Origin: Brachypterus glaber
Lineage: Eukaryota; Arthropoda; Insecta; Coleoptera; Kateretidae
NCBI GenBank assembly: GCA_958510825.1
Contig: OY294044.1
Coordinates: 87,218,895 to 87,282,894 of the forward strand
Direction of reading: 5' to 3'
DNA length: 64,000 nt
Shown here: in pieces, positions 1-64,000 of the stretch
Position numbering within the stretch: the first letter of the stretch is position 1
Layout: each line of letters begins with the position of its first letter
Position numbers and translations under genes: made by a program
The notes under the pieces: generated by a model
The model's database searches: none
Told to the model about the DNA's origin: nothing
Seen by the model: the letters and a program-made list of their open reading frames with translations, nothing else

Positions 1-120
1 CCACATGTGCTCATTCTAACACTTGAAACGAAATAGTCATACCGTTTCTAGAGCTGGCATGGATTAATTCTATGTTTGAAAAGTGTGTATTACATTCTAA
101 ACCAGTCGTAGAAAAAACGA

Positions 121-217
121 TTATTACACTGAAAATAGTAAAATTCGGGCCGGAAAATTGTATTTTGCTTCCAAATACAACTTTCAGGCCCGGATTTTAC
201 TAATTTAAGTGTAATAA
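121..217. repeat. Short foldback element
   Basis: Two arms of about 45 bases (121-165 and 172-217) are imperfect inverted copies, beginning TTATTACACT and ending AGTGTAATAA. It is a hairpin-forming MITE or remnant, with no coding capacity. Confidence 0.6.
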
Positions 218-847
218 CTTCTTTTCTGTGGTTAATCTGACAAATTGTTTTAGTGACCGCTATATGGTGCCACATTTTTGGATAAACTTTTCTCTCAATC
301 TCGAGCCCTATTCACAAACTACAAAGAGTCTGAGTGATTTTCTATTTAATCCCTTCCGCTCCAGCCAGTTTTTCAAGGTATATACCAGATTAAAACTTAT
401 ATGGAAAATCCCGTATACGAGTATCCAACTGTGCATATTCTGGCAAATTTAGCTATACCTGAAAATATCCATACCAAAATTGTTTTTTCGCGCTTTAAGT
501 AACTCAAATTGCAGTAACAGCGTTCAGTTAGTAAAATGTAGTTTATTCAATACATACAGATAATAAAAAATTACTAGCTTTATTTTTTATAGACTCAATA
601 ATAACCCACACGTGGTTTTAACTTTTACAGACAATTATTTATTTTACCCACTCAATTGTAACTTGTCAAATAATTTTTTTGTAAATGTCATTAACATTTT
701 TAATAAAAATATAAATTGTTAAGCTATTTATCGGATAAAACCTCGTATGTCACTCGTGAGTAAACAAATATTGCCCTCTCTAAAATTAACCCACTCTGCC
801 TTCAGCCTCGTGGGTTAATTTTCTTATGGAAAAATCCTAGTTTCCTC
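218..847. other. AT-rich sequence, no gene recognised
   Basis: Nothing coding is supported. A small inverted repeat AAAATTAACCCAC / GTGGGTTAATTTT is present at about 784-822. Presumably GIT intronic sequence. Confidence 0.4.
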
Positions 848-1331
848 TCTCGTACCATAATAGTATATTAAAGTACTAGTTTCATAACATACGTTTTTAG
901 CGCACGAGTACAAGTTTAGAAAACGAGCCGCTTGCGGCGAGTACAATTTTTTCTATTTTGCTCTAAAATTTAAAAAAACTTACATTTAAATTGATGACTG
1001 CTTTAGGGATTTTTGTTTTGGATTGGCATTACAGTTTACACCATGTTTAAAATTCTAAGAACAAATGATATTTTGATATATTTTATAGTCATCTCTTCTT
1101 TTTTACTGCAATTAACCAAGCCACAATTTTAACATGGTAAAAATAACCTAAACACAACATTTTGTAGAAAATTCAACTTTAAAGCGACATTGACATTTGC
1201 ACGGAAAACGTCAAGCGATAGGCCAGGTGTGTTGCCAACCCAAAAGAACAAAAAGTACAGACCTCTTGTGGGCCTATAAGAACACGCAAAATGCGTGTGA
1301 TTATGAGCTTATAAGAGTCGCAAAATAGAAA
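848..1331. repeat. Dispersed repeat R-A, uninterrupted ('empty') copy
   Basis: The inverted copy of this stretch is found at 31510-31745 plus 33783-34020, where a 2033-bp insertion splits it. The left part (GTATATTAAAGTACTAGTTT ... TTTTTAGCGCACGAGTAC) also recurs in the palindrome at 57078-57297. Confidence 0.8.
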
Positions 1332-1446
1332 ATTAACTATTAAAGTAGGTATTTACTTTAAACATTGTTATTTTTGCGAGCCCCCGGTAAACGAATACTT
1401 CGATCCGACCAGTGTTCATGAGTCATGCTGTAATCAGTGATTTTAC

Positions 1447-1632
1447 CTTTATCTGCAAGTTGTTGCCTTCTTTGGGTATCTATAAGAATATCGTAAACCA
1501 ATGCTTTAAAATCTGGTGTGGAAAATTTGGCCAATTTTTGTCGACCTTGATTTCTGGGTGATGAAAGTGTTGAATCAACCGGCAAAAATGGCACTTGGTG
1601 TAAATCTGTAGTGTCTGCGCAGGCCAACCATA
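1447..1632 (-). CDS. GIT: GIT exon 8 (Spa2-homology domain), donor uncertain
   Basis: The acceptor is ATAAAG before TA-TGG. It reads WLACAD, PFLPVDS, RNQGRQKLAKF and ALVYDIL, the Spa2-homology repeat that binds PIX. The best donor is AAAG|GTAAAA, giving an end at 1447. The frame stays open to a stop at 1358, so an alternative donor as far left as about 1370 cannot be excluded. Confidence 0.85.
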
Positions 1633-4600
1633 CTTTATAGAAATAAAAATATGAATATGAAATAATTTATTTGAAAAGGTCGTGACTTAACACGTTCGCG
1701 CCGACAGTATAACTTAACTATACAATTGTTTGTATTTTATTAACATCGTATATAATCCATATTTTGGGCCGAATGCAAAGACCCTGGTACACAGATGTAT
1801 ACAGGGTGAGTCAGAAGTAGATACATTAATTTGAGGAGGTGATTTTACAGGTTATTTAGAGTCTTTTGAACCCTATATTGCCTTATCCAAAAGTTATTAG
1901 TTTTGGAGATATTTGATTTTTTTAAGTTTTGGTTAAAAATCACGTCCAGGATTACATTTTTCAAAATTTCTCGAAAAGTATTAAGGATATTTAAACGATT
2001 CTTTTTTTATTAGTTAGTATACTTAGTGACACATGTCACGCAGTAATAGCTTTTCCAAAAAAGCTTTATAGGACGTCAGTAAAACACTATAAAATTATTT
2101 TTTATTCGATGAGTTTGACGGCATGTTAGGTTCATCATGATTTTATTTTTTAATTTTATTATACACTTTGCGTGCAAATTGTTTAAAAAACTTTCTTGAT
2201 TTATTACCTTTAAAATGATGTATAATATGTCAAGAAAAACTATTTTTTTTTGATAGGAAAATTCACATTTGTAAGACACATACAGGTTTTAGTTTACGCT
2301 AGTATTAACAATTCCAGACAGGTAGTACGTGAAATAATGAGGGGTTGATGTATCATTTGTGTATAAACAATTAAAGGTAATATTGAACTAATTACAGGTA
2401 ATATTAAACTAATTACAAATAATATTGAACCAATTACAGGTAATTTGTTCTGGGATTATACAAATTAATCTTTTAGGTATTAGAAATTTTGTATAAATAA
2501 AGGCGAAATAAAAGTTCTATATTGTCCCAACCCATTCAGATAAATGGCCAACCCATTAACTGGGAAAACCATGCCAAATACCTCGGTGTAATGTAATCTC
2601 CAAAAACCTGACGTGGGATCAGCACGTCAAAAACACCCTCCAAATAGCAAACTGCCGCCTCTCCAAACTCTACCCCTTAATAGGTAGAAAGAGTCCCCTA
2701 TCCATTAAAAACAAACTTCTTCTTTAAATTTAGATCACCCAAACCCCCTCATTTCAAACTTTCTAGATTACGATCACGAAATACACAACACTCACAAAAA
2801 GATCAAAAACGTCCTCAACCAGTAATGGTACCCACTAATACAGGACAGATGCATTCCCAGCATCAGTGAGCTAGTCTCACTCCTCACGCACATCCCTCCT
2901 CTCCCTATCCCATCCCTCCCCATCCCCCTCCCACCCACTCCCCAGCGCCGAATTATGACAGATGCTACTCGCATCAGTGAGCAGAGACTCACTCCCCCCT
3001 AAATTATGACAGATGCAACTCGCATCAGTGAGCATAGACTCACTGCCCCAACTTTCAATTCAGATCAAGTATTTTTTTTAGATAAATGAGCCATAGGCTG
3101 CGCCTGTCTCTTAAAGACCCAAACAAACTATTGATGATGATTCTATATTCATTCATGATGGCAACCTTTTCAAATGCTGAATACGCTGATATTATGTTTG
3201 TATATGGATTTTGTGATGGAAACGCTACCAGAGCTCGACGGGTTTATCAAGACGCGTGCCCAATGACAGGGTATTCAGTACGACATACCGTCGTATTGCT
3301 GAAACCGGTAATGTTATACCAAGACCACGCATTGGAGCTCCTGAACTTAATGTAAATGTAGATGAAGAAGTTCTAGAAAGATTTGAAGAAGATCCAACTA
3401 CCAGCACAAGAAGAGTGGCTTCTGAGTTAGGTTTATCACAAAGCAAGGTTGCACGTGTAATTAGACGGTCAGGCCAACATGCATTTCATTATACACCTGT
3501 CCAGGGTCTGGAGGAAGCTGATCCCCAACGCAGAATTAGCTTTTGCAGATATTTATTAAATGCTGACATTGATGATCGCAATTTCTTGTCTAGAATTTTG
3601 TGGACTGACGAGTCTAAATTTAGTAGAGAAGGTATTACTAACTTTCACAATTTGCACTTCTGGGCACAGGATAATCCACATATGACACGACAATCGAGTT
3701 TCCAAAGAAAATTTAGTGTAAATGTTTGGATGGGTGTACTTGGCCGTACATTGATCGGTCCTCACTTTTTACCAGACAACAGAATGGTGAAGCTTATGAG
3801 ACATTTTTGAATAATGTTTTGCCAGAATTATTGGATGATGTTCCATTAGAAAATAGGGTTGAAATGATTTTCCAACACGATGGATACCCAGCCCATTATA
3901 GGTTCGCTGTTCGTCAGTTTCTAAATGAGAGGTTTCCGAATCGTTGGATTGGTAGAGGGGGACCGATATTATGGCCACCAAGGAGCCCTGATTTAACACC
4001 TTTAGATTTCTATGTGTGGGGGCACATGAAAGACAGGGTCTATGCAGTTGAAATAACCAACAGAGACCAGCTAATTGAACGAATACAAGACGCGGCAATA
4101 CACTTAAGGGACAACTTGAGTAATAGAATTACACGCAGTGAAATAAAAAAAAGGGCACGATATTGCATAAGAAATCATGGCGGATACTTTGAGAATCTAC
4201 TGTAGGCTTTACCTTAGTCAGTTAAAAATATTTCAATAAATAAATGTTAACTTAACACTCTAGTATTTCACTCATTACCTGAAATTGTTAATCCCAGATT
4301 AAACTGAACCCCGTATGTGTCTTACAAATGTGACATTTCCTATCAAAAAAATTTAGTTTTTCTTGACATATTATACATCATTTTAAAGGTTATAAATCAA
4401 GGAAGTTTTTTAAACAATTTGCACGCAAAGTGTATAGTAAAATTTAAAAAAAAAATCATGATGAACTTAACATGTCGTCAAAATTAGCGAATAAAAATTA
4501 ATTTTATAGTGTTGTACTGACGTCCTATAAAGCTTTTTTGGAAAAGCTATTACTGCGTGACATGTGTCACTAAGTATACTAACTAATAAAAAAAGAATCG

Positions 4601-7600
4601 TTTAAATATCCTTAATATTTTTCGAGAAAATTTGAAAAATGTAATCCTGGACGTGATTTTTAACCAAAACTTAAAAAAATCAAATATCTCCAAAACTAAT
4701 AACTTTTGGATAAGGCAATATAGGGTTCAAAAGACTCTAAATAACCTGTACAATCATCTCCTCAAATTAATGTATCTACTTCTGACTCACCCTGTATAAA
4801 TTATATATGCAGCCTTAAACTCAATATCGTAGGTATATAACATCCAAACCAATAGAAACTGAATTAAACCGTGTACCACCGGTGGTGCACGTCGGCACGA
4901 ACGTGTTAAATACGCTAACTTTACCGGATTATAAATATGGAATTATAACAAGGTCCCTACCAAACTTTCACAATAAAATTCCAGAATTTCCAGGTAAAAA
5001 TTACATACGTTACAAATATATTAAACTCGCTCACGTTTGTTATTTTTTGCCCTTCAGAAGCATAAAAAAGTTAAAATATAAAATTAAAATAATGATAATA
5101 ATAATAAAAATAATAATTATAATAATAATAATAATAATAATAATAATTATTATTATTATAGCAGAATTTTACAGTTTACAATAGAATATCAGAAAGTACA
5201 GCCATAATTATGCTAAAAGCAAAAAAAAATTTACACATTTGAACGTGCTTAAAACATAAAAATTTCATATTAATAGAAATATACATATGTGCACATGTGG
5301 AGCAAAAATGAAAAAAGCGATAAACCCATGTCTCCAATTTTGATATATTAGCCGAAAACTTTTACAGCGATATCATAACATCGATATTAGCAGAAAACTT
5401 GTACAGCGTAATCTCAAAAAAAAAAAAATAAAAAATCCTAAAACTGGCGAAAACTGTTCATGGGTCATATAATTATCGGCTTTTGCTTGTATATGATGCG
5501 CTATATCAAGAAAGCGCTACAAAATTAGTGAGAATATGCAAAAAGTGGATTTATCGGTTTTTGCATGTTTCCTCCACATATGTACAAGTAGGTGAAATAA
5601 TTAGAAGAAAAAAAAAATTATTAGTAAGTACTATAAACTAAGCAGTATTAGAAGTAGTCAAGTTAATATATTTTTTTTCTTTATTATTTTTTCTCTTTTT
5701 TTCTAATTATTTATTTTTTTTAATAAAACAAATAGTTTGAATATATTTTTTTTATTCTGGGGGATGTGAGTAATTTGAAATTATTTTTTCATCCTTAAAT
5801 TGTATCTGACAATTCTAGCTTTTCTTGTTAGTAGTTTACATATACAGTGCGGTCCAAAAGTCACCCCCCCCCCTTGTAACTTTTGAACGAGTTGATATAT
5901 CGACTTCAAATTAAGAACTCTTAAATAAGACAACTTAAACTATCTTATAGCATATATTTGATATTTTCAGCTCTTAAAATGTGGGCAGGGGGACATTTTT
6001 TTTAAATGGAAAGGGGCGTCATGTGATACATCATTTTAAAGCTTATAAAATCCTCTAGTTAAACTAACATTTTTAATTTTTTTAAAAATGTTTTTTAAGG
6101 TTTTGATTTTTCAATTTTTTGTGCTAAAACATTCGATTTTTTAAGTTTTTTTTATAAATTTTTATTTATGTCACCTAAAATTAGTTTAAAAGTATAATTA
6201 ATATTTTTTTATGATAAAATTAGGCATTTTTAAAAAATTATTTGTTTTTTTATAGGAATTTTGATATTAATACCCATTTTCAACCCCATTTTAAACCCAA
6301 AAAAAAATATTTTTTAAATTTAAAAATATAGAGTTAAATGGATAATTTTATAACCTTTAAAATAATGTATTACATGACCCCTTTTCCATTTAAAAAAATG
6401 TGCCCCATGTCCCCCTGCCCACATTTTAAGAGCTGAAAGTATTAAATATATGCTAAAAGATAGTTTAAGTTGTCTTATTTAAAAGCTCCAAATTTGAAGT
6501 CGATATCTCAACTGGTTCAAAAGTTAAGAGGGAGGGGGTGACTTTTGGACCGCTCTGTATTTTAAACGCGCTTTTTTGAAATCGAAAATTCCAGATTTTT
6601 ATAAAAAAAATGCGAAATTCACGGTTTTTATCGAAAAAAATAACTCTAAATTCAAGAGTTTTCCATGTGGAAGTTCAAGTTTCGGTTTGGTGGAAATCCT
6701 ATATAATTATATATAAAAGGTGTTCACAAATTACATAATAAAAATATGAAATATACTTTTTACTTACTATAATCCTGGTTTGGTTAAAACAAATAGAAAT
6801 CTATGTTAAATGGCTTTCTACTATTAAATTAAAAAAAAAAGTAATGCATATATAAAAACATTAGTAATGTTTTAATTTATAACATGTTTTAAAGATAAGC
6901 AATTGTTTGTATTCTATATTTTTTTAAATTCTAAAAAATATACTTACTGGCCTCAGTTTCCCTTCTCTCAACTTCATCAAACACATCCATTACCAATTCT
7001 TCAAAGACGTGATTGGATAACTAAAAATTATTTAATATTTATATATTATACATATCTGATATAATATAATACTTATAACTTAACTAAGTCGTTAACAAAA
7101 GAATAATTTCCACTAAGTTAGTTATATACTACATGACTCCAATTTAAGCCAGCTATACTGCCGTAACTCAAAATTTGGTTATTCTGAGCTTTTAAACATT
7201 TTCTGAATTTTAAATCAGAACCAATATTTTTGGGTTTATCAAAGTTTTTATACTAAACGTTAAGAAAATGTTATTTAAGTGTAAAATTTTATTTATTTAT
7301 CAGTATGTAAGTGTAAAATTTTATTTATTTACATCAGTATGTAAATGTAAATGAGATACGTCTAATCAGCTAAGTAATAGCCAAGAAAAATGTAATTCCT
7401 TAGCAAATAAGACTTTAACTCAATTTATTAAAATAGAAAATATGACATTATGGTATGTTTCATCAAGCAAGAGAGTAAATTAAAAATCGCACAGTAAATA
7501 TTTTTACAACAGGTTTGAATAGTATATGTTTGTGTATAGAATATAGTTATGTTTTATGAAATAAACTACGCAGTATATTCGTACATCCAATATTCGAATC

Positions 7601-10600
7601 TGTTTTGAAAATATTCACTGTGCGATTTTTAATTTACTCTCTTGCTTGATGAAACAGACCATAGTATACGTCTATTGATATACGTCTTATTCGCTAAGAA
7701 ATTGCAGTTTTCTCGACAATTACTTAGATAATTAGACGTATATTAAATAGTTTATAAAATATATTATATAAATAATTTAATTTAATTATAATATAATATA
7801 TAATAATTTAATTTAATTATATACGGAATATTATTAGTTGGTTAAGATTTAGGTAAATAAATTCAACTCATTCACAAAAAATATATTTTTTTAAATAAGA
7901 AATTAATAACGGAACAAAATAAAATTCTTTCTGGTTCTCTTCAAGTTCAAAACTCAAATAATCGTAGACATCGTATAAAAATCACTTTCAAACTATGGTA
8001 AATCAGGAAACAGTTTACCATCGTTTTTGGTTATCACCATTATAAAATATAACAATTACTTAGCCAAAAAAACGTAACGTAACGTAGAAAAAAAACAAGT
8101 ACAAGTTATATACCATATATTTGCTGCTTCCAGGCTATTTTCTTAGGATTAGTTATCTTTGCTGATTCAGCATTCTGTACCTTCTATGTTATATTAAATT
8201 TATATTTTTTTATTCTGAATAGAGCTATAGAACAATCAAGTCTATTAGATTCATTTTTGTCCCAAGTTTTACAGTTTTGAAATAAAATAATCTTTTTTTA
8301 AAAAAGGAAAATTCTAATATCGGATTTTAACTGGCGCAGTCGGTAGGATTTTCCAAACGGAAACGACAAAAATCGCGGATCTGGTGCGTTATAACGCCTT
8401 GTTGGAAAATCGAACTTTTGTGAACCTGTGAAATTTGGGAGACTGGAGGAGGACAACATTGCCAAACCCAGCCTAGTTAAGTGATGAAGAAAATAATATT
8501 AATGTAAGTCCTTTTGATAAATTTCCTTATTTTTCCATATCCATAATTTTCATTATATATTTTATTGACATATTATTGATCGAGTATTATTGATCACATA
8601 TTGAATTTTATCCGAAGTAAAGGTATAAGAATGATTAAATGTTAGTTGGTTATAATATTCTATAAAAATAATAAAGTAAATAATTATGCAGTACCCGTAT
8701 TAAGCTTATCATTCGTACGTGACTTTTAAAGAATTTGTTTTGTTGTTGAAAATAACCAAGTTTTAATCGTGAATAATATAGTAAGTAATTTAATATTTTA
8801 ACTCGTCTGTCTGTTTCTGTGTCTTATCTTTATATTTTTTATCTTTTATAAAGCGAAAAGTTTATCAGGTATTTATTTCAATTCGATTCAAAAAATTCTC
8901 TTAGTGTAATAGTAAATAATATATTTATTTTGTAATATTTTCTTGTTTTAAATAAAATGGCAGTAGGAAATATAAACTACCAACTTTTAAAATTATATGT
9001 GGATACAATTCCTCAATTTGAAGGAAATCCACATACTTTAGGTATTTTTATTGATAGTTGTGAAACAGTAATTGCTCAGTTTGCGGATGACGAGAATCCC
9101 GTTCTAAACACATATATCCTTAGAGCCATTATCGGAAAGTTGTCGGGGAGAGCGTTAAGCCTAATAGGTTCCCGGATAGAACTGAGAACCTGGGATGAAA
9201 TTAAATCCTCCCTGCAACTAAGTTTCGGAGACCAACGGGATATAGACTGTTTAGTCCAGGACTTGGTATCCTTAAAACCGTTCAGAAACGAAACTCCTTA
9301 TAAATTTGGCATGAGATGCCAAGATGTAAGAAGTCTGGTAATTTCAAAACTAAATACGCTAAATATCCCTCGCGAGGACAAATTAATTAAAGTCGAAATT
9401 TATAATAAACAATCTTTGAGTACTTTTATTTACGGTTTGTCGGGGTCAAATCCAAAACAATATAAGACTCAGAAATCCTGACAGTCTGGAACAGGCAATG
9501 TCGTATTTAATAGAAGAAGAAAACTTCTCATATGGTCAGAATAGAAGTAGCAATATAAATTTCCAACGTGATTTTAACCCCTCTCAAAGAATAACGCCCT
9601 TTTCAAACCCCAGAGATGATACACCACAAAATTATAGAAATTTTAATAATGTAGAACAAAATTTTAGAAATAACGCACAACAAAATAATTTCAGAAACCA
9701 ACAGAAACCAAATTTTAACCACGCAGGACAAAATTTCCCAAATAATTACCCGCGTCAAAATTTACAAAATTTTAGACCAAATTTCCAAAATAATTTCCCA
9801 AGAAGAAACTTCCAAAATAATTACTCCCAAAGACAAAACACTCCCCAACAATTTCAAAATAACTACCCCCAAAGGCAAAATACTCCTCAACAATATCAAA
9901 ATAACTTTCCTAGACAAAATCAGCAAAATTTTAACTCACATAACTTAAATCCCCAACGTTTTTACCAGCAAAATTTTAATCCGAATAGAAATATAAATAC
10001 TTTTAAACCGGAACCAATGGATACGAGTTCGGGCAACACTAGAATAAACTTTACAAATGCTGGAATTTCTAATGAAAACCAGAATTTTAACGAAACCCTT
10101 GAAATAAACAACGAAAACCCAAATTATATAAATAACCAACATGATAACTCAAATTTTGAAAATAATGTTGTAAGCCAAAATCAAAATGTAAATTTTCAAT
10201 TAGCCGAATTACAAAACCACCCATTTTGATAAATATAAATTTTGACAGGTCTTGTTTACCTCATATTTACATAGAAGAATTAAATGCAAATTTTCTTATA
10301 GATACTGGTAGTTCTCGTAGTTTAATAGATCCTAAGTTAGCTCATAAGTTTTACAAAAGTTATATACATAATGAACAATTTAATATACAAACCGCTCACA
10401 GTATCACATTTCACAATGAGGTAATGCAAATACCTATTTTTAAAGAATTTAATAAAAATTTAGTTCATAAGTTCTACTTGTTTAAATTTAGCGATAAGTA
10501 CGAAGGCATTATAGGAATAGATTTAATTAAAAAACTTAACGGACATATTGATATGGAATCAAATTTATTAATTACTTCTCAAACTAAAATACCGATAATC

Positions 10601-13600
10601 TTCGAAAAAGAAAATAGCTATAAAAATAATACACCCCCATTATTTGAAAATCAAAAAATATTTATACCCCCTAAAACAGGAAAAGTCGTATCTATTCCCG
10701 TAAATATGAAAGAAGGAGTAGGAATATTAAAATATCTAAAATATGGGAAAAATGTAGAATCCCCCGAAGCCTTAGTAACTGTAAAAAATTACTGTGCTAT
10801 TACTACTATTATAAATTCAAGTATGAATGGCAAACAGTTATTAATTAAAAACCCTTTTAGTATAGAACCTGTAACTGAAAATGAAATAAACTTTTTTGAA
10901 AATTTTGAAACTGAACCTATAACTATGTCAGAACAAAATCACGATAACTCTCTCAAAGATAATTTAAATAATTTAAGGTTAGAACATTGCAACTTAGAAG
11001 AAAAAGCAGCCATTGAAAAACTTTGCTATGAATACCGCGACATATTTTATCTTGAAAATACCCCGTTAACATTTACTAATCAAATAAGACATAAAATAAG
11101 ACTGACCGACGAAACTCCAATTTTCACTAAATCCTATAGGTACCCTGAAGTACATAAGGAGGAAGTGAGAAACCAAATAGACAAAATGCTACAACAAGGC
11201 ATCATTCAGCCATCTTGCTCGCCATTTTCTAGCCCCATTTGGGTTGTACCAAAGAAAATGGATGCATCGGGTAAGAAAAAATGGCGAATAGTAATAGATT
11301 ATCGTAGACTTAATGAAAAGACAATTGACGACAAATACCCTTTACCCAATATTACCGATATATTAGATAAGCTAGGAAGAAGTTTATATTTTACTACCCT
11401 TGATCTTGCAAATGGATTTCACCAAATAGAAATGCACCCCGACGACGTACAAAAAACTGCTTTTTCAACAGAACGAGGACATTTTGAATATTTAAGAATG
11501 CCATTTGGCCTCAAAAATGCCCCGCGAACTTTTGAAAGAATTATGGACAATATTCTTAGAGGACTGACGAACGAAACATGTTTAGTATACTTAGACGATA
11601 TAGTTATTTTTAGCACATCCCTTACAGAACACATAGAACGACTGAGACAAGTATTCGAACGCTTACGGCAGTCAAACTTCAAACTTCAGTTAGACAAATC
11701 CGAGTTTTTGAGAAAAGAAGTCAACTTTTTAGGTCATGTTATTACTCCAGAAGGAGTTAAGCCAAATGAAGATAAAATAATCGCAATAAAACAATTCCCC
11801 ATTCCCACAACTCAAAAGGAAATTAAAAGCTTTTTAGGCCTTGTAGGTTACTACAGAAAATTCATTAAAGACTTTGCCAAAATAACTAAACCTTTGACAG
11901 TGTGTTTAAAGAAAAATGCTCATGTAACCCATACTAAAGAATTTGTAGACGCTTTTGATTTGTGTAAAACATTACTAGTAAATGCACCCATACTCCAATA
12001 CCCTGATTTCACTAAACCCTTCATTCTTACCAGCGATGCTTCAAATTTTGCCCTTGGTTCAGTCCTCTCTCAAGGAACTGTAGGTTCCGACAAACCAATT
12101 GCGTTCGCCTCACGAACTTTAAATGAGACCGAAACAAAATATAGTACAATTGAAAAGGAATTGCTTTCCATAGTTTGGGCCTGTAAATATTTTCGCCCCT
12201 ATCTTTATGGGCGTAAGTTTACTATTTATACAGACCATCGACCCCTTGTTTGGCTTTTTAACCTCAAGGAACCACATTCCAAATTAGTTCGATGGAGGTT
12301 AAAATTAGAAGAATTTGACTACGATATAGTCTACAAAAAAGGTTCACTTAATACGAACGCTGATGCACTATCAAGAATCAAAATAAACACTATGATACAA
12401 AATTTCGAATCCCAAAATATTATTAACGACATTTTAGAAAACAATTTAAACATTAAAAATGATAAAGTAGATATAAAATACGAAAATATATTTAACCCTG
12501 GAAATAAAACTTCCCTTGCCCATTGCGTTTCACTAGATTTCAAAATGGCTAAAGGAATTGCAGTAGAATTTAGAGATAGATTTCAATCAAAAAAAAAATT
12601 AAAAAACCAACACAAAAATATTGGTGAAGTAGCTTATATTAAATTTAACGATAGAAGAATTTACTACCTAATTACTAAAGAAAAGTTTTCTGACAAACCC
12701 ACTTACAAAACCGTTATTTCAGCCCTAAAAAATTTAAAATTATTAGGTACCAAATTAAACGAAACTCATATCTCTATGCCAAAAATAGCCTCAGGACTAG
12801 ATCGGCTTGATTGGAATATCATATTTAATTTAATAAAGTATATTTTTCAAAATTCTAAAATTAAAATTACTATATATTTTGAAGAAAATAAAATAGACTG
12901 TAATGCCCTAGAAAATGCATCAATAATCAATAACCCTGGTGATATAGACTTTGAAATTGACAGTTTTCTAGACCAAGAACGTAACCTTGATCAAACAGAA
13001 GAAATTTCAAAAATCATACAAGATATAGAACGCGATACGCAACCTAAAATTAAGATACTTCAAGATATCCAAATTAGACCACCCCAAGACACAGTACATT
13101 CCCACGATTCTGATACAATTAATGAAGCTATACCTATACTAGATGAAATAATAAATAATAAACCTGTCCAAATATACGTAAAACCCAATGCACATAACGA
13201 AATTAAAACAGAATCTAATCATTTTAAGAATTTGAAAATCTTATATGTTACCATACCCAAAACCGATGAAAAATTAGTTTTAAAATTTTTAAAAGAGTAT
13301 ACAAGTACAAGTACTACATTTTACATTTATTTCTTTGATAAAGATCATTATAAAATCTTCAACGATATTTACATGAAACATTTTTATCGAACTGGACTTA
13401 AAATAATAAATTGTACTAAATTAGTAAATACCATTAGAGACAAAGAAGAACAAATAAATATAATTAAATATCAACATGAAGGCAAAACTAATCACAGAGG
13501 TATTAATGAGACATGTGAAAGACTTAAAAGAAATTATTATTGGCCGGGCATGAAAAATGACGTGACAGAATATATAAATACGTGCGATATTTGTCAATTA

Positions 13601-16600
13601 GCTAAATATTCTAGACAACCCGCTTACACCCCTTTGGTCTTAACGGAAACTCCTACTAAACCTTTCGAAATCCTACATATTGATTCACTTAAATTCGATA
13701 AACAAACGTACCTATGTATAATAGATAAATTTTCCAAATTCGCACAAGCCATTCCCACGATAAGTACACTAGCAACCGAATCCTGTAACGCCCTTTTACA
13801 GTTTTTCACTTATTTCGGATTACCGACGAAAATCGTTAGCGATAACGGAACTGAATTCAAAAACGAAACGGTAAAGGATATTTTGAGATTACATAATATT
13901 AGAATACATTTTACCACACCCGGACACCACGAATCAAATTCACCAATAGAACGTTTTCACTCAACCATTATTGAACACCTAAGAATTTTAAAAATTAAAC
14001 ACCCTAAAGACCCTTATACAGACCTAATGAAATATGCAATTATAGCTTACAATAGTTCAATTCATTCTTCTACAAATTTCACACCCTATGAACTTGTTCT
14101 TGGACACACAGACTCACGTGACCCCTTAGATCTTTTAAATACAACTTATTATACAGACTACGCATATAACCATAAAGAAAAAGTAAAATCACTCTACAAT
14201 AGTATAGCGGAAAAAAGTAAATTAAATAAGGAAAAAATAATTCAAAGTAGAAACACAAAAGGTCCTGAACAAACCGATTTTATTTTAGGTAATATTGTGT
14301 ATAAGTATGCTCATGAAAGGAATAAAAAAGAAAATAAATTTATCGGTCCTTATAAACTAATAGAATTTTTAGAAAATAATAAGGTAATAATTAAAAATTT
14401 AAGCAATAATAAATTAGAAACTATACACATAAAAGAACTGAAAAAACCTTCCGTTGTTGCAGACTCTACGCCTACACCCTCGTGTTCGCAGACTCCAACT
14501 CAAGATTTCATGACTTAAATGACAACCCTGGACTACTAACCTTAAAATTAGGAAATGCACAACTGAAAATCGACCACTGGACGTTCATTAAAATATTTGA
14601 CCTAGAAAATGTTATTAACGAATTTCGAACCCTTCAATCCCACTTTTCCGACTTAAAATATGCGATTAAAAATAGTCCTACTAAGACTCAATATGAGACA
14701 GAATTGTATAACTCATATCACTTAATTGATACTTTGGAAAATAATATTAAAACTCAAACGAATCAATTAATCCCCACAAATAATATTTACCCTAATAATA
14801 AAATTAAAAGAGGCTTAATAAATAGTTTAGGTTATGCATTTAAATTCATTACTGGAAATTTAGATGACAATGACGCAATAAAATACGATAATGCCATAAC
14901 CATGATTTCAAAAAATCAAGATAAAATTAAAACATTAGTTAAAGACCAAATTACATTACTAGAAAACTCAATTCAAACCTTTAATGAAAGTACTCAAACT
15001 TTAACTCATAATCAATTAATATTGGAATCTAAAATTAACGAAATTGAATCTGTAATAAAAGACGTAAGTGTCAAAGATATAGGCAATCATTATTTTACTA
15101 TGATTAATATGATCATTTCACAAATAATTAATGCTTTTCAGATTATCAATAATGTTCTTAAAGAAATTGAAGTAATTGTTACTTTTTCTAAATTAAACAC
15201 ATTTCATAATTCAATGATTGAACCTACTGAACTCTTACGCGAAATTGAGTCAATCAGTAAACATTTAGTAAGAACTAAACTACCATTTGAACCAAAACTT
15301 GAAAATATTTTACTATTCGAAAAACTTATTAACATTAAAAGCTATAATAAAAATAACCAAATAATATTTATACTAGAAATACCTATAGTAGAAAATGAAA
15401 ATTATAACTATTATCACCTATATCCGTTACCTACACTAGAAAATAACTCCTTCTGAACCATATTACCCCTTTCCAAATACCTTACATTGAACGAAAACTA
15501 CTACATGATGTTTAACGAAAAATGTAAAGAAATCACACCAGAAGAATACATTTGCGAAGAAACCAACCCCATTCAAATTACAGAAGAAAATCTACCCTGT
15601 GAAGTCTCCCTCTTAAAATTCAATAAGAATAATTCTGCCTGTCACCAAACTCCAGTTGAGTTCAAAAACTTGAAAATTCAAAAAACAGAAAAAAACAATT
15701 GGATCGTAGTTACACCCAAAAAAGTAGTTGCTGTTCAAAAGTGCGGTTCAATTAAAGACAATTACCCCTTATTTGGTACTTACATTTTGGAACTTAATAA
15801 TAATTGTGAGGTACTAATAGACAATATAAACATTCAAAGTTTTAAAACCTACAAAAGTACATTTAGAAATATTGTTCTACCAAATCTAAATTTAAGTGGT
15901 AGTTCCAGTAAAACTTCAAAAATAAACTTTCAACCCTTAAAACTGGATACTGTAAGTTTAGACGAACTGAAAAACATTCGAAGTGTTTTAGACTTACAAA
16001 AAACAGACTTATTTGACATCCCTTCTATACACTATAACAATATTAGTGTTTGGACGATCGTCTCCTACATATTTATCGCTTTATTAGCTTTCTGCTTTGC
16101 TTCATACATTTACTACAAGAAATGTTATATTAAGAATAGGAATATAACCCTAGATGTGGAAACCCCGTTAAAAAACTCGAGGAACCAGAGTCAAGGACCA
16201 GCATCACCAAAAAGTGAAAATCCTGTTGTTACCCCCAGGATTTTCGTCTAAGGATGGAGGAGTTATATACCATATATTTGCTGCTTCCAGGCTATTTTCT
16301 TAGGATTAGTTATCTTTGCTGATTCAGCATTCTGTACCTTCTATGTTATATTAAATTTATATTTTTTTATTCTGAATAGAGCTATAGAACAATCAAGTCT
16401 ATTAGATTCATTTTTGTCCCAAGTTTTACAGTTTTGAAATAAAATAATCTTTTTTTAAAAAAGGAAAATCCTAATATCGGATTTTAACTTACATAATTAT
16501 CTTAAGTAATCTAGAACTAGCTTAGAGATACGTCTTTTTTGATAAGGAAAACGGGTTACGTCTATATCGCTTAGGTTTTTTAACAATTTTTGAGATGCGG

Positions 16601-19600
16601 CAAACTTTGTTAGCATTTTATCATGTATTATGATAAATATTGTGGCTTGAATACATGTATAGAAGAGCTTGGTTATTGGTATGAAAATCTAAAAATTTTA
16701 AAACCGACCAAAAAGTCCAAAATTTGAGTTACGACTTTTCGGCTTTTGACGGCAGTATAGAAAAAGTAATATACAGTGCGGTCCAAAAGTTACCCCCCGT
16801 CTTAACTTTTAAGCGAGTTGAGATATTGACTTAAAATTTGGAACTCAGATATAAGACAACTTAAACTATCTTTTTGCATATATTTGATATTTTCAGCTCT
16901 TAAACTGTGGGCAGGGGGGGCCGTGGGGGTAATTTTTTAAATAGAAATAGGGGTCGTGTGAATTATCGTTTTAAAGCTTATAAAATTTTCTATTCGACAA
17001 TATACTAATTACTTTTTTTATACATTTTTTTTGGGTTTAAAATAGGGTTGAAAATGGGCATTTTCGTCAAAATTTGTATTAAAAATACAAACAATTTTTT
17101 AAATATGAATTATTGCATATTGCAAAAACGTAAATTATACTTTTAAACTTTTTAATTGATATAAATAAAAATTTAGAAAAAAAATATAAAAAATCTCATT
17201 TTTTAGCAAAAAAATCAAAACCTCGATCAAAACCTTAAAAAAAATAAAAATATATATAGTCAAATGGAGAATTATAAGCTTTAAAATGATGTATCACATG
17301 ACCTCCCTTTCCATCAAAGCGTTCTCGAGTTATCGGACAGACTAACACAAAGACAATGTTTTCGCGGAAAGTAACTGTTTTAAAACGCCGAGAAATACAA
17401 AAAAAACATTGTTTAGCATTTTCCTTTGATGGACTGGAAATGATTCATGAGGGCGATAGAGAAGCCTCCCCGGGCCCAGCATCGACAGTTTCTTCTTATT
17501 TATACTTCCCCCGAAATGGCCTACAAAACAACCAAATATTTTCCAAGTAGACCATGTACTTCAAATTCGTATTTTTTTAAGATTATACAACTATACAAGC
17601 GTCAAAATTGTAGAAATTTTCGCCAGCGGCGCTTAAAACTTTTTGTATTTTAGTAAACTTTAAATTCTAACAGTGTTTTAAAATTAAAATAGACTAAAAT
17701 TTCAGCTGCGACGCTTTTTTAGTTTTTTTTATTGAAGTAAAAACTTATTTAGGCGCGTTGAGCGATTTTTGGTAGGGCAAAATGTTATGGGTTCGCGACG
17801 TGCATGTCCGCGACATGCATGTCAGTATTTTAGTCTATTGACTAAAAACCACTATTATTTATGTATATAGTTTTGAGTTTTCACTTCTTTCGGCAGTCCC
17901 AATGATTGCCCATGACGTTTTTTTTTTTAATTGGAATTTGTAAAACTTAAGCATGAAATTTGTAAAAAAAGTTTCCGGCCCTGTGGGTGAAATAATCTTA
18001 CTAAAATTTACAGTTCTACTATTTTAAAATAAGATTTTACTTTAATGACAAGTAAGAAGTAAGTAATTTGTGAAATAAATAATCATATCTTACCTTTTGC
18101 AGTTTTGCCAAGGACGTTGGATTGGGTTTAAAACCCATCTCGGGTATTTGGAAGTAGACTCCATTCGAAAAATCGGGCTTTTTCATGGTTAGATATTGAT
18201 AGAACGTATTTGTGACTTCATACTGACTTTCAATTAAACGACTAGCAAGGTCTTTGTTTACAAGTTGTCTAAAATATAAAATTATTCTGTATAAGATTTT
18301 TCTAAAGCCGTTTTTAATAGGCATAATAACTAACTAAGAATAATAGCTGACTAGTGGGTTAAGCTTAAAAGCTTAAAAATGATTTTGGTTAAGGTCATTA
18401 GAAACCAATTAAATTTTAACCCTTTGCGGACGGATACATGAATTAAAAATTAATATTTATTTTATTGAAACTATATTTTTAAAATCAAAAAGATGTTGAA
18501 CACGTCAAAAAAATTAATTAAAAAACTCAAAAATATCCAAAAATTATAATCTACCATAAGGACCACTGCTTCAAGTAGACATATTTTTTTGAAAAAGACG
18601 CTGAATATGATAAATTTATTCCATTTTCATGACTATTATTCACTTTCCAGTCATTTTACACTAAAAATGTCAAACATATGAATAAACAAACTTGCAGCAG
18701 CAAGTGTGCACTCACTGTGATTTTTTAGTGTCGGTTTTTACAGATGAAGTGATGTTTCAAGAAAGGAACTATATGTTATTCAATAGTTGGCATCACAGTC
18801 TACATGATAACTTTACTCACTGGTTACCCATTTGTTACCACTAAGCTACAACGTTCATAAAAAATCATTAAAAGGTGCACCGGTGGTATCAATATGGGAC
18901 CACTAGTCCCCAAAGGGTTAATCACTTAAGCGGCGTCAATGGCGCTATTTCTCTACAGATATTTTTTAATATTTTTTAAATTTATGTAAACGTGACAATG
19001 ACATGCGGCAAAATCGAGGTTGATCTTTTAGGCAAGAAATCTATCAGCGTCATTCGAAAATATAGGTCTTATATAGTCGAGTCCCCAAGGGGTTTCGCTA
19101 CTTTAGGTCATTTAAGCGATTTTTTTTAATTTAATGTTTTCATCTCACGCTAATGTATAAGACACATTTTTCAAGTTAGCGTTTCATAACTTTGGGAGGT
19201 TAATTCCTATCTAAAGACATGAATAAAAGTCCATATAAACTTATCTCCAAAAATGTTTCGTAAGGGAGCTACGGTCCTTTAGTGACAGGCCCGCAAATTA
19301 GATTTTCGTTTAATATCTCAGGAACCATTTGAGCTACAGTGTATGCATGTGTTTTTATATCAACAAGGCTTATTAACATATACTATTTTCATGTGGTAAT
19401 TTTAGCCAGGGGCGGGCCAAACGGGAAGGTCCAAGCACTTTTCACTTTACTGGCACCCCTGCAGGGCCCTGAGAGTGGATTAATAATTATTATTATCATA
19501 CGTCAGAAGTTTTGACTCAAAACTCCCAAAGACCCAAAACAATTTAAAAAATAAATATTTAAAAAATTGGGTCTTCCGACGAAAGACAAAATAATTTTAT

Positions 19601-22600
19601 TTATTGTTTTTCAAATAAAGTAAAAATTAAAAAAAAAAGTTTAAAAAATGTCTTTTTTTTGAAAACTATTCCAAAAAACGAAAAATTAAAAAAATATTAA
19701 AAAGTAGTTTTTTTGTTTTTTTTCAAGTTTAACCACCAATAACTTTTTTTCCTTATTATTTAAAAAAACAATAGGTATCTTCGCCTCATAGAACTTGATT
19801 TTTCCTGAAAATTTCGGGTCGATCGGTTACTTCGTTCTTGAGTTGTCGTGTCCACAAAAATCGTGGCATCGGACGGACACACAGACAGCCGGACAGACGG
19901 ATGGACATTTTCAATTTTTTCAAGAAACCCATTTGTATCCTAGAATGTTTTGTGTAGGACGTTTTTATGCGATTTTGGGAAATTCGAAAATACCGTATTA
20001 TACTATTCTATAGGTTACGCGTTATGAATAGTATAATAAATATATAAATAAATAAATAAATACATAAGTATGTACTTACTTTGCATAATCAATGGGTGTC
20101 TTTCCATGTGCATCTGGACAGCTTGGATCAGCTCCATAAACCAAAAGTAATTCTACCTGCAATTTTTGCTCAGATTTTGTTGCCACATGTAATGGAGTAG
20201 AACCTTTTTCCTACAAAAAAGATATAAAAACAAGCTGTGAAGATATGTAAAGCTACGCATTCGATTATATACTATTCACAGTAAATGGAATACTGCATTT
20301 TTCCGAATATTTAAAAAAAAATATTTCAAAAAAAAAAAATAAAAGAAAAATACATTTTTTAAGATCTTTTTTTGAAAAACAAAAAATAAAAAAAAAAATT
20401 CAAAAAAACTTTTTCAACTTTTTTCAAAAATTTAGTTTGACAAAAAATTGAAAAAAAAAGTTTTTTGAAATATTTTTTTTATCTTTTTAATGTTTAACTC
20501 CCCATAACTCGTTTGTTTTTTGAGGGATTACTGCAGCCAACAAAATAATACTTTCCCCTATACGTTAAAACCAAAAACAAAAAAATAAATAAATAAAAAA
20601 AAAATTATAAAGGTTTTTTTCCCAAAAAAAAGTTTCTTTTTTTGGTTTGGTGTTTTTTTTGTAATTTATTTTTTTAATTTAAAATAACATATTGAAAAAC
20701 GGTTAGAGCACGCGCGTGCGCATGCACAGTTTATCAAAACGCGCCATAAAGAGCTGCACGTAAGCGCTCCTCATTTTACCCCCTTCCCTACCCCGATTTT
20801 TATCAAAAACAATCCCAGCCTAGAACTTTAGACAATCAACCTATGGTCCAAATTTGAAGTCTTTAGCTCGAAGCGTTCTTAAGTTATCGTGGTCACAAAT
20901 ATTCCGGACAGACAGACAGACCAACGACCGACAACGGAAATCATATTTTAGATATAAAACGTCGAGAAACGTAAAAAAAGCAATAAACAATTTTCAAAAT
21001 ATTTTTACCAATGCAAGACTTTCCTCGGAAAAAGTCAAATAAAAAATCATAAAATTAAAAAAAAATAACACCCTGTGGAACGCTCCAGCCTCAACAAAGG
21101 TCCATCTACTGGTGTGATAAAAAAAGGGTCTAACTGTCAAAAATATTTTTTGAAGCCCTGCACTGTGATTGCTCTTTTACTCTGTATTTTATTTAATAAC
21201 ATAGATATACATAATTTACTAAATTTACTAAATAAATAAACAAGTGATTCAGAAAAGGGAATTGAAGCTCCCCACGGTTGCAACCAGTATATGACCAAAA
21301 CTGAATACAAAATGTTATTACATTTTCATTAGTTTAGATTAGCAGCTTGTGAGGAAATCGACTTTGAATATTTATTGAAAATTTAGTGATGCGTTAATTT
21401 TGAGGAGCGCTTATATGCAGCTCTTTATGCCGTGTTTTGATAAACTGCGCATGAGTACGCGCATGCGCTGACCGGTTTTTAATATATTATTTTAAATTAA
21501 AAAAAAAAAAAACAAAAAAACACCAAACAGACGCCAAACCAACGTTAATGCAAATCAAGGCCCCCTCATTAAAAAAAAACACCAAACAACAAAAAACCAA
21601 AACAAACTCCGGCACGGAGAGCTGCAATTAGGCGCTTGTTAATTTTGACGCAAAGTGTACAAAGTGATAAATAAGATAAATAAAAATCTAAAAATTAAAA
21701 AAAATACATACATCATGAAAATAGTTAGGGTCTGCACCCCCTGCCAACAGACGAAAGGAAGTCTCAAGGTTTGCAGCTCTAACACTTGCATGTAGCTGCT
21801 TTCCCAGTTCATTTTCAACACTACAACTTCTGTATTCTTGATTGTTATGCAATGCAAAAGCTAACTGTTCATGTTTTGCTTTTATAAACTCTTGTTTAAC
21901 ACTAAAATAAAATAATTTAGATATTTTTTTATCAAATGTAGGGTAAGTCAGGTTAAATGGGACCAGTAGGCACACTAGATCAACTTGAGACTTTTAATTA
22001 GCAACTTGAGACCTGGATCTGGTGTCTCTAAGGGCCAAGTTAGCAACTTGAGATCTTGATCTATAGTCTGTCCAATTATAAAAGATAGTAGTTTAAAATT
22101 CCCGCGATTTTTAAGCTACATCATTGGTTAAAAACTAGTACTCTTTAACATATAAAATATTGTGACATTTTTTTTCTATGACAATGATTGACGGTCGTTA
22201 AAGCTAATAAAAGAAGAGAAAGTTACATAAAAAAATGGTTATACTTAATGTTATTTTGTGTGGTATTGAAAAAGGTACTTTTTTGGTTTATTCTTCATAC
22301 ACTTATATTGAACACAAGGAAAACGTCAAATTTTTAGGTTACAATTACAACTTAATGCCTATCCAGAGGCTCACATAACAACCATTACAAGATACATGAC
22401 GACACATTAAGCCAATCCTGACATCACATTCTTATATACTATGCTTGTTATGTGAGTCTTTGGATGGCCCCTTTCCAGGAAAAGTACCGTATCTGTTAAA
22501 TTTTTGATACACTACGATTTATGCATAATTATGCTATTTATGCGCTCTGTGGTGTAAAACGGGCCGCGTCCCTTACTATCTTCCATAACTGGACATAGTG

Positions 22601-24151
22601 TCTCTAAGGACAAAGTTAGCAACTTAAGACCTGGATCCAGTGTCTCTAAGGGCCAGGTTAGCAGTTTAATTAATGAAACATGGTTTTAACCTGCTAAAAC
22701 AAAAAAAAACCAATAGATTTTTGCCAGCCAAGGTAGTGACACTAGATCGAGGTCTTAAGTTAGCAAGGCGACAGATCTTGCTAACTTAAGACCTAGATCT
22801 AGTGTCCCTAAGCCAAGGGCCTGCTTAAAATACTTTTTTGCATGATCAGGTAATTTGACTTGTTTACTAGCCTAATTATGACAGCAGTAGGTTATGTTTA
22901 CAAATTGCTGATTGGTAAGTAAATTACTTACCAATCGGGAGGCGGAAGTAACTTATAATCTAATTTTTAATTTTTAAAGCTTTAAATTATTTTTTATTAA
23001 AGTTAAATATAATATTACAATTAAAACAATAACTGTTAAATGCTATTGGACTATTTAGGTTTCTTCTTTAAACAAAATAATTATTTATTAATAAGCCAAC
23101 AGTAATTTTTCTATATTTTCACATATTATTTTCACCTCACCATGTTTTGAAATTTTTTCAACTATTTTTTTACTGATCTTTGGATTTTTCAGGTATAATT
23201 GCAAAACATCTTATATTCCATGCACCTTAAAGCTTAAAATTGTCATCTAGATGCATTTTTTACAAATAATATTTATTTTACACACTGGACAAACATCAAA
23301 CAAAATTAGGAATTTAGCATTGTTTATTATAAGTAGCAACCCTTTGTTAGGGTTAAATTTTATCAAAGGTACTGACTTGATTTTTATAATAAATTAAATT
23401 TTACATTTTAATTTCACTTTTATAAATTTTATTGATGTTTATTTTGTTGAATTGTGCAAAAACCTTAATAAGCATCATGGCCATTAAGTGCTTTACCGGT
23501 TTGGGATAGTATTGGAGATTTCGACTTTGTCTCAATCTCCCAAATAATCCTCAACCGGTAAAATGCACTTACTGCCCTTAATACTTAAATAACTATTTTG
23601 TGACTTTCCAGGTTTAATTTATCAATATAGCCATGGTTGTTACATTTTTTTTTTAAATATTCACTCATCTACCTGACTTTTTCTTATAACATACCTTATT
23701 GGGTCCTTGGCTAGGGGTTTCTTTTTTAATAACTTTGACCCATTTTCAAGCAACAAATGCTCCCAAATATTATTAGCCCCATTATTATTTAAAGTACAGA
23801 CCATCTAAAATAAGATCATTAAAAAAAGGTACTTAGATAGGCTTGTTTATCTTACAGATAGCTGATTTGGACTCCAACTGCTCTTCAGTAAATGTTTTAC
23901 TTGTGAGATGTGCCTTCCTAAACTTCGATGAACACTACAACATTGTGTACAAAGCAAAATTCCCTTGTTTATTGATGCCCAGGTTGCATCTGCAATAAAA
24001 TACGGAATGTTCTTTATTGGTTACCCAAAAGGCAATAAATAATTTATTAATTTATTCTAATTTATACTCTTAATTAAAATGACTCACCAAATGCTCCACA
24101 ATCACCGCAAACTTCTACATTTTGACGCGATTTTGTTCGAGATGGAACCAT
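1447..24151 (-). CDS. GIT: GIT-family ArfGAP (G-protein-coupled receptor kinase-interacting protein), 5' eight exons, 3' end beyond window
   Basis: Members of this family are ArfGAP scaffold proteins that stimulate GTP hydrolysis on Arf6 and bind PIX and paxillin at focal adhesions and synapses. Exons (minus strand): 24151-24088, 23989-23856, 23804-23695, 21901-21712, 20210-20080, 18268-18094, 7020-6948, 1632-about 1447. All internal junctions are GT-AG and keep frame. Seen: an ArfGAP zinc finger C15-x2-C18-x16-C35-x2-C38 followed four residues later by R43 (arginine finger); ankyrin repeats in exons 4-5, where the motifs STPLHVA and GADP are readable; then the Spa2-homology region, exon 7 reading FEELVMDVFDEVERRE and exon 8 RNQGRQKLAKF. 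The coiled coil and C-terminal paxillin-binding part are not in the window and should lie to the left. The intron before exon 7 is 11 kb because it holds a complete errantivirus-like element. Family identification is firm; the exact 3' end of exon 8 is not. Confidence 0.93.
1802..2282 (+). repeat. Left terminal inverted repeat of DD41D element
   Basis: Matches 4315-4794 in inverted orientation with scattered mismatches. Both end internally at the TTTGTAAGACACATACA block. Confidence 0.85.
2376..2438 (+). repeat. 21-bp tandem repeat, three units
   Basis: Units begin at 2376, 2397 and 2418 (GGTAATATTGAACTAATTAC and variants), plus a partial fourth. It lies between the left inverted repeat and the transposase. 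Subterminal direct repeats in this position can be transposase-binding sites in the superfamily; here that role is inferred. Confidence 0.8.
2524..3140 (+). mobile_element. 5'-truncated, internally deleted Jockey-type LINE fragment
   Basis: The sequence matches the 3' end of the LINE at 49839-54690: the C-terminal ORF2 region, then the 3' UTR with repeated AGCATCAGTGAG motifs, ending GATGATGA. An internal block of roughly 220 bp of ORF2 is missing at about 2724. It is flanked by a 9-bp duplication TTCTATATT (2515-2523, 3141-3149), so it is a genuine retrotransposition into the DNA transposon. Confidence 0.9.
3158..4205 (+). pseudogene. DD41D transposase, two frameshifts
   Basis: Transposase of the surrounding element. 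Reading starts at ATG 3158 (N-terminal helix-turn-helix region, FVYGFCDGNATRARRVYQ), shifts frame near 3250, and shifts again near 3780. It ends at TAG 4203-4205. Catalytic residues are readable: first Asp in WTDESKF, second Asp in HDGYPAHY, third Asp in PLDFYVWGHM. There are 41 residues between the second and third, so DD41D rather than the DD34D of classic mariner. The two shifts make it non-functional as it stands. A polyadenylation-like AATAAATAAA follows at about 4234. Confidence 0.85.
4315..4794 (-). repeat. Right terminal inverted repeat of DD41D element
   Basis: Inverted partner of 1802-2282. Starts at TATGTGTCTTACAAATG and runs to the terminal CACCCTG. Confidence 0.85.
4797..5280. 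repeat. AT-rich stretch with ATA/ATT microsatellite
   Basis: A run of ATA/AAT triplets followed by TTA/ATT triplets occupies about 5088-5160. The rest shows no gene. Confidence 0.7.
5281..5586. mobile_element. MITE with about 40-bp inverted ends
   Basis: The left end (ACATATGTG...GGAGCAAAAATG) and right end (...TGCATGTTTCCTCCACATATGT) are inverted partners about 40 bp long. There is no ORF inside. Superfamily not assignable. Confidence 0.6.
5845..6557. mobile_element. Foldback MITE family F1, complete copy
   Basis: Termini CAGTGCGGTCCAAAAGTCAC and GTGACTTTTGGACCGCTCTG, flanked by TA on both sides. The inverted arms extend through most of the element. Other copies lie at 16774 and 38595. Non-coding; the TA duplication suggests mobilisation by a Tc1/mariner-type transposase. 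Confidence 0.85.
6558..6947. other. AT-rich intronic sequence
   Basis: Lies between the F1 element and GIT exon 7. No feature supported. Confidence 0.4.
6948..7020 (-). CDS. GIT: GIT exon 7 (start of Spa2-homology domain)
   Basis: A 73-bp microexon found by filling the gap between exons 6 and 8. Acceptor TTTTAG, donor A|GTAAGT. It encodes 24 residues reading FEELVMDVFDEVERRE, then one base that joins TA of exon 8 to give Ile. It fits length and phase exactly. Confidence 0.93.
7356..7741. mobile_element. Foldback MITE with ATACGTCTAAT ends
   Basis: The left end ATACGTCTAATCAGCTAAG and right end CTTAGATAATTAGACGTAT are inverted. Inner arms 7451-7507 and 7608-7666 are a near-perfect inverted pair of about 55 bp. 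Related sequence resumes beyond the LTR element (16500-16570), suggesting the LTR element landed in a cluster of this family. Confidence 0.7.
7742..8099. other. AT-rich sequence before the LTR element
   Basis: Low-complexity AATTTAATT repeats near 7770-7820. No gene seen. Confidence 0.4.
8104..8332 (+). repeat. 5' LTR
   Basis: 229 bp, AGTTATATAC...TTTTAACT. It contains a polyadenylation-type AATAAAATAA near its 3' end. It differs from the 3' LTR at one visible position (ATTC versus ATCC near the end). Confidence 0.96.
8332..8349 (+). other. tRNA-Ser-type primer binding site
   Basis: TGGCGCAGTCGGTAGGAT begins at the last base of the 5' LTR. It is complementary, with one mismatch, to the 3' end (with CCA) of insect tRNA-Ser, the primer used by the 17.6/297 group. 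Confidence 0.85.
8957..10229 (+). pseudogene. gag: gag of errantivirus-like element, broken by a +1 frameshift
   Basis: Structural capsid-type protein. The first segment (8957-9481) starts at ATG with MAVGNINYQLLK and reads through a gag capsid-like region up to YKTQKS, where the frame hits TGA. The conserved continuation (SLEQAMSYLIEEENF) lies one base further on in the second frame, which runs to 10229. The break lies at or just after an A4 run (9454-9457), consistent with a one-base insertion in a homopolymer. The C-terminal 240 residues are very rich in Asn, Gln, Phe and Pro with no CCHC zinc knuckle, as usual in errantivirus gag. A programmed +1 shift or an assembly error cannot be excluded. 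Confidence 0.85.
10175..14518 (+). CDS. pol: pol polyprotein: protease, RT, RNase H, macrodomain, integrase
   Basis: The frame is open from 10175 to TAA at 14516-14518. There is no ATG at the start, so it is probably made by -1 frameshifting from gag. Numbering from codon 10226: protease DTGSSRS at 26-32; reverse transcriptase with the catalytic YLDD at 455-458; RNase H with DAS at 604 and TDHRPL; macrodomain about 752-885; integrase zinc motif H1084, H1090, C1120, C1123; catalytic triad D1153, D1206, E1242 (35 residues between the last two). All catalytic residues of the replication enzymes are present and the frame is uninterrupted. The protein is about 1430 residues against roughly 1050 for 17.6/297 pol. 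Much of the excess lies between RNase H and integrase. Confidence 0.95.
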   Translation, partial: PKSKCKFSISRITKPPILININFDRSCLPHIYIEELNANFLIDTGSSRSLIDPKLAHKFYKSYIHNEQFNIQTAHSITFHNEVMQIPIFKEFNKNLVHKFYLFKFSDKYEGIIGIDLIKKLNGHIDMESNLLITSQTKIPIIFEKENSYKNNTPPLFENQKIFIPPKTGKVVSIPVNMKEGVGILKYLKYGKNVESPEALVTVKNYCAITTIINSSMNGKQLLIKNPFSIEPVTENEINFFENFETEPITMSEQNHDNSLKDNLNNLRLEHCNLEEKAAIEKLCYEYRDIFYLENTPLTFTNQIRHKIRLTDETPIFTKSYRYPEVHKEEVRNQIDKMLQQGIIQPSCSPFSSPIWVVPKKMDASGKKKWRIVIDYRRLNEKTIDDKYPLPNITDILDKLGRSLYFTTLDLANGFHQIEMHPDDVQKTAFSTERGHFEYLRMPFGLKNAPRTFERIMDNILRGLTNETCLVYLDDIVIFSTSLTEHIERLRQVFERLRQSNFKLQLDKSEFLRKEVNFLGHVITPEGVKPNEDKIIAIKQFPIPTTQKEIKSFLGLVGYYRKFIKDFAKITKPLTVCLKKNAHVTHTKEFVDAFDLCKTLLVNAPILQYPDFTKPFILTSDASNFALGSVLSQGTVGSDKPIAFASRTLNETETKYSTIEKELLSIVWACKYFRPYLYGRKFTIYTDHRPLVWLFNLKEPHSKLVRWRLKLEEFDYDIVYKKGSLNTNADALSRIKINTMIQNFESQNIINDILENNLNIKNDKVDIKYENIFNPGNKTSLAHCVSLDFKMAKGIAVEFRDRFQSKKKLKNQHKNIGEVAYIKFNDRRIYYLITKEKFSDKPTYKTVISALKNLKLLGTKLNETHISMPKIASGLDRLDWNIIFNLIKYIFQNSKIKITIYFEENKIDCNALENASIINNPGDIDFEIDSFLDQERNLDQTEEISKIIQDIERDTQPKIKILQDIQIRPPQDTVHSHDSDTINEAIPILDEIINNKPVQIYVKPNAHNEIKTESNHFKNLKILYVTIPKTDEKLVLKFLKEYTSTSTTFYIYFFDKDHYKIFNDIYMKHFYRTGLKIINCTKLVNTIRDKEEQINIIKYQHEGKTNHRGINETCERLKRNYYWPGMKNDVTEYINTCDICQLAKYSRQPAYTPLVLTETPTKPFEILHIDSLKFDKQTYLCIIDKFSKFAQAIPTISTLATESCNALLQFFTYFGLPTKIVSDNGTEFKNETVKDILRLHNIRIHFTTPGHHESNSPIERFHSTIIEHLRILKIKHPKDPYTDLMKYAIIAYNSSIHSSTNFTPYELVLGHTDSRDPLDLLNTTYYTDYAYNHKEKVKSLYNSIAEKSKLNKEKIIQSRNTKGPEQTDFILGNIVYKYAHERNKKENKFIGPYKLIEFLENNKVIIKNLSNNKLETIHIKELKKPSVVADSTPTPSCSQTPTQDFMT
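10190..10196 (+). promoter_or_regulatory. Candidate -1 ribosomal frameshift site for pol
   Basis: AAATTTT, in register A-AAT-TTT in the gag frame, is a canonical X-XXY-YYZ slippery heptamer. The pol frame is -1 relative to gag and is open from 10175, so the site lies inside the gag/pol overlap that ends at the gag stop 10227-10229. Confidence 0.7.
12479..12880 (+). other. OARD1/TARG1-like macrodomain embedded in pol
   Basis: About residues 752-885 of pol. Motifs in order: SLAHCVSLDFKMAKGIAVEF (start of the ADP-ribose pocket); GEVAYIKF; IYYLITKEKFSDKPTY with K818; MPKIASGLDRLDW with D859; and a closing strand KIKITIYF. This is the motif order of the TARG1/OARD1 (C6orf130) macrodomain, which removes ADP-ribose from Glu/Asp and from O-acetyl-ADP-ribose. 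TARG1 catalysis uses Lys84 in LITK and Asp125 in GLDRL, and both positions are conserved here. Fold and activity are inferred from motif order only. The role in the element is unknown. Confidence 0.85.
14447..14462 (+). promoter_or_regulatory. Candidate env splice acceptor
   Basis: A pyrimidine-rich CCTTCCGTTGTTGCAG lies inside the end of pol, just upstream of the env frame, which is open from 14413 without an ATG. A second option ends in TTCGCAG at 14490. Errantivirus env is expressed from a spliced mRNA. The donor in the leader was not located. Confidence 0.5.
14463..16251 (+). pseudogene. env: env-like gene, interrupted by one in-frame stop
   Basis: Envelope-type glycoprotein of insect errantiviruses (related to baculovirus F proteins). 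The frame overlaps the pol 3' end and lacks a nearby ATG, fitting a spliced message. Seen: a furin-type basic site KIKR followed by a Gly-rich fusion-peptide-like segment (GLINSLGYAFKFITGNLD), a helical region, cysteine-bearing ectodomain sequence after 15487, then one hydrophobic anchor (WTIVSYIFIALLAFCFASY) and a short basic tail ending at TAA 16249-16251. A TGA at 15454-15456 splits the otherwise continuous frame. The signal peptide would have to come from near the splice acceptor or upstream. Confidence 0.85.
16251..16260 (+). other. Polypurine tract
   Basis: AGGATGGAGG abuts the 3' LTR, the expected plus-strand primer. Confidence 0.8.
16261..16489 (+). repeat. 3' LTR
   Basis: 229 bp, same sequence as 8104-8332 apart from one substitution. 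Followed directly by the target duplicate TACA. Confidence 0.96.
16494..16773. other. Intronic sequence after the LTR element
   Basis: Carries fragments resembling the 7356-7741 MITE (GATACGTCTTTTTTGATAAG). No gene. Confidence 0.4.
16774..17313. mobile_element. Foldback MITE family F1, 3'-truncated copy
   Basis: Begins CAGTGCGGTCCAAAAGTTAC after TA and follows the family through the GATGTATCACATGACC block, then ends. The last part of the right arm is missing. Confidence 0.8.
17314..18093. other. GIT intronic sequence with repeat family F3 fragment
   Basis: 17314-17400 resembles the GTTCTCGAGTTATCG / GACAGAC family. One copy of the GCCAGCGGCGCTTAAAACT motif lies at 17620. Short ORFs here show no recognisable protein. 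Confidence 0.4.
18094..18268 (-). CDS. GIT: GIT exon 6 (end of ankyrin region)
   Basis: 175 bp with acceptor TTTTAG and donor GTAAGA. It reads LASRLIESQYEVTNTFYQYL and ends in SLAKLQK. It is followed by the 11-kb intron holding the errantivirus-like element. Confidence 0.93.
18269..19734. other. GIT intron 5, left part
   Basis: AT-rich, no gene or clear element boundaries recognised. Confidence 0.4.
19735..20038 (+). repeat. Dispersed repeat F2 (TCGATCGG...GGACGGAC...hairpin end)
   Basis: Order of blocks: AACTTGATTTTTCCTGAAAA, GTCGATCGGTTA, CTTGAGTTGTCGTGTCCAC, a GGACGGACACAC run, TAGAATGTTTTGTGTAGGAC, GCGATTTTGGGAAATTCG, then a weak palindrome with TACTATTC/GAATAGTA. The same order recurs at 41325-41605, 58245-58562 and 63305-63530. 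Confidence 0.8.
20080..20210 (-). CDS. GIT: GIT exon 5 (ankyrin repeat)
   Basis: 131 bp with acceptor TTGTAG and donor GTAAGT, ending in phase 2. It reads STPLHVATKSEQKLQVELLL then GADPSCPDAHGKTPIDYA. Confidence 0.94.
20211..21711. repeat. GIT intron 4 with F3 repeat copy and A/T-rich filler
   Basis: A copy of family F3 lies at about 20790-21040 (CAATCCCAGCCTAGAACTTT, GTCTTTAGCTCGAAGCGTTC, GACAGACAGACAGACC). Inverted stretches GCGCATGAGTACGCGCATGC (21445) and ACGCGCGTGCGCATGCAC (20708) suggest a foldback spanning 20690-21500. No coding sequence. Confidence 0.55.
21712..21901 (-). CDS. GIT: GIT exon 4 (first ankyrin repeat)
   Basis: 190 bp with acceptor TTTTAG and donor GTATGT. It reads GKQLHASVRAANLETSFRLL then GADPNYFHD, matching the GIT ankyrin start. 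One base completes the split Ser codon from exon 3. Confidence 0.94.
22356..22470. mobile_element. TTAA-type MITE, second copy
   Basis: Left end TGCCTATCCAGAGGCTCACATAAC follows TTAA. Right end GTTATGTGAGTCTTTGGATGGCC. Same family as 58570-58707. Confidence 0.65.
22737..22807. repeat. Palindromic repeat F5
   Basis: An inverted pair GACACTAGATCGAGGTCTTA / TAAGACCTAGATCTAGTGTC with a short central spacer. A fragment lies at 36893-36940 by CTU1 exon 5. Confidence 0.8.
23695..23804 (-). CDS. GIT: GIT exon 3 (end of ArfGAP domain)
   Basis: 110 bp with acceptor TTTTAG and donor GTATGT, ending in phase 2. It reads NNGANNIWEH, the asparagine-rich helix typical of ArfGAP domains. Confidence 0.94.
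23856..23989 (-). CDS. GIT: GIT exon 2 (ArfGAP zinc finger second half)
   Basis: 134 bp with acceptor TTGCAG and donor GTAAGA. It encodes the remaining zinc ligands C35 and C38 and arginine-finger R43 in CCSVHRSLGRH, the most conserved stretch of ArfGAP domains. Confidence 0.95.
24088..24151 (-). CDS. GIT: GIT exon 1 (start codon 24151-24149)
   Basis: 64 bp. Starts with ATG and encodes the first 21 residues, including the first two zinc ligands C15 and C18. The donor is G|GTGAGT, phase 1. The next exon completes the Asp codon. Confidence 0.93.
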
Positions 24152-24724
24152 TATTTATATTTAAATAATTATCACTTCTTTTAAGAACAAATTTAACAGA
24201 AATTACACAAAATAAACAATAGAAAAGATAAACGTTTTACGCCATTTTTATTGAATGAACAACCACAGAACAACTGTCAAATTGAGGTTTATTTAAGCCA
24301 GGTGTGCAAACGTAAAAATTCAAAACAACAATGCCAATGCCCCCGATAAAATCTAAAAAATAAAATAAAAAGAAAATACATAAACAAAATATGACAGAAG
24401 GTTAGTTAAACTATATTAAAACCAACACTTTTATTAAGATCACATTTGGATTAGATTTTTTGCAGGTATATTATTTTCTTTTAATGTTATCCGAAGCAAA
24501 AATATCCGACAGATAGGTATTTCGGGTAGTTCGAATGTAACATTTACATAATCCCATGTTGCCAAATTTCTAATACATGTAAAATCATTTGTCAAAAAGT
24601 GACATGATAAAAGTGAAGAAGAAATAAAAATTGTCAATTTTTAAGGGGAGGTAAATGGTAAAAGAACATATAAATAACAAATTATGAAGTAAGTGTATTC
24701 ATTCACGAAAATTTATTGTTTATC
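24152..24724. promoter_or_regulatory. Probable shared bidirectional promoter region of GIT (-) and MUL1 (+)
   Basis: 573 bp separate the two divergent start codons and carry no other ORF or recognisable repeat. A two-codon upstream ORF (ATG AAG TAA at 24684-24692) precedes the MUL1 ATG. No TATA box can be assigned with certainty. That transcription starts here in both directions is inferred from layout. Confidence 0.5.
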
Positions 24725-25145
24725 ATGGATTATTTGGTTGAAAGTATAGCTATCGGGGTAGATTCCCTGATATTAATTGCTTGTATAAAGCAATACTACA
24801 AGAACAAAAATGCTATGGCCATGATACAGGGCGCTCCATATCTCAGTATTGATAAAGAACTTAGAGAAATCGTTAAAACACATCCTGAACAAAAATTATC
24901 TTATGTTTCTGTAAGGGGCACTATAAAGCCTGTAGGAAACCCCATTATAAGCAATAATAACCCTAACGTAATGGGAGTAGTCCAACTTCTTAGCATAAAG
25001 GAGCATGTTATACAGCGGAGTACAACTGGTTTTTGGGCTGACTCAGAAAGAACAATACAAGAAGTCCATAATATCATGCCATTTACATTAGAAACTGGAA
25101 ATATGCAGATAGAAGTTGTTGATCCACTTGCTGCAGATGTATTAG
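24725..25145 (+). CDS. MUL1: MUL1 exon 1
   Basis: 421 bp from ATG to donor G|GTATAA, phase 1. Encodes the first membrane helix and most of the intermembrane-space domain, including the motif KLSYVSVRGTI. Confidence 0.94.
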
Positions 25146-28100
25146 GTATAAAAACCATTTAAGTTATTAATTTAGTTTGGTTGAGAATGCTTTGAGCCAT
25201 GGGTTTCTCAAACTACTCAGAATTGTTTTTGGTAAAAAGTCAAGTAGGGGTAAGGGAGTAAAAACTATTAGTTATTTTGTAATAGCTTGTCTTTTAGTTG
25301 AAAAAAAACTGCTAGTAATAAAATAATACCTACTTTCTGCTATAGGCCTAGATTCATTATTTTTTTAACATTTTTTTTTCCACAACCTGATTTACCAAAA
25401 ACAATCCCAGCCTAGAACTTTGAATAATCAACCTATGGTCCGAATTTGAAGTGGTGCTGGTTTTTCGGTCTGTCTGTTCCGAAAATTTGTGACCAGAATA
25501 ACTTGAGAAAGTAAAATTTACAATAACCCATCCAAAGTTCTTGGCTGAGATTGTTTTGGTAGGTAAATGGCGGGGTGGGGTAAGAGGGTCAAAACGACTA
25601 AAAACAAACAATTTTTTCAAAAACATTTAGTTTTTTTCTAAGATAATTTTTTTCGAAAATTCTTTTTGACAAATGTTTTTTGGAAAAACTTTGTTCAAAC
25701 TGTAACATATTATGTTTCCTATCCAAAGTTCTCAGCTAGGATTGTTTCAGTAAATATCGGAGTGGGGTAATAGGGTCAAAAATGTTTGTTTTTATAAAAA
25801 GAAACTTTTTTTTTGAAAATTTTTTTAGGAAAAAAAACTTTTTTTGTTTAAACTCTGAGAGTAAGTATTTAATAACTTACAATAACTTTTTTTTGCATAA
25901 ACTCTAGGGGAAAGTATTCTTTTGTTAGAAGCAGTGTTTCTTTTTTAAAAAGCCTTTTTCGATTATTTTAATTCTTTAAGTCAAGAACGATTTGAGCCGA
26001 TTTGGCTAAAAAAAAATTGAAAATAATATGTTCAAAATTTAACATATTATGTTTCCTGTTCAAAGTTCTCAGATGATTGTTTTGGTAAATATCGGAATGG
26101 GGTAATAGGGTCAAAATGGGCAAAAACAAATTTTTTCAAAAACACTTTTTTCAAAAGTATTTCGATTTTATAAAAATGAACTTCCTTTTGAAATTTCTAT
26201 TTGAAAATGTTTTTTGGAAAAAAAAAGTCCAAACCTTTTTTGATTTTTTAAAAAATTTTAACTCAAGAACGTTTTGAGCTAAAAAAAATTGAAAATAATA
26301 TGTTCAAAATTTAACAAATTATGTTTCCTATCCAAAGTCCTCGGCTGGAATTTTGGTAAATATCGGGGTGGGGTAAGAGGGTCAAAACAATTTATTTCAA
26401 AAACATTTTTTTTTCAAAAATATTTCGTTTTTCTAAAAAGTAACTTATTTTAAAATTCTATTTGAAAATGATTTTTGGAAAAAAAAAACTTTTTTTGTCT
26501 AAACTCTGGGGGAAAGTATTCTTTTATTAGCAGCAATGTTTTTTTTAAGAGAGCTTTATTGATTTTTTTTTTTTAATTGTTTGCTAACCTTTGTATTTTT
26601 CTTTTAGATATGGACGTTATTTCTGATGTTTTTCACCCTACAGTGCCAAGTGTCATGGACCATATTTGGGGATTTTTTGCTGGAGTAAGACAAAGAGGAG
26701 TACAATCGACAGAAAAGATGTTACGTAAAGGCTCTATGATAACTGGCATAGGAGAACTAGTTTACACAAATGATGGTAATTTGAGGTTACAACCGCCATC
26801 TAGTGGAGCACCATTTTATTTAACTAATATGCAGGTTACGTCGTTAGTAAAGAAGTTAGAGGGTTCTAAACGAAATTATAGGTATTGTATATCCTAAAAT
26901 ATACTTTTATTATATTTAACGTTATAGTCCGGAAGCCCGCGTCCAATAGAATTTTTTTATTACCTCACCGTTGAGACTTTGTATATGTGCTCTTATATCC
27001 AGTCAAACAACTTCTTACATATGAAAATTCTCGGTATGGGGGCGTTTTTTTTTGGGACCAACCCTTAACTTCAGGGTGTCCGACAACGGTTTGGACCGAA
27101 ATTTTTTTTTGGTTACCACTTGATTTTAAATATTTTTATTAAACGATCCTGAAAAAATCAGCTGTGAGGTGCTAAATGTTATGACATCATAACATTTAGC
27201 ACCTCACAAGATCGTATAATAAACATATTTAAAATCAAGTGGCCACCTTGTCTGACAAAAATTTTCTGGTAATACCGTTGTCAGACGCCCTAAACTTAAG
27301 GGTTGGTCCCAAAAAAAAACCCCCGCTACCGAGAATTTTCTTATGTTACATAAGTTATGTAAGAAGTTGTTTGACTGGACATAAAAAACACATATACAAA
27401 GTCTCAACCTTGAGGTAATAAAAAAAATTATACTGGGCGTGGGCTTCCGGACTATTACGTTTGTAACGCCAGTTTTGTTTTTTGGGAATTTTTCATTATT
27501 TTTTTGTGAAATAAAAAAAAACTTACATGGTGATACTAATATTAAGCACACAAATAGTTTGGACTCCCTTAAGGACACTAGATCCTTACCCTTACTTGAC
27601 CCCGATTTTTATTAAAAATAATCCAAGCCAAGAACTCAAAGCGTTGTTCAGTTATTTTCAACACACTGCAGATTTTTTTTCGCATACCAATTACCTCCGC
27701 CTATGGGCCTACGAAATTGTTCTTACTACGTTTTCGCGAAAGAAGTTCTGTCCAAGACTGTCTGTCTGGGATTATTAGACTTCGATAACTAGAACGCTTT
27801 GAGCTAAAGACTTCAAATTTCAAACATAAGTTTAAAAAAATATGAAACGGGTACCCTTTCTAGACGGGTGGAAAAATGAGAACATTTATAAAATAACATA
27901 TCAAATTGACTTTGGCTTCTTTTCATTTAATCCAAACAAACTTGATTTAATGTCAAAAGTGAAGTTTAATGTAAAAAAATATCAAAATAAATTTAAACGT
28001 ATATCTCGGAAATTAATAGTCATACGAAAAAAATTATTGCATGTTTTTTTTTTTGTAGGGAATTAAAATTAAACATTATTTTTATTTCTGTACATTTTTT

Positions 28101-31100
28101 TGTCCTACTATAAATAATAAGATATCGCTAAAAATTATAGCTTTTGATCGTTTGGACTTTTTGGCGCACTTGCTCTTGTTAACCATATTTAATGTGACGC
28201 AAATCTTGAATCTTTTGGTGAAAGAATTTTTTAAATCGGACATTCTGTTAAAAGGTTATAAGGTTCACATACAGACAGAAAGACAGAGACAGACATTTTT
28301 TAACACCCACTTTTTTCACATTTTCTCGACGTTTCATGACATTGCAAAAAAATGCAAAAAAATTGTTGATTTTTCCGTCGGTTTCCATCCTTAAAAAAAA
28401 TATTTTATTATTATTATTACTTTCCCCAAGGAAAGTCTTGCGCAAAAACTTAGTCTTGCTCAAGTGCTTAGTCTTACGTTGGTAAAAAACAAAAATTATG
28501 GCTGATAATTTACATAAAACAAATACGTCTGTAGGTCTGCCTGTCCGGTAAATTTGTCACAACGATAACTCGAGAACGCATTGCAATGCGTTCTCATGAC
28601 CTAAAGACTTTCAATTTGGACCATAGGTTTCTTATTCCAAGTACTAGGCTGGGATTATTTTTGGTAAAAATCGGGGTGGGGTAAGGGAATAAAATGAAGT
28701 AATATTTCCTAAAAAAAAATATTTTTTTTAATGTACCTTTTTTTTGTTTCCCTGAGCCTAGGCCTACAGAGTAAAGTAATCTTTTGTTGGCAGCAGTATT
28801 TTTTCAAAAAAAAAAATTAAAAAAAAATAATTTTTTTTCTAGGTTACTATGTTTATTTTTTGGAGGTGTTGGTTTAATAATAGGTGGTTTAGTAATAAGA
28901 AAATATTGGAAGAATAAGAAAAATATAATTGAAGACGCGAAACGAAAAAGGCTGATCGAAGCTTCGAGGCGGGAAAGACGCAGACAAATGAGAGAAGATA
29001 ATTTACCGGAAAACCAGCTTTGCGTTGTTTGTAAATGTAATCCGATAGAAGTAAGTATAATAATTAGGTATGTTCTGTTATAAGCAGACCACGGAATAAA
29101 TAAGCCAAATTGAAAGATACAGGATCGCGTACTTTTGCCATATAGATAACTATAAAAAACGATAGAATTCGTAATTTAGGTAACACGGCAGGCTATAGGG
29201 ATAGGATACTTGTTCCAATAATAATAATTCAATTAAACAGAATTTACCAAAATTCCAATTATTTTAAATCTGGTACTGGTATATACGACCAATGTCATAT
29301 TTATTCCGGGGTGTGGTTTAACCAGGTTATAAGCCCAAATTTATAATTTTCAAAAAAGTTCACCCTATATCAATTTCGCAATTAATAATCGAGAATTTTT
29401 GGATCAAAAAAGCCTTACAAATGCCAAAAACTTTATTATTAATGATTCTTTTTTATTGAACCATATGAAAATATAAAAAATTCGCTACAGGCTCATCCTC
29501 TAAATTAGTTCCTATATTAATTACATAATATAATATAAAATTACATAATATATTAATATATTACTGCTTTGTAACCAGTCGTAACCAGGTTTAACTCACA
29601 GATACATACTTTATTCTATTTTTCATCATGTACAAGAAAGTCTTTGTAGAGTTTTTTTTTATTTGAAAGAACGCTTAAGAAAGAGTTTTATTAAACAACT
29701 TAATAAAAAAAGAGAGGTTTGGTTTTTCGTGAATATCTCGAAAAATTAATTATAATTAATAGTGATTTTTAAGAAAAAAATAGTTTCTTAAAAATAAAAT
29801 TATTGCTTAAAATCGCTCTTGTTAATTAACAATTTATTTTTGCAAATAAATAATAATATTAAGGAGCCATTTTTTTTTAATCATTATTTCTATTGTTCTT
29901 TCGTATTCCGAAAAAATTTTTTTTTTATTTTTTGTGTAGAAAACAATTTGTTATAAATAAATTTTGGCGTTATATATTTTTTTAATTGTAAAAAATAAAA
30001 CAATAATAACCTTGTGTTGTTTTTTGGTGATTTTTTTTTCTATTCTTTTTAGAATTTTGAATATTTTCGTCTTTTTGACTTTACCGTTCGCACCTGATTT
30101 TTATCTTTGTAATTAATATAACTTATAAACTATAGGAGATACGAAATTAAGCTTCCAATCGAAGCTCTAACTCAATTATTTATTTAATTTTTTGCAATTA
30201 TTTATAAAAATACTTCGAGAATTCTTTTTTGTAGGCTTTAAAAGTCAAACACATTCGTCAACAAGTGGGTGAAACGATACTCGAAAACGAAAAATTTTGA
30301 CGACTTACCAGATCGTGGCTCAACAGGAAAGGTGTCGGCTAAGCACGAAAAAACGATTTTAAACATGTTTTCGCAGAATCCTCAATTAACCCTGCGCCAA
30401 GGGGCAAAAAAACTGATGCAAAAAGTTTATTTTTTTGTTTGTTTGTTTGTTTATTTGTTTAACCTCGAACTATTCTACTTAATTAAGCATCCCCTAAGTC
30501 CAGGACTTGTGTGGGCTAGTAGTAGAGGGAACCACCGGCTTATACTGACTTTCGAACCAGTTTCTAGGGATTGTCCGTTTCACTTATCGCCTTCGCCAAA
30601 TTTCAATTATTAATTCACTGAAAAAGGCAAATCGGCGCCAGTGAGAATCGAACTCACGATAGTAGACTTGCTATACATACGCGCTAGCCACTACGCTATG
30701 CCTCCCATAAAGGTTTAGATATATCACATGAAACAATTTATACTCATCCCCAGGCTCACGACTTAAAGTTTGGGGGTGTCTTTCGGAAAAAGTTTTTGGA
30801 TTTTTATTTCTCTTTACGTACAACTTGAACGCTGAAAAAATGATCGAGATTTACAAAAGGCTCTAATGCCGACTGCCAAACGTTGGTATAGCGATAAAAA
30901 TAAGCAGTGTATCCTCCAAGAGGACAACGACCCCAAACATAGGAGCAAGTTGTGTAGCCAGTGGAAAAGGACATCCGACATCATGCTGGATTGGCCGTCC
31001 CAATCGCCCGACGCAAACCCCATTGAGAATATGTGGTCATTCATTAAGCACAAGTTTCGCGGAAAAAAGGTATACACATTAAAGCGAAAACGAAAAATTC

Positions 31101-34100
31101 GGACAATATGGAGGTCTTTGTCGTAGGAATATGCAAAAAATCTCGTTCAAAGTATGCCCCGACGATGCCAGCCGATCATTGACGACGAAAATGGAGACTG
31201 GACAAGTTATTTGCATTGATCTATCATTCATTAACTGTAATTAAATGTAAAAAAAATAGAATAAATATATTCTTAAATAAACAATGCGAGACACGCTCTT
31301 ACTTGACCGACTGTAGATAGAGCAATATTTTTTTTATAAAAAACGACACATGGTTGTTATTCTTTTTTTTTGTACAATTAAAAAAATACATAACGCCAAA
31401 AGATATTTGTTTATAAAAAATTGTTAAAAATAAACAAAAATAAAAAAAATCGGAATACGGAGGACCAATAGAAATAATGATTAAAAAAAGGTTCCTAAAT
31501 ATTAATATTTTTCTATTTTGCGACTCTTATAAGCTCATAATCACACGCATTTTGCGTGTTCTTATAGGCCCATAAGAGGTCTGTACTTTTTGTTGTTTTG
31601 GGTTGGCAACAGACCTGGCCTATCGCTTGACGTTTTCCGTGCAATGTCGCTTTAAAGTTAAATTTTCTACAAAATTTTGTGTTTAGGTTATTTTTACTAT
31701 GTTAAAATTGTAACTTGGGTAATTGCAGTAAAAAAGAGAAGAGATTGTAACGATATAAATCGTCACTTTGTAATATAGCAAGGGTTAATTAAACTATTCG
31801 TTTACTTACGTTATAATTTATGTTTATTTTGTATATAAATAGTTACGTACGTACAGAACTATTTTGTAGCAGGAACTGAATTCTAACCATATGAGTCTCT
31901 ATTCCATAGTTCTACCTGAAAATAACATAAAGAAAACATAATTAGAATATGATTTTTAATAATAAAGAATCATATGACTTATTTCTCTATAATGCATTTG
32001 TCTATGGACTTACCTGGTTTTTATATGTTTCAGAGTCTATTGAGGGTTGGATTTCACTGGCTTTCATCTGTAGCTTGTCTCTCCTGGAAAGTTTCGTATG
32101 CTTATTCCTTCGGGATAATCTAGAATTTGTTGAAAATAGTTTGCTGGAACTGCTCACTTAGATTCAGTATTTTGTTTATACTTAGTTCACAGGGCACTTA
32201 GTATTCTGTTCGTATTTTTATTAGTTTTGCTGATAAACAATAAGTATTGTTTATATTTGTTTCTTAGAGTAATATTTTGAGGTTAGATATCACTAATACG
32301 GATTTATTAGGAAATATTCTTTTTAGTTATTATTTCCGTTACCTTTATTAGGAATCCTATACGGTAAAACTGTAGTTGATAATGACTTGCATAGATGTCG
32401 CTAATAGTTCAGAAATAGGATTTTATTTACCTGAAGGGTTCATACCGGTTAAGAAGGTCGATTTTCGTTCTTCTTGAAGCAACCTTGATACAAAATGGTG
32501 ATGTTGTACTGACGAGTGTTTATTTTCTGTAATCATCGAAGTAATCCTTCATGTATTTTTATTTAAAGTTAGTGAAAATGAATATTTAAACAATGCGGAA
32601 GATATTGTAACTGTTATTTTCTACAATTACGCATTTATAACGTTTCGATGGACATCGAAGACTTAGTATGACATCACCATTAATTAAGCACCATTAAGCA
32701 CTATTAAGCACTATTAAGCACCATTAACCACCATTAATTACCATTAATTACCATTACTCACCATTTCTATACCATTAATATGGAATTATATTAATTTAAG
32801 TTGAAGTTTATTTTGGTATATTTGATATACAAGTTCTCCGCATGGAGTGATGTTCTGTTGGAACATGGTTCTGTAATTTTCGGCATAGATAAATTCTATA
32901 TGACCGTCTAGCAGACAATTTTATATTGGACATAATTTTCAAAAGTATATTTTATCCCAAACAACATTTTCAATAGTACATTTTATCCTGGAAGATGATT
33001 TTTCCAAAGTAGATGGGACAGCCTATTTTTTTTATTTGAGAAATGAATTCATCAGCATAGGGGAGACTTGTGCAGATGGAGACGATGGAATTCATACCTC
33101 ATGGATTTTGCAGAAACCAGCTAAGTACTCATTCTGAAAACTTTTGAAAGCAATATTTCATATTTAAAATTCTTTTATTTCAATATTCTTATAACTGTAA
33201 ACTTTATCAGATCTGATATAGTATTGTTTAATACTATATGCCCTTCTGGCTTTTGTTCATTTTTAGGTACTTATTTTTTTTAAAACATTTAATCTCATTT
33301 ATTATTAAATATCATACTTTTGATTAAATGATTTCTAATTTAAGCATGACTTTTATACACTGCAAGAAATGATTGCTGTTTACATTTCTTGGTGCTTGCT
33401 GAACTTCATGTTTTCTTTATACATTTAAGTCGAATGATTTCTGAATTTAGTAATTTTTATTAAGATTTCTTTAATTATATCTTAATATAATTACACATAT
33501 TTTTTATATATATTAATACATTACTTGATGTGCTTTCATTAAGTTTATTTATAATAAATTTCTCAAATGAATTATCTTATTTTATTTAAGGGTTATATTT
33601 TCTCAAACTGAAAAGCTTAAGTATTTACACTAGGTTGTTACTTACCTAAAGGAGTAAAAGCTAAAGTAACTGGCGCCCCTAACAACATTAATCAATTCTT
33701 TCTATTTTTCCCTTGCCCATACCCATTGCTCCGCTGTCAAAACTAGCCGTTGGCAGTGAACGTATTAATTACGGTACAAGATAACTATAAAATATATCAA
33801 AATATCATTTGTTCTTAGAATTTTAAACATGGTGTAAACTGTAATGCCAATCCAAAACAAAAATCCCTAAATCAGTCATCAATTTAAATGTAAGTTTTTT
33901 TTTTAATTTTAGAGCAAAATAGAAAAAATTGTATAAAGCACTCGTTTCATAACACGTTTTTAGCGCACGAGTACAAACGTATGTTATGAAACTAGTACTT
34001 TAATATACTACTTGCAAAAATAAATTGTTAATTACCAAGTGCAATTTTAAGCAATTTTTTTTAACGATTTTTTTCTTAAAAATCATTATTTTCATTATTA

Positions 34101-35609
34101 ATTAGATTAAAAAAAATGGATTATCTTATAAAAAATGCATTTTTTATAAAAAATTTTAAACAATAAGAGTAAAAAAAATTAAACCTTATTTTCATTTTCA
34201 TTCTGTCAATAAAAAAAACAAAGCAATCGGGATATTAAAAAAAAAAATTTTCAATGTTTTATTTACGTTTTTAATTTTTTAATATCTTTGATTGTCAATA
34301 AAAAAAATGGAAAATTATTTTTTTTTATTTTTCCACCAAGGATCTTTTCTATAGCCTTCAAAGAATAGCTCCAAAAAAGGAAAAAAAAACAGGCATCTAT
34401 TTCAAAAATTATCGATTTTTTTGGAAAAAATTGTTAATTAACAAAAGCATAATTAATAAGAAAATTGGGATAAAATTTTTTTGCCGACCGATTATTGTTT
34501 ATTCAACTGTCCAGCAAGTGCCTGATTTTTTTTCATTTCTTAATATTCATATTTAATTAGTTTTGCATCCGAACCGGGCGACGCGCGCGCAAGCCAAACG
34601 ACTCGTTTTCAATCGTATTTTCACCGCTTAATTAAAATTATATTGTTGCTACAGTTCCGGGTGGTAGGACATTTTTTTTAGGAAATTTCTTGCTCTCTTC
34701 GGATCTAGTCTTCGAGACATTCGCGAAAAACCAAATCCCTATTTTTTGTATTAAATTGTTTATAACTTTTGAAATTTTTGCAGCCCCAACTTTTTTTTTT
34801 AAATGTCCTAAATGCCATTACGAATCGAATGACATCTCGCTCATAATTTTCTGTTTCTATAGAAAAAAGCTGGTCCAAAAATCACTTGTTGACCAGCAGT
34901 CATCAGCGAATTTCCAGTGCTCGCATAGGCGCCGCGTCGATTCTATCGTTGACGCGAGGTTTTAAATATTTACATTTTTATTTTATTCGAAAAACACCGA
35001 TATATTTACATATTTATAGTTAATATGTATATTCAATATTGTTGTGTGTAACAAATTAGTCGTAAAATGTTTCGATTTAGTGACCTTTATAAAAATTTCC
35101 CCCATAATTCGGCAAAATTATTCCGTAAGCCTATGTTTCTGTGTTTATTTTCAACGTTGATGAGTCATAACTGAATTTATTCCGATTAATGTTGACCAGA
35201 GTACTAGGGCTATCGACAGACGTCCTTCCCCCCGTCATTTTTTACAAGTGGTACTTTGCGCGTTAAAATTTTAGCGGTATGGTACCAGTCACATGTAAAA
35301 TTGCGGCGATTTATATAATTCTACGGTGCATGGGGTCCGTCTGCCAGTAGTGTCATCTTGTAAAATTTTTGTAAACTTTTAAACATGGCCGCCTGTTGAA
35401 CTTGTATACTTTAAACATAAAAAAGATTTTTTGGTCATAAAATTTTCCTTCGTAAAATTTCGTGTTTTTGTATTCTTTTTTCTTTCAAGATTATCTTACT
35501 GCCCTGTGGACATGTCTGCCTATGTGAGGATTGCCAGGCTGATATTTTAGACAATTGCCCAGTTTGTAGAGCAACTATAGAGAAAAAATCAGTTGCGTAT
35601 GTATTATAA
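24725..35609 (+). CDS. MUL1: Mitochondrial E3 ubiquitin protein ligase 1 (MUL1/Mulan)
   Basis: MUL1 is an outer-mitochondrial-membrane E3 ubiquitin/SUMO ligase that controls mitofusin, Drp1 and mitophagy. Exons: 24725-25145, 26608-26881, 28843-29050, 35490-35609. They total 1023 bp, encoding 340 aa plus stop. All junctions are GT-AG with phases 1, 2 and 0. Seen: an N-terminal membrane helix (about residues 4-22), a BAM/GIDE-type domain across exons 1-2, a second membrane helix at the start of exon 3 (FFGGVGLIIGGLVI), then a basic stretch and a C-terminal RING. Its ligands are C292, C295, C307, H309, C313, C316, C324 and C327. Length is close to the usual 350 aa. The ATG at 24725 is chosen because the frame upstream has only a TTG. 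Intron 3 (6.4 kb) is swollen by a Tc1 element, a SINE and a 2-kb LTR-like insertion. Confidence 0.95.
25146..26607. repeat. MUL1 intron 1: tandemly degenerate F3-like repeats
   Basis: A block GTAACATATTATGTTTCCTATCCAAAGTTCTCAGCTAGGATTG with variants recurs near 25703, 26039 and 26310. Between copies lie A/T homopolymers and GTAAATATCGG...GGGGTAATAGGGTC. A foldback pair is at 25385-25560. No coding exon. Confidence 0.6.
26608..26881 (+). CDS. MUL1: MUL1 exon 2
   Basis: 274 bp, acceptor CTTTTAG, donor AG|GTATTG. It reads GVQSTEKMLRKGSMITGIGE then LRLQPPSSG, the best-conserved block of MUL1 outside the RING. Confidence 0.94.
26925..27454. mobile_element. Foldback MITE with TTA duplication (PIF/Harbinger-like)
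   Basis: A 530-bp near-complete palindrome from TAGTCCGGAAGCCC to GGGCTTCCGGACTA, flanked by TTA (26922-26924, 27455-27457). Arms are about 250 bp and meet at a perfect centre near 27180-27190. It lies in MUL1 intron 2. Confidence 0.85.
27455..28842. repeat. MUL1 intron 2, right part: F3 repeat copies
   Basis: Family F3 sequences at about 27590-27800, 28190-28450 and (inverted) 28500-28740, each with a GACAGACAG run and an ACGTTTTTCGACG-like or CCTTGGG block. Short ORFs here are not gene-like. Confidence 0.55.
28843..29050 (+). CDS. MUL1: MUL1 exon 3 (second membrane helix, first RING ligands)
   Basis: 208 bp, acceptor TTCTAG, donor GAA|GTAAGT (consensus). Encodes the second membrane segment, an Arg/Lys-rich linker and the first RING pair C292-x2-C295. 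Confidence 0.95.
29051..29858. other. MUL1 intron 3, first part
   Basis: AT-rich; no feature supported. Confidence 0.4.
30248..31221 (+). pseudogene. Tc1 transposase remnant
   Basis: The N-terminal part reads NKWVKRYSKTKNFDDLPDRG then TLRQGAKKLMQK (paired-like DNA-binding region), and is cut by the SINE at about 30427-30706. After it, KFGGVFRK resumes, then DNDPKHRSK and DWPSQSPDANPIENMWSFIK (second Asp and Glu of the DDE triad). The region with the first catalytic Asp is missing and the final part is in a different frame with a stop at 31123-31125. Confidence 0.85.
30427..30706 (-). mobile_element. tRNA-derived SINE, copy 1
   Basis: Reading on the minus strand: head GGGAGGCATAGCGTAGTGG (pol III A box), then GAGTTCGATTCTCACTGG (B box), a body ending near CGAGGTTAAAC, and an (AAAC)n-like tail. 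About 90% similar by eye to 60162-60425. The flanks AAAGTTTA and AAAGGTTTA look like an imperfect target duplication. Confidence 0.88.
31746..33778 (+). mobile_element. 2033-bp TG...CA insertion, probable solo LTR or non-coding LTR-type element
   Basis: Starts TGTAACGATATAAATCGTC and ends TTACGGTACA, flanked by AGAT on both sides (31742-31745, 33779-33782). The unoccupied site is seen in the related repeat at 848-1331, where AGAT is single. TG...CA ends and a 4-bp duplication are typical of LTRs. A PBS-like TGGCGCCCCT lies at 33671, about 100 bp before the end, so it may be an internally deleted element rather than a simple solo LTR. No ORF with a recognisable domain. Confidence 0.7.
32681..32780 (+). 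repeat. 10-bp tandem repeat
   Basis: About nine units of CCATTAAGCA and variants (CTATTAAGCA, CCATTAATTA) in exact 10-bp register, inside the 2-kb insertion. Confidence 0.85.
34021..35489. other. MUL1 intron 3, last part
   Basis: AT-rich with A/T homopolymers. The 91-residue ORF at 34690 shows no recognisable domain. Nothing else supported. Confidence 0.4.
35490..35609 (+). CDS. MUL1: MUL1 exon 4 (RING finger, stop codon)
   Basis: 120 bp, acceptor CTTTCAAG, stop TAA at 35607-35609. It reads LLPCGHVCLCEDC then CPVC, the rest of the RING. It is too short to stand out as an ORF. Confidence 0.95.
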   Translation: MILLPCGHVCLCEDCQADILDNCPVCRATIEKKSVAYVL

Positions 35610-36399
35610 TTTATAAATTAGTAAGCAATTAAATTATCATGTAAAAGTTTTATTTATCACATTGTATTTTGTAAAAATTTGTGTATAGAGAGTAATTTTC
35701 TCTAAAATTTAAAATAGTACTTATTTAACTGTAAATAATATATAAAAAGAAATATATTCAAAATATAAATTACATTAACAAGTTGGTGTTTAAATTTCCT
35801 GTATAATAAAAAATACAAATTTTTTTTTTTAGTAAAAAGCTAGACACTTTTATATAAATAGTATGTTTTCTTGTTCCTACATTTATAGATGAAACTATTA
35901 AGTGTATTAAATATCATATATTATACAGATCATCCATATTTTTTGTATACACTCCAAATTAGAATTTGTATTCTCTTGCGGTCGTGCTGGTCTGCTCTCG
36001 GATAAGATCGGTATCAATCGTTCTGCTTCTAGGACGCCGGTCACGACCGTTGAGTAAGGTGTATCCAGGGGATATGAATTATACTTTCAAGTGTATACAA
36101 AATCGATGCATTACCTGTATAATATGAAAACCAGGATCAATCCCGAATTGGGAAAGTTTTTTTTATTAAAAAAAGGCTTTTCCATCCAATAACTTAAACC
36201 AATGGTTAAAGAAAATAAAGAACAGTTTGTTGTATAATAATCTTACAAATATTAATCCCAGAATCTGGCGCCTGGATTATAATAACTATTTGATCAATTA
36301 TAAATAAAATCAGAATCCTGGTATTCGGTGTTTTCGATTTTAGTCACTATTTTTGGGATTTTAGTCACTATTTTTCGGATTTTAGTCACTATTTTTGTT
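35610..36399. other. MUL1/CTU1 convergent intergenic region
   Basis: Holds both 3' UTRs. A possible MUL1 polyadenylation signal AATAAA is at about 35805. A short inverted pair TTTTGTATACACT...AGTGTATACAAAA (about 35941-36102) looks like a small MITE. Confidence 0.5.
36330..36398 (+). repeat. 23-bp tandem repeat next to CTU1 stop
   Basis: Three units of GGATTTTAGTCACTATTTTT with 2-3 extra bases, directly 3' of the CTU1 stop codon and so probably in its 3' UTR. Confidence 0.8.
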
Positions 36400-36788
36400 T
36401 TATAATTTTAATTCACTTATAAGGGTGTCTAATTTTTTACTTTGTATACTATTTGATCCATTACATACACATTTTTTGTCTTCATTATCTTCTATACTAT
36501 CACTTTTAGAAGTTTTACAACAACTGGAAGTCTTATTTGTTCTACAACAACTTGAACTACTCCCACAAGAAGATTCGTTTGAATTTTCTTTGGCATTTTC
36601 TCTAGCATTTTCCTCTAAAATTCGTTTCACTTTGCTTGATTTCCCTATGCCCAATTTGGGTAAGCCTTTATTAAGGCCCTCCAGTAAGACGCAGGCCTTG
36701 CACACATCCTGTGAAGATACATATCCACATCTAGTGCAGTTCATCAGTGTTGGCATATTCGCTTTTTCATTTACTTTTAGAGATTCAC
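36400..36788 (-). CDS. CTU1: CTU1 exon 5 (C-terminal zinc module and Cys-rich tail)
   Basis: 389 bp, acceptor TTTTTAG, stop TAA at 36402-36400. It reads [20 protein letters not shown] and [12 protein letters not shown], then a low-complexity tail rich in Asn, Ser and Cys. A palindromic repeat fragment (36893-36940) lies just upstream in the intron. Confidence 0.95.
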
Positions 36789-39700
36789 CTAAAAATGTAT
36801 ATTTTTGCAAGATTTTTAGTTTGTCTATTTCAAAATTCTCTGTAATTATTGCAAAACATTTGGAAATAAGATTATAAGCATGGTATTTGAGTAGGGACAC
36901 TAGATCTAGGTCTTAAGTTAGCAAGGCCTTGCTAACTTATATTTGAGGAATGAGGAATATGTGAAAATGGAGGAAAGGCGGAGTTAGAAGATTTTTTTTG
37001 GATATTTTTGTTATAATGGAGAAGAGTAGCAATTATCAGTGAAGAGTATCTATTCAAAAAAAATTGAATACTTTTGTTAACAGTCCATTATACTGCCCCA
37101 CTAAGCTAAAAAAGCCGTAACTCCATTTTTTGTGGATTTTTAATTAACCTTACACTTAGTTGTGCATTTCCATGGGCTATTTATTGAACCAATCAAATTT
37201 GATTAAATAGTTTTATTTATGCAGTTATAAACTTATAAATGAAAATTGCAGTATCTCCAAAATAAGGGACTTTTACTAAGCTAAAAAGCAGTAACTCCAA
37301 ATAAGTTTTTTATTATGAAAGAAAATATTAGTGGCATATCGGAGAGACAGTTTTTTATTACCTAATATATTAAAATAAAATTAGAAGAATATAATGTAAT
37401 AAAAAAGTTTATTTTTGCATTATTATAGCTTTTGTATGACGCTAGGTTTTCCGGAAATAGCAAAAAAAAACTGCTGCCAATATTAATTTTCCCTGTAAGT
37501 CTTTGTTCATTAAAACAATTATTTTGGAAAACAAAAAAAAATGAAAAAAATGTTTTTTCAATTTTTTTTCAATTTTTCAAAAAAAAATTAAAAAAGTTTC
37601 GTTTTCCAAAAAAAGTTTTTTTTTTAACTAAAAAAATAAATAAAAATAAATGTTTTTGAAAAAACTTGTTTTTACCCTGTTTTGCTCCTAGCCCAGAACT
37701 TTGGATAATCAACCTATGGTCCAAATTTGAAGTTTTTAGCTCAAAGCGTTCTCGAATTATTGTGGTCACAAATTTTTGGACATACAGACCGACAGACAGA
37801 CCGAGACACAGAATTTTTTTTTACGGAAATCATCTTTTTTGGATATAAAACATCGAAAAACGTGCAATACATTTTCACACTCCAGACTTTCCTTGGGAAA
37901 AGTAAAATTTATTTTTAAAAGGAAATTTAAAAATATATATTTTTATTTTTGGGTTGTTTTCTCTTTATCTTGTCACATACTGCTTTTTTCTAAAAAAAAA
38001 CTGACTATGAGATACTAAACTAAAAAGCTGTAAGTGCCATTTTTTTATTTAAATAAATAATTAATGATTGCGTACTTGTGTTATAATAAAGGTACTTTAA
38101 ACCTAAAGTTATACGCCCTTTCTTGATTCTAGCTATAACACAAGGCTAGGACGATTTACTGTTTTTGCCCTTATCTCAGTTTTATTAAATATGGAGTTAC
38201 TGCTTTTTAGGGTAGTAGGGCAGTATAGTATAAAACACCTGTAAGGTCCCAAAAAGACTATAAATAAATAAATTCTCTGCAAATTTAGCAATGGATATTA
38301 TCCAAACCAAATGCTAGAAAGCTGAAATTCGGTCTAATAATAATCATTTTGAGCCCCTTCTTCTATCCTTTATGGTTGGGGACACCTTTTTAATACGCTT
38401 TATTATATTTATTTTAAAAGAATATCTGGGGTTTTTTTGGGCTTTTGATCCGCAGATTTCGGAACCTTTTTCCGTTTTTCTCGATCAAAACCTTTTTTTT
38501 AGATAATCTTTATTCGTTTGTTTTTTATAGGCTTTTAAATTCAAAAAATGAGTTTTTTTCGCATTTTTTCCTATTTTTTGATAAAAATTTTATACAGTCC
38601 GGTCCAAAAGTCACCCCCCCCCCCCCCCTTTTAACTTTTGAACGAGTTGAGATATCGACTTCAAATTTAGAACTCTTAAATAAGACAACTTAAACTATCT
38701 TTTAGCATATATTTGATATTTTCAGCTCTTAAAATGTTGGCAGGGGGGCATGGGGGACATTTTTTAAATGGAAAGGGGGGTCGTGTGATACATCATATAA
38801 AAGCTTATAAAATTCTCTATTTAAACAAACATTTTTAAATTTTTAAAAAATGTTTTTTAAGGTTTTGATTTTTCAATTTTTTTGTGCTACAACATTCGAT
38901 TTTTTAAGTTTTTTTTATAAATTTTTTTTTATGTCAACTAAAATTAGTTTAGAAGTATAATTAACATTTTTTTATGATGAAATTAGACATTTTTAAAAAA
39001 TTATTTGTTTTTCTTTTAGAGGAATTTTGACATTAATACCCATTTTCAACCCCATTTTAAACCCCATTTTAAACAATTTTTTTTTTTAATTTAAAAATAT
39101 GGAGTTAAATGGAGAATTTTATAAGCTTTAAAATGATGTATTACACGACCCCCCTTTCAATTTAAAAAAATGTGCCCCCATGCCCCTCTGCCCACATTTT
39201 AAGAGCTGAAAGTATTAAATATATGCTAAAAGATAGTTTAAGTTGTCTTATTTAAAAGTTCCAAATTTGAAGTCGATATCTCAACTGGTTCAAAAGTTAA
39301 GAGGGGGGGGTGACTTTTGGACCGCTCTGTATAATAACTAAAGATACGACTCTAATTTTTATACGCAATACTGTTACACATGTGTGGTTTATAAAAATAA
39401 AAAAAAAATAGATTTAATTCAGTCATTGGATATTTACCGGGAGTTATCGAAAAAAAAAATATTTTATTTATTTTTAAAATAGCAACACAATAAATTAAAT
39501 TTATTATGAAAAACACAAAACGAAAAATTAAAAAAAAAACTTTCTCTTAGCTTTAAAACATAAAAATAACATTAAATAAATATTAAATAATTCAAAATAT
39601 TGTTCTTCTGCTTTCAAACTCCCCGTAAAATCTCTGTTACTGGATTCATCTAAAATTTTTTCTATTTTTACAAATCTCACATATATACAGGGTGATCTAT

Positions 39701-42700
39701 AACTGGCATGCCAAAATTTAAGAGGTGATTCTAGATCCAAAAATATAAAAAAAGTTCCTATAAAGGTTGGTCCGGAAATGAGCCCTAAGGGATCTAGGGC
39801 CCTTTAAAATTGTAATAAAAATAAGGTTTTTAATTAATAACTCGGGTACCGTTTAAGCTAGAGCGGCGAGCTTTTGCATGTATACTAGTATTAATAAGGG
39901 CAATAAGTTTATGTTAATTTATTTTTTTAATTTATCCAGAGGCGTGCCCAGACGGACAAAATATATGAGGCTTAAAACATTTTTGCCCCAAACTTTTCTA
40001 TGTGTATGTTTTTTGGATTTGTTGTAAAAAATATAGATTTCTAGAGTAAAAATACATATAAAATATCATATAGTGTAACACTGTAGGAGCAACCGTTATC
40101 AAAAAAAAATGCAATTAAGAGGAAGTAACATTTTGTGCCACCAAAAACGTTACTTTTTAAAAGGCTATTACTCCTTTAATATTAAATTTAGGTGTTTTGG
40201 TGTATAATACTTTTTTGCTCAGTTTTAAATGAAGAATCACCCTGCAGCATTAAAATTTTATTGGTGCTTTTTTTTGTTTGGACTTTTTGTTTATAAAAAT
40301 CAGAGCCATATGTTTAGTATTTATATAAAATTTTCATGAAAGTTTAGCGAAAAAATCTATTTTTTTTTGAATTTAGAAGCCTATAGAGATTAAACGAATA
40401 AAGATATTTTAAATCCGCTTTTTTTGGCTTAGAGCGCTAATAATAGAGAAACAATCCTGCTCATAAACAAAATTAACTAGACCTTAATTATTTTTTTACT
40501 ACAACTTTCGGCAAAAAAAAACACTGTGCGCTATATCTCAAAAAAAATGAGAAAAACGGAGCAAGGTTCCGAAAACAGCGCATCAAATGATTCAAGAATC
40601 AACTAAAATGATGTCGGCAAATTTTTGAGTGTAGAGAAGTGTAATGAATGTATTAAAAAAGGAAGCTTCCACCCCTTAGGAGACCGCTTTTTTAATGTTT
40701 CATAAAATTCTTGTGAAAATCAAGCTCTAGGTGATTTTAGTTTGACGTTTGGCTTACTTTAAACACCATTATTTTTATTTTTCTTAATAATTTTTTTAAC
40801 AATTAATTTCTGGGGATTTTTTAACCAAATGTTAGAAAAAAATTACCTGAATGGATTATGTTCATAATGACGGACGGGTCAATTTTTTCCAAATCCTTGA
40901 GTAACACTCTCGCGTGTCCTCTGTAAGCATTTGGGGCAAAAACACATTCAGTTGAAAAATATACTAATTTTCTGAAATATGCATACATGACGATTTCCTT
41001 TTCGTATGTGTATTTTAAAGGTTTTACTCTTGGAATTCCATCTCCACTGTCCTGGAAGATATTAAAAAATAAACAAGCCGTGAAGATATGTAATGCTAGG
41101 TATTACATTATATATTATTCACAGTAAATGGTATATTGCATTTTCTCAAATACTTTAAAAAAATAATTTTAAAAATTAATAAAAAAATAACATTTAAAAA
41201 AAGATATTTTCTTCAAAAAAATAAATTCCAAAAAAAAATTTAAGAAAAGTATTCAAAATTTTACAATTTTGTTAATTATTTTCTTAAAAAAAAAACAATT
41301 TTTTTTATTTTTTTTAAAACCCCATAACTTTATTTGTTTTTGGGGGATCACTTTTAAAAACAATAGGGATCTTCCCTCATAAAACTTGATTTTTCCTGAA
41401 AATTTCGAGTCGATCGGATAATTGGTTCTTGAGTTATCATGTCCACAGAGACGTGATACCAGACGGACGGACATTTTCGAAGTTTCTTATGGTCTCATGA
41501 AACACATTTGTATCCAAGAATTTTTTGTCTAGGACGTTTTTTGGCGATTTTGGGAAATTCGAAACTACCGTTAATATTATTCTAGCGCAGGCAATGTGAA
41601 ATTATATAACAACTGTAGCAGGGTGGCCACACATATTGATATTTCATAATTTCCCAGTACTTTTATGTGTATTTTCTTTAATAGTACCTACTATTATTTA
41701 TTTCATTAGTGGTGGCCCCGAAAACTTTTTAAAAAGGTGGCGACACATTGCTGATTATAGAATTTCAAACCACTTCTGTGATTCAACAAAATTCCCCGAT
41801 TTTTATAAAAATATATAGCCTTTTCATGATTTTTCCCAAATGCAGAGGTGTACTAAAGGGTCATGGTGAGGGGGGCGAAATTTACCAACTATAAACTGAT
41901 AAAGTTTACCAACTAGTCGTCCGAAAAAATAGCTTTACCCCTATCGAAAATTTTGATAACTACCCACACCATTTCCCGTTTTACCAACTTTTACAGGATA
42001 TACCATCATCACTAGCGGAGCAGAAGTTCCAAAATAACTTCTATACACTCAGGATATACCAACTCTAGCACCATTGGGTGGGGGGGTCAAGCTCCCCCAT
42101 ATCTCCGTCCCTGCAAGATGCAATAAGTTCCCTGATATTTTCAGAATATGACCACCCTGCTACTTACCCTATAAAAATATCTGATGAAAACCGGTTCCAA
42201 TGCATATAATATATGCATTAAATATATTTTAATATATATTATAAAAAAATATGAAATATGAAGTCCCTTGAAATCCTATACAATCCCATGTAACTTGATG
42301 AGTTGAAACTTTATCACGAATATGGTTTTTATCAGCACATCCCAAAGTATTTTCGTCGGAATTATTTTATAGGGTAGCTTTATAAACGAGATTATTTAAT
42401 GGGACCTAATCAACAATCCATAAAATATCTTTGGAGTTGAAAAAATCCAGACAAAAGCTTCGAGTCGATTGGATAATTCGTTTTTAAGTTATCATGTCTA
42501 CAAAAAACGTGACATTGGAATGAAACACCGACATTTTCAAAGTAACTTATTTTTTCATGAAACACATTAAATTTTGTATTCAAGAACTAGATGAAACGTT
42601 GCAAGCACCCTGTCAAAACATCGGCACTATTGTACACTAGAGCCATCTAGTTTGCAAATTTCAAAATAGGTGTATTGTTTGATTTTAAATTCTGTATCTT

Positions 42701-45700
42701 TAAAACATTATATTCTAGCAAAAAACTGTATATAACATTTTTTATAGGGCTTAAAAAGAGCTTTTATTTAAAATATAATTTTTTGAAATCGGGTTATAAA
42801 TATGTGAGATATTCTAAAAAAAACCTTTTACTGCTTTAAACGCTAATATCTCAAAAACAATGCGTTTTAGGAAAACGTTGTTTATAACATTTTTTGACCA
42901 ATTTAAAATTATCTTTTCTATAGGTGCTAAATTAACCAAATACAATAATAATTGCCTTAATTATAAACAAAAAACGCTAACAATAAGAGCTTTAGCCTAT
43001 TTTTACCCCCAAAATCTAATCAGCTCTTCGGAATACGATAAGAAACATTATGCAAAAAAACGCGAGTCGATATCTCATGTAGAAATGGAGTTAGAGAGTT
43101 TGGATGGAGAGTGATGAAGTCTTCGCCGAAAAGTCAAAATCTTTGACCACGTTTTTTTTCACATTTCTCGACGTTTTAGACTATTCTAGTTGAAATTGGT
43201 AAAAAAAAATTGCGTCCGTCCGTCTGTCTGTCTGTCTGGGTGTAAACTCTCTAACTCCATTTCTACATGAGATATCGACTTGCGGTTTTTTGCATTTTGC
43301 ACTAACTACTACTGAATCTTTACATGAACTTAATTAAGTTCATTAAGTTCATACTATACTTAGTTTTTTTTTAAACTGTTTGTTGTGGAATTAATCCTTT
43401 GTCCTTAAGGGCCAGGATTAATTTGGCATAGTTAAATAACCCCTTTAGAAGGATTAATTCTAATCTGCTCCAGTGCTCATTCCAGATAATTATTATGGGA
43501 TTAACTTACAGTTATGATAGATGTGCATCGGTTTAATCTTGCCAAATCGCCCCTTAATATGTTCATTAAGACTGTCTCTGCAATATCATCAGCATTATGT
43601 CCTGTTGCCAAATAATCCACTTTTAATAGGTTGGCTCCTCTGTCCAAGGCTTGTCTACGAAAAACTCCGCAGAAGGTACAATTATTTTTACGGCCAATCT
43701 AAAATAAAAGAAAAAAATACTTTCCCTATAGTTTTTAATTTTAAAAGAATTTTTTTTTAAAAAATTATCAGAAAAAAAATTACATAAAAATTCAGAAAAA
43801 AAAAATGAAAACACTAACAAAATAAAAGTACACGTAGCTAGACATATTTATTTATACCTACTTTATACAAATCATATAATTTTTTCCCATTATTATTACC
43901 AATTTATTTTATTTAAATGTTTTTTTTCAAGCACAATTAATATTATTATTATTATTACTAAAAATTGTAAAACTAGGCTAAACGACCTCAGCCAGGGGTG
44001 CTCCCATGGGGTGAGTCCCCCCCCCCCCCAACCATGGTTGAGTTCGGAAAATCTACTGTCCACACTGTGGTAAAATTGACTGGCAGATTTGGGAAATCTA
44101 TCATGGTAGGGGTACAGTTGGGAAATTGGGCAGAAGTTTCCGCCATTGGGTATTTTTTCAGAGGTGAGGACTTTTTGTTTTTTTTTATTCATGAAAATTT
44201 TCTTTCACAAGTTCTTTCAGGGGTAAAGCTTTATTTGCTTTTTGGGAAAATTAGATATAGTTGGGCATTTTTTTAGAGGTGTACCTTTTTTCTCTGTCAA
44301 GGGTAAAACTTTTTGGGAGTCGGGAAATTTCTCAATTTTAAGTAAAAAAATATATGTTTGGTTTTGTTGTTTAAACAACCAAACCAAACAAATATTTTCC
44401 AACCAATCTCAAGTGATGACCTTTTTTTGTCATTATCTTTTTGCTGACATGTAAAAAGTTGGAAAATTTTCAACCTTGGATAAAAAGTTTGGAGAATTGC
44501 AGTCTTGAGTAAAAAGTTGAGAAAATCTCAATTAGCTGGGAAATTTTTGTTTCTGCCCCCCCCCCTCTTTATAAAAACACATTGTTTTATAAATTTAAAA
44601 GTTCCTGATAGTTTCATATGGAGTTACTCAACAAGTTACATGGGACTTCATAAAATATCAAGGGACATAAGATTTCATAAGTTTTCATAAAATTTCATGT
44701 GATTTTTGAAATTTACATTTAAAGTTAATGAGATTTCATGGGTTTTGATGTGTGTTGGCAGTGGTTTACCACTAAAACATTTAAAAAATTAAAGGAATGA
44801 TTCAAATATCATAATTTTTACAATGTCATGGGAACTGTTAAATCATATGAGACCCTTGGAAGAATCCATGTCACATTAAAAGGTTAACTGTAGATTATAT
44901 ATAATTATAAAATGATAATTTTAAGGGCGTGGCTGGTGTCAAAATAATTTTTTAACTATATTCCATTTTGCTAAACATGAAGTAAAAATATAGGAGCTTG
45001 TGTTAAAACAAACCATCTTCTATGATGCCGCAAACATACAAACAACTAACAGCAACTGTTGATAAAATACTGAAGCAAGAAGTTGTAATATAACCATCAC
45101 TCTGATCATCGAGTAAGCAGCATTAGCAAAGGGAGCCAATGCACTGTGATTGGCAGTCAACCAGTTAAACAAATCACAAAGGTAGAGACTGTGATGCTAG
45201 TTGTGCCATTCTTTCTGATAAATACCACCTTTATACTTTAATACAATACTTACTTCAGCTACAATGTCATCCATAGTCCATCCATAAAGGTCTTTATATG
45301 ACATAATTTTTAATGGCATTTCATAATCATCCCTGTTTTGCTTTACAGTTTCCAAACTATCATCTCGATATCCAGTTATGCCTTCGTCAATTGACAACAG
45401 AACTAAATTCAACCCATAATTATATTTTTCATTCAGCAATTTTAAAACGTAAGCCAAAACTGTTGAATCTTTTCCGCCAGATGCTGCAATAGCTAGAGTT
45501 TTACCAGGCTTAAATAATTTAGCTCTGGTTATAGTAAAATGTACTTCATTCTCAAATGCTTCAAAAAAGCATTCTTTACACAAAACATCACTAGTTTTTG
45601 GTCTCTAAAATTAATATAAATCAATAAAAACAATACTATTTAATGGAATATAATTACACACTTTTAATATTGCATTTTTGCCACAATCTGCCGAACATAA

Positions 45701-45706
45701 GGGCAT
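36400..45706 (-). CDS. CTU1: Cytoplasmic tRNA 2-thiolation protein 1 (CTU1/NCS6)
   Basis: CTU1 with CTU2 transfers sulfur from URM1 to U34 of tRNA-Lys, -Glu and -Gln (mcm5s2U) in the cytosol. Exons (minus strand): 45706-45662, 45604-45254, 43698-43510, 41051-40847, 36788-36400. They total 1179 bp, encoding 392 aa plus stop, with GT-AG junctions throughout. Seen: an N-terminal zinc-finger start [10 protein letters not shown]; a PP-loop ATP-binding motif SGGKDS (residues 57-62); the sulfur-handling motif [33 protein letters not shown]; and the C-terminal zinc module [20 protein letters not shown]. The protein is about 40 aa longer than the roughly 350-aa human protein. The extra tail is Ser/Cys-rich, with CC pairs and a KKCVC motif. 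Confidence 0.96.
36893..36940. repeat. Palindromic repeat F5 fragment
   Basis: AGGGACACTAGATCTAGGTC, then TTAAGTTAGCAAG and its inverted partner CTTGCTAACTTA. Same family as 22737-22807. Confidence 0.8.
37088..38233. mobile_element. TIR element with about 45-bp ends, carrying an F3 repeat
   Basis: The left end TTATACTGCCCCACTAAGC...GTAACTCCAT and the right end ATGGAGTTACTG...GTAGGGCAGTATAGTATAA are inverted partners. Inside, 37675-37915 is a family F3 copy (GCTCAAAGCGTTCTCGAATT, GACCGACAGACAGACC, CAGACTTTCCTTGGG). No transposase. Confidence 0.6.
38595..39329. mobile_element. Foldback MITE family F1, complete copy 2
   Basis: 735 bp, CAGTCCGGTCCAAAAGTCAC to GTGACTTTTGGACCGCTCTG, TA on both sides. 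It is very similar to 5845-6557 along its whole length. It lies in CTU1 intron 4. Confidence 0.88.
39330..40846. other. CTU1 intron 4, part adjoining exon 4
   Basis: AT-rich; no gene or bounded repeat supported. Confidence 0.4.
40847..41051 (-). CDS. CTU1: CTU1 exon 4
   Basis: 205 bp, acceptor CTTCCAG, donor CAG|GTAATT, phase 1. It reads [20 protein letters not shown] then [15 protein letters not shown]. Confidence 0.95.
41325..41605 (+). repeat. Dispersed repeat F2
   Basis: Same block order as 19735-20038: AACTTGATTTTTCCTGAAAA, GAGTCGATCGGATAATT, GAGTTATCATGTCCACA, GACGGACGGACATTTTC, ATTTTTTGTCTAGGACG, GCGATTTTGGGAAATTCGAA, then TATTATTCTAGCGCAGGC. Confidence 0.85.
41615..42163. mobile_element. 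MITE with GTAGCAGGGTGG inverted ends
   Basis: GTAGCAGGGTGGCCACA at the left and CCACCCTGCTAC at the right. CAGGGTGGCC-type ends are common in hAT-derived MITEs. No clear 8-bp duplication could be assigned. Confidence 0.6.
42164..43509. repeat. CTU1 intron 3, part adjoining exon 3
   Basis: 43080-43265 is a foldback: GATATCTCATGTAGAAATGG ... CCATTTCTACATGAGATATC, with GTCCGTCCGTCTGTCTGTCTG between the arms. The rest is AT-rich filler. Confidence 0.6.
43510..43698 (-). CDS. CTU1: CTU1 exon 3 (CxxC and ADD motifs)
   Basis: 189 bp (63 codons), acceptor TTTTAG, donor ACT|GTAAGT. It reads [20 protein letters not shown] and [14 protein letters not shown], the core CTU1 signatures. Confidence 0.96.
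43699..45253. other. CTU1 intron 2
   Basis: Contains a C11 run (about 44018), a local inverted repeat GTTTGGTTTTGTTGTTTAAA around 44354-44392, and a repeat with CAGAGGTGAGGAC (44159) that recurs inverted at about 46885. No coding exon seen. Confidence 0.45.
45254..45604 (-). CDS. CTU1: CTU1 exon 2 (PP-loop ATPase)
   Basis: 351 bp (117 codons), acceptor TTTTAG, donor GAA|GTAAGT. Contains CKECFF, the PP-loop SGGKDS and the motif [11 protein letters not shown]. Confidence 0.96.
45662..45706 (-). CDS. CTU1: CTU1 exon 1 (start codon 45706-45704)
   Basis: 45 bp encoding 15 residues with two cysteines of the N-terminal zinc finger. The donor is AAA|GTGTGT, phase 0. It is too short for ORF calling and was found by extending the conserved N-terminus. 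Confidence 0.92.
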
Positions 45707-45976
45707 TTTTGGTATCAATAAAATTTAAAAAATAATCACACGTGTTTTTTTGACAACTATTTGACGTTTGAATAACCTCAAAAAATTTAAGACAAAACTG
45801 TTATGTGGCGTCACCTATGATCGAGAAGCTCAAACTCGAAACCGGTCGGTAAGTAGGGATGCCTCAATATAAAATTAAAAATTAACGCCATTTTGTCATT
45901 TAAAGTGAAAGATTGTTGTCTGTGGCTGTCGAGTGGTATTTGCCGGTTAAAATTTAGTATTTACAACAAAATAAAG
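45707..45976. promoter_or_regulatory. CTU1 upstream region with possible divergent non-coding first exon (+)
   Basis: On the plus strand, about 75 bp around 45900-45976 are followed by a consensus donor AAG|GTAAGT at 45976/45977. This looks like the untranslated first exon of a gene running rightward. No coding exon of such a gene was recognised further right in the window, so the gene itself is unidentified. Confidence 0.35.
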
Positions 45977-47951
45977 GTAAGTTTTAGTTATTAATTACAA
46001 TATAACAAACAAGGAACATTTTCCGATAGTTTTTGTAGCTTGAATCTAAGTATTTAAAGTGATAGTTAATGGAATTGTTTATAATAAAAATCACTACATT
46101 TTTACAAAAGAAAACAGGTTTTCATTTAAAATTTCTAAATATTTCCGGTAAAAACTGTATGTGCGTTTAATATGCGTTTCTCTTTGCATCTTATTGAGGT
46201 AATAAGGTTACTTTTATGTTAGTAAACATTTTTTTGCACTTATGAGAATCCTGCATTCCAATAGAAAAACTACTTATGCAATGTTATGCTTGAGATAATT
46301 CAACTAATTACCAGACACTCCCTAGGGATACTTAGTATTTAAAAGAATTACGATTCAATTATTTAATTTTTCCTTTGTTTGATATTACATGTTGTGGGTA
46401 TGGGTACTTCACATTTGTTTATGTTAACATAATTAAGGCTGTTAACAGTTAATTTGAGACACACATTTTATAACAAGTTCATTAAACGCTAGAAAAGGCC
46501 TATTTTTATGCATGTTTGTACAGAGGAAAAGGACCCAGATTCTCGGAAAGAAGTTACAAGTTTTTACAGAAAAAACAGTTGAAACATCATTCTGATGAGT
46601 TTATTAAACTTATTTTTCTAACCATGGTCTAAGATGGCATTCAATGAGTTTTATTTATTGATTTTTATAACAAATATTAAGGGGTTGTCTGTAAAAAAGG
46701 TACCTAAAAATGGCTGATTTTGAACACTTTTTCCCTATGCCACACTTTGTTACAGTTACTCCAATGACCCCTGATGGAGGGATGACTCAAGGGATTTTTT
46801 TTTGGGGGAAGGGGAAAAATTTCTCAACTAAATATTAAGAATTTACCCAAAAAAGCTTTATGATGACTAATACAAAAGGTCCTCACCTCTGAAAAAACTT
46901 GACCATGGCTGGGGGAGCCCCCCATGGTGACATCCCTGCCCTGAAGGCACTCTCACCCCCTAGGCACGGACTGGTTTCTTGAGGTCCGGAAAATGAAAAA
47001 AGGACCCGTAAAACGGCTCAAAAACTAAAAATATAGGGAAGTCAAGGGCTTGGAATGGCCAAAACAGACTAAATGGCTGTGGGAGGGTTAGTGGTGTGAC
47101 TCAGTTGGCTTTTGCCGACCTTGCCTTGTGATCAGTCCACCACTAATGACCCCTCTCAATATTTTCCCCCTCAGGTGGAAAATGAACTTTTACTACTACT
47201 ACTGAGACTACTACAAACTGTTTAAACTGTTAAAATTTTACTGTTTTATAAAGACAATTTTAAACTTTATTTTATTGTACCCAAGATTTTTATTTTAATA
47301 TTAATTAATAATTACAAGATGATAATATTATTATAATTATAATAATATAATATTAATAAAGATATTTTATTTTTTTGCATAACACATGATAAAATAACAA
47401 TATTATACAAATGGCCATCGACCGAAGTCCAGTATATAGCTAAATTTTTAAAAAAGTCCTTAAAAATATGGAAATAATAAATAACCTTGTTTAATGCAAA
47501 AAAAATAATAAATAAACATTGCAAAAGGCAAAAAAAGTGTATATAATAAAAAAAAAGGTCTAGTTTCTGAGATCTGTCAAAATATCATATAATGATTTTT
47601 CCACCACCGGAGCAAGAGGAATGCAGAAAAGTTGTAGTATGCTGCTGTTGTGGTCAGATTTCGCAAAATTTGATGATATAGTTGAAATACGTGTGAGGAT
47701 GGGAATAGTATTGGTGATTTCAAGTAGGAGAGTATTTGGTGGATTGTGTAGGGGTTTCTCAACTTGGTGATTTTTCTAAGAGCGGAAGTTTCGGCTACTT
47801 TTAAGTTTGTTTTGGCAGGATTTTTGCAGTTGAGGAAAAGCGGATGACCGTAGTCCAGTAGCAATTATAATAATAGTTACAAAATAAATCTTTCCTGACA
47901 GAAAAGATTTATTTACATAAATCTCTGTAACAGTGTAAATTTATTTATTTA
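45977..47951. other. Gene-poor region right of CTU1
   Basis: 46730-46960 carries an inverted relative of 43990-44230 (CCTCACCTCTGAAAAA, CCATGGCTGGGGGAGCCCCC). AT-rich elsewhere. No exon could be supported. Confidence 0.4.
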
Positions 47952-48086
47952 GGGCCACTTGCACCAACTTTTGGTACGGGATTATCTCAGCCAAACCGAG
48001 TTTAAGTTAAAAATGCTGCGTTCTGATTGGTTGGCCGTCAATTTAATCCAAGTTTAAAGTTAAATCATCATTGGTGCAAGTGGCCC
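47952..48086. mobile_element. 135-bp MITE, GGGCCACTTGCACCA ends, TTA duplication
   Basis: GGGCCACTTGCACCAAC at the left and TTGGTGCAAGTGGCCC at the right are inverted ends. TTA flanks both sides (47949-47951, 48087-48089), the PIF/Harbinger-type duplication. Confidence 0.88.
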
Positions 48087-49326
48087 TTATTCATTCATTT
48101 ATTTTGCGCCTCATATAACTCTATTTTTGTTTTTAAGAATATAAAAGCTCCAAAAATTATAAAAATTATTTTTTAAAGCTTCAAGAAAACAAAATCGGCG
48201 CGGTCTTGAATTAATGAGTTAAAACCTTACAACATATCGATACATTTTAGCCAGAGAGTGAGAGAAATGCGGTGAAAGAGTATCTCAGTGTGTTTTTTAC
48301 TCGGTTTTTTATTATAGACCCAATCCGCGCAGATTCAGGCAAAGTTGAATGCATCATAGTGACGGATTTGACTGAAATTTGGACCACTTGTTCCTTAAGT
48401 GCCCATTAGAAAATTACTAGAAGGATTTTGCTTAAAAAAAAAATCGCGGAAATATAATTTTATAAAAAAAATTCATAACAATTTATTTTTGTTAAACTTC
48501 GACTTTTGCGTGGAATAACTTAAAAACCAATTGAGATAGCTCAAAACGTTTTTCACCAATAAAAAAATGAATATCTTTTTTATATGCTTTCCATATTTCA
48601 AAATATTTTCTTACTGCAATAATGAGGCAAGTCCAATTATCTTTGAAACCATATTCCTCAAAAACACCATTTTTTTAAATTTCACGATATACTCCCAAAT
48701 GTGTCTACTTTTAATAGCAATAATCGCTAGAATACCTTTTTTTATATATATTTTTTATAACTAAAATAATGCTCAAAAATAGATGTTTTTTGCGTATTTT
48801 AGTGAAGTTTTATCTTTAAAATGCAAAAATACATATATATTATTATTATTATATTATATACTAATATAAAAATTATTATATAGATATACTGTATCATATT
48901 CTAACATACTATAATTAATTTATTTTAATAACATATCAAGCAGAAAGAATTAAAGTATAGGATTTTCTTTTTCAATTAGGATGGATGTTCGACTTCACCT
49001 CTCCGTTTTTGTTTAAATTTTGCATTTGTGCCTAAAATAGTGTTTCATTTAACAAAAAATTTCCAAAAAAAAAATTTTTTAGAGATATTAGCCTGCGTCA
49101 TTTTTTCGAGCATCCTGCAAGGGATCTAAACTGCTTATATAACTCGGTTTCGAATTAACCTGTGGTTTTTATATTACCAATAGTGTAAAGATCATTAAAT
49201 TCCGCTTTGAAAAAAGTATGTTTCAACTGTTTTTAAAATTCAAGATGGCGGCCAGATTAACCTCAAATACAATTTTTTTTTAATTATTGTGGAAATTTAT
49301 ATTAACGGATGTTTCATATTCGAACC
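48087..49326. other. Gene-free AT-rich region
   Basis: 48312-48443 is the left arm of a long-distance inverted repeat whose partner is at about 56188-56318. Nothing else recognised. Confidence 0.5.
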
Positions 49327-49596
49327 GGGTAGTCTCTATTAACAGTAGTATACGCCCATAAAATATCTATACCACGACATTATTTTTGAAAATACAGAAA
49401 AAAATTATTATCTAGTGGTTCCACGCTGTAGTACAATGTACCTACTAGTACATATCCCTTTATTACATACTTGAAACACTGCCATATATGGGAGTATGCA
49501 TACTACGAGAATAATGGACCAAATTTAAAGTCTTTATCTTTAAGTGTTCATGAGTTATCTTGAATAAAAAGGATGTTGGAAATATTAACATTTAAC

Positions 49597-49639
<43 letters not shown>

Positions 49640-49796
49640 CTATCTTAAAGCAATCGAAACTTATTGTATATAATGAAGGTGTATGTTCTACACTTGAGAA
49701 CCACTGTATGATAATTGTTTTGCTGTATATTCAAAAATAATGTCGGGTTATAGATAATAGTTTATGGGCGTATACTACTGTTAATAGGGACCACCC
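49327..49796. mobile_element. MITE with about 70-bp inverted ends and an internal TCTA microsatellite
   Basis: Left GGGTAGTCTCTATTAACAGT and right ACTGTTAATAGGGACCACCC start inverted arms of about 70 bp. (TCTA)n fills about 49596-49640. Confidence 0.75.
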
Positions 49797-50169
49797 TTTT
49801 CCAGTATAAAACAGATCCGTGGATATAATTTTTCACAAATTAATTAAAGTCGAGTGAGTGACAGTGAAGAGGTCAGACGTCGCCCAGCAGATTTCCATTG
49901 AGTAAGATTATTTTGGTATATAATTATTCTAACTAACATATGCTCACTTGTAAGCTTGCTTGCTAAGTGTTGCAGCCCTTTTCACACTGTGGACTTAAGC
50001 CAATTCCCACGAACCGCTGAGGCTGGCGGTTTGGTGTGTTAAAGGTTCCCTGAGACCCCAACCACTAACAATTAGTGCTTAACACTACACCCCCCCCCCC
50101 GCCCGGGGCCACCCAGGCCCCCGAGAACACTACTTCTATTTTCTTTCCCTTCGAAATTCAAAAACCACT

Positions 50170-51637
50170 ATGGCTGAAAATATCGACGCCACCATGGCAA
50201 ACTTCCCAAACCAACAAATGGCAGACTACTTCCAAGATCAAATCAAGGCCCAGACAGAGCACTATAAAACCCAGGCTGAATCACATAAAAATCAGCTCGA
50301 ATTCCTTCAGACACAACTAGCCATCGCAAACGAGACCATCAATGGACTCCGAGAGGAAATTTCCCGCCTCTCCTCTCAAATAGGGACACTCTTATCCCAA
50401 AAAACCCAAACTCCCACCCAAGAGCTCTCCGATGCCCCCGATCATTTCGAAACGGACATGTCCGTAGAAGAGACTGATTCGGACTCAGTCCGGTCCCCCC
50501 TTGCCTCCCCGCGCAAGCGCTTAAACCGGCGCAGAAGGAAACACAAATTAAATTCAGACCTAGAAGAAAAACCCGCTAAGACCCAAAAAACCCCCGGCAA
50601 AGCGACTGCCTCCGAAGAAGTCGCTAACCCCTCCGGCTCAGGGCCCCAACCCCCCGTTACGGCCCCTGTAAACCCAAAAACCCAAGCTACTGGCCCAGGA
50701 ACCCCCCCCCGACCAGGAAGCCCACAAAACCCCCAAAATCCCCCCCATCATCATTCGAGCCCCTGAAAAATGGCTAGCCTTGTCCCGCCACTTCAACTCC
50801 CAAAAAGTAAACATCCTCCACGCGAAAAATACCTCTGAAGGAGTGCAAATTCGCACCCAGACCAGTGACGACTTCCGCAAAGTCACTAGGCACTTAGACA
50901 CCGAAAAAATTCCGTATCATAGTTTTACCCTCCCGGAGGACAAGGCAATCCACGCCGTAATCCGGGGAATCCCCACCCAGATAGACGTCGCAGACGTCCA
51001 AGCCGCTCTTATCGAGCGTGGCTACCTCCCCACGTCAGTCGCGAGAATGACGCGCACTAAAGACAAGACCCCCATGCCCCTGATCCTAGTCATCCTTCCC
51101 AAGGTGACAGGACAACAGCACCCCATATTTAAAGAGACTAGGCTTCTACACCTAGTCATAAAGGTCGAAAGCCAGACCTATAAACCCAAATTCAGGCAAT
51201 GTCACAAATGCCAACTCTTCGGCCACTCCCAGGCCAATTGCAACGCCCCGGCCAAATGCGTAAAATGCGCACAAGACCACCACACAACAAAGTGTGAAAA
51301 ACCCCGTCACACGGACGCAAAATGCGCCAACTGCCTAGGCCCCCACACGGCAAACTATCATAAATGCCCCAAACACCCATCAAACATCGCTCCAACCCGT
51401 ACAAGGGTCATACCCCCAACCCAAAAATTCACCCCGGGCATCTCCTACGCCCAAAAGGCAACCAACGCCGCCACCCCACAACAACCCAAGGCGGCCCCAG
51501 GTCCCAGTGCAAATCCCCCCAATATTTTTGATCAATCCCAAATTTCAAAAATCCACACCTTCATGCAAGAATTCGCCAGCTTCATGCAGGCTTTTGGCTC
51601 CCTTCAATTACCCAATCTAGGCCCCCAAAATGTCTAG
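50170..51637 (+). pseudogene. LINE ORF1 (nucleic-acid-binding gag-like protein), one frameshift
   Basis: RNA-binding chaperone of Jockey-type LINEs. It starts at ATG 50170 with a coiled-coil-like stretch (SHKNQLEFLQTQLAIANETI) and a Pro-rich linker. The frame ends at 50764-50766; the continuation runs one base further on. The break falls in A/C homopolymers near 50727-50748. The second part carries a PRE_C2HC-like region and three zinc knuckles: CHKCQLFGHSQANC, CVKCAQDHHTTKC and CANCLGPHTANYHKC. It ends at TAG 51635-51637, overlapping ORF2 by 8 bases (ATGTCTAG). Confidence 0.88.
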
Positions 51638-54377
51638 ACAAACAAAACCCAGAGCCCTTAAAATAGTCACCTGGAACGCTGATAGCCTCAATTCAAAAAA
51701 ACCGGAACTCATAGAATTTCTACACGAAAATCAAATAGATATAGCCCTCATCCAAGAGACTGGTCTTAAACCACATCATAGGGGTACCATACCCAACTAT
51801 TCCTGCTACCGTAACGATAGACTCCAGGACCGCAAAGGAGGCACAGCAATCTATATCAAAAAACACATATCTCACGATCTTCTTTATGCGCCCCCCACAC
51901 AAAGCGATCAAGTCGAAACTACCTCCATATTCGTCAACATGCACGACAATTCCAAATTCAGGATCGTGTCCCTCTACAAACCCCCAAATAAGGAGGTCAG
52001 ACCCGCCGACTTCGAAGGCTACTTTAACGACAATCATCCAACAATCCTAGCCGGAGACTTGAATTGCAAACACGCCCTTTGGCACTCTAGAACAACTACG
52101 GCCAACGGCCGTAGGCTTTACGAAATATTACAACGTAACCATATAATGGTTACCGCACCCGATTCCCCAACCCACTATGGCCACGGCCTTCCTGATATCC
52201 TTGACATCGTTTTGTATAAAAACACGACACTAAACATTAACATCGAACTAAGACACGAACTAAGCTCCGACCACCTTCCAATCATTATCACGGCAGGAGG
52301 CATACCAACCGCAAATCACACCAAAAAAACCGTTTACAACTTCTCCTATATATCCGAACTCCTAGAAAGCAACACCAAAATCAATTCAATAAATTCCGTC
52401 CAAGAACTAGATATTGCAATAACCACCCTCACCAATACCATAAAATCCGCAATGGACAGCGCCAAATTAATCAAAAAAGTAGATATCCAAAACCCACAGG
52501 ACCTTCCCCGAGATCTCAAAGACTTAATCAGAGAGAAAAACCGACTTCTTCGTCGTGCACGCACCCTCCAAGACCCCCATATTAAACGCGAAGCAAACAG
52601 TCTTACCCAGGAAGTCAAAGACCGACTAAACGTACTAGCAAATTCCCGCTGGGAGGGAAAAATAAAGTCACTCAACCCCCAGGATAGATCACTTTGGAGA
52701 ATGGCCAAAACCCTATCCCTCGACCACCAACGAGGCATGCCCCCAATTCACGGCGAAAGAGGAGTCGTCTACTCCACCCCCGAAAAAGCCGAAGCATTTG
52801 CTGACGCAATGCGGAAACAATTTCAACCAAACCCTCCAATCCCCCCCGACTCCGACTCCGAATCAGAGACCGACTCCGAGCCCGACTCGGACGACGAGAA
52901 CTACGAGCAACTCATGCATGAAAGAGACATAAACCACATCTATAATAGAGTCACTAACCAAGTCGAAAACGACATTATCACCCCCACATCCCCCGAGGAA
53001 ATCAAACGCATCATCAAAAATCTCCCAAAAAGGAAAGCCCCCGGTCCCGACCAAATACCGAATAAAATTCTTAAAATACTCCCCCGGAAAACCATTATGG
53101 AAATCGTTAACATTGTTAACGCAATGCTCAGACTGCGCCACTTTCCAAAGCCCTGGAAAAACGCAGACGTAATAGTAATCAAAAAACCCGGACAAAATCC
53201 AACTTTTGCTGAAAGCTACCGCCCCATAAGCCTCCTTTCCTCCCTAGGCAAAATAGCCGAGAAAGTCATACTAACCAGACTTCAAACTCTAGTTGAAGAA
53301 CTAAATCTCCTTCCAAATGAGCAATTCGGCTTCCGAAGCAGACACTCCACAGTCCACCAGGTAGCTCGCCTGGTAGACTCTGTAACGGACGGACTAAATA
53401 GGCGCGAAGCCGCGGGACTGATCCTCCTGGACATCGCAAAAGCCTTCGATAAGGTTTGGCACAAAGGTCTTGTAGCCAAACTCCACTTTCTCGGCCTCCC
53501 CCCAGGCATCACCAAACTCATAGCCTCCTTCCTCAAAGGCAGAGATTTTCAGATAAAAATAGGCGACTGTAAGTCCAACACCCGCCGCATCAGAGCTGGC
53601 GTTCCACAAGGTTCCCCACTATCCCCCCTTCTGTACAACCTCTTTACGGCAGATATTCCAAAAACACAGGGCGCTGAACTAGCCCTGTTCGCCGATGACA
53701 CCGGCATCCTAGCAAAAGCCAGAAACCCCCAGCGCATCCATATCGCCCTCCAGCGCCAAATGGATGCCCTAATCAAATGGTTCTCCAAATGGAAAATCAA
53801 AGTAAACGCCAATAAAACCAAAGGCATCCTAATCTCTAGGATTAGAAGAGGCCCACCCCAACCCATTCAGATAAATGGCCAACCCATTAACTGGGAAAAC
53901 CATGCCAAATACCTCGGCATTACAATCTCCAAAAACTTGACGTGGGATCAGCACGTCAAAAACACCCTCCAAATAGCAAATTGCCGCCTCTCCAAACTCT
54001 ACCCCTTAATAGGCAGAAAGAGTCCCCTATCCATTAAAAACAAACTTCTTCTCTACAACCAAACCCTAAAGCCGGTACTTCTTTACGGAGCCCCAGCCTG
54101 GAATAAAATCACCCTTAACAAAGCGCTCTCAGCAAAACTTCAGGCCTTCCAAAACAAGGCACTCAGAATATGCCTCGATGCCCCCTGGTTCATGAGGAAC
54201 AACCAGATACACAGAGATCTCGAAATGCCCCTCCTAAAAACGGAAATCATCCGCTACAGCACGTCTTTTATACAAGACAATTTAGATCACCCAAACCCCC
54301 TCATTTCAAACTTTCTAGATTACGATCATGAAATACACAACACTCACAAAAAGATCAAAAACGTCCTCAACCAGTAA
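51630..54377 (+). CDS. LINE ORF2: AP-type endonuclease plus reverse transcriptase
   Basis: 915 aa, intact. N-terminal APE-like endonuclease: ALKIVTWNADSLNSKK, ALIQETGLK, AGDLNCKHALWHS, LSSDHLP. Then the reverse transcriptase: APGPDQIPNKIL, SYRPISLLSSLGKIAEKVI, LLDIAKAFDKVWH, GVPQGSPLSPLLYNLF, and the catalytic FADD at residues 687-690. It has no RNase H, as in Jockey elements. The ATG at 51630 is inside the ORF1 stop overlap, suggesting reinitiation after ORF1. It appears able to encode active enzyme. Confidence 0.95.
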   Translation: MSRQTKPRALKIVTWNADSLNSKKPELIEFLHENQIDIALIQETGLKPHHRGTIPNYSCYRNDRLQDRKGGTAIYIKKHISHDLLYAPPTQSDQVETTSIFVNMHDNSKFRIVSLYKPPNKEVRPADFEGYFNDNHPTILAGDLNCKHALWHSRTTTANGRRLYEILQRNHIMVTAPDSPTHYGHGLPDILDIVLYKNTTLNINIELRHELSSDHLPIIITAGGIPTANHTKKTVYNFSYISELLESNTKINSINSVQELDIAITTLTNTIKSAMDSAKLIKKVDIQNPQDLPRDLKDLIREKNRLLRRARTLQDPHIKREANSLTQEVKDRLNVLANSRWEGKIKSLNPQDRSLWRMAKTLSLDHQRGMPPIHGERGVVYSTPEKAEAFADAMRKQFQPNPPIPPDSDSESETDSEPDSDDENYEQLMHERDINHIYNRVTNQVENDIITPTSPEEIKRIIKNLPKRKAPGPDQIPNKILKILPRKTIMEIVNIVNAMLRLRHFPKPWKNADVIVIKKPGQNPTFAESYRPISLLSSLGKIAEKVILTRLQTLVEELNLLPNEQFGFRSRHSTVHQVARLVDSVTDGLNRREAAGLILLDIAKAFDKVWHKGLVAKLHFLGLPPGITKLIASFLKGRDFQIKIGDCKSNTRRIRAGVPQGSPLSPLLYNLFTADIPKTQGAELALFADDTGILAKARNPQRIHIALQRQMDALIKWFSKWKIKVNANKTKGILISRIRRGPPQPIQINGQPINWENHAKYLGITISKNLTWDQHVKNTLQIANCRLSKLYPLIGRKSPLSIKNKLLLYNQTLKPVLLYGAPAWNKITLNKALSAKLQAFQNKALRICLDAPWFMRNNQIHRDLEMPLLKTEIIRYSTSFIQDNLDHPNPLISNFLDYDHEIHNTHKKIKNVLNQ

Positions 54378-54702
54378 TGGTACCCACTAATACAGGACAG
54401 ATGCATTCCCAGCATCAGTGAGATAGTCTCACTCCTCCCGCACATCCCTCCTCTCCCTATCACATCCCTCCCCATCCCCCTCCCACCCACTCCACAGCGC
54501 CAAATTATGACAGATGCAACTCGCATCAGTGAGCAGAGACTCACTCCCCCCCAAATTATGACAGATGCAACTCGCATCAGTGAGCATAGACTCACTGCCC
54601 CAAATTTCAATTCAGAATAAGTATTTTTTTAGATAAATGAGCCATAGGCTGCGCCTGTCTCTTAAAGACCCAAACAAACTATTGATGATGAATTTTTCAC
54701 AA

Positions 54703-55855
54703 TCCCCCTAGGCATCACCAAGCTCATAGCCTCCTTCCTCGAAGGCAGAGACTTTCAAATCAAAATAGGCGACTCTAAGTCCAGCACTCGCCTCATCGAA
54801 GCTGGCGTTCCACAAGGCTCCCCACTATCCCCCCTTCTGTACAATCTCTTCACCGCAGATATCCCAAAAACACAGGCTACTGAACTAGCCCTGTTCGCCG
54901 ACGATACCGGCATACTAGCAAAAGCTAAAAACCCCCAGCGCATCCATATCGCCCTCCAGCGCCAAATGGATGTCCTAATAAAATGGTTCTCCAAATGGAA
55001 AATCAAAGTCAACGCTAACAAAACAAAAGGCATTCTAATCTCTAGGATTAGAAGAGGCCCACCCCAACCCATTCAGATAAACGGCCAAGCCATTAACTGG
55101 GAAAACCATGCCAAATACCTTGGCATTACCCTATCCAAAAATCTTACGTGGGATCAGCACGTCAAAAATACCCTCCAAATAGCAAACATCCGCCTCTCCA
55201 AACTCTACCCTCTTATAGGGAGAAAGAGCCCCCTATCAATTAAAAACAAACTTCTACTTTACAACCAAACTCTAAAGCCAGTACTCCTCTATGGAGCACC
55301 AGCCTGGAACAAAATCACCCTTAAAAAAACGCTCTCAGCCAAACTTCAGGCCTTTCAAAACAAGGTACTCAGAATATGCATTGATGCCCCCTGGTTCATG
55401 CGGAACAACCAAATTCACAGAGATCTCGACATGCCCCTCCTAAAAACGGAAATCATCCGATACAGTAAGTCTTTTATACAAGACAATTTAGATCACCCAA
55501 ACCCCCTCATCTCAAATTTTCTAGATTACGATCATGAAATCCACTACACTTACAAAAAGATCAAAAATGTCCTCAACCAGTAATGGTGCCCACAAACACA
55601 GGACAGGTGCACCTCCAGCACCAGTGAACTAGTTTCACTCCCCCCACACCTCCCTCCAATCCCTACTCCATCCCCCCAAATCCCCCTCCCACCTTCCTCG
55701 TCACACCCAAAAAAAAATTCATGACAGATGCAAATCAGCATCAGTGAGCAGAGACTCACTCCCCCAATTATCCATTCAAACTAATTCAAATTTTAGATAA
55801 ATGAGCCATAGGCACTGAGCCTGTCTCTTAAAGACCAAACAAATTACAGATGATG
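54703..55855 (+). mobile_element. Second, 5'-truncated LINE copy in direct tandem
   Basis: Starts at the point equivalent to 53498 of the first copy (CCCCTAGGCATCACCAAGCTC) and ends GATGATG. Flanked by the same 12-bp AATTTTTCACAA on both sides (54691-54702, 55856-55867). It diverges visibly from the first copy, including a shorter 3' UTR, so it is not a recent duplicate of it. Confidence 0.92.
54704..55583 (+). pseudogene. ORF2 C-terminal remnant of truncated LINE
   Basis: Open in the ORF2 frame from the truncation point to TAA 55581-55583. It retains GVPQGSPLSPLLYNLF, FADDTG and the C-terminal region but lacks the endonuclease and fingers, so it is dead as an enzyme. Confidence 0.9.
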
Positions 55856-55867
55856 AATTTTTCACAA

Positions 55868-56320
55868 TATTTTTTTTTATGTTGTACTTTCAAGTACAAA
55901 ATTTTAAAGGGGTTAATGTTTCCAACATCCTTTGTATTTAAGATAACTCACCAACCCTTTGAGATAAAGACTTCCAATTAGAACCATTATCTTCTCGTAG
56001 TATGGGAGTGTTTCAAACAAGGTTTTTCTTTCTAGCTCAAAGCAATAAAAAGTTATTGTATGTAATAAAGGTATATGTACTACACCTAAGAACCACTAGA
56101 AAGCTTTTTTAACTTTTAAAGAAACAGACAAAAATTATAGATTGCAACTTTTTATAATGCATATAAGGAACGTTTTTCTGTATGAATATTTTTTTTAAGC
56201 AAAATCCTTCTAGTTATCTTCTAATGGGCACTTAAGGAACAAGTGGCCAAATTTCAGTCAAATCCGTCACTATGGTGCATTCAATTTGGCCTGAATCTGC
56301 GCGGATTTGGTCTATACTAT
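55868..56320. repeat. Sequence right of LINE tandem, right arms of inverted repeats
   Basis: 55905-56015 is the inverted partner of about 49490-49605, and 56188-56318 that of 48312-48443. 56030-56100 is instead a direct copy of 49645-49712. Confidence 0.7.
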
Positions 56321-57045
56321 TCACAGCGCCTGCGCTAGAATAGTATAATACGGTAGTTTCGAATTTTCCAAAATCGCCAAAAGACGTCCTAGACAAACAA
56401 ATTTTTGAAAACAATTTTTTTTTTTTTTTTTGAAAAAAAAAATATTTTTTTTTTTGAATATTTTTTGTTTTTCAAAATATGATATTAAAAAAAAATGAAA
56501 ATATATATTTTTTTTTTCGTTTTTTTGCAAAAAAAACTTTTATTCAATAATTTTTTCAGTGAACTTGTGTGATTTTTTTATTAGAAATTCGGAAAATTCC
56601 AGGCGTGGTCACTCCGTTAAACTTTCACGTGAACTTTTTTATAGTACCTACTGCTAGACAATATTTTCTACATAACCTTGTTTTTGCTGTGGAATTCTTT
56701 ATCGGAACAAATTGTGTCTGCACCATCAGTTAATACCTTCAAAAAACCGATATGATGACAGAACTCAAAATTTAATTTTGTTATAGTCTTTTTTTTATTT
56801 TAGGCATTCATTTATTTGTAATAATAATCGGGCAGAATTAGGGCCGAACAGAGCCAGTTCGGGCCCCGAGGAATATTTATTCCCGGGCCCCCCATTTTTG
56901 CAAAAAAAGTCTTCGCCTCTGAAAAAAAGCTTTACTCCTGGCAGAAAATTTTCGACGGACCTCACTCGGAGGACCGGGCCCGGGGGAATCTTCCCCCCTT
57001 GAATCCTGCCTTGGGCATAATAGGCATTATGCCTCTGCCTTATGT

Positions 57046-57077
<32 letters not shown>
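56321..57077. repeat. F2 hairpin end (inverted) and microsatellite
   Basis: 56313-56400 is an inverted F2 end (TACTATTCACAGCGCCTGCG then ACGTCCTAGACAAACAAATT). 56880-56935 again has the CGCCTCTGAAAAA block. (AAT)n lies at 57047-57077. Confidence 0.65.
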
Positions 57078-57080
<3 letters not shown>

Positions 57081-57297
57081 AGCTGAAGTTTGCAACGTTT
57101 TTTTGCATCGAAAATATTATATTAAAGCACTTATTCCAGAAAACGTTTTTAGCGCACTTGTACTTTAGAAAACTCGCCACAAGCGGCTTGTTTTCTAAGC
57201 TTGTACTCGTGCGCTAAAAACGTATGTTATGAAACTAGTACTTTAATATACTATTTGAATTTTCGTTGCAAAAAAACGTTGCAAACTTCAGCTTCAT
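57078..57297. mobile_element. Foldback MITE inserted in an AAT microsatellite
   Basis: ATGAAGCTGAAGTTTGCAAC at the left and GTTGCAAACTTCAGCTTCAT at the right, with inverted arms of about 105 bp. The interior TTTTTAGCGCAC...TGCGCTAAAAACG is related to repeat R-A (848-1331). Confidence 0.85.
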
Positions 57298-58244
57298 TAA
57301 TAATAATATCTTCACGGCTTGTTTTGATATTGAATCCTAGGGTTCATTATCAAAACAATAGGATCCTATTATAGGATACAATACACATGTCATATCAGTT
57401 GTAAATTGTATTATATTACGTCATGGCCACTGTTTTGTATTAACTCAAACAAATCTCATTAAATATAATTTTGTAACCGAGAATTGGACCCATTTTATCG
57501 GGGGTATTTTATAGGTAATTTATCGAAGGCTAAATCCCGAGACTTGCCGTCTAGGGGTAAAATTCCTGGAAATTATTATACAGTAGGGTGGAACGAAATT
57601 ATTTATTGAAAATTTTAAATTCTAATAGTGAAGAAAAGTTGGTCCTTGCGACCAATAATAAGCCTGCAAAATTTCACTTTGATCAATCAATATCTTCATC
57701 TGCCCCAAGCGACAAATACATTTAATAAAATTTAGTCACAAAATATGGTATAAATAAATTTAACCCTTTTTGGCGTGGTAGGAAAATGTTGTTTAAAAAT
57801 TCGCTGTGACTAGCAGTTTCTGTGACGTAACGAAAATGGGCGGCTTGGTTCTCAAAGGGCGGTTGTCACAAAAATATAAATAATTAGGAAAGCTAAAAAA
57901 CTGATTTTAAATGCTAAATCCACTAAAACTAAATTTTGCCAAAAAATGTGACATCCGCCCTTTTAGAACCAAGCCCCTGATATTTATCAGAAAAAATGAG
58001 TATTAAGTTTTCATGAAATATTGCTGTAATTCTTCAAAAAAAAAACTTTTTACAATTTTTCTATTTTTTTATTAAGTTTTCTTTTTGCGAAAAACGAAAA
58101 AAAAAAAGGTCTTTTACAAAAAAAAAATCATTTTTTTTGTTTCTTTTTTTTGTAGAATTGATCCTTATAATAAAAGTAATTTTTCCTGAAACAATTACGT
58201 TAATCGTAATTTTCTTTCAGCATTTTTCGATTTTTTAAAAAGTT

Positions 58245-58562
58245 TACCCTCCCATAACTTTTTTGTTTTTGGGGTATTACTTTCAAAACCAATATGAGGG
58301 GATCTTCTCCTCATAGAACTTGATTTTTTCTGAAAATTTTAATACGATCGGATTATTCGTTCTTGAGTTATCGTGTCTACAAAAATCGTGACATCAGACA
58401 GACGGACGGACGGATATTTGGAGAAAAAAAAAGTTGCTTATTGTTTCATGAAACAAATTTATATCCAAGAATTTGTTGTCTATGAGGATTTTTGAATTTT
58501 TTTGATAATTCGAAACTACCGTATAATATTATTCTAGCGCTGGCGCTGTGAATAATATAATA
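58245..58562 (+). repeat. Dispersed repeat F2, fullest copy
   Basis: Same block order as the other F2 copies, ending in a hairpin ATATTATTCTAGCGC-TG-GCGCTGTGAATAATATAA. Confidence 0.85.
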
Positions 58563-58569
58563 AAGTTAA

Positions 58570-58707
58570 GGGCATATCCACAGGCTCGCATAACAACATA
58601 AGAATGCGATGTCGTGATTGGCTTGAAGTGCTGCCATGTATCTTGTAAGCCAATCACGGTACCGCATTCTTATGTACTATGTTATTATGAGAGCTTTTGG
58701 ATACGCC
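58570..58707. mobile_element. 138-bp MITE flanked by TTAA (piggyBac-like)
   Basis: GGGCATATCCACAGGCTCGC and GAGCTTTTGGATACGCC are inverted ends, with TTAA on both sides (58566-58569, 58708-58711). Inner arms CATAAGAATGCG / CGCATTCTTATG. A relative is at 22356-22470. Confidence 0.8.
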
Positions 58708-58838
58708 TTAAGTTGCACAAATACATAACTAAACGGAAAAAACGCAAAAATTTATAACGTTTAACAAGAATGAACATAAAAAAGACAAAATAACAGTTTC
58801 CAGTCATAGCAAGCAAAGAGTTGCATTTATTTATACGA

Positions 58839-58901
58839 TTTATTATTCCATCAATCTATTTTCTAATCATCGTACAGAAAATAGATTGATGGAATAATAA
58901 A
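58839..58901. repeat. Perfect 26-bp inverted repeat with 11-base loop
   Basis: 58839-58864 and 58876-58901 are exact inverted copies, with loop AATCATCGTAC. It is not a rho-type terminator (eukaryotic context) and carries no gene. Confidence 0.9.
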
Positions 58902-59136
58902 TTAATATTTTTATAATTTTGTTTAAAATTAAAAATTTCTGTCCTTATACGATATTTTATGGCTAATTTTTATAAAAATTTTTTGACGCTTGGGGCAGAT
59001 GAAGATATTGTTTGATCGAAATGATATTTTACAGGCTTATTATTGGCCCCAATGACCAACTTTTCTACACTATTAGAATTTAAAATTTTGAAAAAAAAAA
59101 TTTTTCACCTGTAAGGTTCGTTCCAACCTATTATAC

Positions 59137-60161
59137 AGACCTGAGGAATTCCTAAAGGATTTCATTGAGATTCCTTGGAATTAATTGAAATTCCAGAATA
59201 CATTGTACATATTTTCTAGCGAGATTTACCCCTCGCTTGCCGTTTAAATTGCGGGTAACTTTTTTGCTAATTGCTTCGAACATGTTTGAGACTTAACACT
59301 TAAATTTTTCTGAATATTACGATGGTAGCATGCTAGCATGTTTCCTTCCCGAGTTCCTTCCGTTTTTTTTTTCGATTTTTTAAAAGGTAATCCTCCTTTT
59401 TTGTTTTTAGGGAGATTTTTAATAAAATAATTTTTCGTGAAAAAATTACATTTATCGAACTTTTATTTCCATTTTTTTTAAGTTTAGCCCTGTTTGGACT
59501 CAATTCCTAGCATAGAATTTAAATTAATCAATTTAAATTTCTTTTTTTATTATTTATAGTTAATATAGGTTAATATTATTTGTGTACGGCACTGATTATG
59601 GATTTATCAAATAATGATCAGAAATCTATACTCGATATCGTGCCGTGAGCTTCCGCCCCTGGCGGAATAATAATGAATTAAAAGTCTGTTAACAGGACAA
59701 TTAGCATGCAAAAAATTATTGCGCGGAAAACTAGTACTTTAAGAACCAATAAGGTATCCGTGAAAACGGTACGAAAATATAAAGTGCAGTAAAGTATTCT
59801 AAAAATTACATACGAACGTTAAAAATATAATCGATAAATATTACCGCGTGTTACACGGTGGCTTTATCTATAAAAAGCGTGAAAATACTTCGCGGATGTT
59901 CCGCTATTTGGATTACTCTGGAATAGGGGCCCCTTCATTATTAGACAACATTATCAAGTCTATTACGTAAGTTAGCAGTCCACTCAATTATATCTAAACC
60001 TCCCTGGCAGAGCAAGTCTATGGATATCAACCCAATACAAGCCCCCTTTACGTTTTGTTTTTTGTGGTTTTTTTTACGATTGATCTTTTTAATAAAACTA
60101 TTTTTTCTGAAGTTGATCGGAGATTTTCTTCTACTTTTTTTTGTTTAGCCATCTATAATGT
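59137..60161. other. AT-rich region, no gene
   Basis: A short inverted pair TACGGCAC/GTGCCGTG flanks 59596-59647. No coding sequence supported. Confidence 0.4.
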
Positions 60162-60425
60162 GGGAGGCATAGCGTAGTGGCTAGCGCGTATGCATAGCAA
60201 GTCTACTATCGTGAGTTCGATTCTCACTGGCGCCGATTTGCCTTTTTCAGTTAATTAATAATTGAAATTTGGCGAAGGCGATAAGTGAAACGGACACTCC
60301 CTAGAAACTGGTTTGGACTTGGAAAGTCAGTATAAGCCGGTGGTTCCCTCTACTACTAGCCCACACAAGTCCTGGACTTAGGGGATGCTTAATTAAGTAG
60401 AATAGTACGAGGTTAAACAAACATG
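60162..60425 (+). mobile_element. tRNA-derived SINE, copy 2
   Basis: GGGAGGCATAGCGTAGTGGC (A box), GTGAGTTCGATTCTCAC (B box within a perfect T-stem), then a body matching copy 1 and ending CGAGGTTAAACAAAC. The acceptor stem does not pair, so it is not a working tRNA gene. Confidence 0.88.
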
Positions 60426-62029
60426 TAATAAATTTCTTATTTTTGGGCATTATTTTTCGCTGGTTACCAAGGTTGATTTTTTGTGAAAACTTGTGGCGAT
60501 AATTTATTCTTTCTCGAGTTATAGTGCTGGCAAGAAAACGTGACATACGGACGGATGGACGGACGGACAATTTTAAAAGCTGTTTAAAACTGTATATCTT
60601 TAACGCACTTTGTTGATAAAAAACTTTTGCACTGTTCCGGATATTTAATCGTCTTTATTATTATATGTATTTTATATGTTTTTGTCTAAGTATTTATTTT
60701 TTTTTATAATTTTTGTATTTTAGTTCGTAAGCTATTGTTCTTTTGATCCTGTAAATAGGTTTATCCTGCTGGATTGTAAATAAATAAATAAAATTTTGTG
60801 ATGATGTTTCGACAGTTCGAATATCTGTGATTCTGACTGTAGACAATGTAGACATAAGACATAAAAAATATCTGAGGTTGTTTACCCCAGGTACTTAATG
60901 GAATTTTAATCTGTTTTTATCTCTAGGTTCATTTAGATGTAAAGAATGCCCAATATACACATGCCATTAATTATTGTGTACTTAAGGCTCTAAAGGTCCT
61001 TGTTTTAGGGGGGATACATTTTTTTTTTCAATAATTCTTTCTCACACATGCAATATGAAGTACTCCTAGGACTCGTTCGTTGAATGATTTTTTTAATCGG
61101 GCATTTCGTTCAAAACGAGGTTCAAAAGTTTATAGACATGCATATAAATCGCTGATGTCCAATATTTTTTTGCAGTTTTTTGAAAAAAATTGGTGCTTTT
61201 CACTGTCAAATTGCTTTTTAGCGCAAAAAAATATCAACATTGTCATTTTGTCTGTCATATTTTTTCAGCAAATTAATGTTCAAATCGCCAAAAAAATATG
61301 CCTATTTGTTGGCTAAATTTTGAAGTTCATTATCAATTTTCAGACTATTTTTTAAAACAATTTTTTACCAATTTAAATAAGTAATTTAAATAAATAATTA
61401 ATTTGATGTTATTATATTTTGACACAATAAATTTATCTTTGACATTTCTAATTTTTGGAATAAAAAAGATCTAAATTCGTTAAATATTATTAATATTGAA
61501 TAAAAATAAGCTAATAAGACATAAAAATTGTCTTAATTTTGCATTTTAGTTGATTGTTTGTTATATTACATTATCAAGCTTGTCATATCAAAGAACTAAA
61601 AAACTGGTATATATTCGATTTTCTGGTATATATTCGAGACGAAAATATCCCGTCGTTATGGTAATGCATTGTTTTTTATTGAATGAAACCGATATTATGA
61701 TAGTTAAAAAACATAGTCAAGGATATTTGTCATTTCATGGTTACAGAAATCTGGGGCTTTATATATTATACCAAAATATTTGTTTAATTTAGGTAGTTGT
61801 ACTACAATAAGTGGGAGATTTATTTCTTCAGTAGTTTTGATTATTTTAAATTCAATTCCTTCTTTTAGTGGCTGCTCCACGACCTCTTTTAGATCGAATA
61901 AACAACGTTATAATTGGTTATATTAAATCAAATTTGCTCACATTTTTTTACCCACGTCTCTGTAACCATAATTAAATGAAGTTTTTGTAAACTTTGTGAT
62001 ATTAGGCTCTTTTTCAAATTCCTAAAAAT
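60426..62029. other. AT-rich region, no gene
   Basis: 60480-60560 is a partial F2 block (TTCTCGAGTTATAGTG, GACGGATGGACGGACGGAC). Short ORFs at 61080 and 61550 show no known domain. Confidence 0.4.
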
Positions 62030-62600
62030 TTTCGCCTGCGGCTGTAGAGTTTTCTTGCATTTAAACTTTAAATACTCCAAACACTTTAAAGTAGACTATA
62101 AAATTTCTAAAAAAGTTCGCCTGAGGCGCTATAGCTTTTTGCTCCCCCAGAACGATAAGGGCACAAAGCGAACAAATATGCAGGCTCTTTTCCAAGTGGA
62201 CCCTACAGCTTCAATTTCGTAAAAAATTTCGCCTGCGGCGCTAGACTTTTCTTGCATTTAAGCTTTAAATAGTAATACTTCTAAAATTCAAATAGGTTAT
62301 AAAATTTATAAAAAAAATCGCATGCGGCGCTATAGCTTTTATACGTTCTTTTTTATTGGAGTTTATAAAATCTAAGCTTAAAATTTGTTAATATTGTCGC
62401 CTACGGCGCTAGAACTTATACCACTGTTTTCAAATTTAAATAGACCAGCACAGTTGTTAAGTTTTTTACCTGCGGTGCTAGGGCTTTCTTATTTTTACTT
62501 TTATATTTTTTATTTGAATTTTTAAAACTTGAGTTTTACTACATTGAATTAAAAAAAGGCCGGAAATTAACAAGTAAAAAAAACATGCGGCGCAATTTTC
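62030..62600 (+). repeat. Degenerate tandem array of CGCCTGCGGCGCTA units
   Basis: The motif TTCGCCTGCGGCGCTAGAG or a variant recurs at about 62032, 62118, 62227, 62319, 62397, 62467 and 62583, spaced 70-115 bp. A further copy is at 63976 and one at 17620. The core CGCC..GGCG is palindromic. Units share a CTTGCATTTAAACTTTAAAT block. Confidence 0.8.
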
Positions 62601-63304
62601 ATTCTTTTCGAGATTTAGGGAAAAAATGTTTTGCCCCCCCCCATTCCGAAAAAAAACCTGGATACGCCCTTGATTATAATAAAAGTAATTTTTCATGAAA
62701 AAGTTATAGTCCAGACAAATAACGAGAATTTCCTATGTTAAATTGCAATACATTTAGTTTTTTGGATTTTTTAGCCAAATTCATCGGAGGATAAAAGTGG
62801 TTATGAGCAAACTTGTAGCTCTTCAAATTCTCTATAAATATTTTGTTACGGTTACAGTGGGCGAGTTGCGCTCTCTGTAGCCGTACCAAAGTACCTATGA
62901 AAATTTATAATTTATGAAACTTATAGAGAATTTCAAGAGCTACAAGTTTGCTTGTCCGATAAGTAATTTGGCTGAAAAATGGAAAAAAACAATTTCACTC
63001 CAACATGGCTATTTTCGAATTAAATCGATTGTTATTAATTAAAAAAATAATCTAGACAAAAATGGTTAGAAATTTCCTCCTCAACAAACTTGATTATATG
63101 CATTTTTATCGTAAGATGTATATCAAGCAACTCACCCCTAAAATTCAAGATAGCGGACACCCCTTACGCAAATCACCCGGTGAAAAACTAACAGGAGTGT
63201 TCTGTTACCATCCACTACTACCCTTTAAAATATTAGCCCGTGTACATTTATTGAAATTTAAACTATTAAGTACGTTAATCGGAATTTTCTTTCAGCTTTT
63301 TTCG
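62601..63304. repeat. Inverted pair around a short spacer
   Basis: GAGCAAACTTGTAGCTCTTCAAATTCTCTATAA (62805) and its inverted partner at about 62922-62953 form a foldback of about 150 bp. The rest is AT-rich. Confidence 0.6.
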
Positions 63305-63530
63305 ATTTAACCCCCATAACTTTTTTGTTTTTTTTTTGGGGGATTCCTTTTAAAAACAATAGGGATCTTCCCCTCGTAGAACTTGATTTTTTCCTGAAAA
63401 TTTCAAGGCGATCGGATTATTCATTATTGAGTTAGTTAGCCTATTTTTCATGAAACAAATTTATTTATTTTTTTAATTCGAAACTAACGTATATTATTCT
63501 AGCGCAGGCGCTGTGAATAATATAATAATA
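63305..63530 (+). repeat. Dispersed repeat F2, internally deleted copy
   Basis: Has CCCATAACTTTTTTG, AACTTGATTTTTTCCTGAAAA, GGCGATCGGATTATTC and the terminal hairpin TATTATTCTAGCGC-AG-GCGCTGTGAATAATA. It lacks the GACGGAC run. Confidence 0.8.
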
Positions 63531-64000
63531 TCTGAAAGTCTTATTGTCGTTCTATACCGACAAAAACAGTCCTTTCGCGGGCGTTAGTCCACAGTTATTT
63601 TTAAATCTAATGCCCCACCTGAGACTACATTTTGACATAGATGTTATACATAGACCTTCTTAAAATAATTTCTTTAAGTAGTTGGGTTTACATTAACCCT
63701 CTGCTGCATGAATTAATTTTTGTTTTGTTCTTTTTAAAAATATCATAAAGTACTAATTTTTTTCTCTTGAGATGAACTCTGACCCTATCTTTTAACGAGA
63801 GGTTTAAAACTATATATTTAGAGATATATGTAATGAAAAAAACCGAATGAAAGTTATCTGGGTCACTGTTTAATTAAACCTTGTGTTTCCCTCAGGAAAC
63901 CTTGTGCAATTGGGGTAATTACCCCCCCCCCCCCCCAGGATAAAATAATTGCAATATTTGTAAGAAAAATTTTGTCTGCGGCGCTAGAGTTACTTGTATT
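63531..64000. other. Right edge of window, no gene
   Basis: A C15-type homopolymer run at about 63923 and one CTGCGGCGCTAGAG motif at 63976. Nothing coding. Confidence 0.4.

Follow-up and report, generated by a model that had tools for sequence, protein, structure and literature searches.

An errantivirus-type element in Brachypterus glaber

An LTR retroelement with gag, pol and a Baculo_F-type env occupies positions 8104-16489 of the Brachypterus glaber DNA analysed here (64,000 nt in all, hereafter the window; Table 1). Its Pol follows the order of errantiviruses (Metaviridae, env-carrying Ty3/Gypsy elements), namely protease, reverse transcriptase (RT), RNase H and integrase, with the protease match lying below cut-off, and the element further has 229-bp LTRs, a TACA target-site duplication and an F-type env that is interrupted by a stop codon in this copy. 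Besides, the relatives listed for pol include Lampyris noctiluca errantivirus 1. The probable primer binding site presumably resembles that of a tRNA-Ser primer. The first part of gag gave a weak Retrotrans_gag match (Pfam, E=0.12, below cut-off), and no Pfam match was obtained for the second part of gag or, on its own, for the env remainder. Upstream of the integrase zinc motif lies a further domain without a Pfam match above cut-off, which we take to be possibly the integrase N-terminal extension domain; a piece covering it (13106-13444) was matched by BLAST in 112 of the 120 listed Pol relatives (best 120 of 3016).

A preliminary description of this DNA had claimed an uninterrupted pol frame, which is borne out over its full 1430 codons, and a young copy. 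The copy is indeed recent, with a single difference between its LTRs over 229 positions, but it looks disrupted: because gag lies in two frames and env carries the stop at 15454-15456, it is probably not autonomous.

Other mobile sequences lie elsewhere in the window. Positions 30454-30707 and 60161-60421 are inverted copies of about 255 bp with 95.8% identity, each containing a tRNA-like stretch (60163-60235, called tRNA-Ala, and 30633-30705 on the other strand), and the pair is probably a tRNA-derived SINE rather than tRNA genes. A non-LTR retrotransposon at 50170-55765 holds two ORFs (50780-51637 and 51630-54377) with the look of endonuclease plus RT; its 3' part is repeated at 54703-55765 (89% identity), and related fragments occur within 2526-3140. 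Two overlapping ORFs at 3256-4205 gave helix-turn-helix and DDE_3 matches, all below the curated cut-offs, and probably represent a decayed Tc1/mariner-type transposase. The stretches 26918-27461, 7356-7741 and 57065-57309 are 75-79% identical to their own reverse complements, forming large imperfect palindromes, and are possibly terminal-inverted-repeat elements.

Table 1. Features of the retroelement, in window positions; residue equivalents refer to human TARG1.
Feature	Position	Strand	Basis
Target-site duplication TACA, 5' side	8100..8103	.	read from element flanks
5' LTR	8104..8332	+	229-bp direct repeat; 1/229 differences to 3' LTR
Probable primer binding site	8332..8346	+	directly after 5' LTR
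gag, first part	8957..9481	+	ends at stop; coding seemingly continues in other frame
gag, second part, different frame	9498..10229	+	open frame
pol	10226..14518	+	open frame, 1430 codons
Protease region	10262..10549	+	RVP E=0.0048, Asp_protease_2 E=0.0002; both below Pfam cut-off
Reverse transcriptase	11246..11743	+	RVT_1 E=6e-40 (Pfam)
RNase H	12005..12316	+	RT_RNaseH E=1e-39 (Pfam)
TARG1/OARD1-type macrodomain	12461..12883	+	sequence and predicted fold
Gly codon, Gly43 equivalent (ADP-ribose pocket)	12554..12556	+	alignment and model
K818 codon, catalytic Lys84 equivalent	12677..12679	+	alignment and model
G857 codon, Gly123 equivalent	12794..12796	+	alignment and model
D859 codon, catalytic Asp125 equivalent	12800..12802	+	alignment and model
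Pre-integrase domain	13136..13420	+	folded in AlphaFold model; piece 13106-13444 BLAST-matched in relatives
Integrase zinc motif H2C2	13457..13609	+	Integrase_H2C2 E=1.3e-17 (Pfam)
Integrase core	13655..13927	+	rve E=5e-11 (Pfam)
env, first part, to in-frame stop 15454-15456	14482..15456	+	Baculo_F E=3.6e-21 (Pfam)
env remainder, same frame past stop	15487..16251	+	open frame
3' LTR	16261..16489	+	229-bp direct repeat, partner of 5' LTR
Target-site duplication TACA, 3' side	16490..16493	.	read from element flanks

A TARG1/OARD1-type macrodomain between RNase H and integrase

The pol stretch 12479-12880 encodes 134 residues in the pol frame without a stop. Among PDB sequences, human TARG1/OARD1 (4j5r and others) was matched at E=5e-30 over residues 9-133 of this 134-residue translation; apart from it, just two Bacteroides proteins (E=0.82 and 0.97) came within the E-value limit of 1, with RNA-virus macrodomains absent from these matches. 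The predicted fold is that of a macrodomain with TARG1 as the closest structure, sharing 39-42% identity in the aligned structures, and the TARG1 structural match covers model residues 8-148, corresponding to 12461-12883. By sequence and predicted fold, the domain is thus of the TARG1/OARD1 type and lies between RNase H and the integrase zinc motif, as the preliminary description had proposed from motif order; its assigned extent, 12479-12880, is slightly short compared with the structural match. The same E-value and predicted fold rule out a chance run of motifs. It had also been anticipated that a profile search would return the macro domain with OARD1 nearest. TARG1 is indeed the nearest, but the Pfam Macro model stayed below threshold, scoring 14.6 bits (E=0.033) where 22 are required. 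The NCBIfam DarG model, whose cut-off is 250 bits, reached 31.2 bits (1.3e-7). In Pfam searches with an E-value limit of 1, the isolated domain hits Macro and nothing else, without any dUTPase homology, and the piece 12383-13450 hits no family.

In the AlphaFold model from RNase H to integrase, the macrodomain and the pre-integrase domain are confident units, and the stretches between them have pLDDT values under 50. Modelled in this way, the macrodomain may be a bead on a flexible string that would work with or without proteolytic release.

Cellular TARG1/OARD1 (C6orf130), an ALC1-like macrodomain hydrolase, exists as a separate protein of some 150 residues, whereas the window version is internal to a retroelement polyprotein. 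The macrodomains of positive-strand RNA viruses (alphavirus nsP3 and others) are 10-13% identical to the window domain, compared with 39% for TARG1, and the alphavirus chains rank structurally below TARG1, DarG and Poa1p; unlike the window element, the viruses that carry them do not reverse transcribe. The antitoxin DarG is 18-19% identical to the window domain and, in the passages of PMC9411070 that concern it, is without the Asp of the catalytic pair.

Other Pol proteins with the domain

The pol piece 11099-13699 was used as query, with scoring covering the 7971 candidates that share most words with it, and yielded 3016 proteins with E-values no higher than 1e-10, 120 of which were listed. 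A profile built from 27 database TARG1 relatives, with the window left out, detected the macrodomain in eight of these 120 (E 4.5e-34 to 2.7e-56) and gave no matches to reversed sequences. The domain is therefore present in other pols, a one-copy insertion is ruled out by the eight carriers, and the domain, as judged by sequence, is not peculiar to the window element. It lies between RNase H and integrase in P0038, P0049, P0071, P0073, P0089, P0111, and P0145, and at the Pol C-terminus, past integrase, in P0120. RNase H and integrase lie 283-396 residues apart in the seven carriers, 355 in the window and 197 in P0120; for the 112 listed non-carriers the range is 146-258 with a median of 190. 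Since 112 of the 120 listed relatives (of 3016) are without the macrodomain, the errantivirus-type group does not need it. P0029 (82 residues) was excluded from alignments and trees.

Three carriers bear organism names, namely P0089 (Harmonia axyridis), P0111 (Rhynchophorus ferrugineus), and P0145 (Lampyris noctiluca errantivirus 1). All three are beetles, but this shows nothing about a restriction to beetles, because five of the six organism-named listed proteins come from beetles or a beetle symbiont record. Scans of IMG/VR with the macrodomain, the RT piece and the integrase piece found no relatives. TARG1-like domains were also observed in phages: out of 50,697 phage records, 70 gave a hit with an E-value of 1 or less. 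Among them are Bacillus phage G, Lactobacillus phage LP65, Fusobacterium phage Fnu1 and a record from a metagenome in which 91% of the query aligns at 46.7% identity.

Conservation of the active site

TARG1 catalysis uses Lys84 and Asp125 according to passages of PMC9411070, while the relevant passage of PMC7050489 prints Glu125 beside Lys84. The equivalents in the window, which had been numbered correctly as K818 and D859, are kept in all nine Pol domains, i.e., the window and its eight relatives. The pocket residues Gly43, Ile44 and Gly123 are all kept in the window domain; among the Pol domains Ile44 is replaced (by Leu) only in P0038, and Phe48 is replaced in P0038 and P0145. Across the 27 database TARG1 relatives, 26 columns reach a conservation of 90% or more; the window domain keeps 24 of these, and the nine Pol domains keep between 18 and 25. 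Mutual identity among the nine is 29-56% (mean 42%), columns outside the 26 average 33%, and 17 of 140 gap-free columns are invariant; H32, C33, D37, G43, A45, K84, K90, P91, G123, and D125 are identical in all nine. Arg126 of TARG1, invariant in the database relatives, is an arginine in only three of the nine Pol domains. All nine are basic (pI 8.4-9.8), which lends no extra support to nucleic-acid binding because many of the 27 database relatives are equally basic. Judged, as selection was here, from protein sequences alone and from a database that favours open frames, the Pol macrodomain quite probably functions as an ADP-ribosyl hydrolase.

A domain that reads ADP-ribose rather than erasing it would bind ADP-ribosylated chromatin and tether integrase to target sites. 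Chromodomains tether integrase for other Ty3/Gypsy elements, and the macrodomain lies N-terminal of integrase in seven of the eight listed carriers (C-terminal in P0120) with flexible linkers on both of its sides in the AlphaFold model. Nevertheless, a pure reader would have no need of both catalytic residues, whereas all nine domains retain Lys84 and Asp125 at so low a mutual identity, which makes a reader unlikely.

Insertion points and origin of the domain

Comparison with macrodomain-free relatives located the insert at different places in Pol. In the window and in P0038, it is preceded by the RNase H end (ADALSRI) and followed by a NALE..S.IN.PGDI-type motif, which in P0036 and P0063 comes directly after the RNase H end. 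In P0073, it separates the NETD and F.YME.FN motifs, which are nearly adjacent in P0091, while in P0071 it lies downstream of an F.YME.FN-type motif and in P0120 beyond the normal Pol end as seen in P0124. No motif was obtained for P0116 in the flank comparison. Read by eye in a variable linker, these flanks suggest four insertion points in Pol.

The phylogeny of the carriers was followed on two trees. On an RT-RNase H tree of 34 rows, comprising the carriers and their nearest non-carriers, the carriers need eight changes, of which the starred branches force at least seven; on a quick RT tree of 121 rows, the starred branches force at least five changes, with 47 of 118 inner branches open. The carriers are no more clustered on these trees than shuffled labels, as values as low as the observed ones arose in 93 of 500 shuffles on the 121-row tree and in 279 of 500 on the 34-row tree. 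A single RT clade of all nine carriers was rejected on the 34-row tree (AU p = 9.3e-56), and so was a clade without P0145 and P0120 (6.6e-6). On the same tree, P0038 pairs with the macrodomain-free P0063 (100/99), P0120 with the macrodomain-free P0124 (99/96), and the window groups with the macrodomain-free P0033, P0034, and P0036 (97/90). P0089 and P0111 pair with each other (92/64, unstarred), so a single gain may underlie more than one carrier. How many gains took place cannot be read from the trees, as the changes may be losses.

In trees of the domain itself, eight of the nine Pol domains cluster (84/73 and 86/86 in two trees, neither starred). The larger one contained nine Pol, 27 database and 13 bacterial rows, the latter from 17 chosen among 57 TARG1-like loci (28-39% identical to the window domain), four of the 17 being dropped for a stop in the stretch as cut. 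The Pol cluster sits with vertebrate OARD1 rows, apart from 12 of the 13 bacterial rows (97/76); DarG and SCO6735 are likewise bacterial ALC1-like proteins. As far as these sequences resolve it, the donor is a TARG1 of the group holding the vertebrate OARD1 rows. One origin of the nine domains was not rejected (p=0.377) and is present in only 6% and 10% of bootstrap trees. Joining the window, P0038 and P0049 on the domain tree gave p=0.023, while the window plus P0089 on nine RT rows was not rejected (p=0.21), and P0038 and P0049 already pair on the nine RT rows (57/0). These comparisons, in which P0089 has a long branch on the RT tree and P0145 on the domain tree, are no more than suggestive of a conflict between domain and RT histories. 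Element-to-element transfer, repeated capture or frequent loss may each fit the scatter. The capture of a host OARD1-like gene by this element, put forward in the preliminary description, is too simple because eight of the 120 listed relatives carry the domain, scattered and at several insertion points.

Such scatter might be produced by a functionless passenger, a fragment of a host gene copied by chance into a permissive Pol linker. The variable linker around the insert, the shuffled-label result and the 112 listed relatives without the domain fit this view, but a passenger would hardly keep an invariant active site in nine diverged domains whose other columns average 33%, or recur as the same domain type at several places in Pol, and we regard this explanation as very improbable.

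Comparison with known Pol accessory enzymes

Viral macrodomains are known from RNA viruses, and accessory enzymes in Pol are also known. The closest in position is the dUTPase of non-primate lentiviruses, which like the window domain fills an accessory enzyme slot between RNase H and integrase and is of similar size; its fold differs from the macrodomain fold and its chemistry is different, so that the analogy is one of place only, set against a predicted hydrolase activity. Passages of PMC4531489 describe this lentiviral arrangement and, for beta-retroviruses, a dUTPase elsewhere in the polyprotein.

Lampyris noctiluca errantivirus 1 (P0145) shares its Pol order with the window element and carries a domain of this type in the corresponding slot. 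The paper that described it in 2020 (PMC7093385) reported matches to RT/RNase H and integrase for that ORF, and a word count of its main text gave zero for words starting in "macro", "ADP-rib" or "OARD1". Searches of open-licence full text, at the level of titles and abstract starts and with the errantivirus survey of Chary and Hayashi 2025 (eLife 108449) outside their scope, found no description of a macrodomain or TARG1 in reverse-transcribing elements, nor did word searches inside PMC12992720, PMC13172572, and PMC7093385, as far as their text was covered; PMC13172572 cites 289 errantivirus baits from that survey. A recurrent macrodomain with a kept active site thus appears to be new for a reverse-transcribing element. 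The 2025 survey may mention the domain.

Proposed function

As the best explanation, to which we assign a probability of about 0.5, the domain would be an accessory ADP-ribosyl hydrolase that is packaged with RT and clears the element's RNA, cDNA or proteins. Being part of Pol, it would enter particles with RT and genomic RNA, as retroviral biology suggests, and it would use the mechanism of TARG1, with Lys84 attacking the ribose, assisted by Asp125. Functionally, it would thereby correspond to the dUTPase of non-primate lentiviruses. Its main substrate would be base-linked ADP-ribose, on uracil of the genomic RNA or on thymine of single-stranded cDNA, and with its removal host ADP-ribosylation would be unable to block copying. 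We know of no writer of ADP-ribose on retroelement nucleic acid in insects. A nucleic-acid substrate, assigned by analogy and tentatively, at somewhat below even odds, seems the likelier one because the position in Pol varies while Pol membership does not, and because the same lentiviral slot holds a nucleic-acid housekeeping enzyme, dUTPase. PMC13036486 assigns hydrolysis of uracil-linked ADP-ribose to human TARG1 as well as to Targ1 and Targ3 of the fly, and thymine-linked ADP-ribose is described as a TARG1 substrate in PMC9411070 and PMC13036486. The choice of substrate stays broad because TARG1 acts on Asp/Glu-linked ADP-ribose on proteins too (PMC7050489).

The same hydrolase could instead have a protein target, removing ADP-ribose from acidic residues of element proteins (Gag, integrase) or of host factors that are PARP-modified at integration gaps, in the manner of RNA-virus macrodomains, which are thought to counter host PARPs. 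According to PMC7050489, mono-ADP-ribosylated proteins are TARG1 substrates, and the enzyme is able to release entire chains and interacts with PARP1; the intact catalytic pair of all nine Pol domains as well as the adjoining integrase in seven of eight listed carriers are in line with such a target. However, nothing specific favours a protein substrate and the position in Pol varies, so this reading strikes us as rather improbable.

Returning to a hydrolase that clears nucleic acid, we speculate, with considerable doubt, that the TARG1 cassette is a mobile antidote, gained repeatedly by errantiviruses at no fewer than four Pol places and undoing host ADP-ribosylation of uracil or thymine in RNA or cDNA inside the particle. 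If true, this would be an animal ADP-ribose arms race over retroelement nucleic acid, parallel to that of DarT/DarG against phages. That TARG1 recurs with an intact active site in errantivirus-type Pol proteins, in carriers with a scattered distribution on the RT tree, points to an influence of ADP-ribosylation on the endogenous retroviruses of insects.
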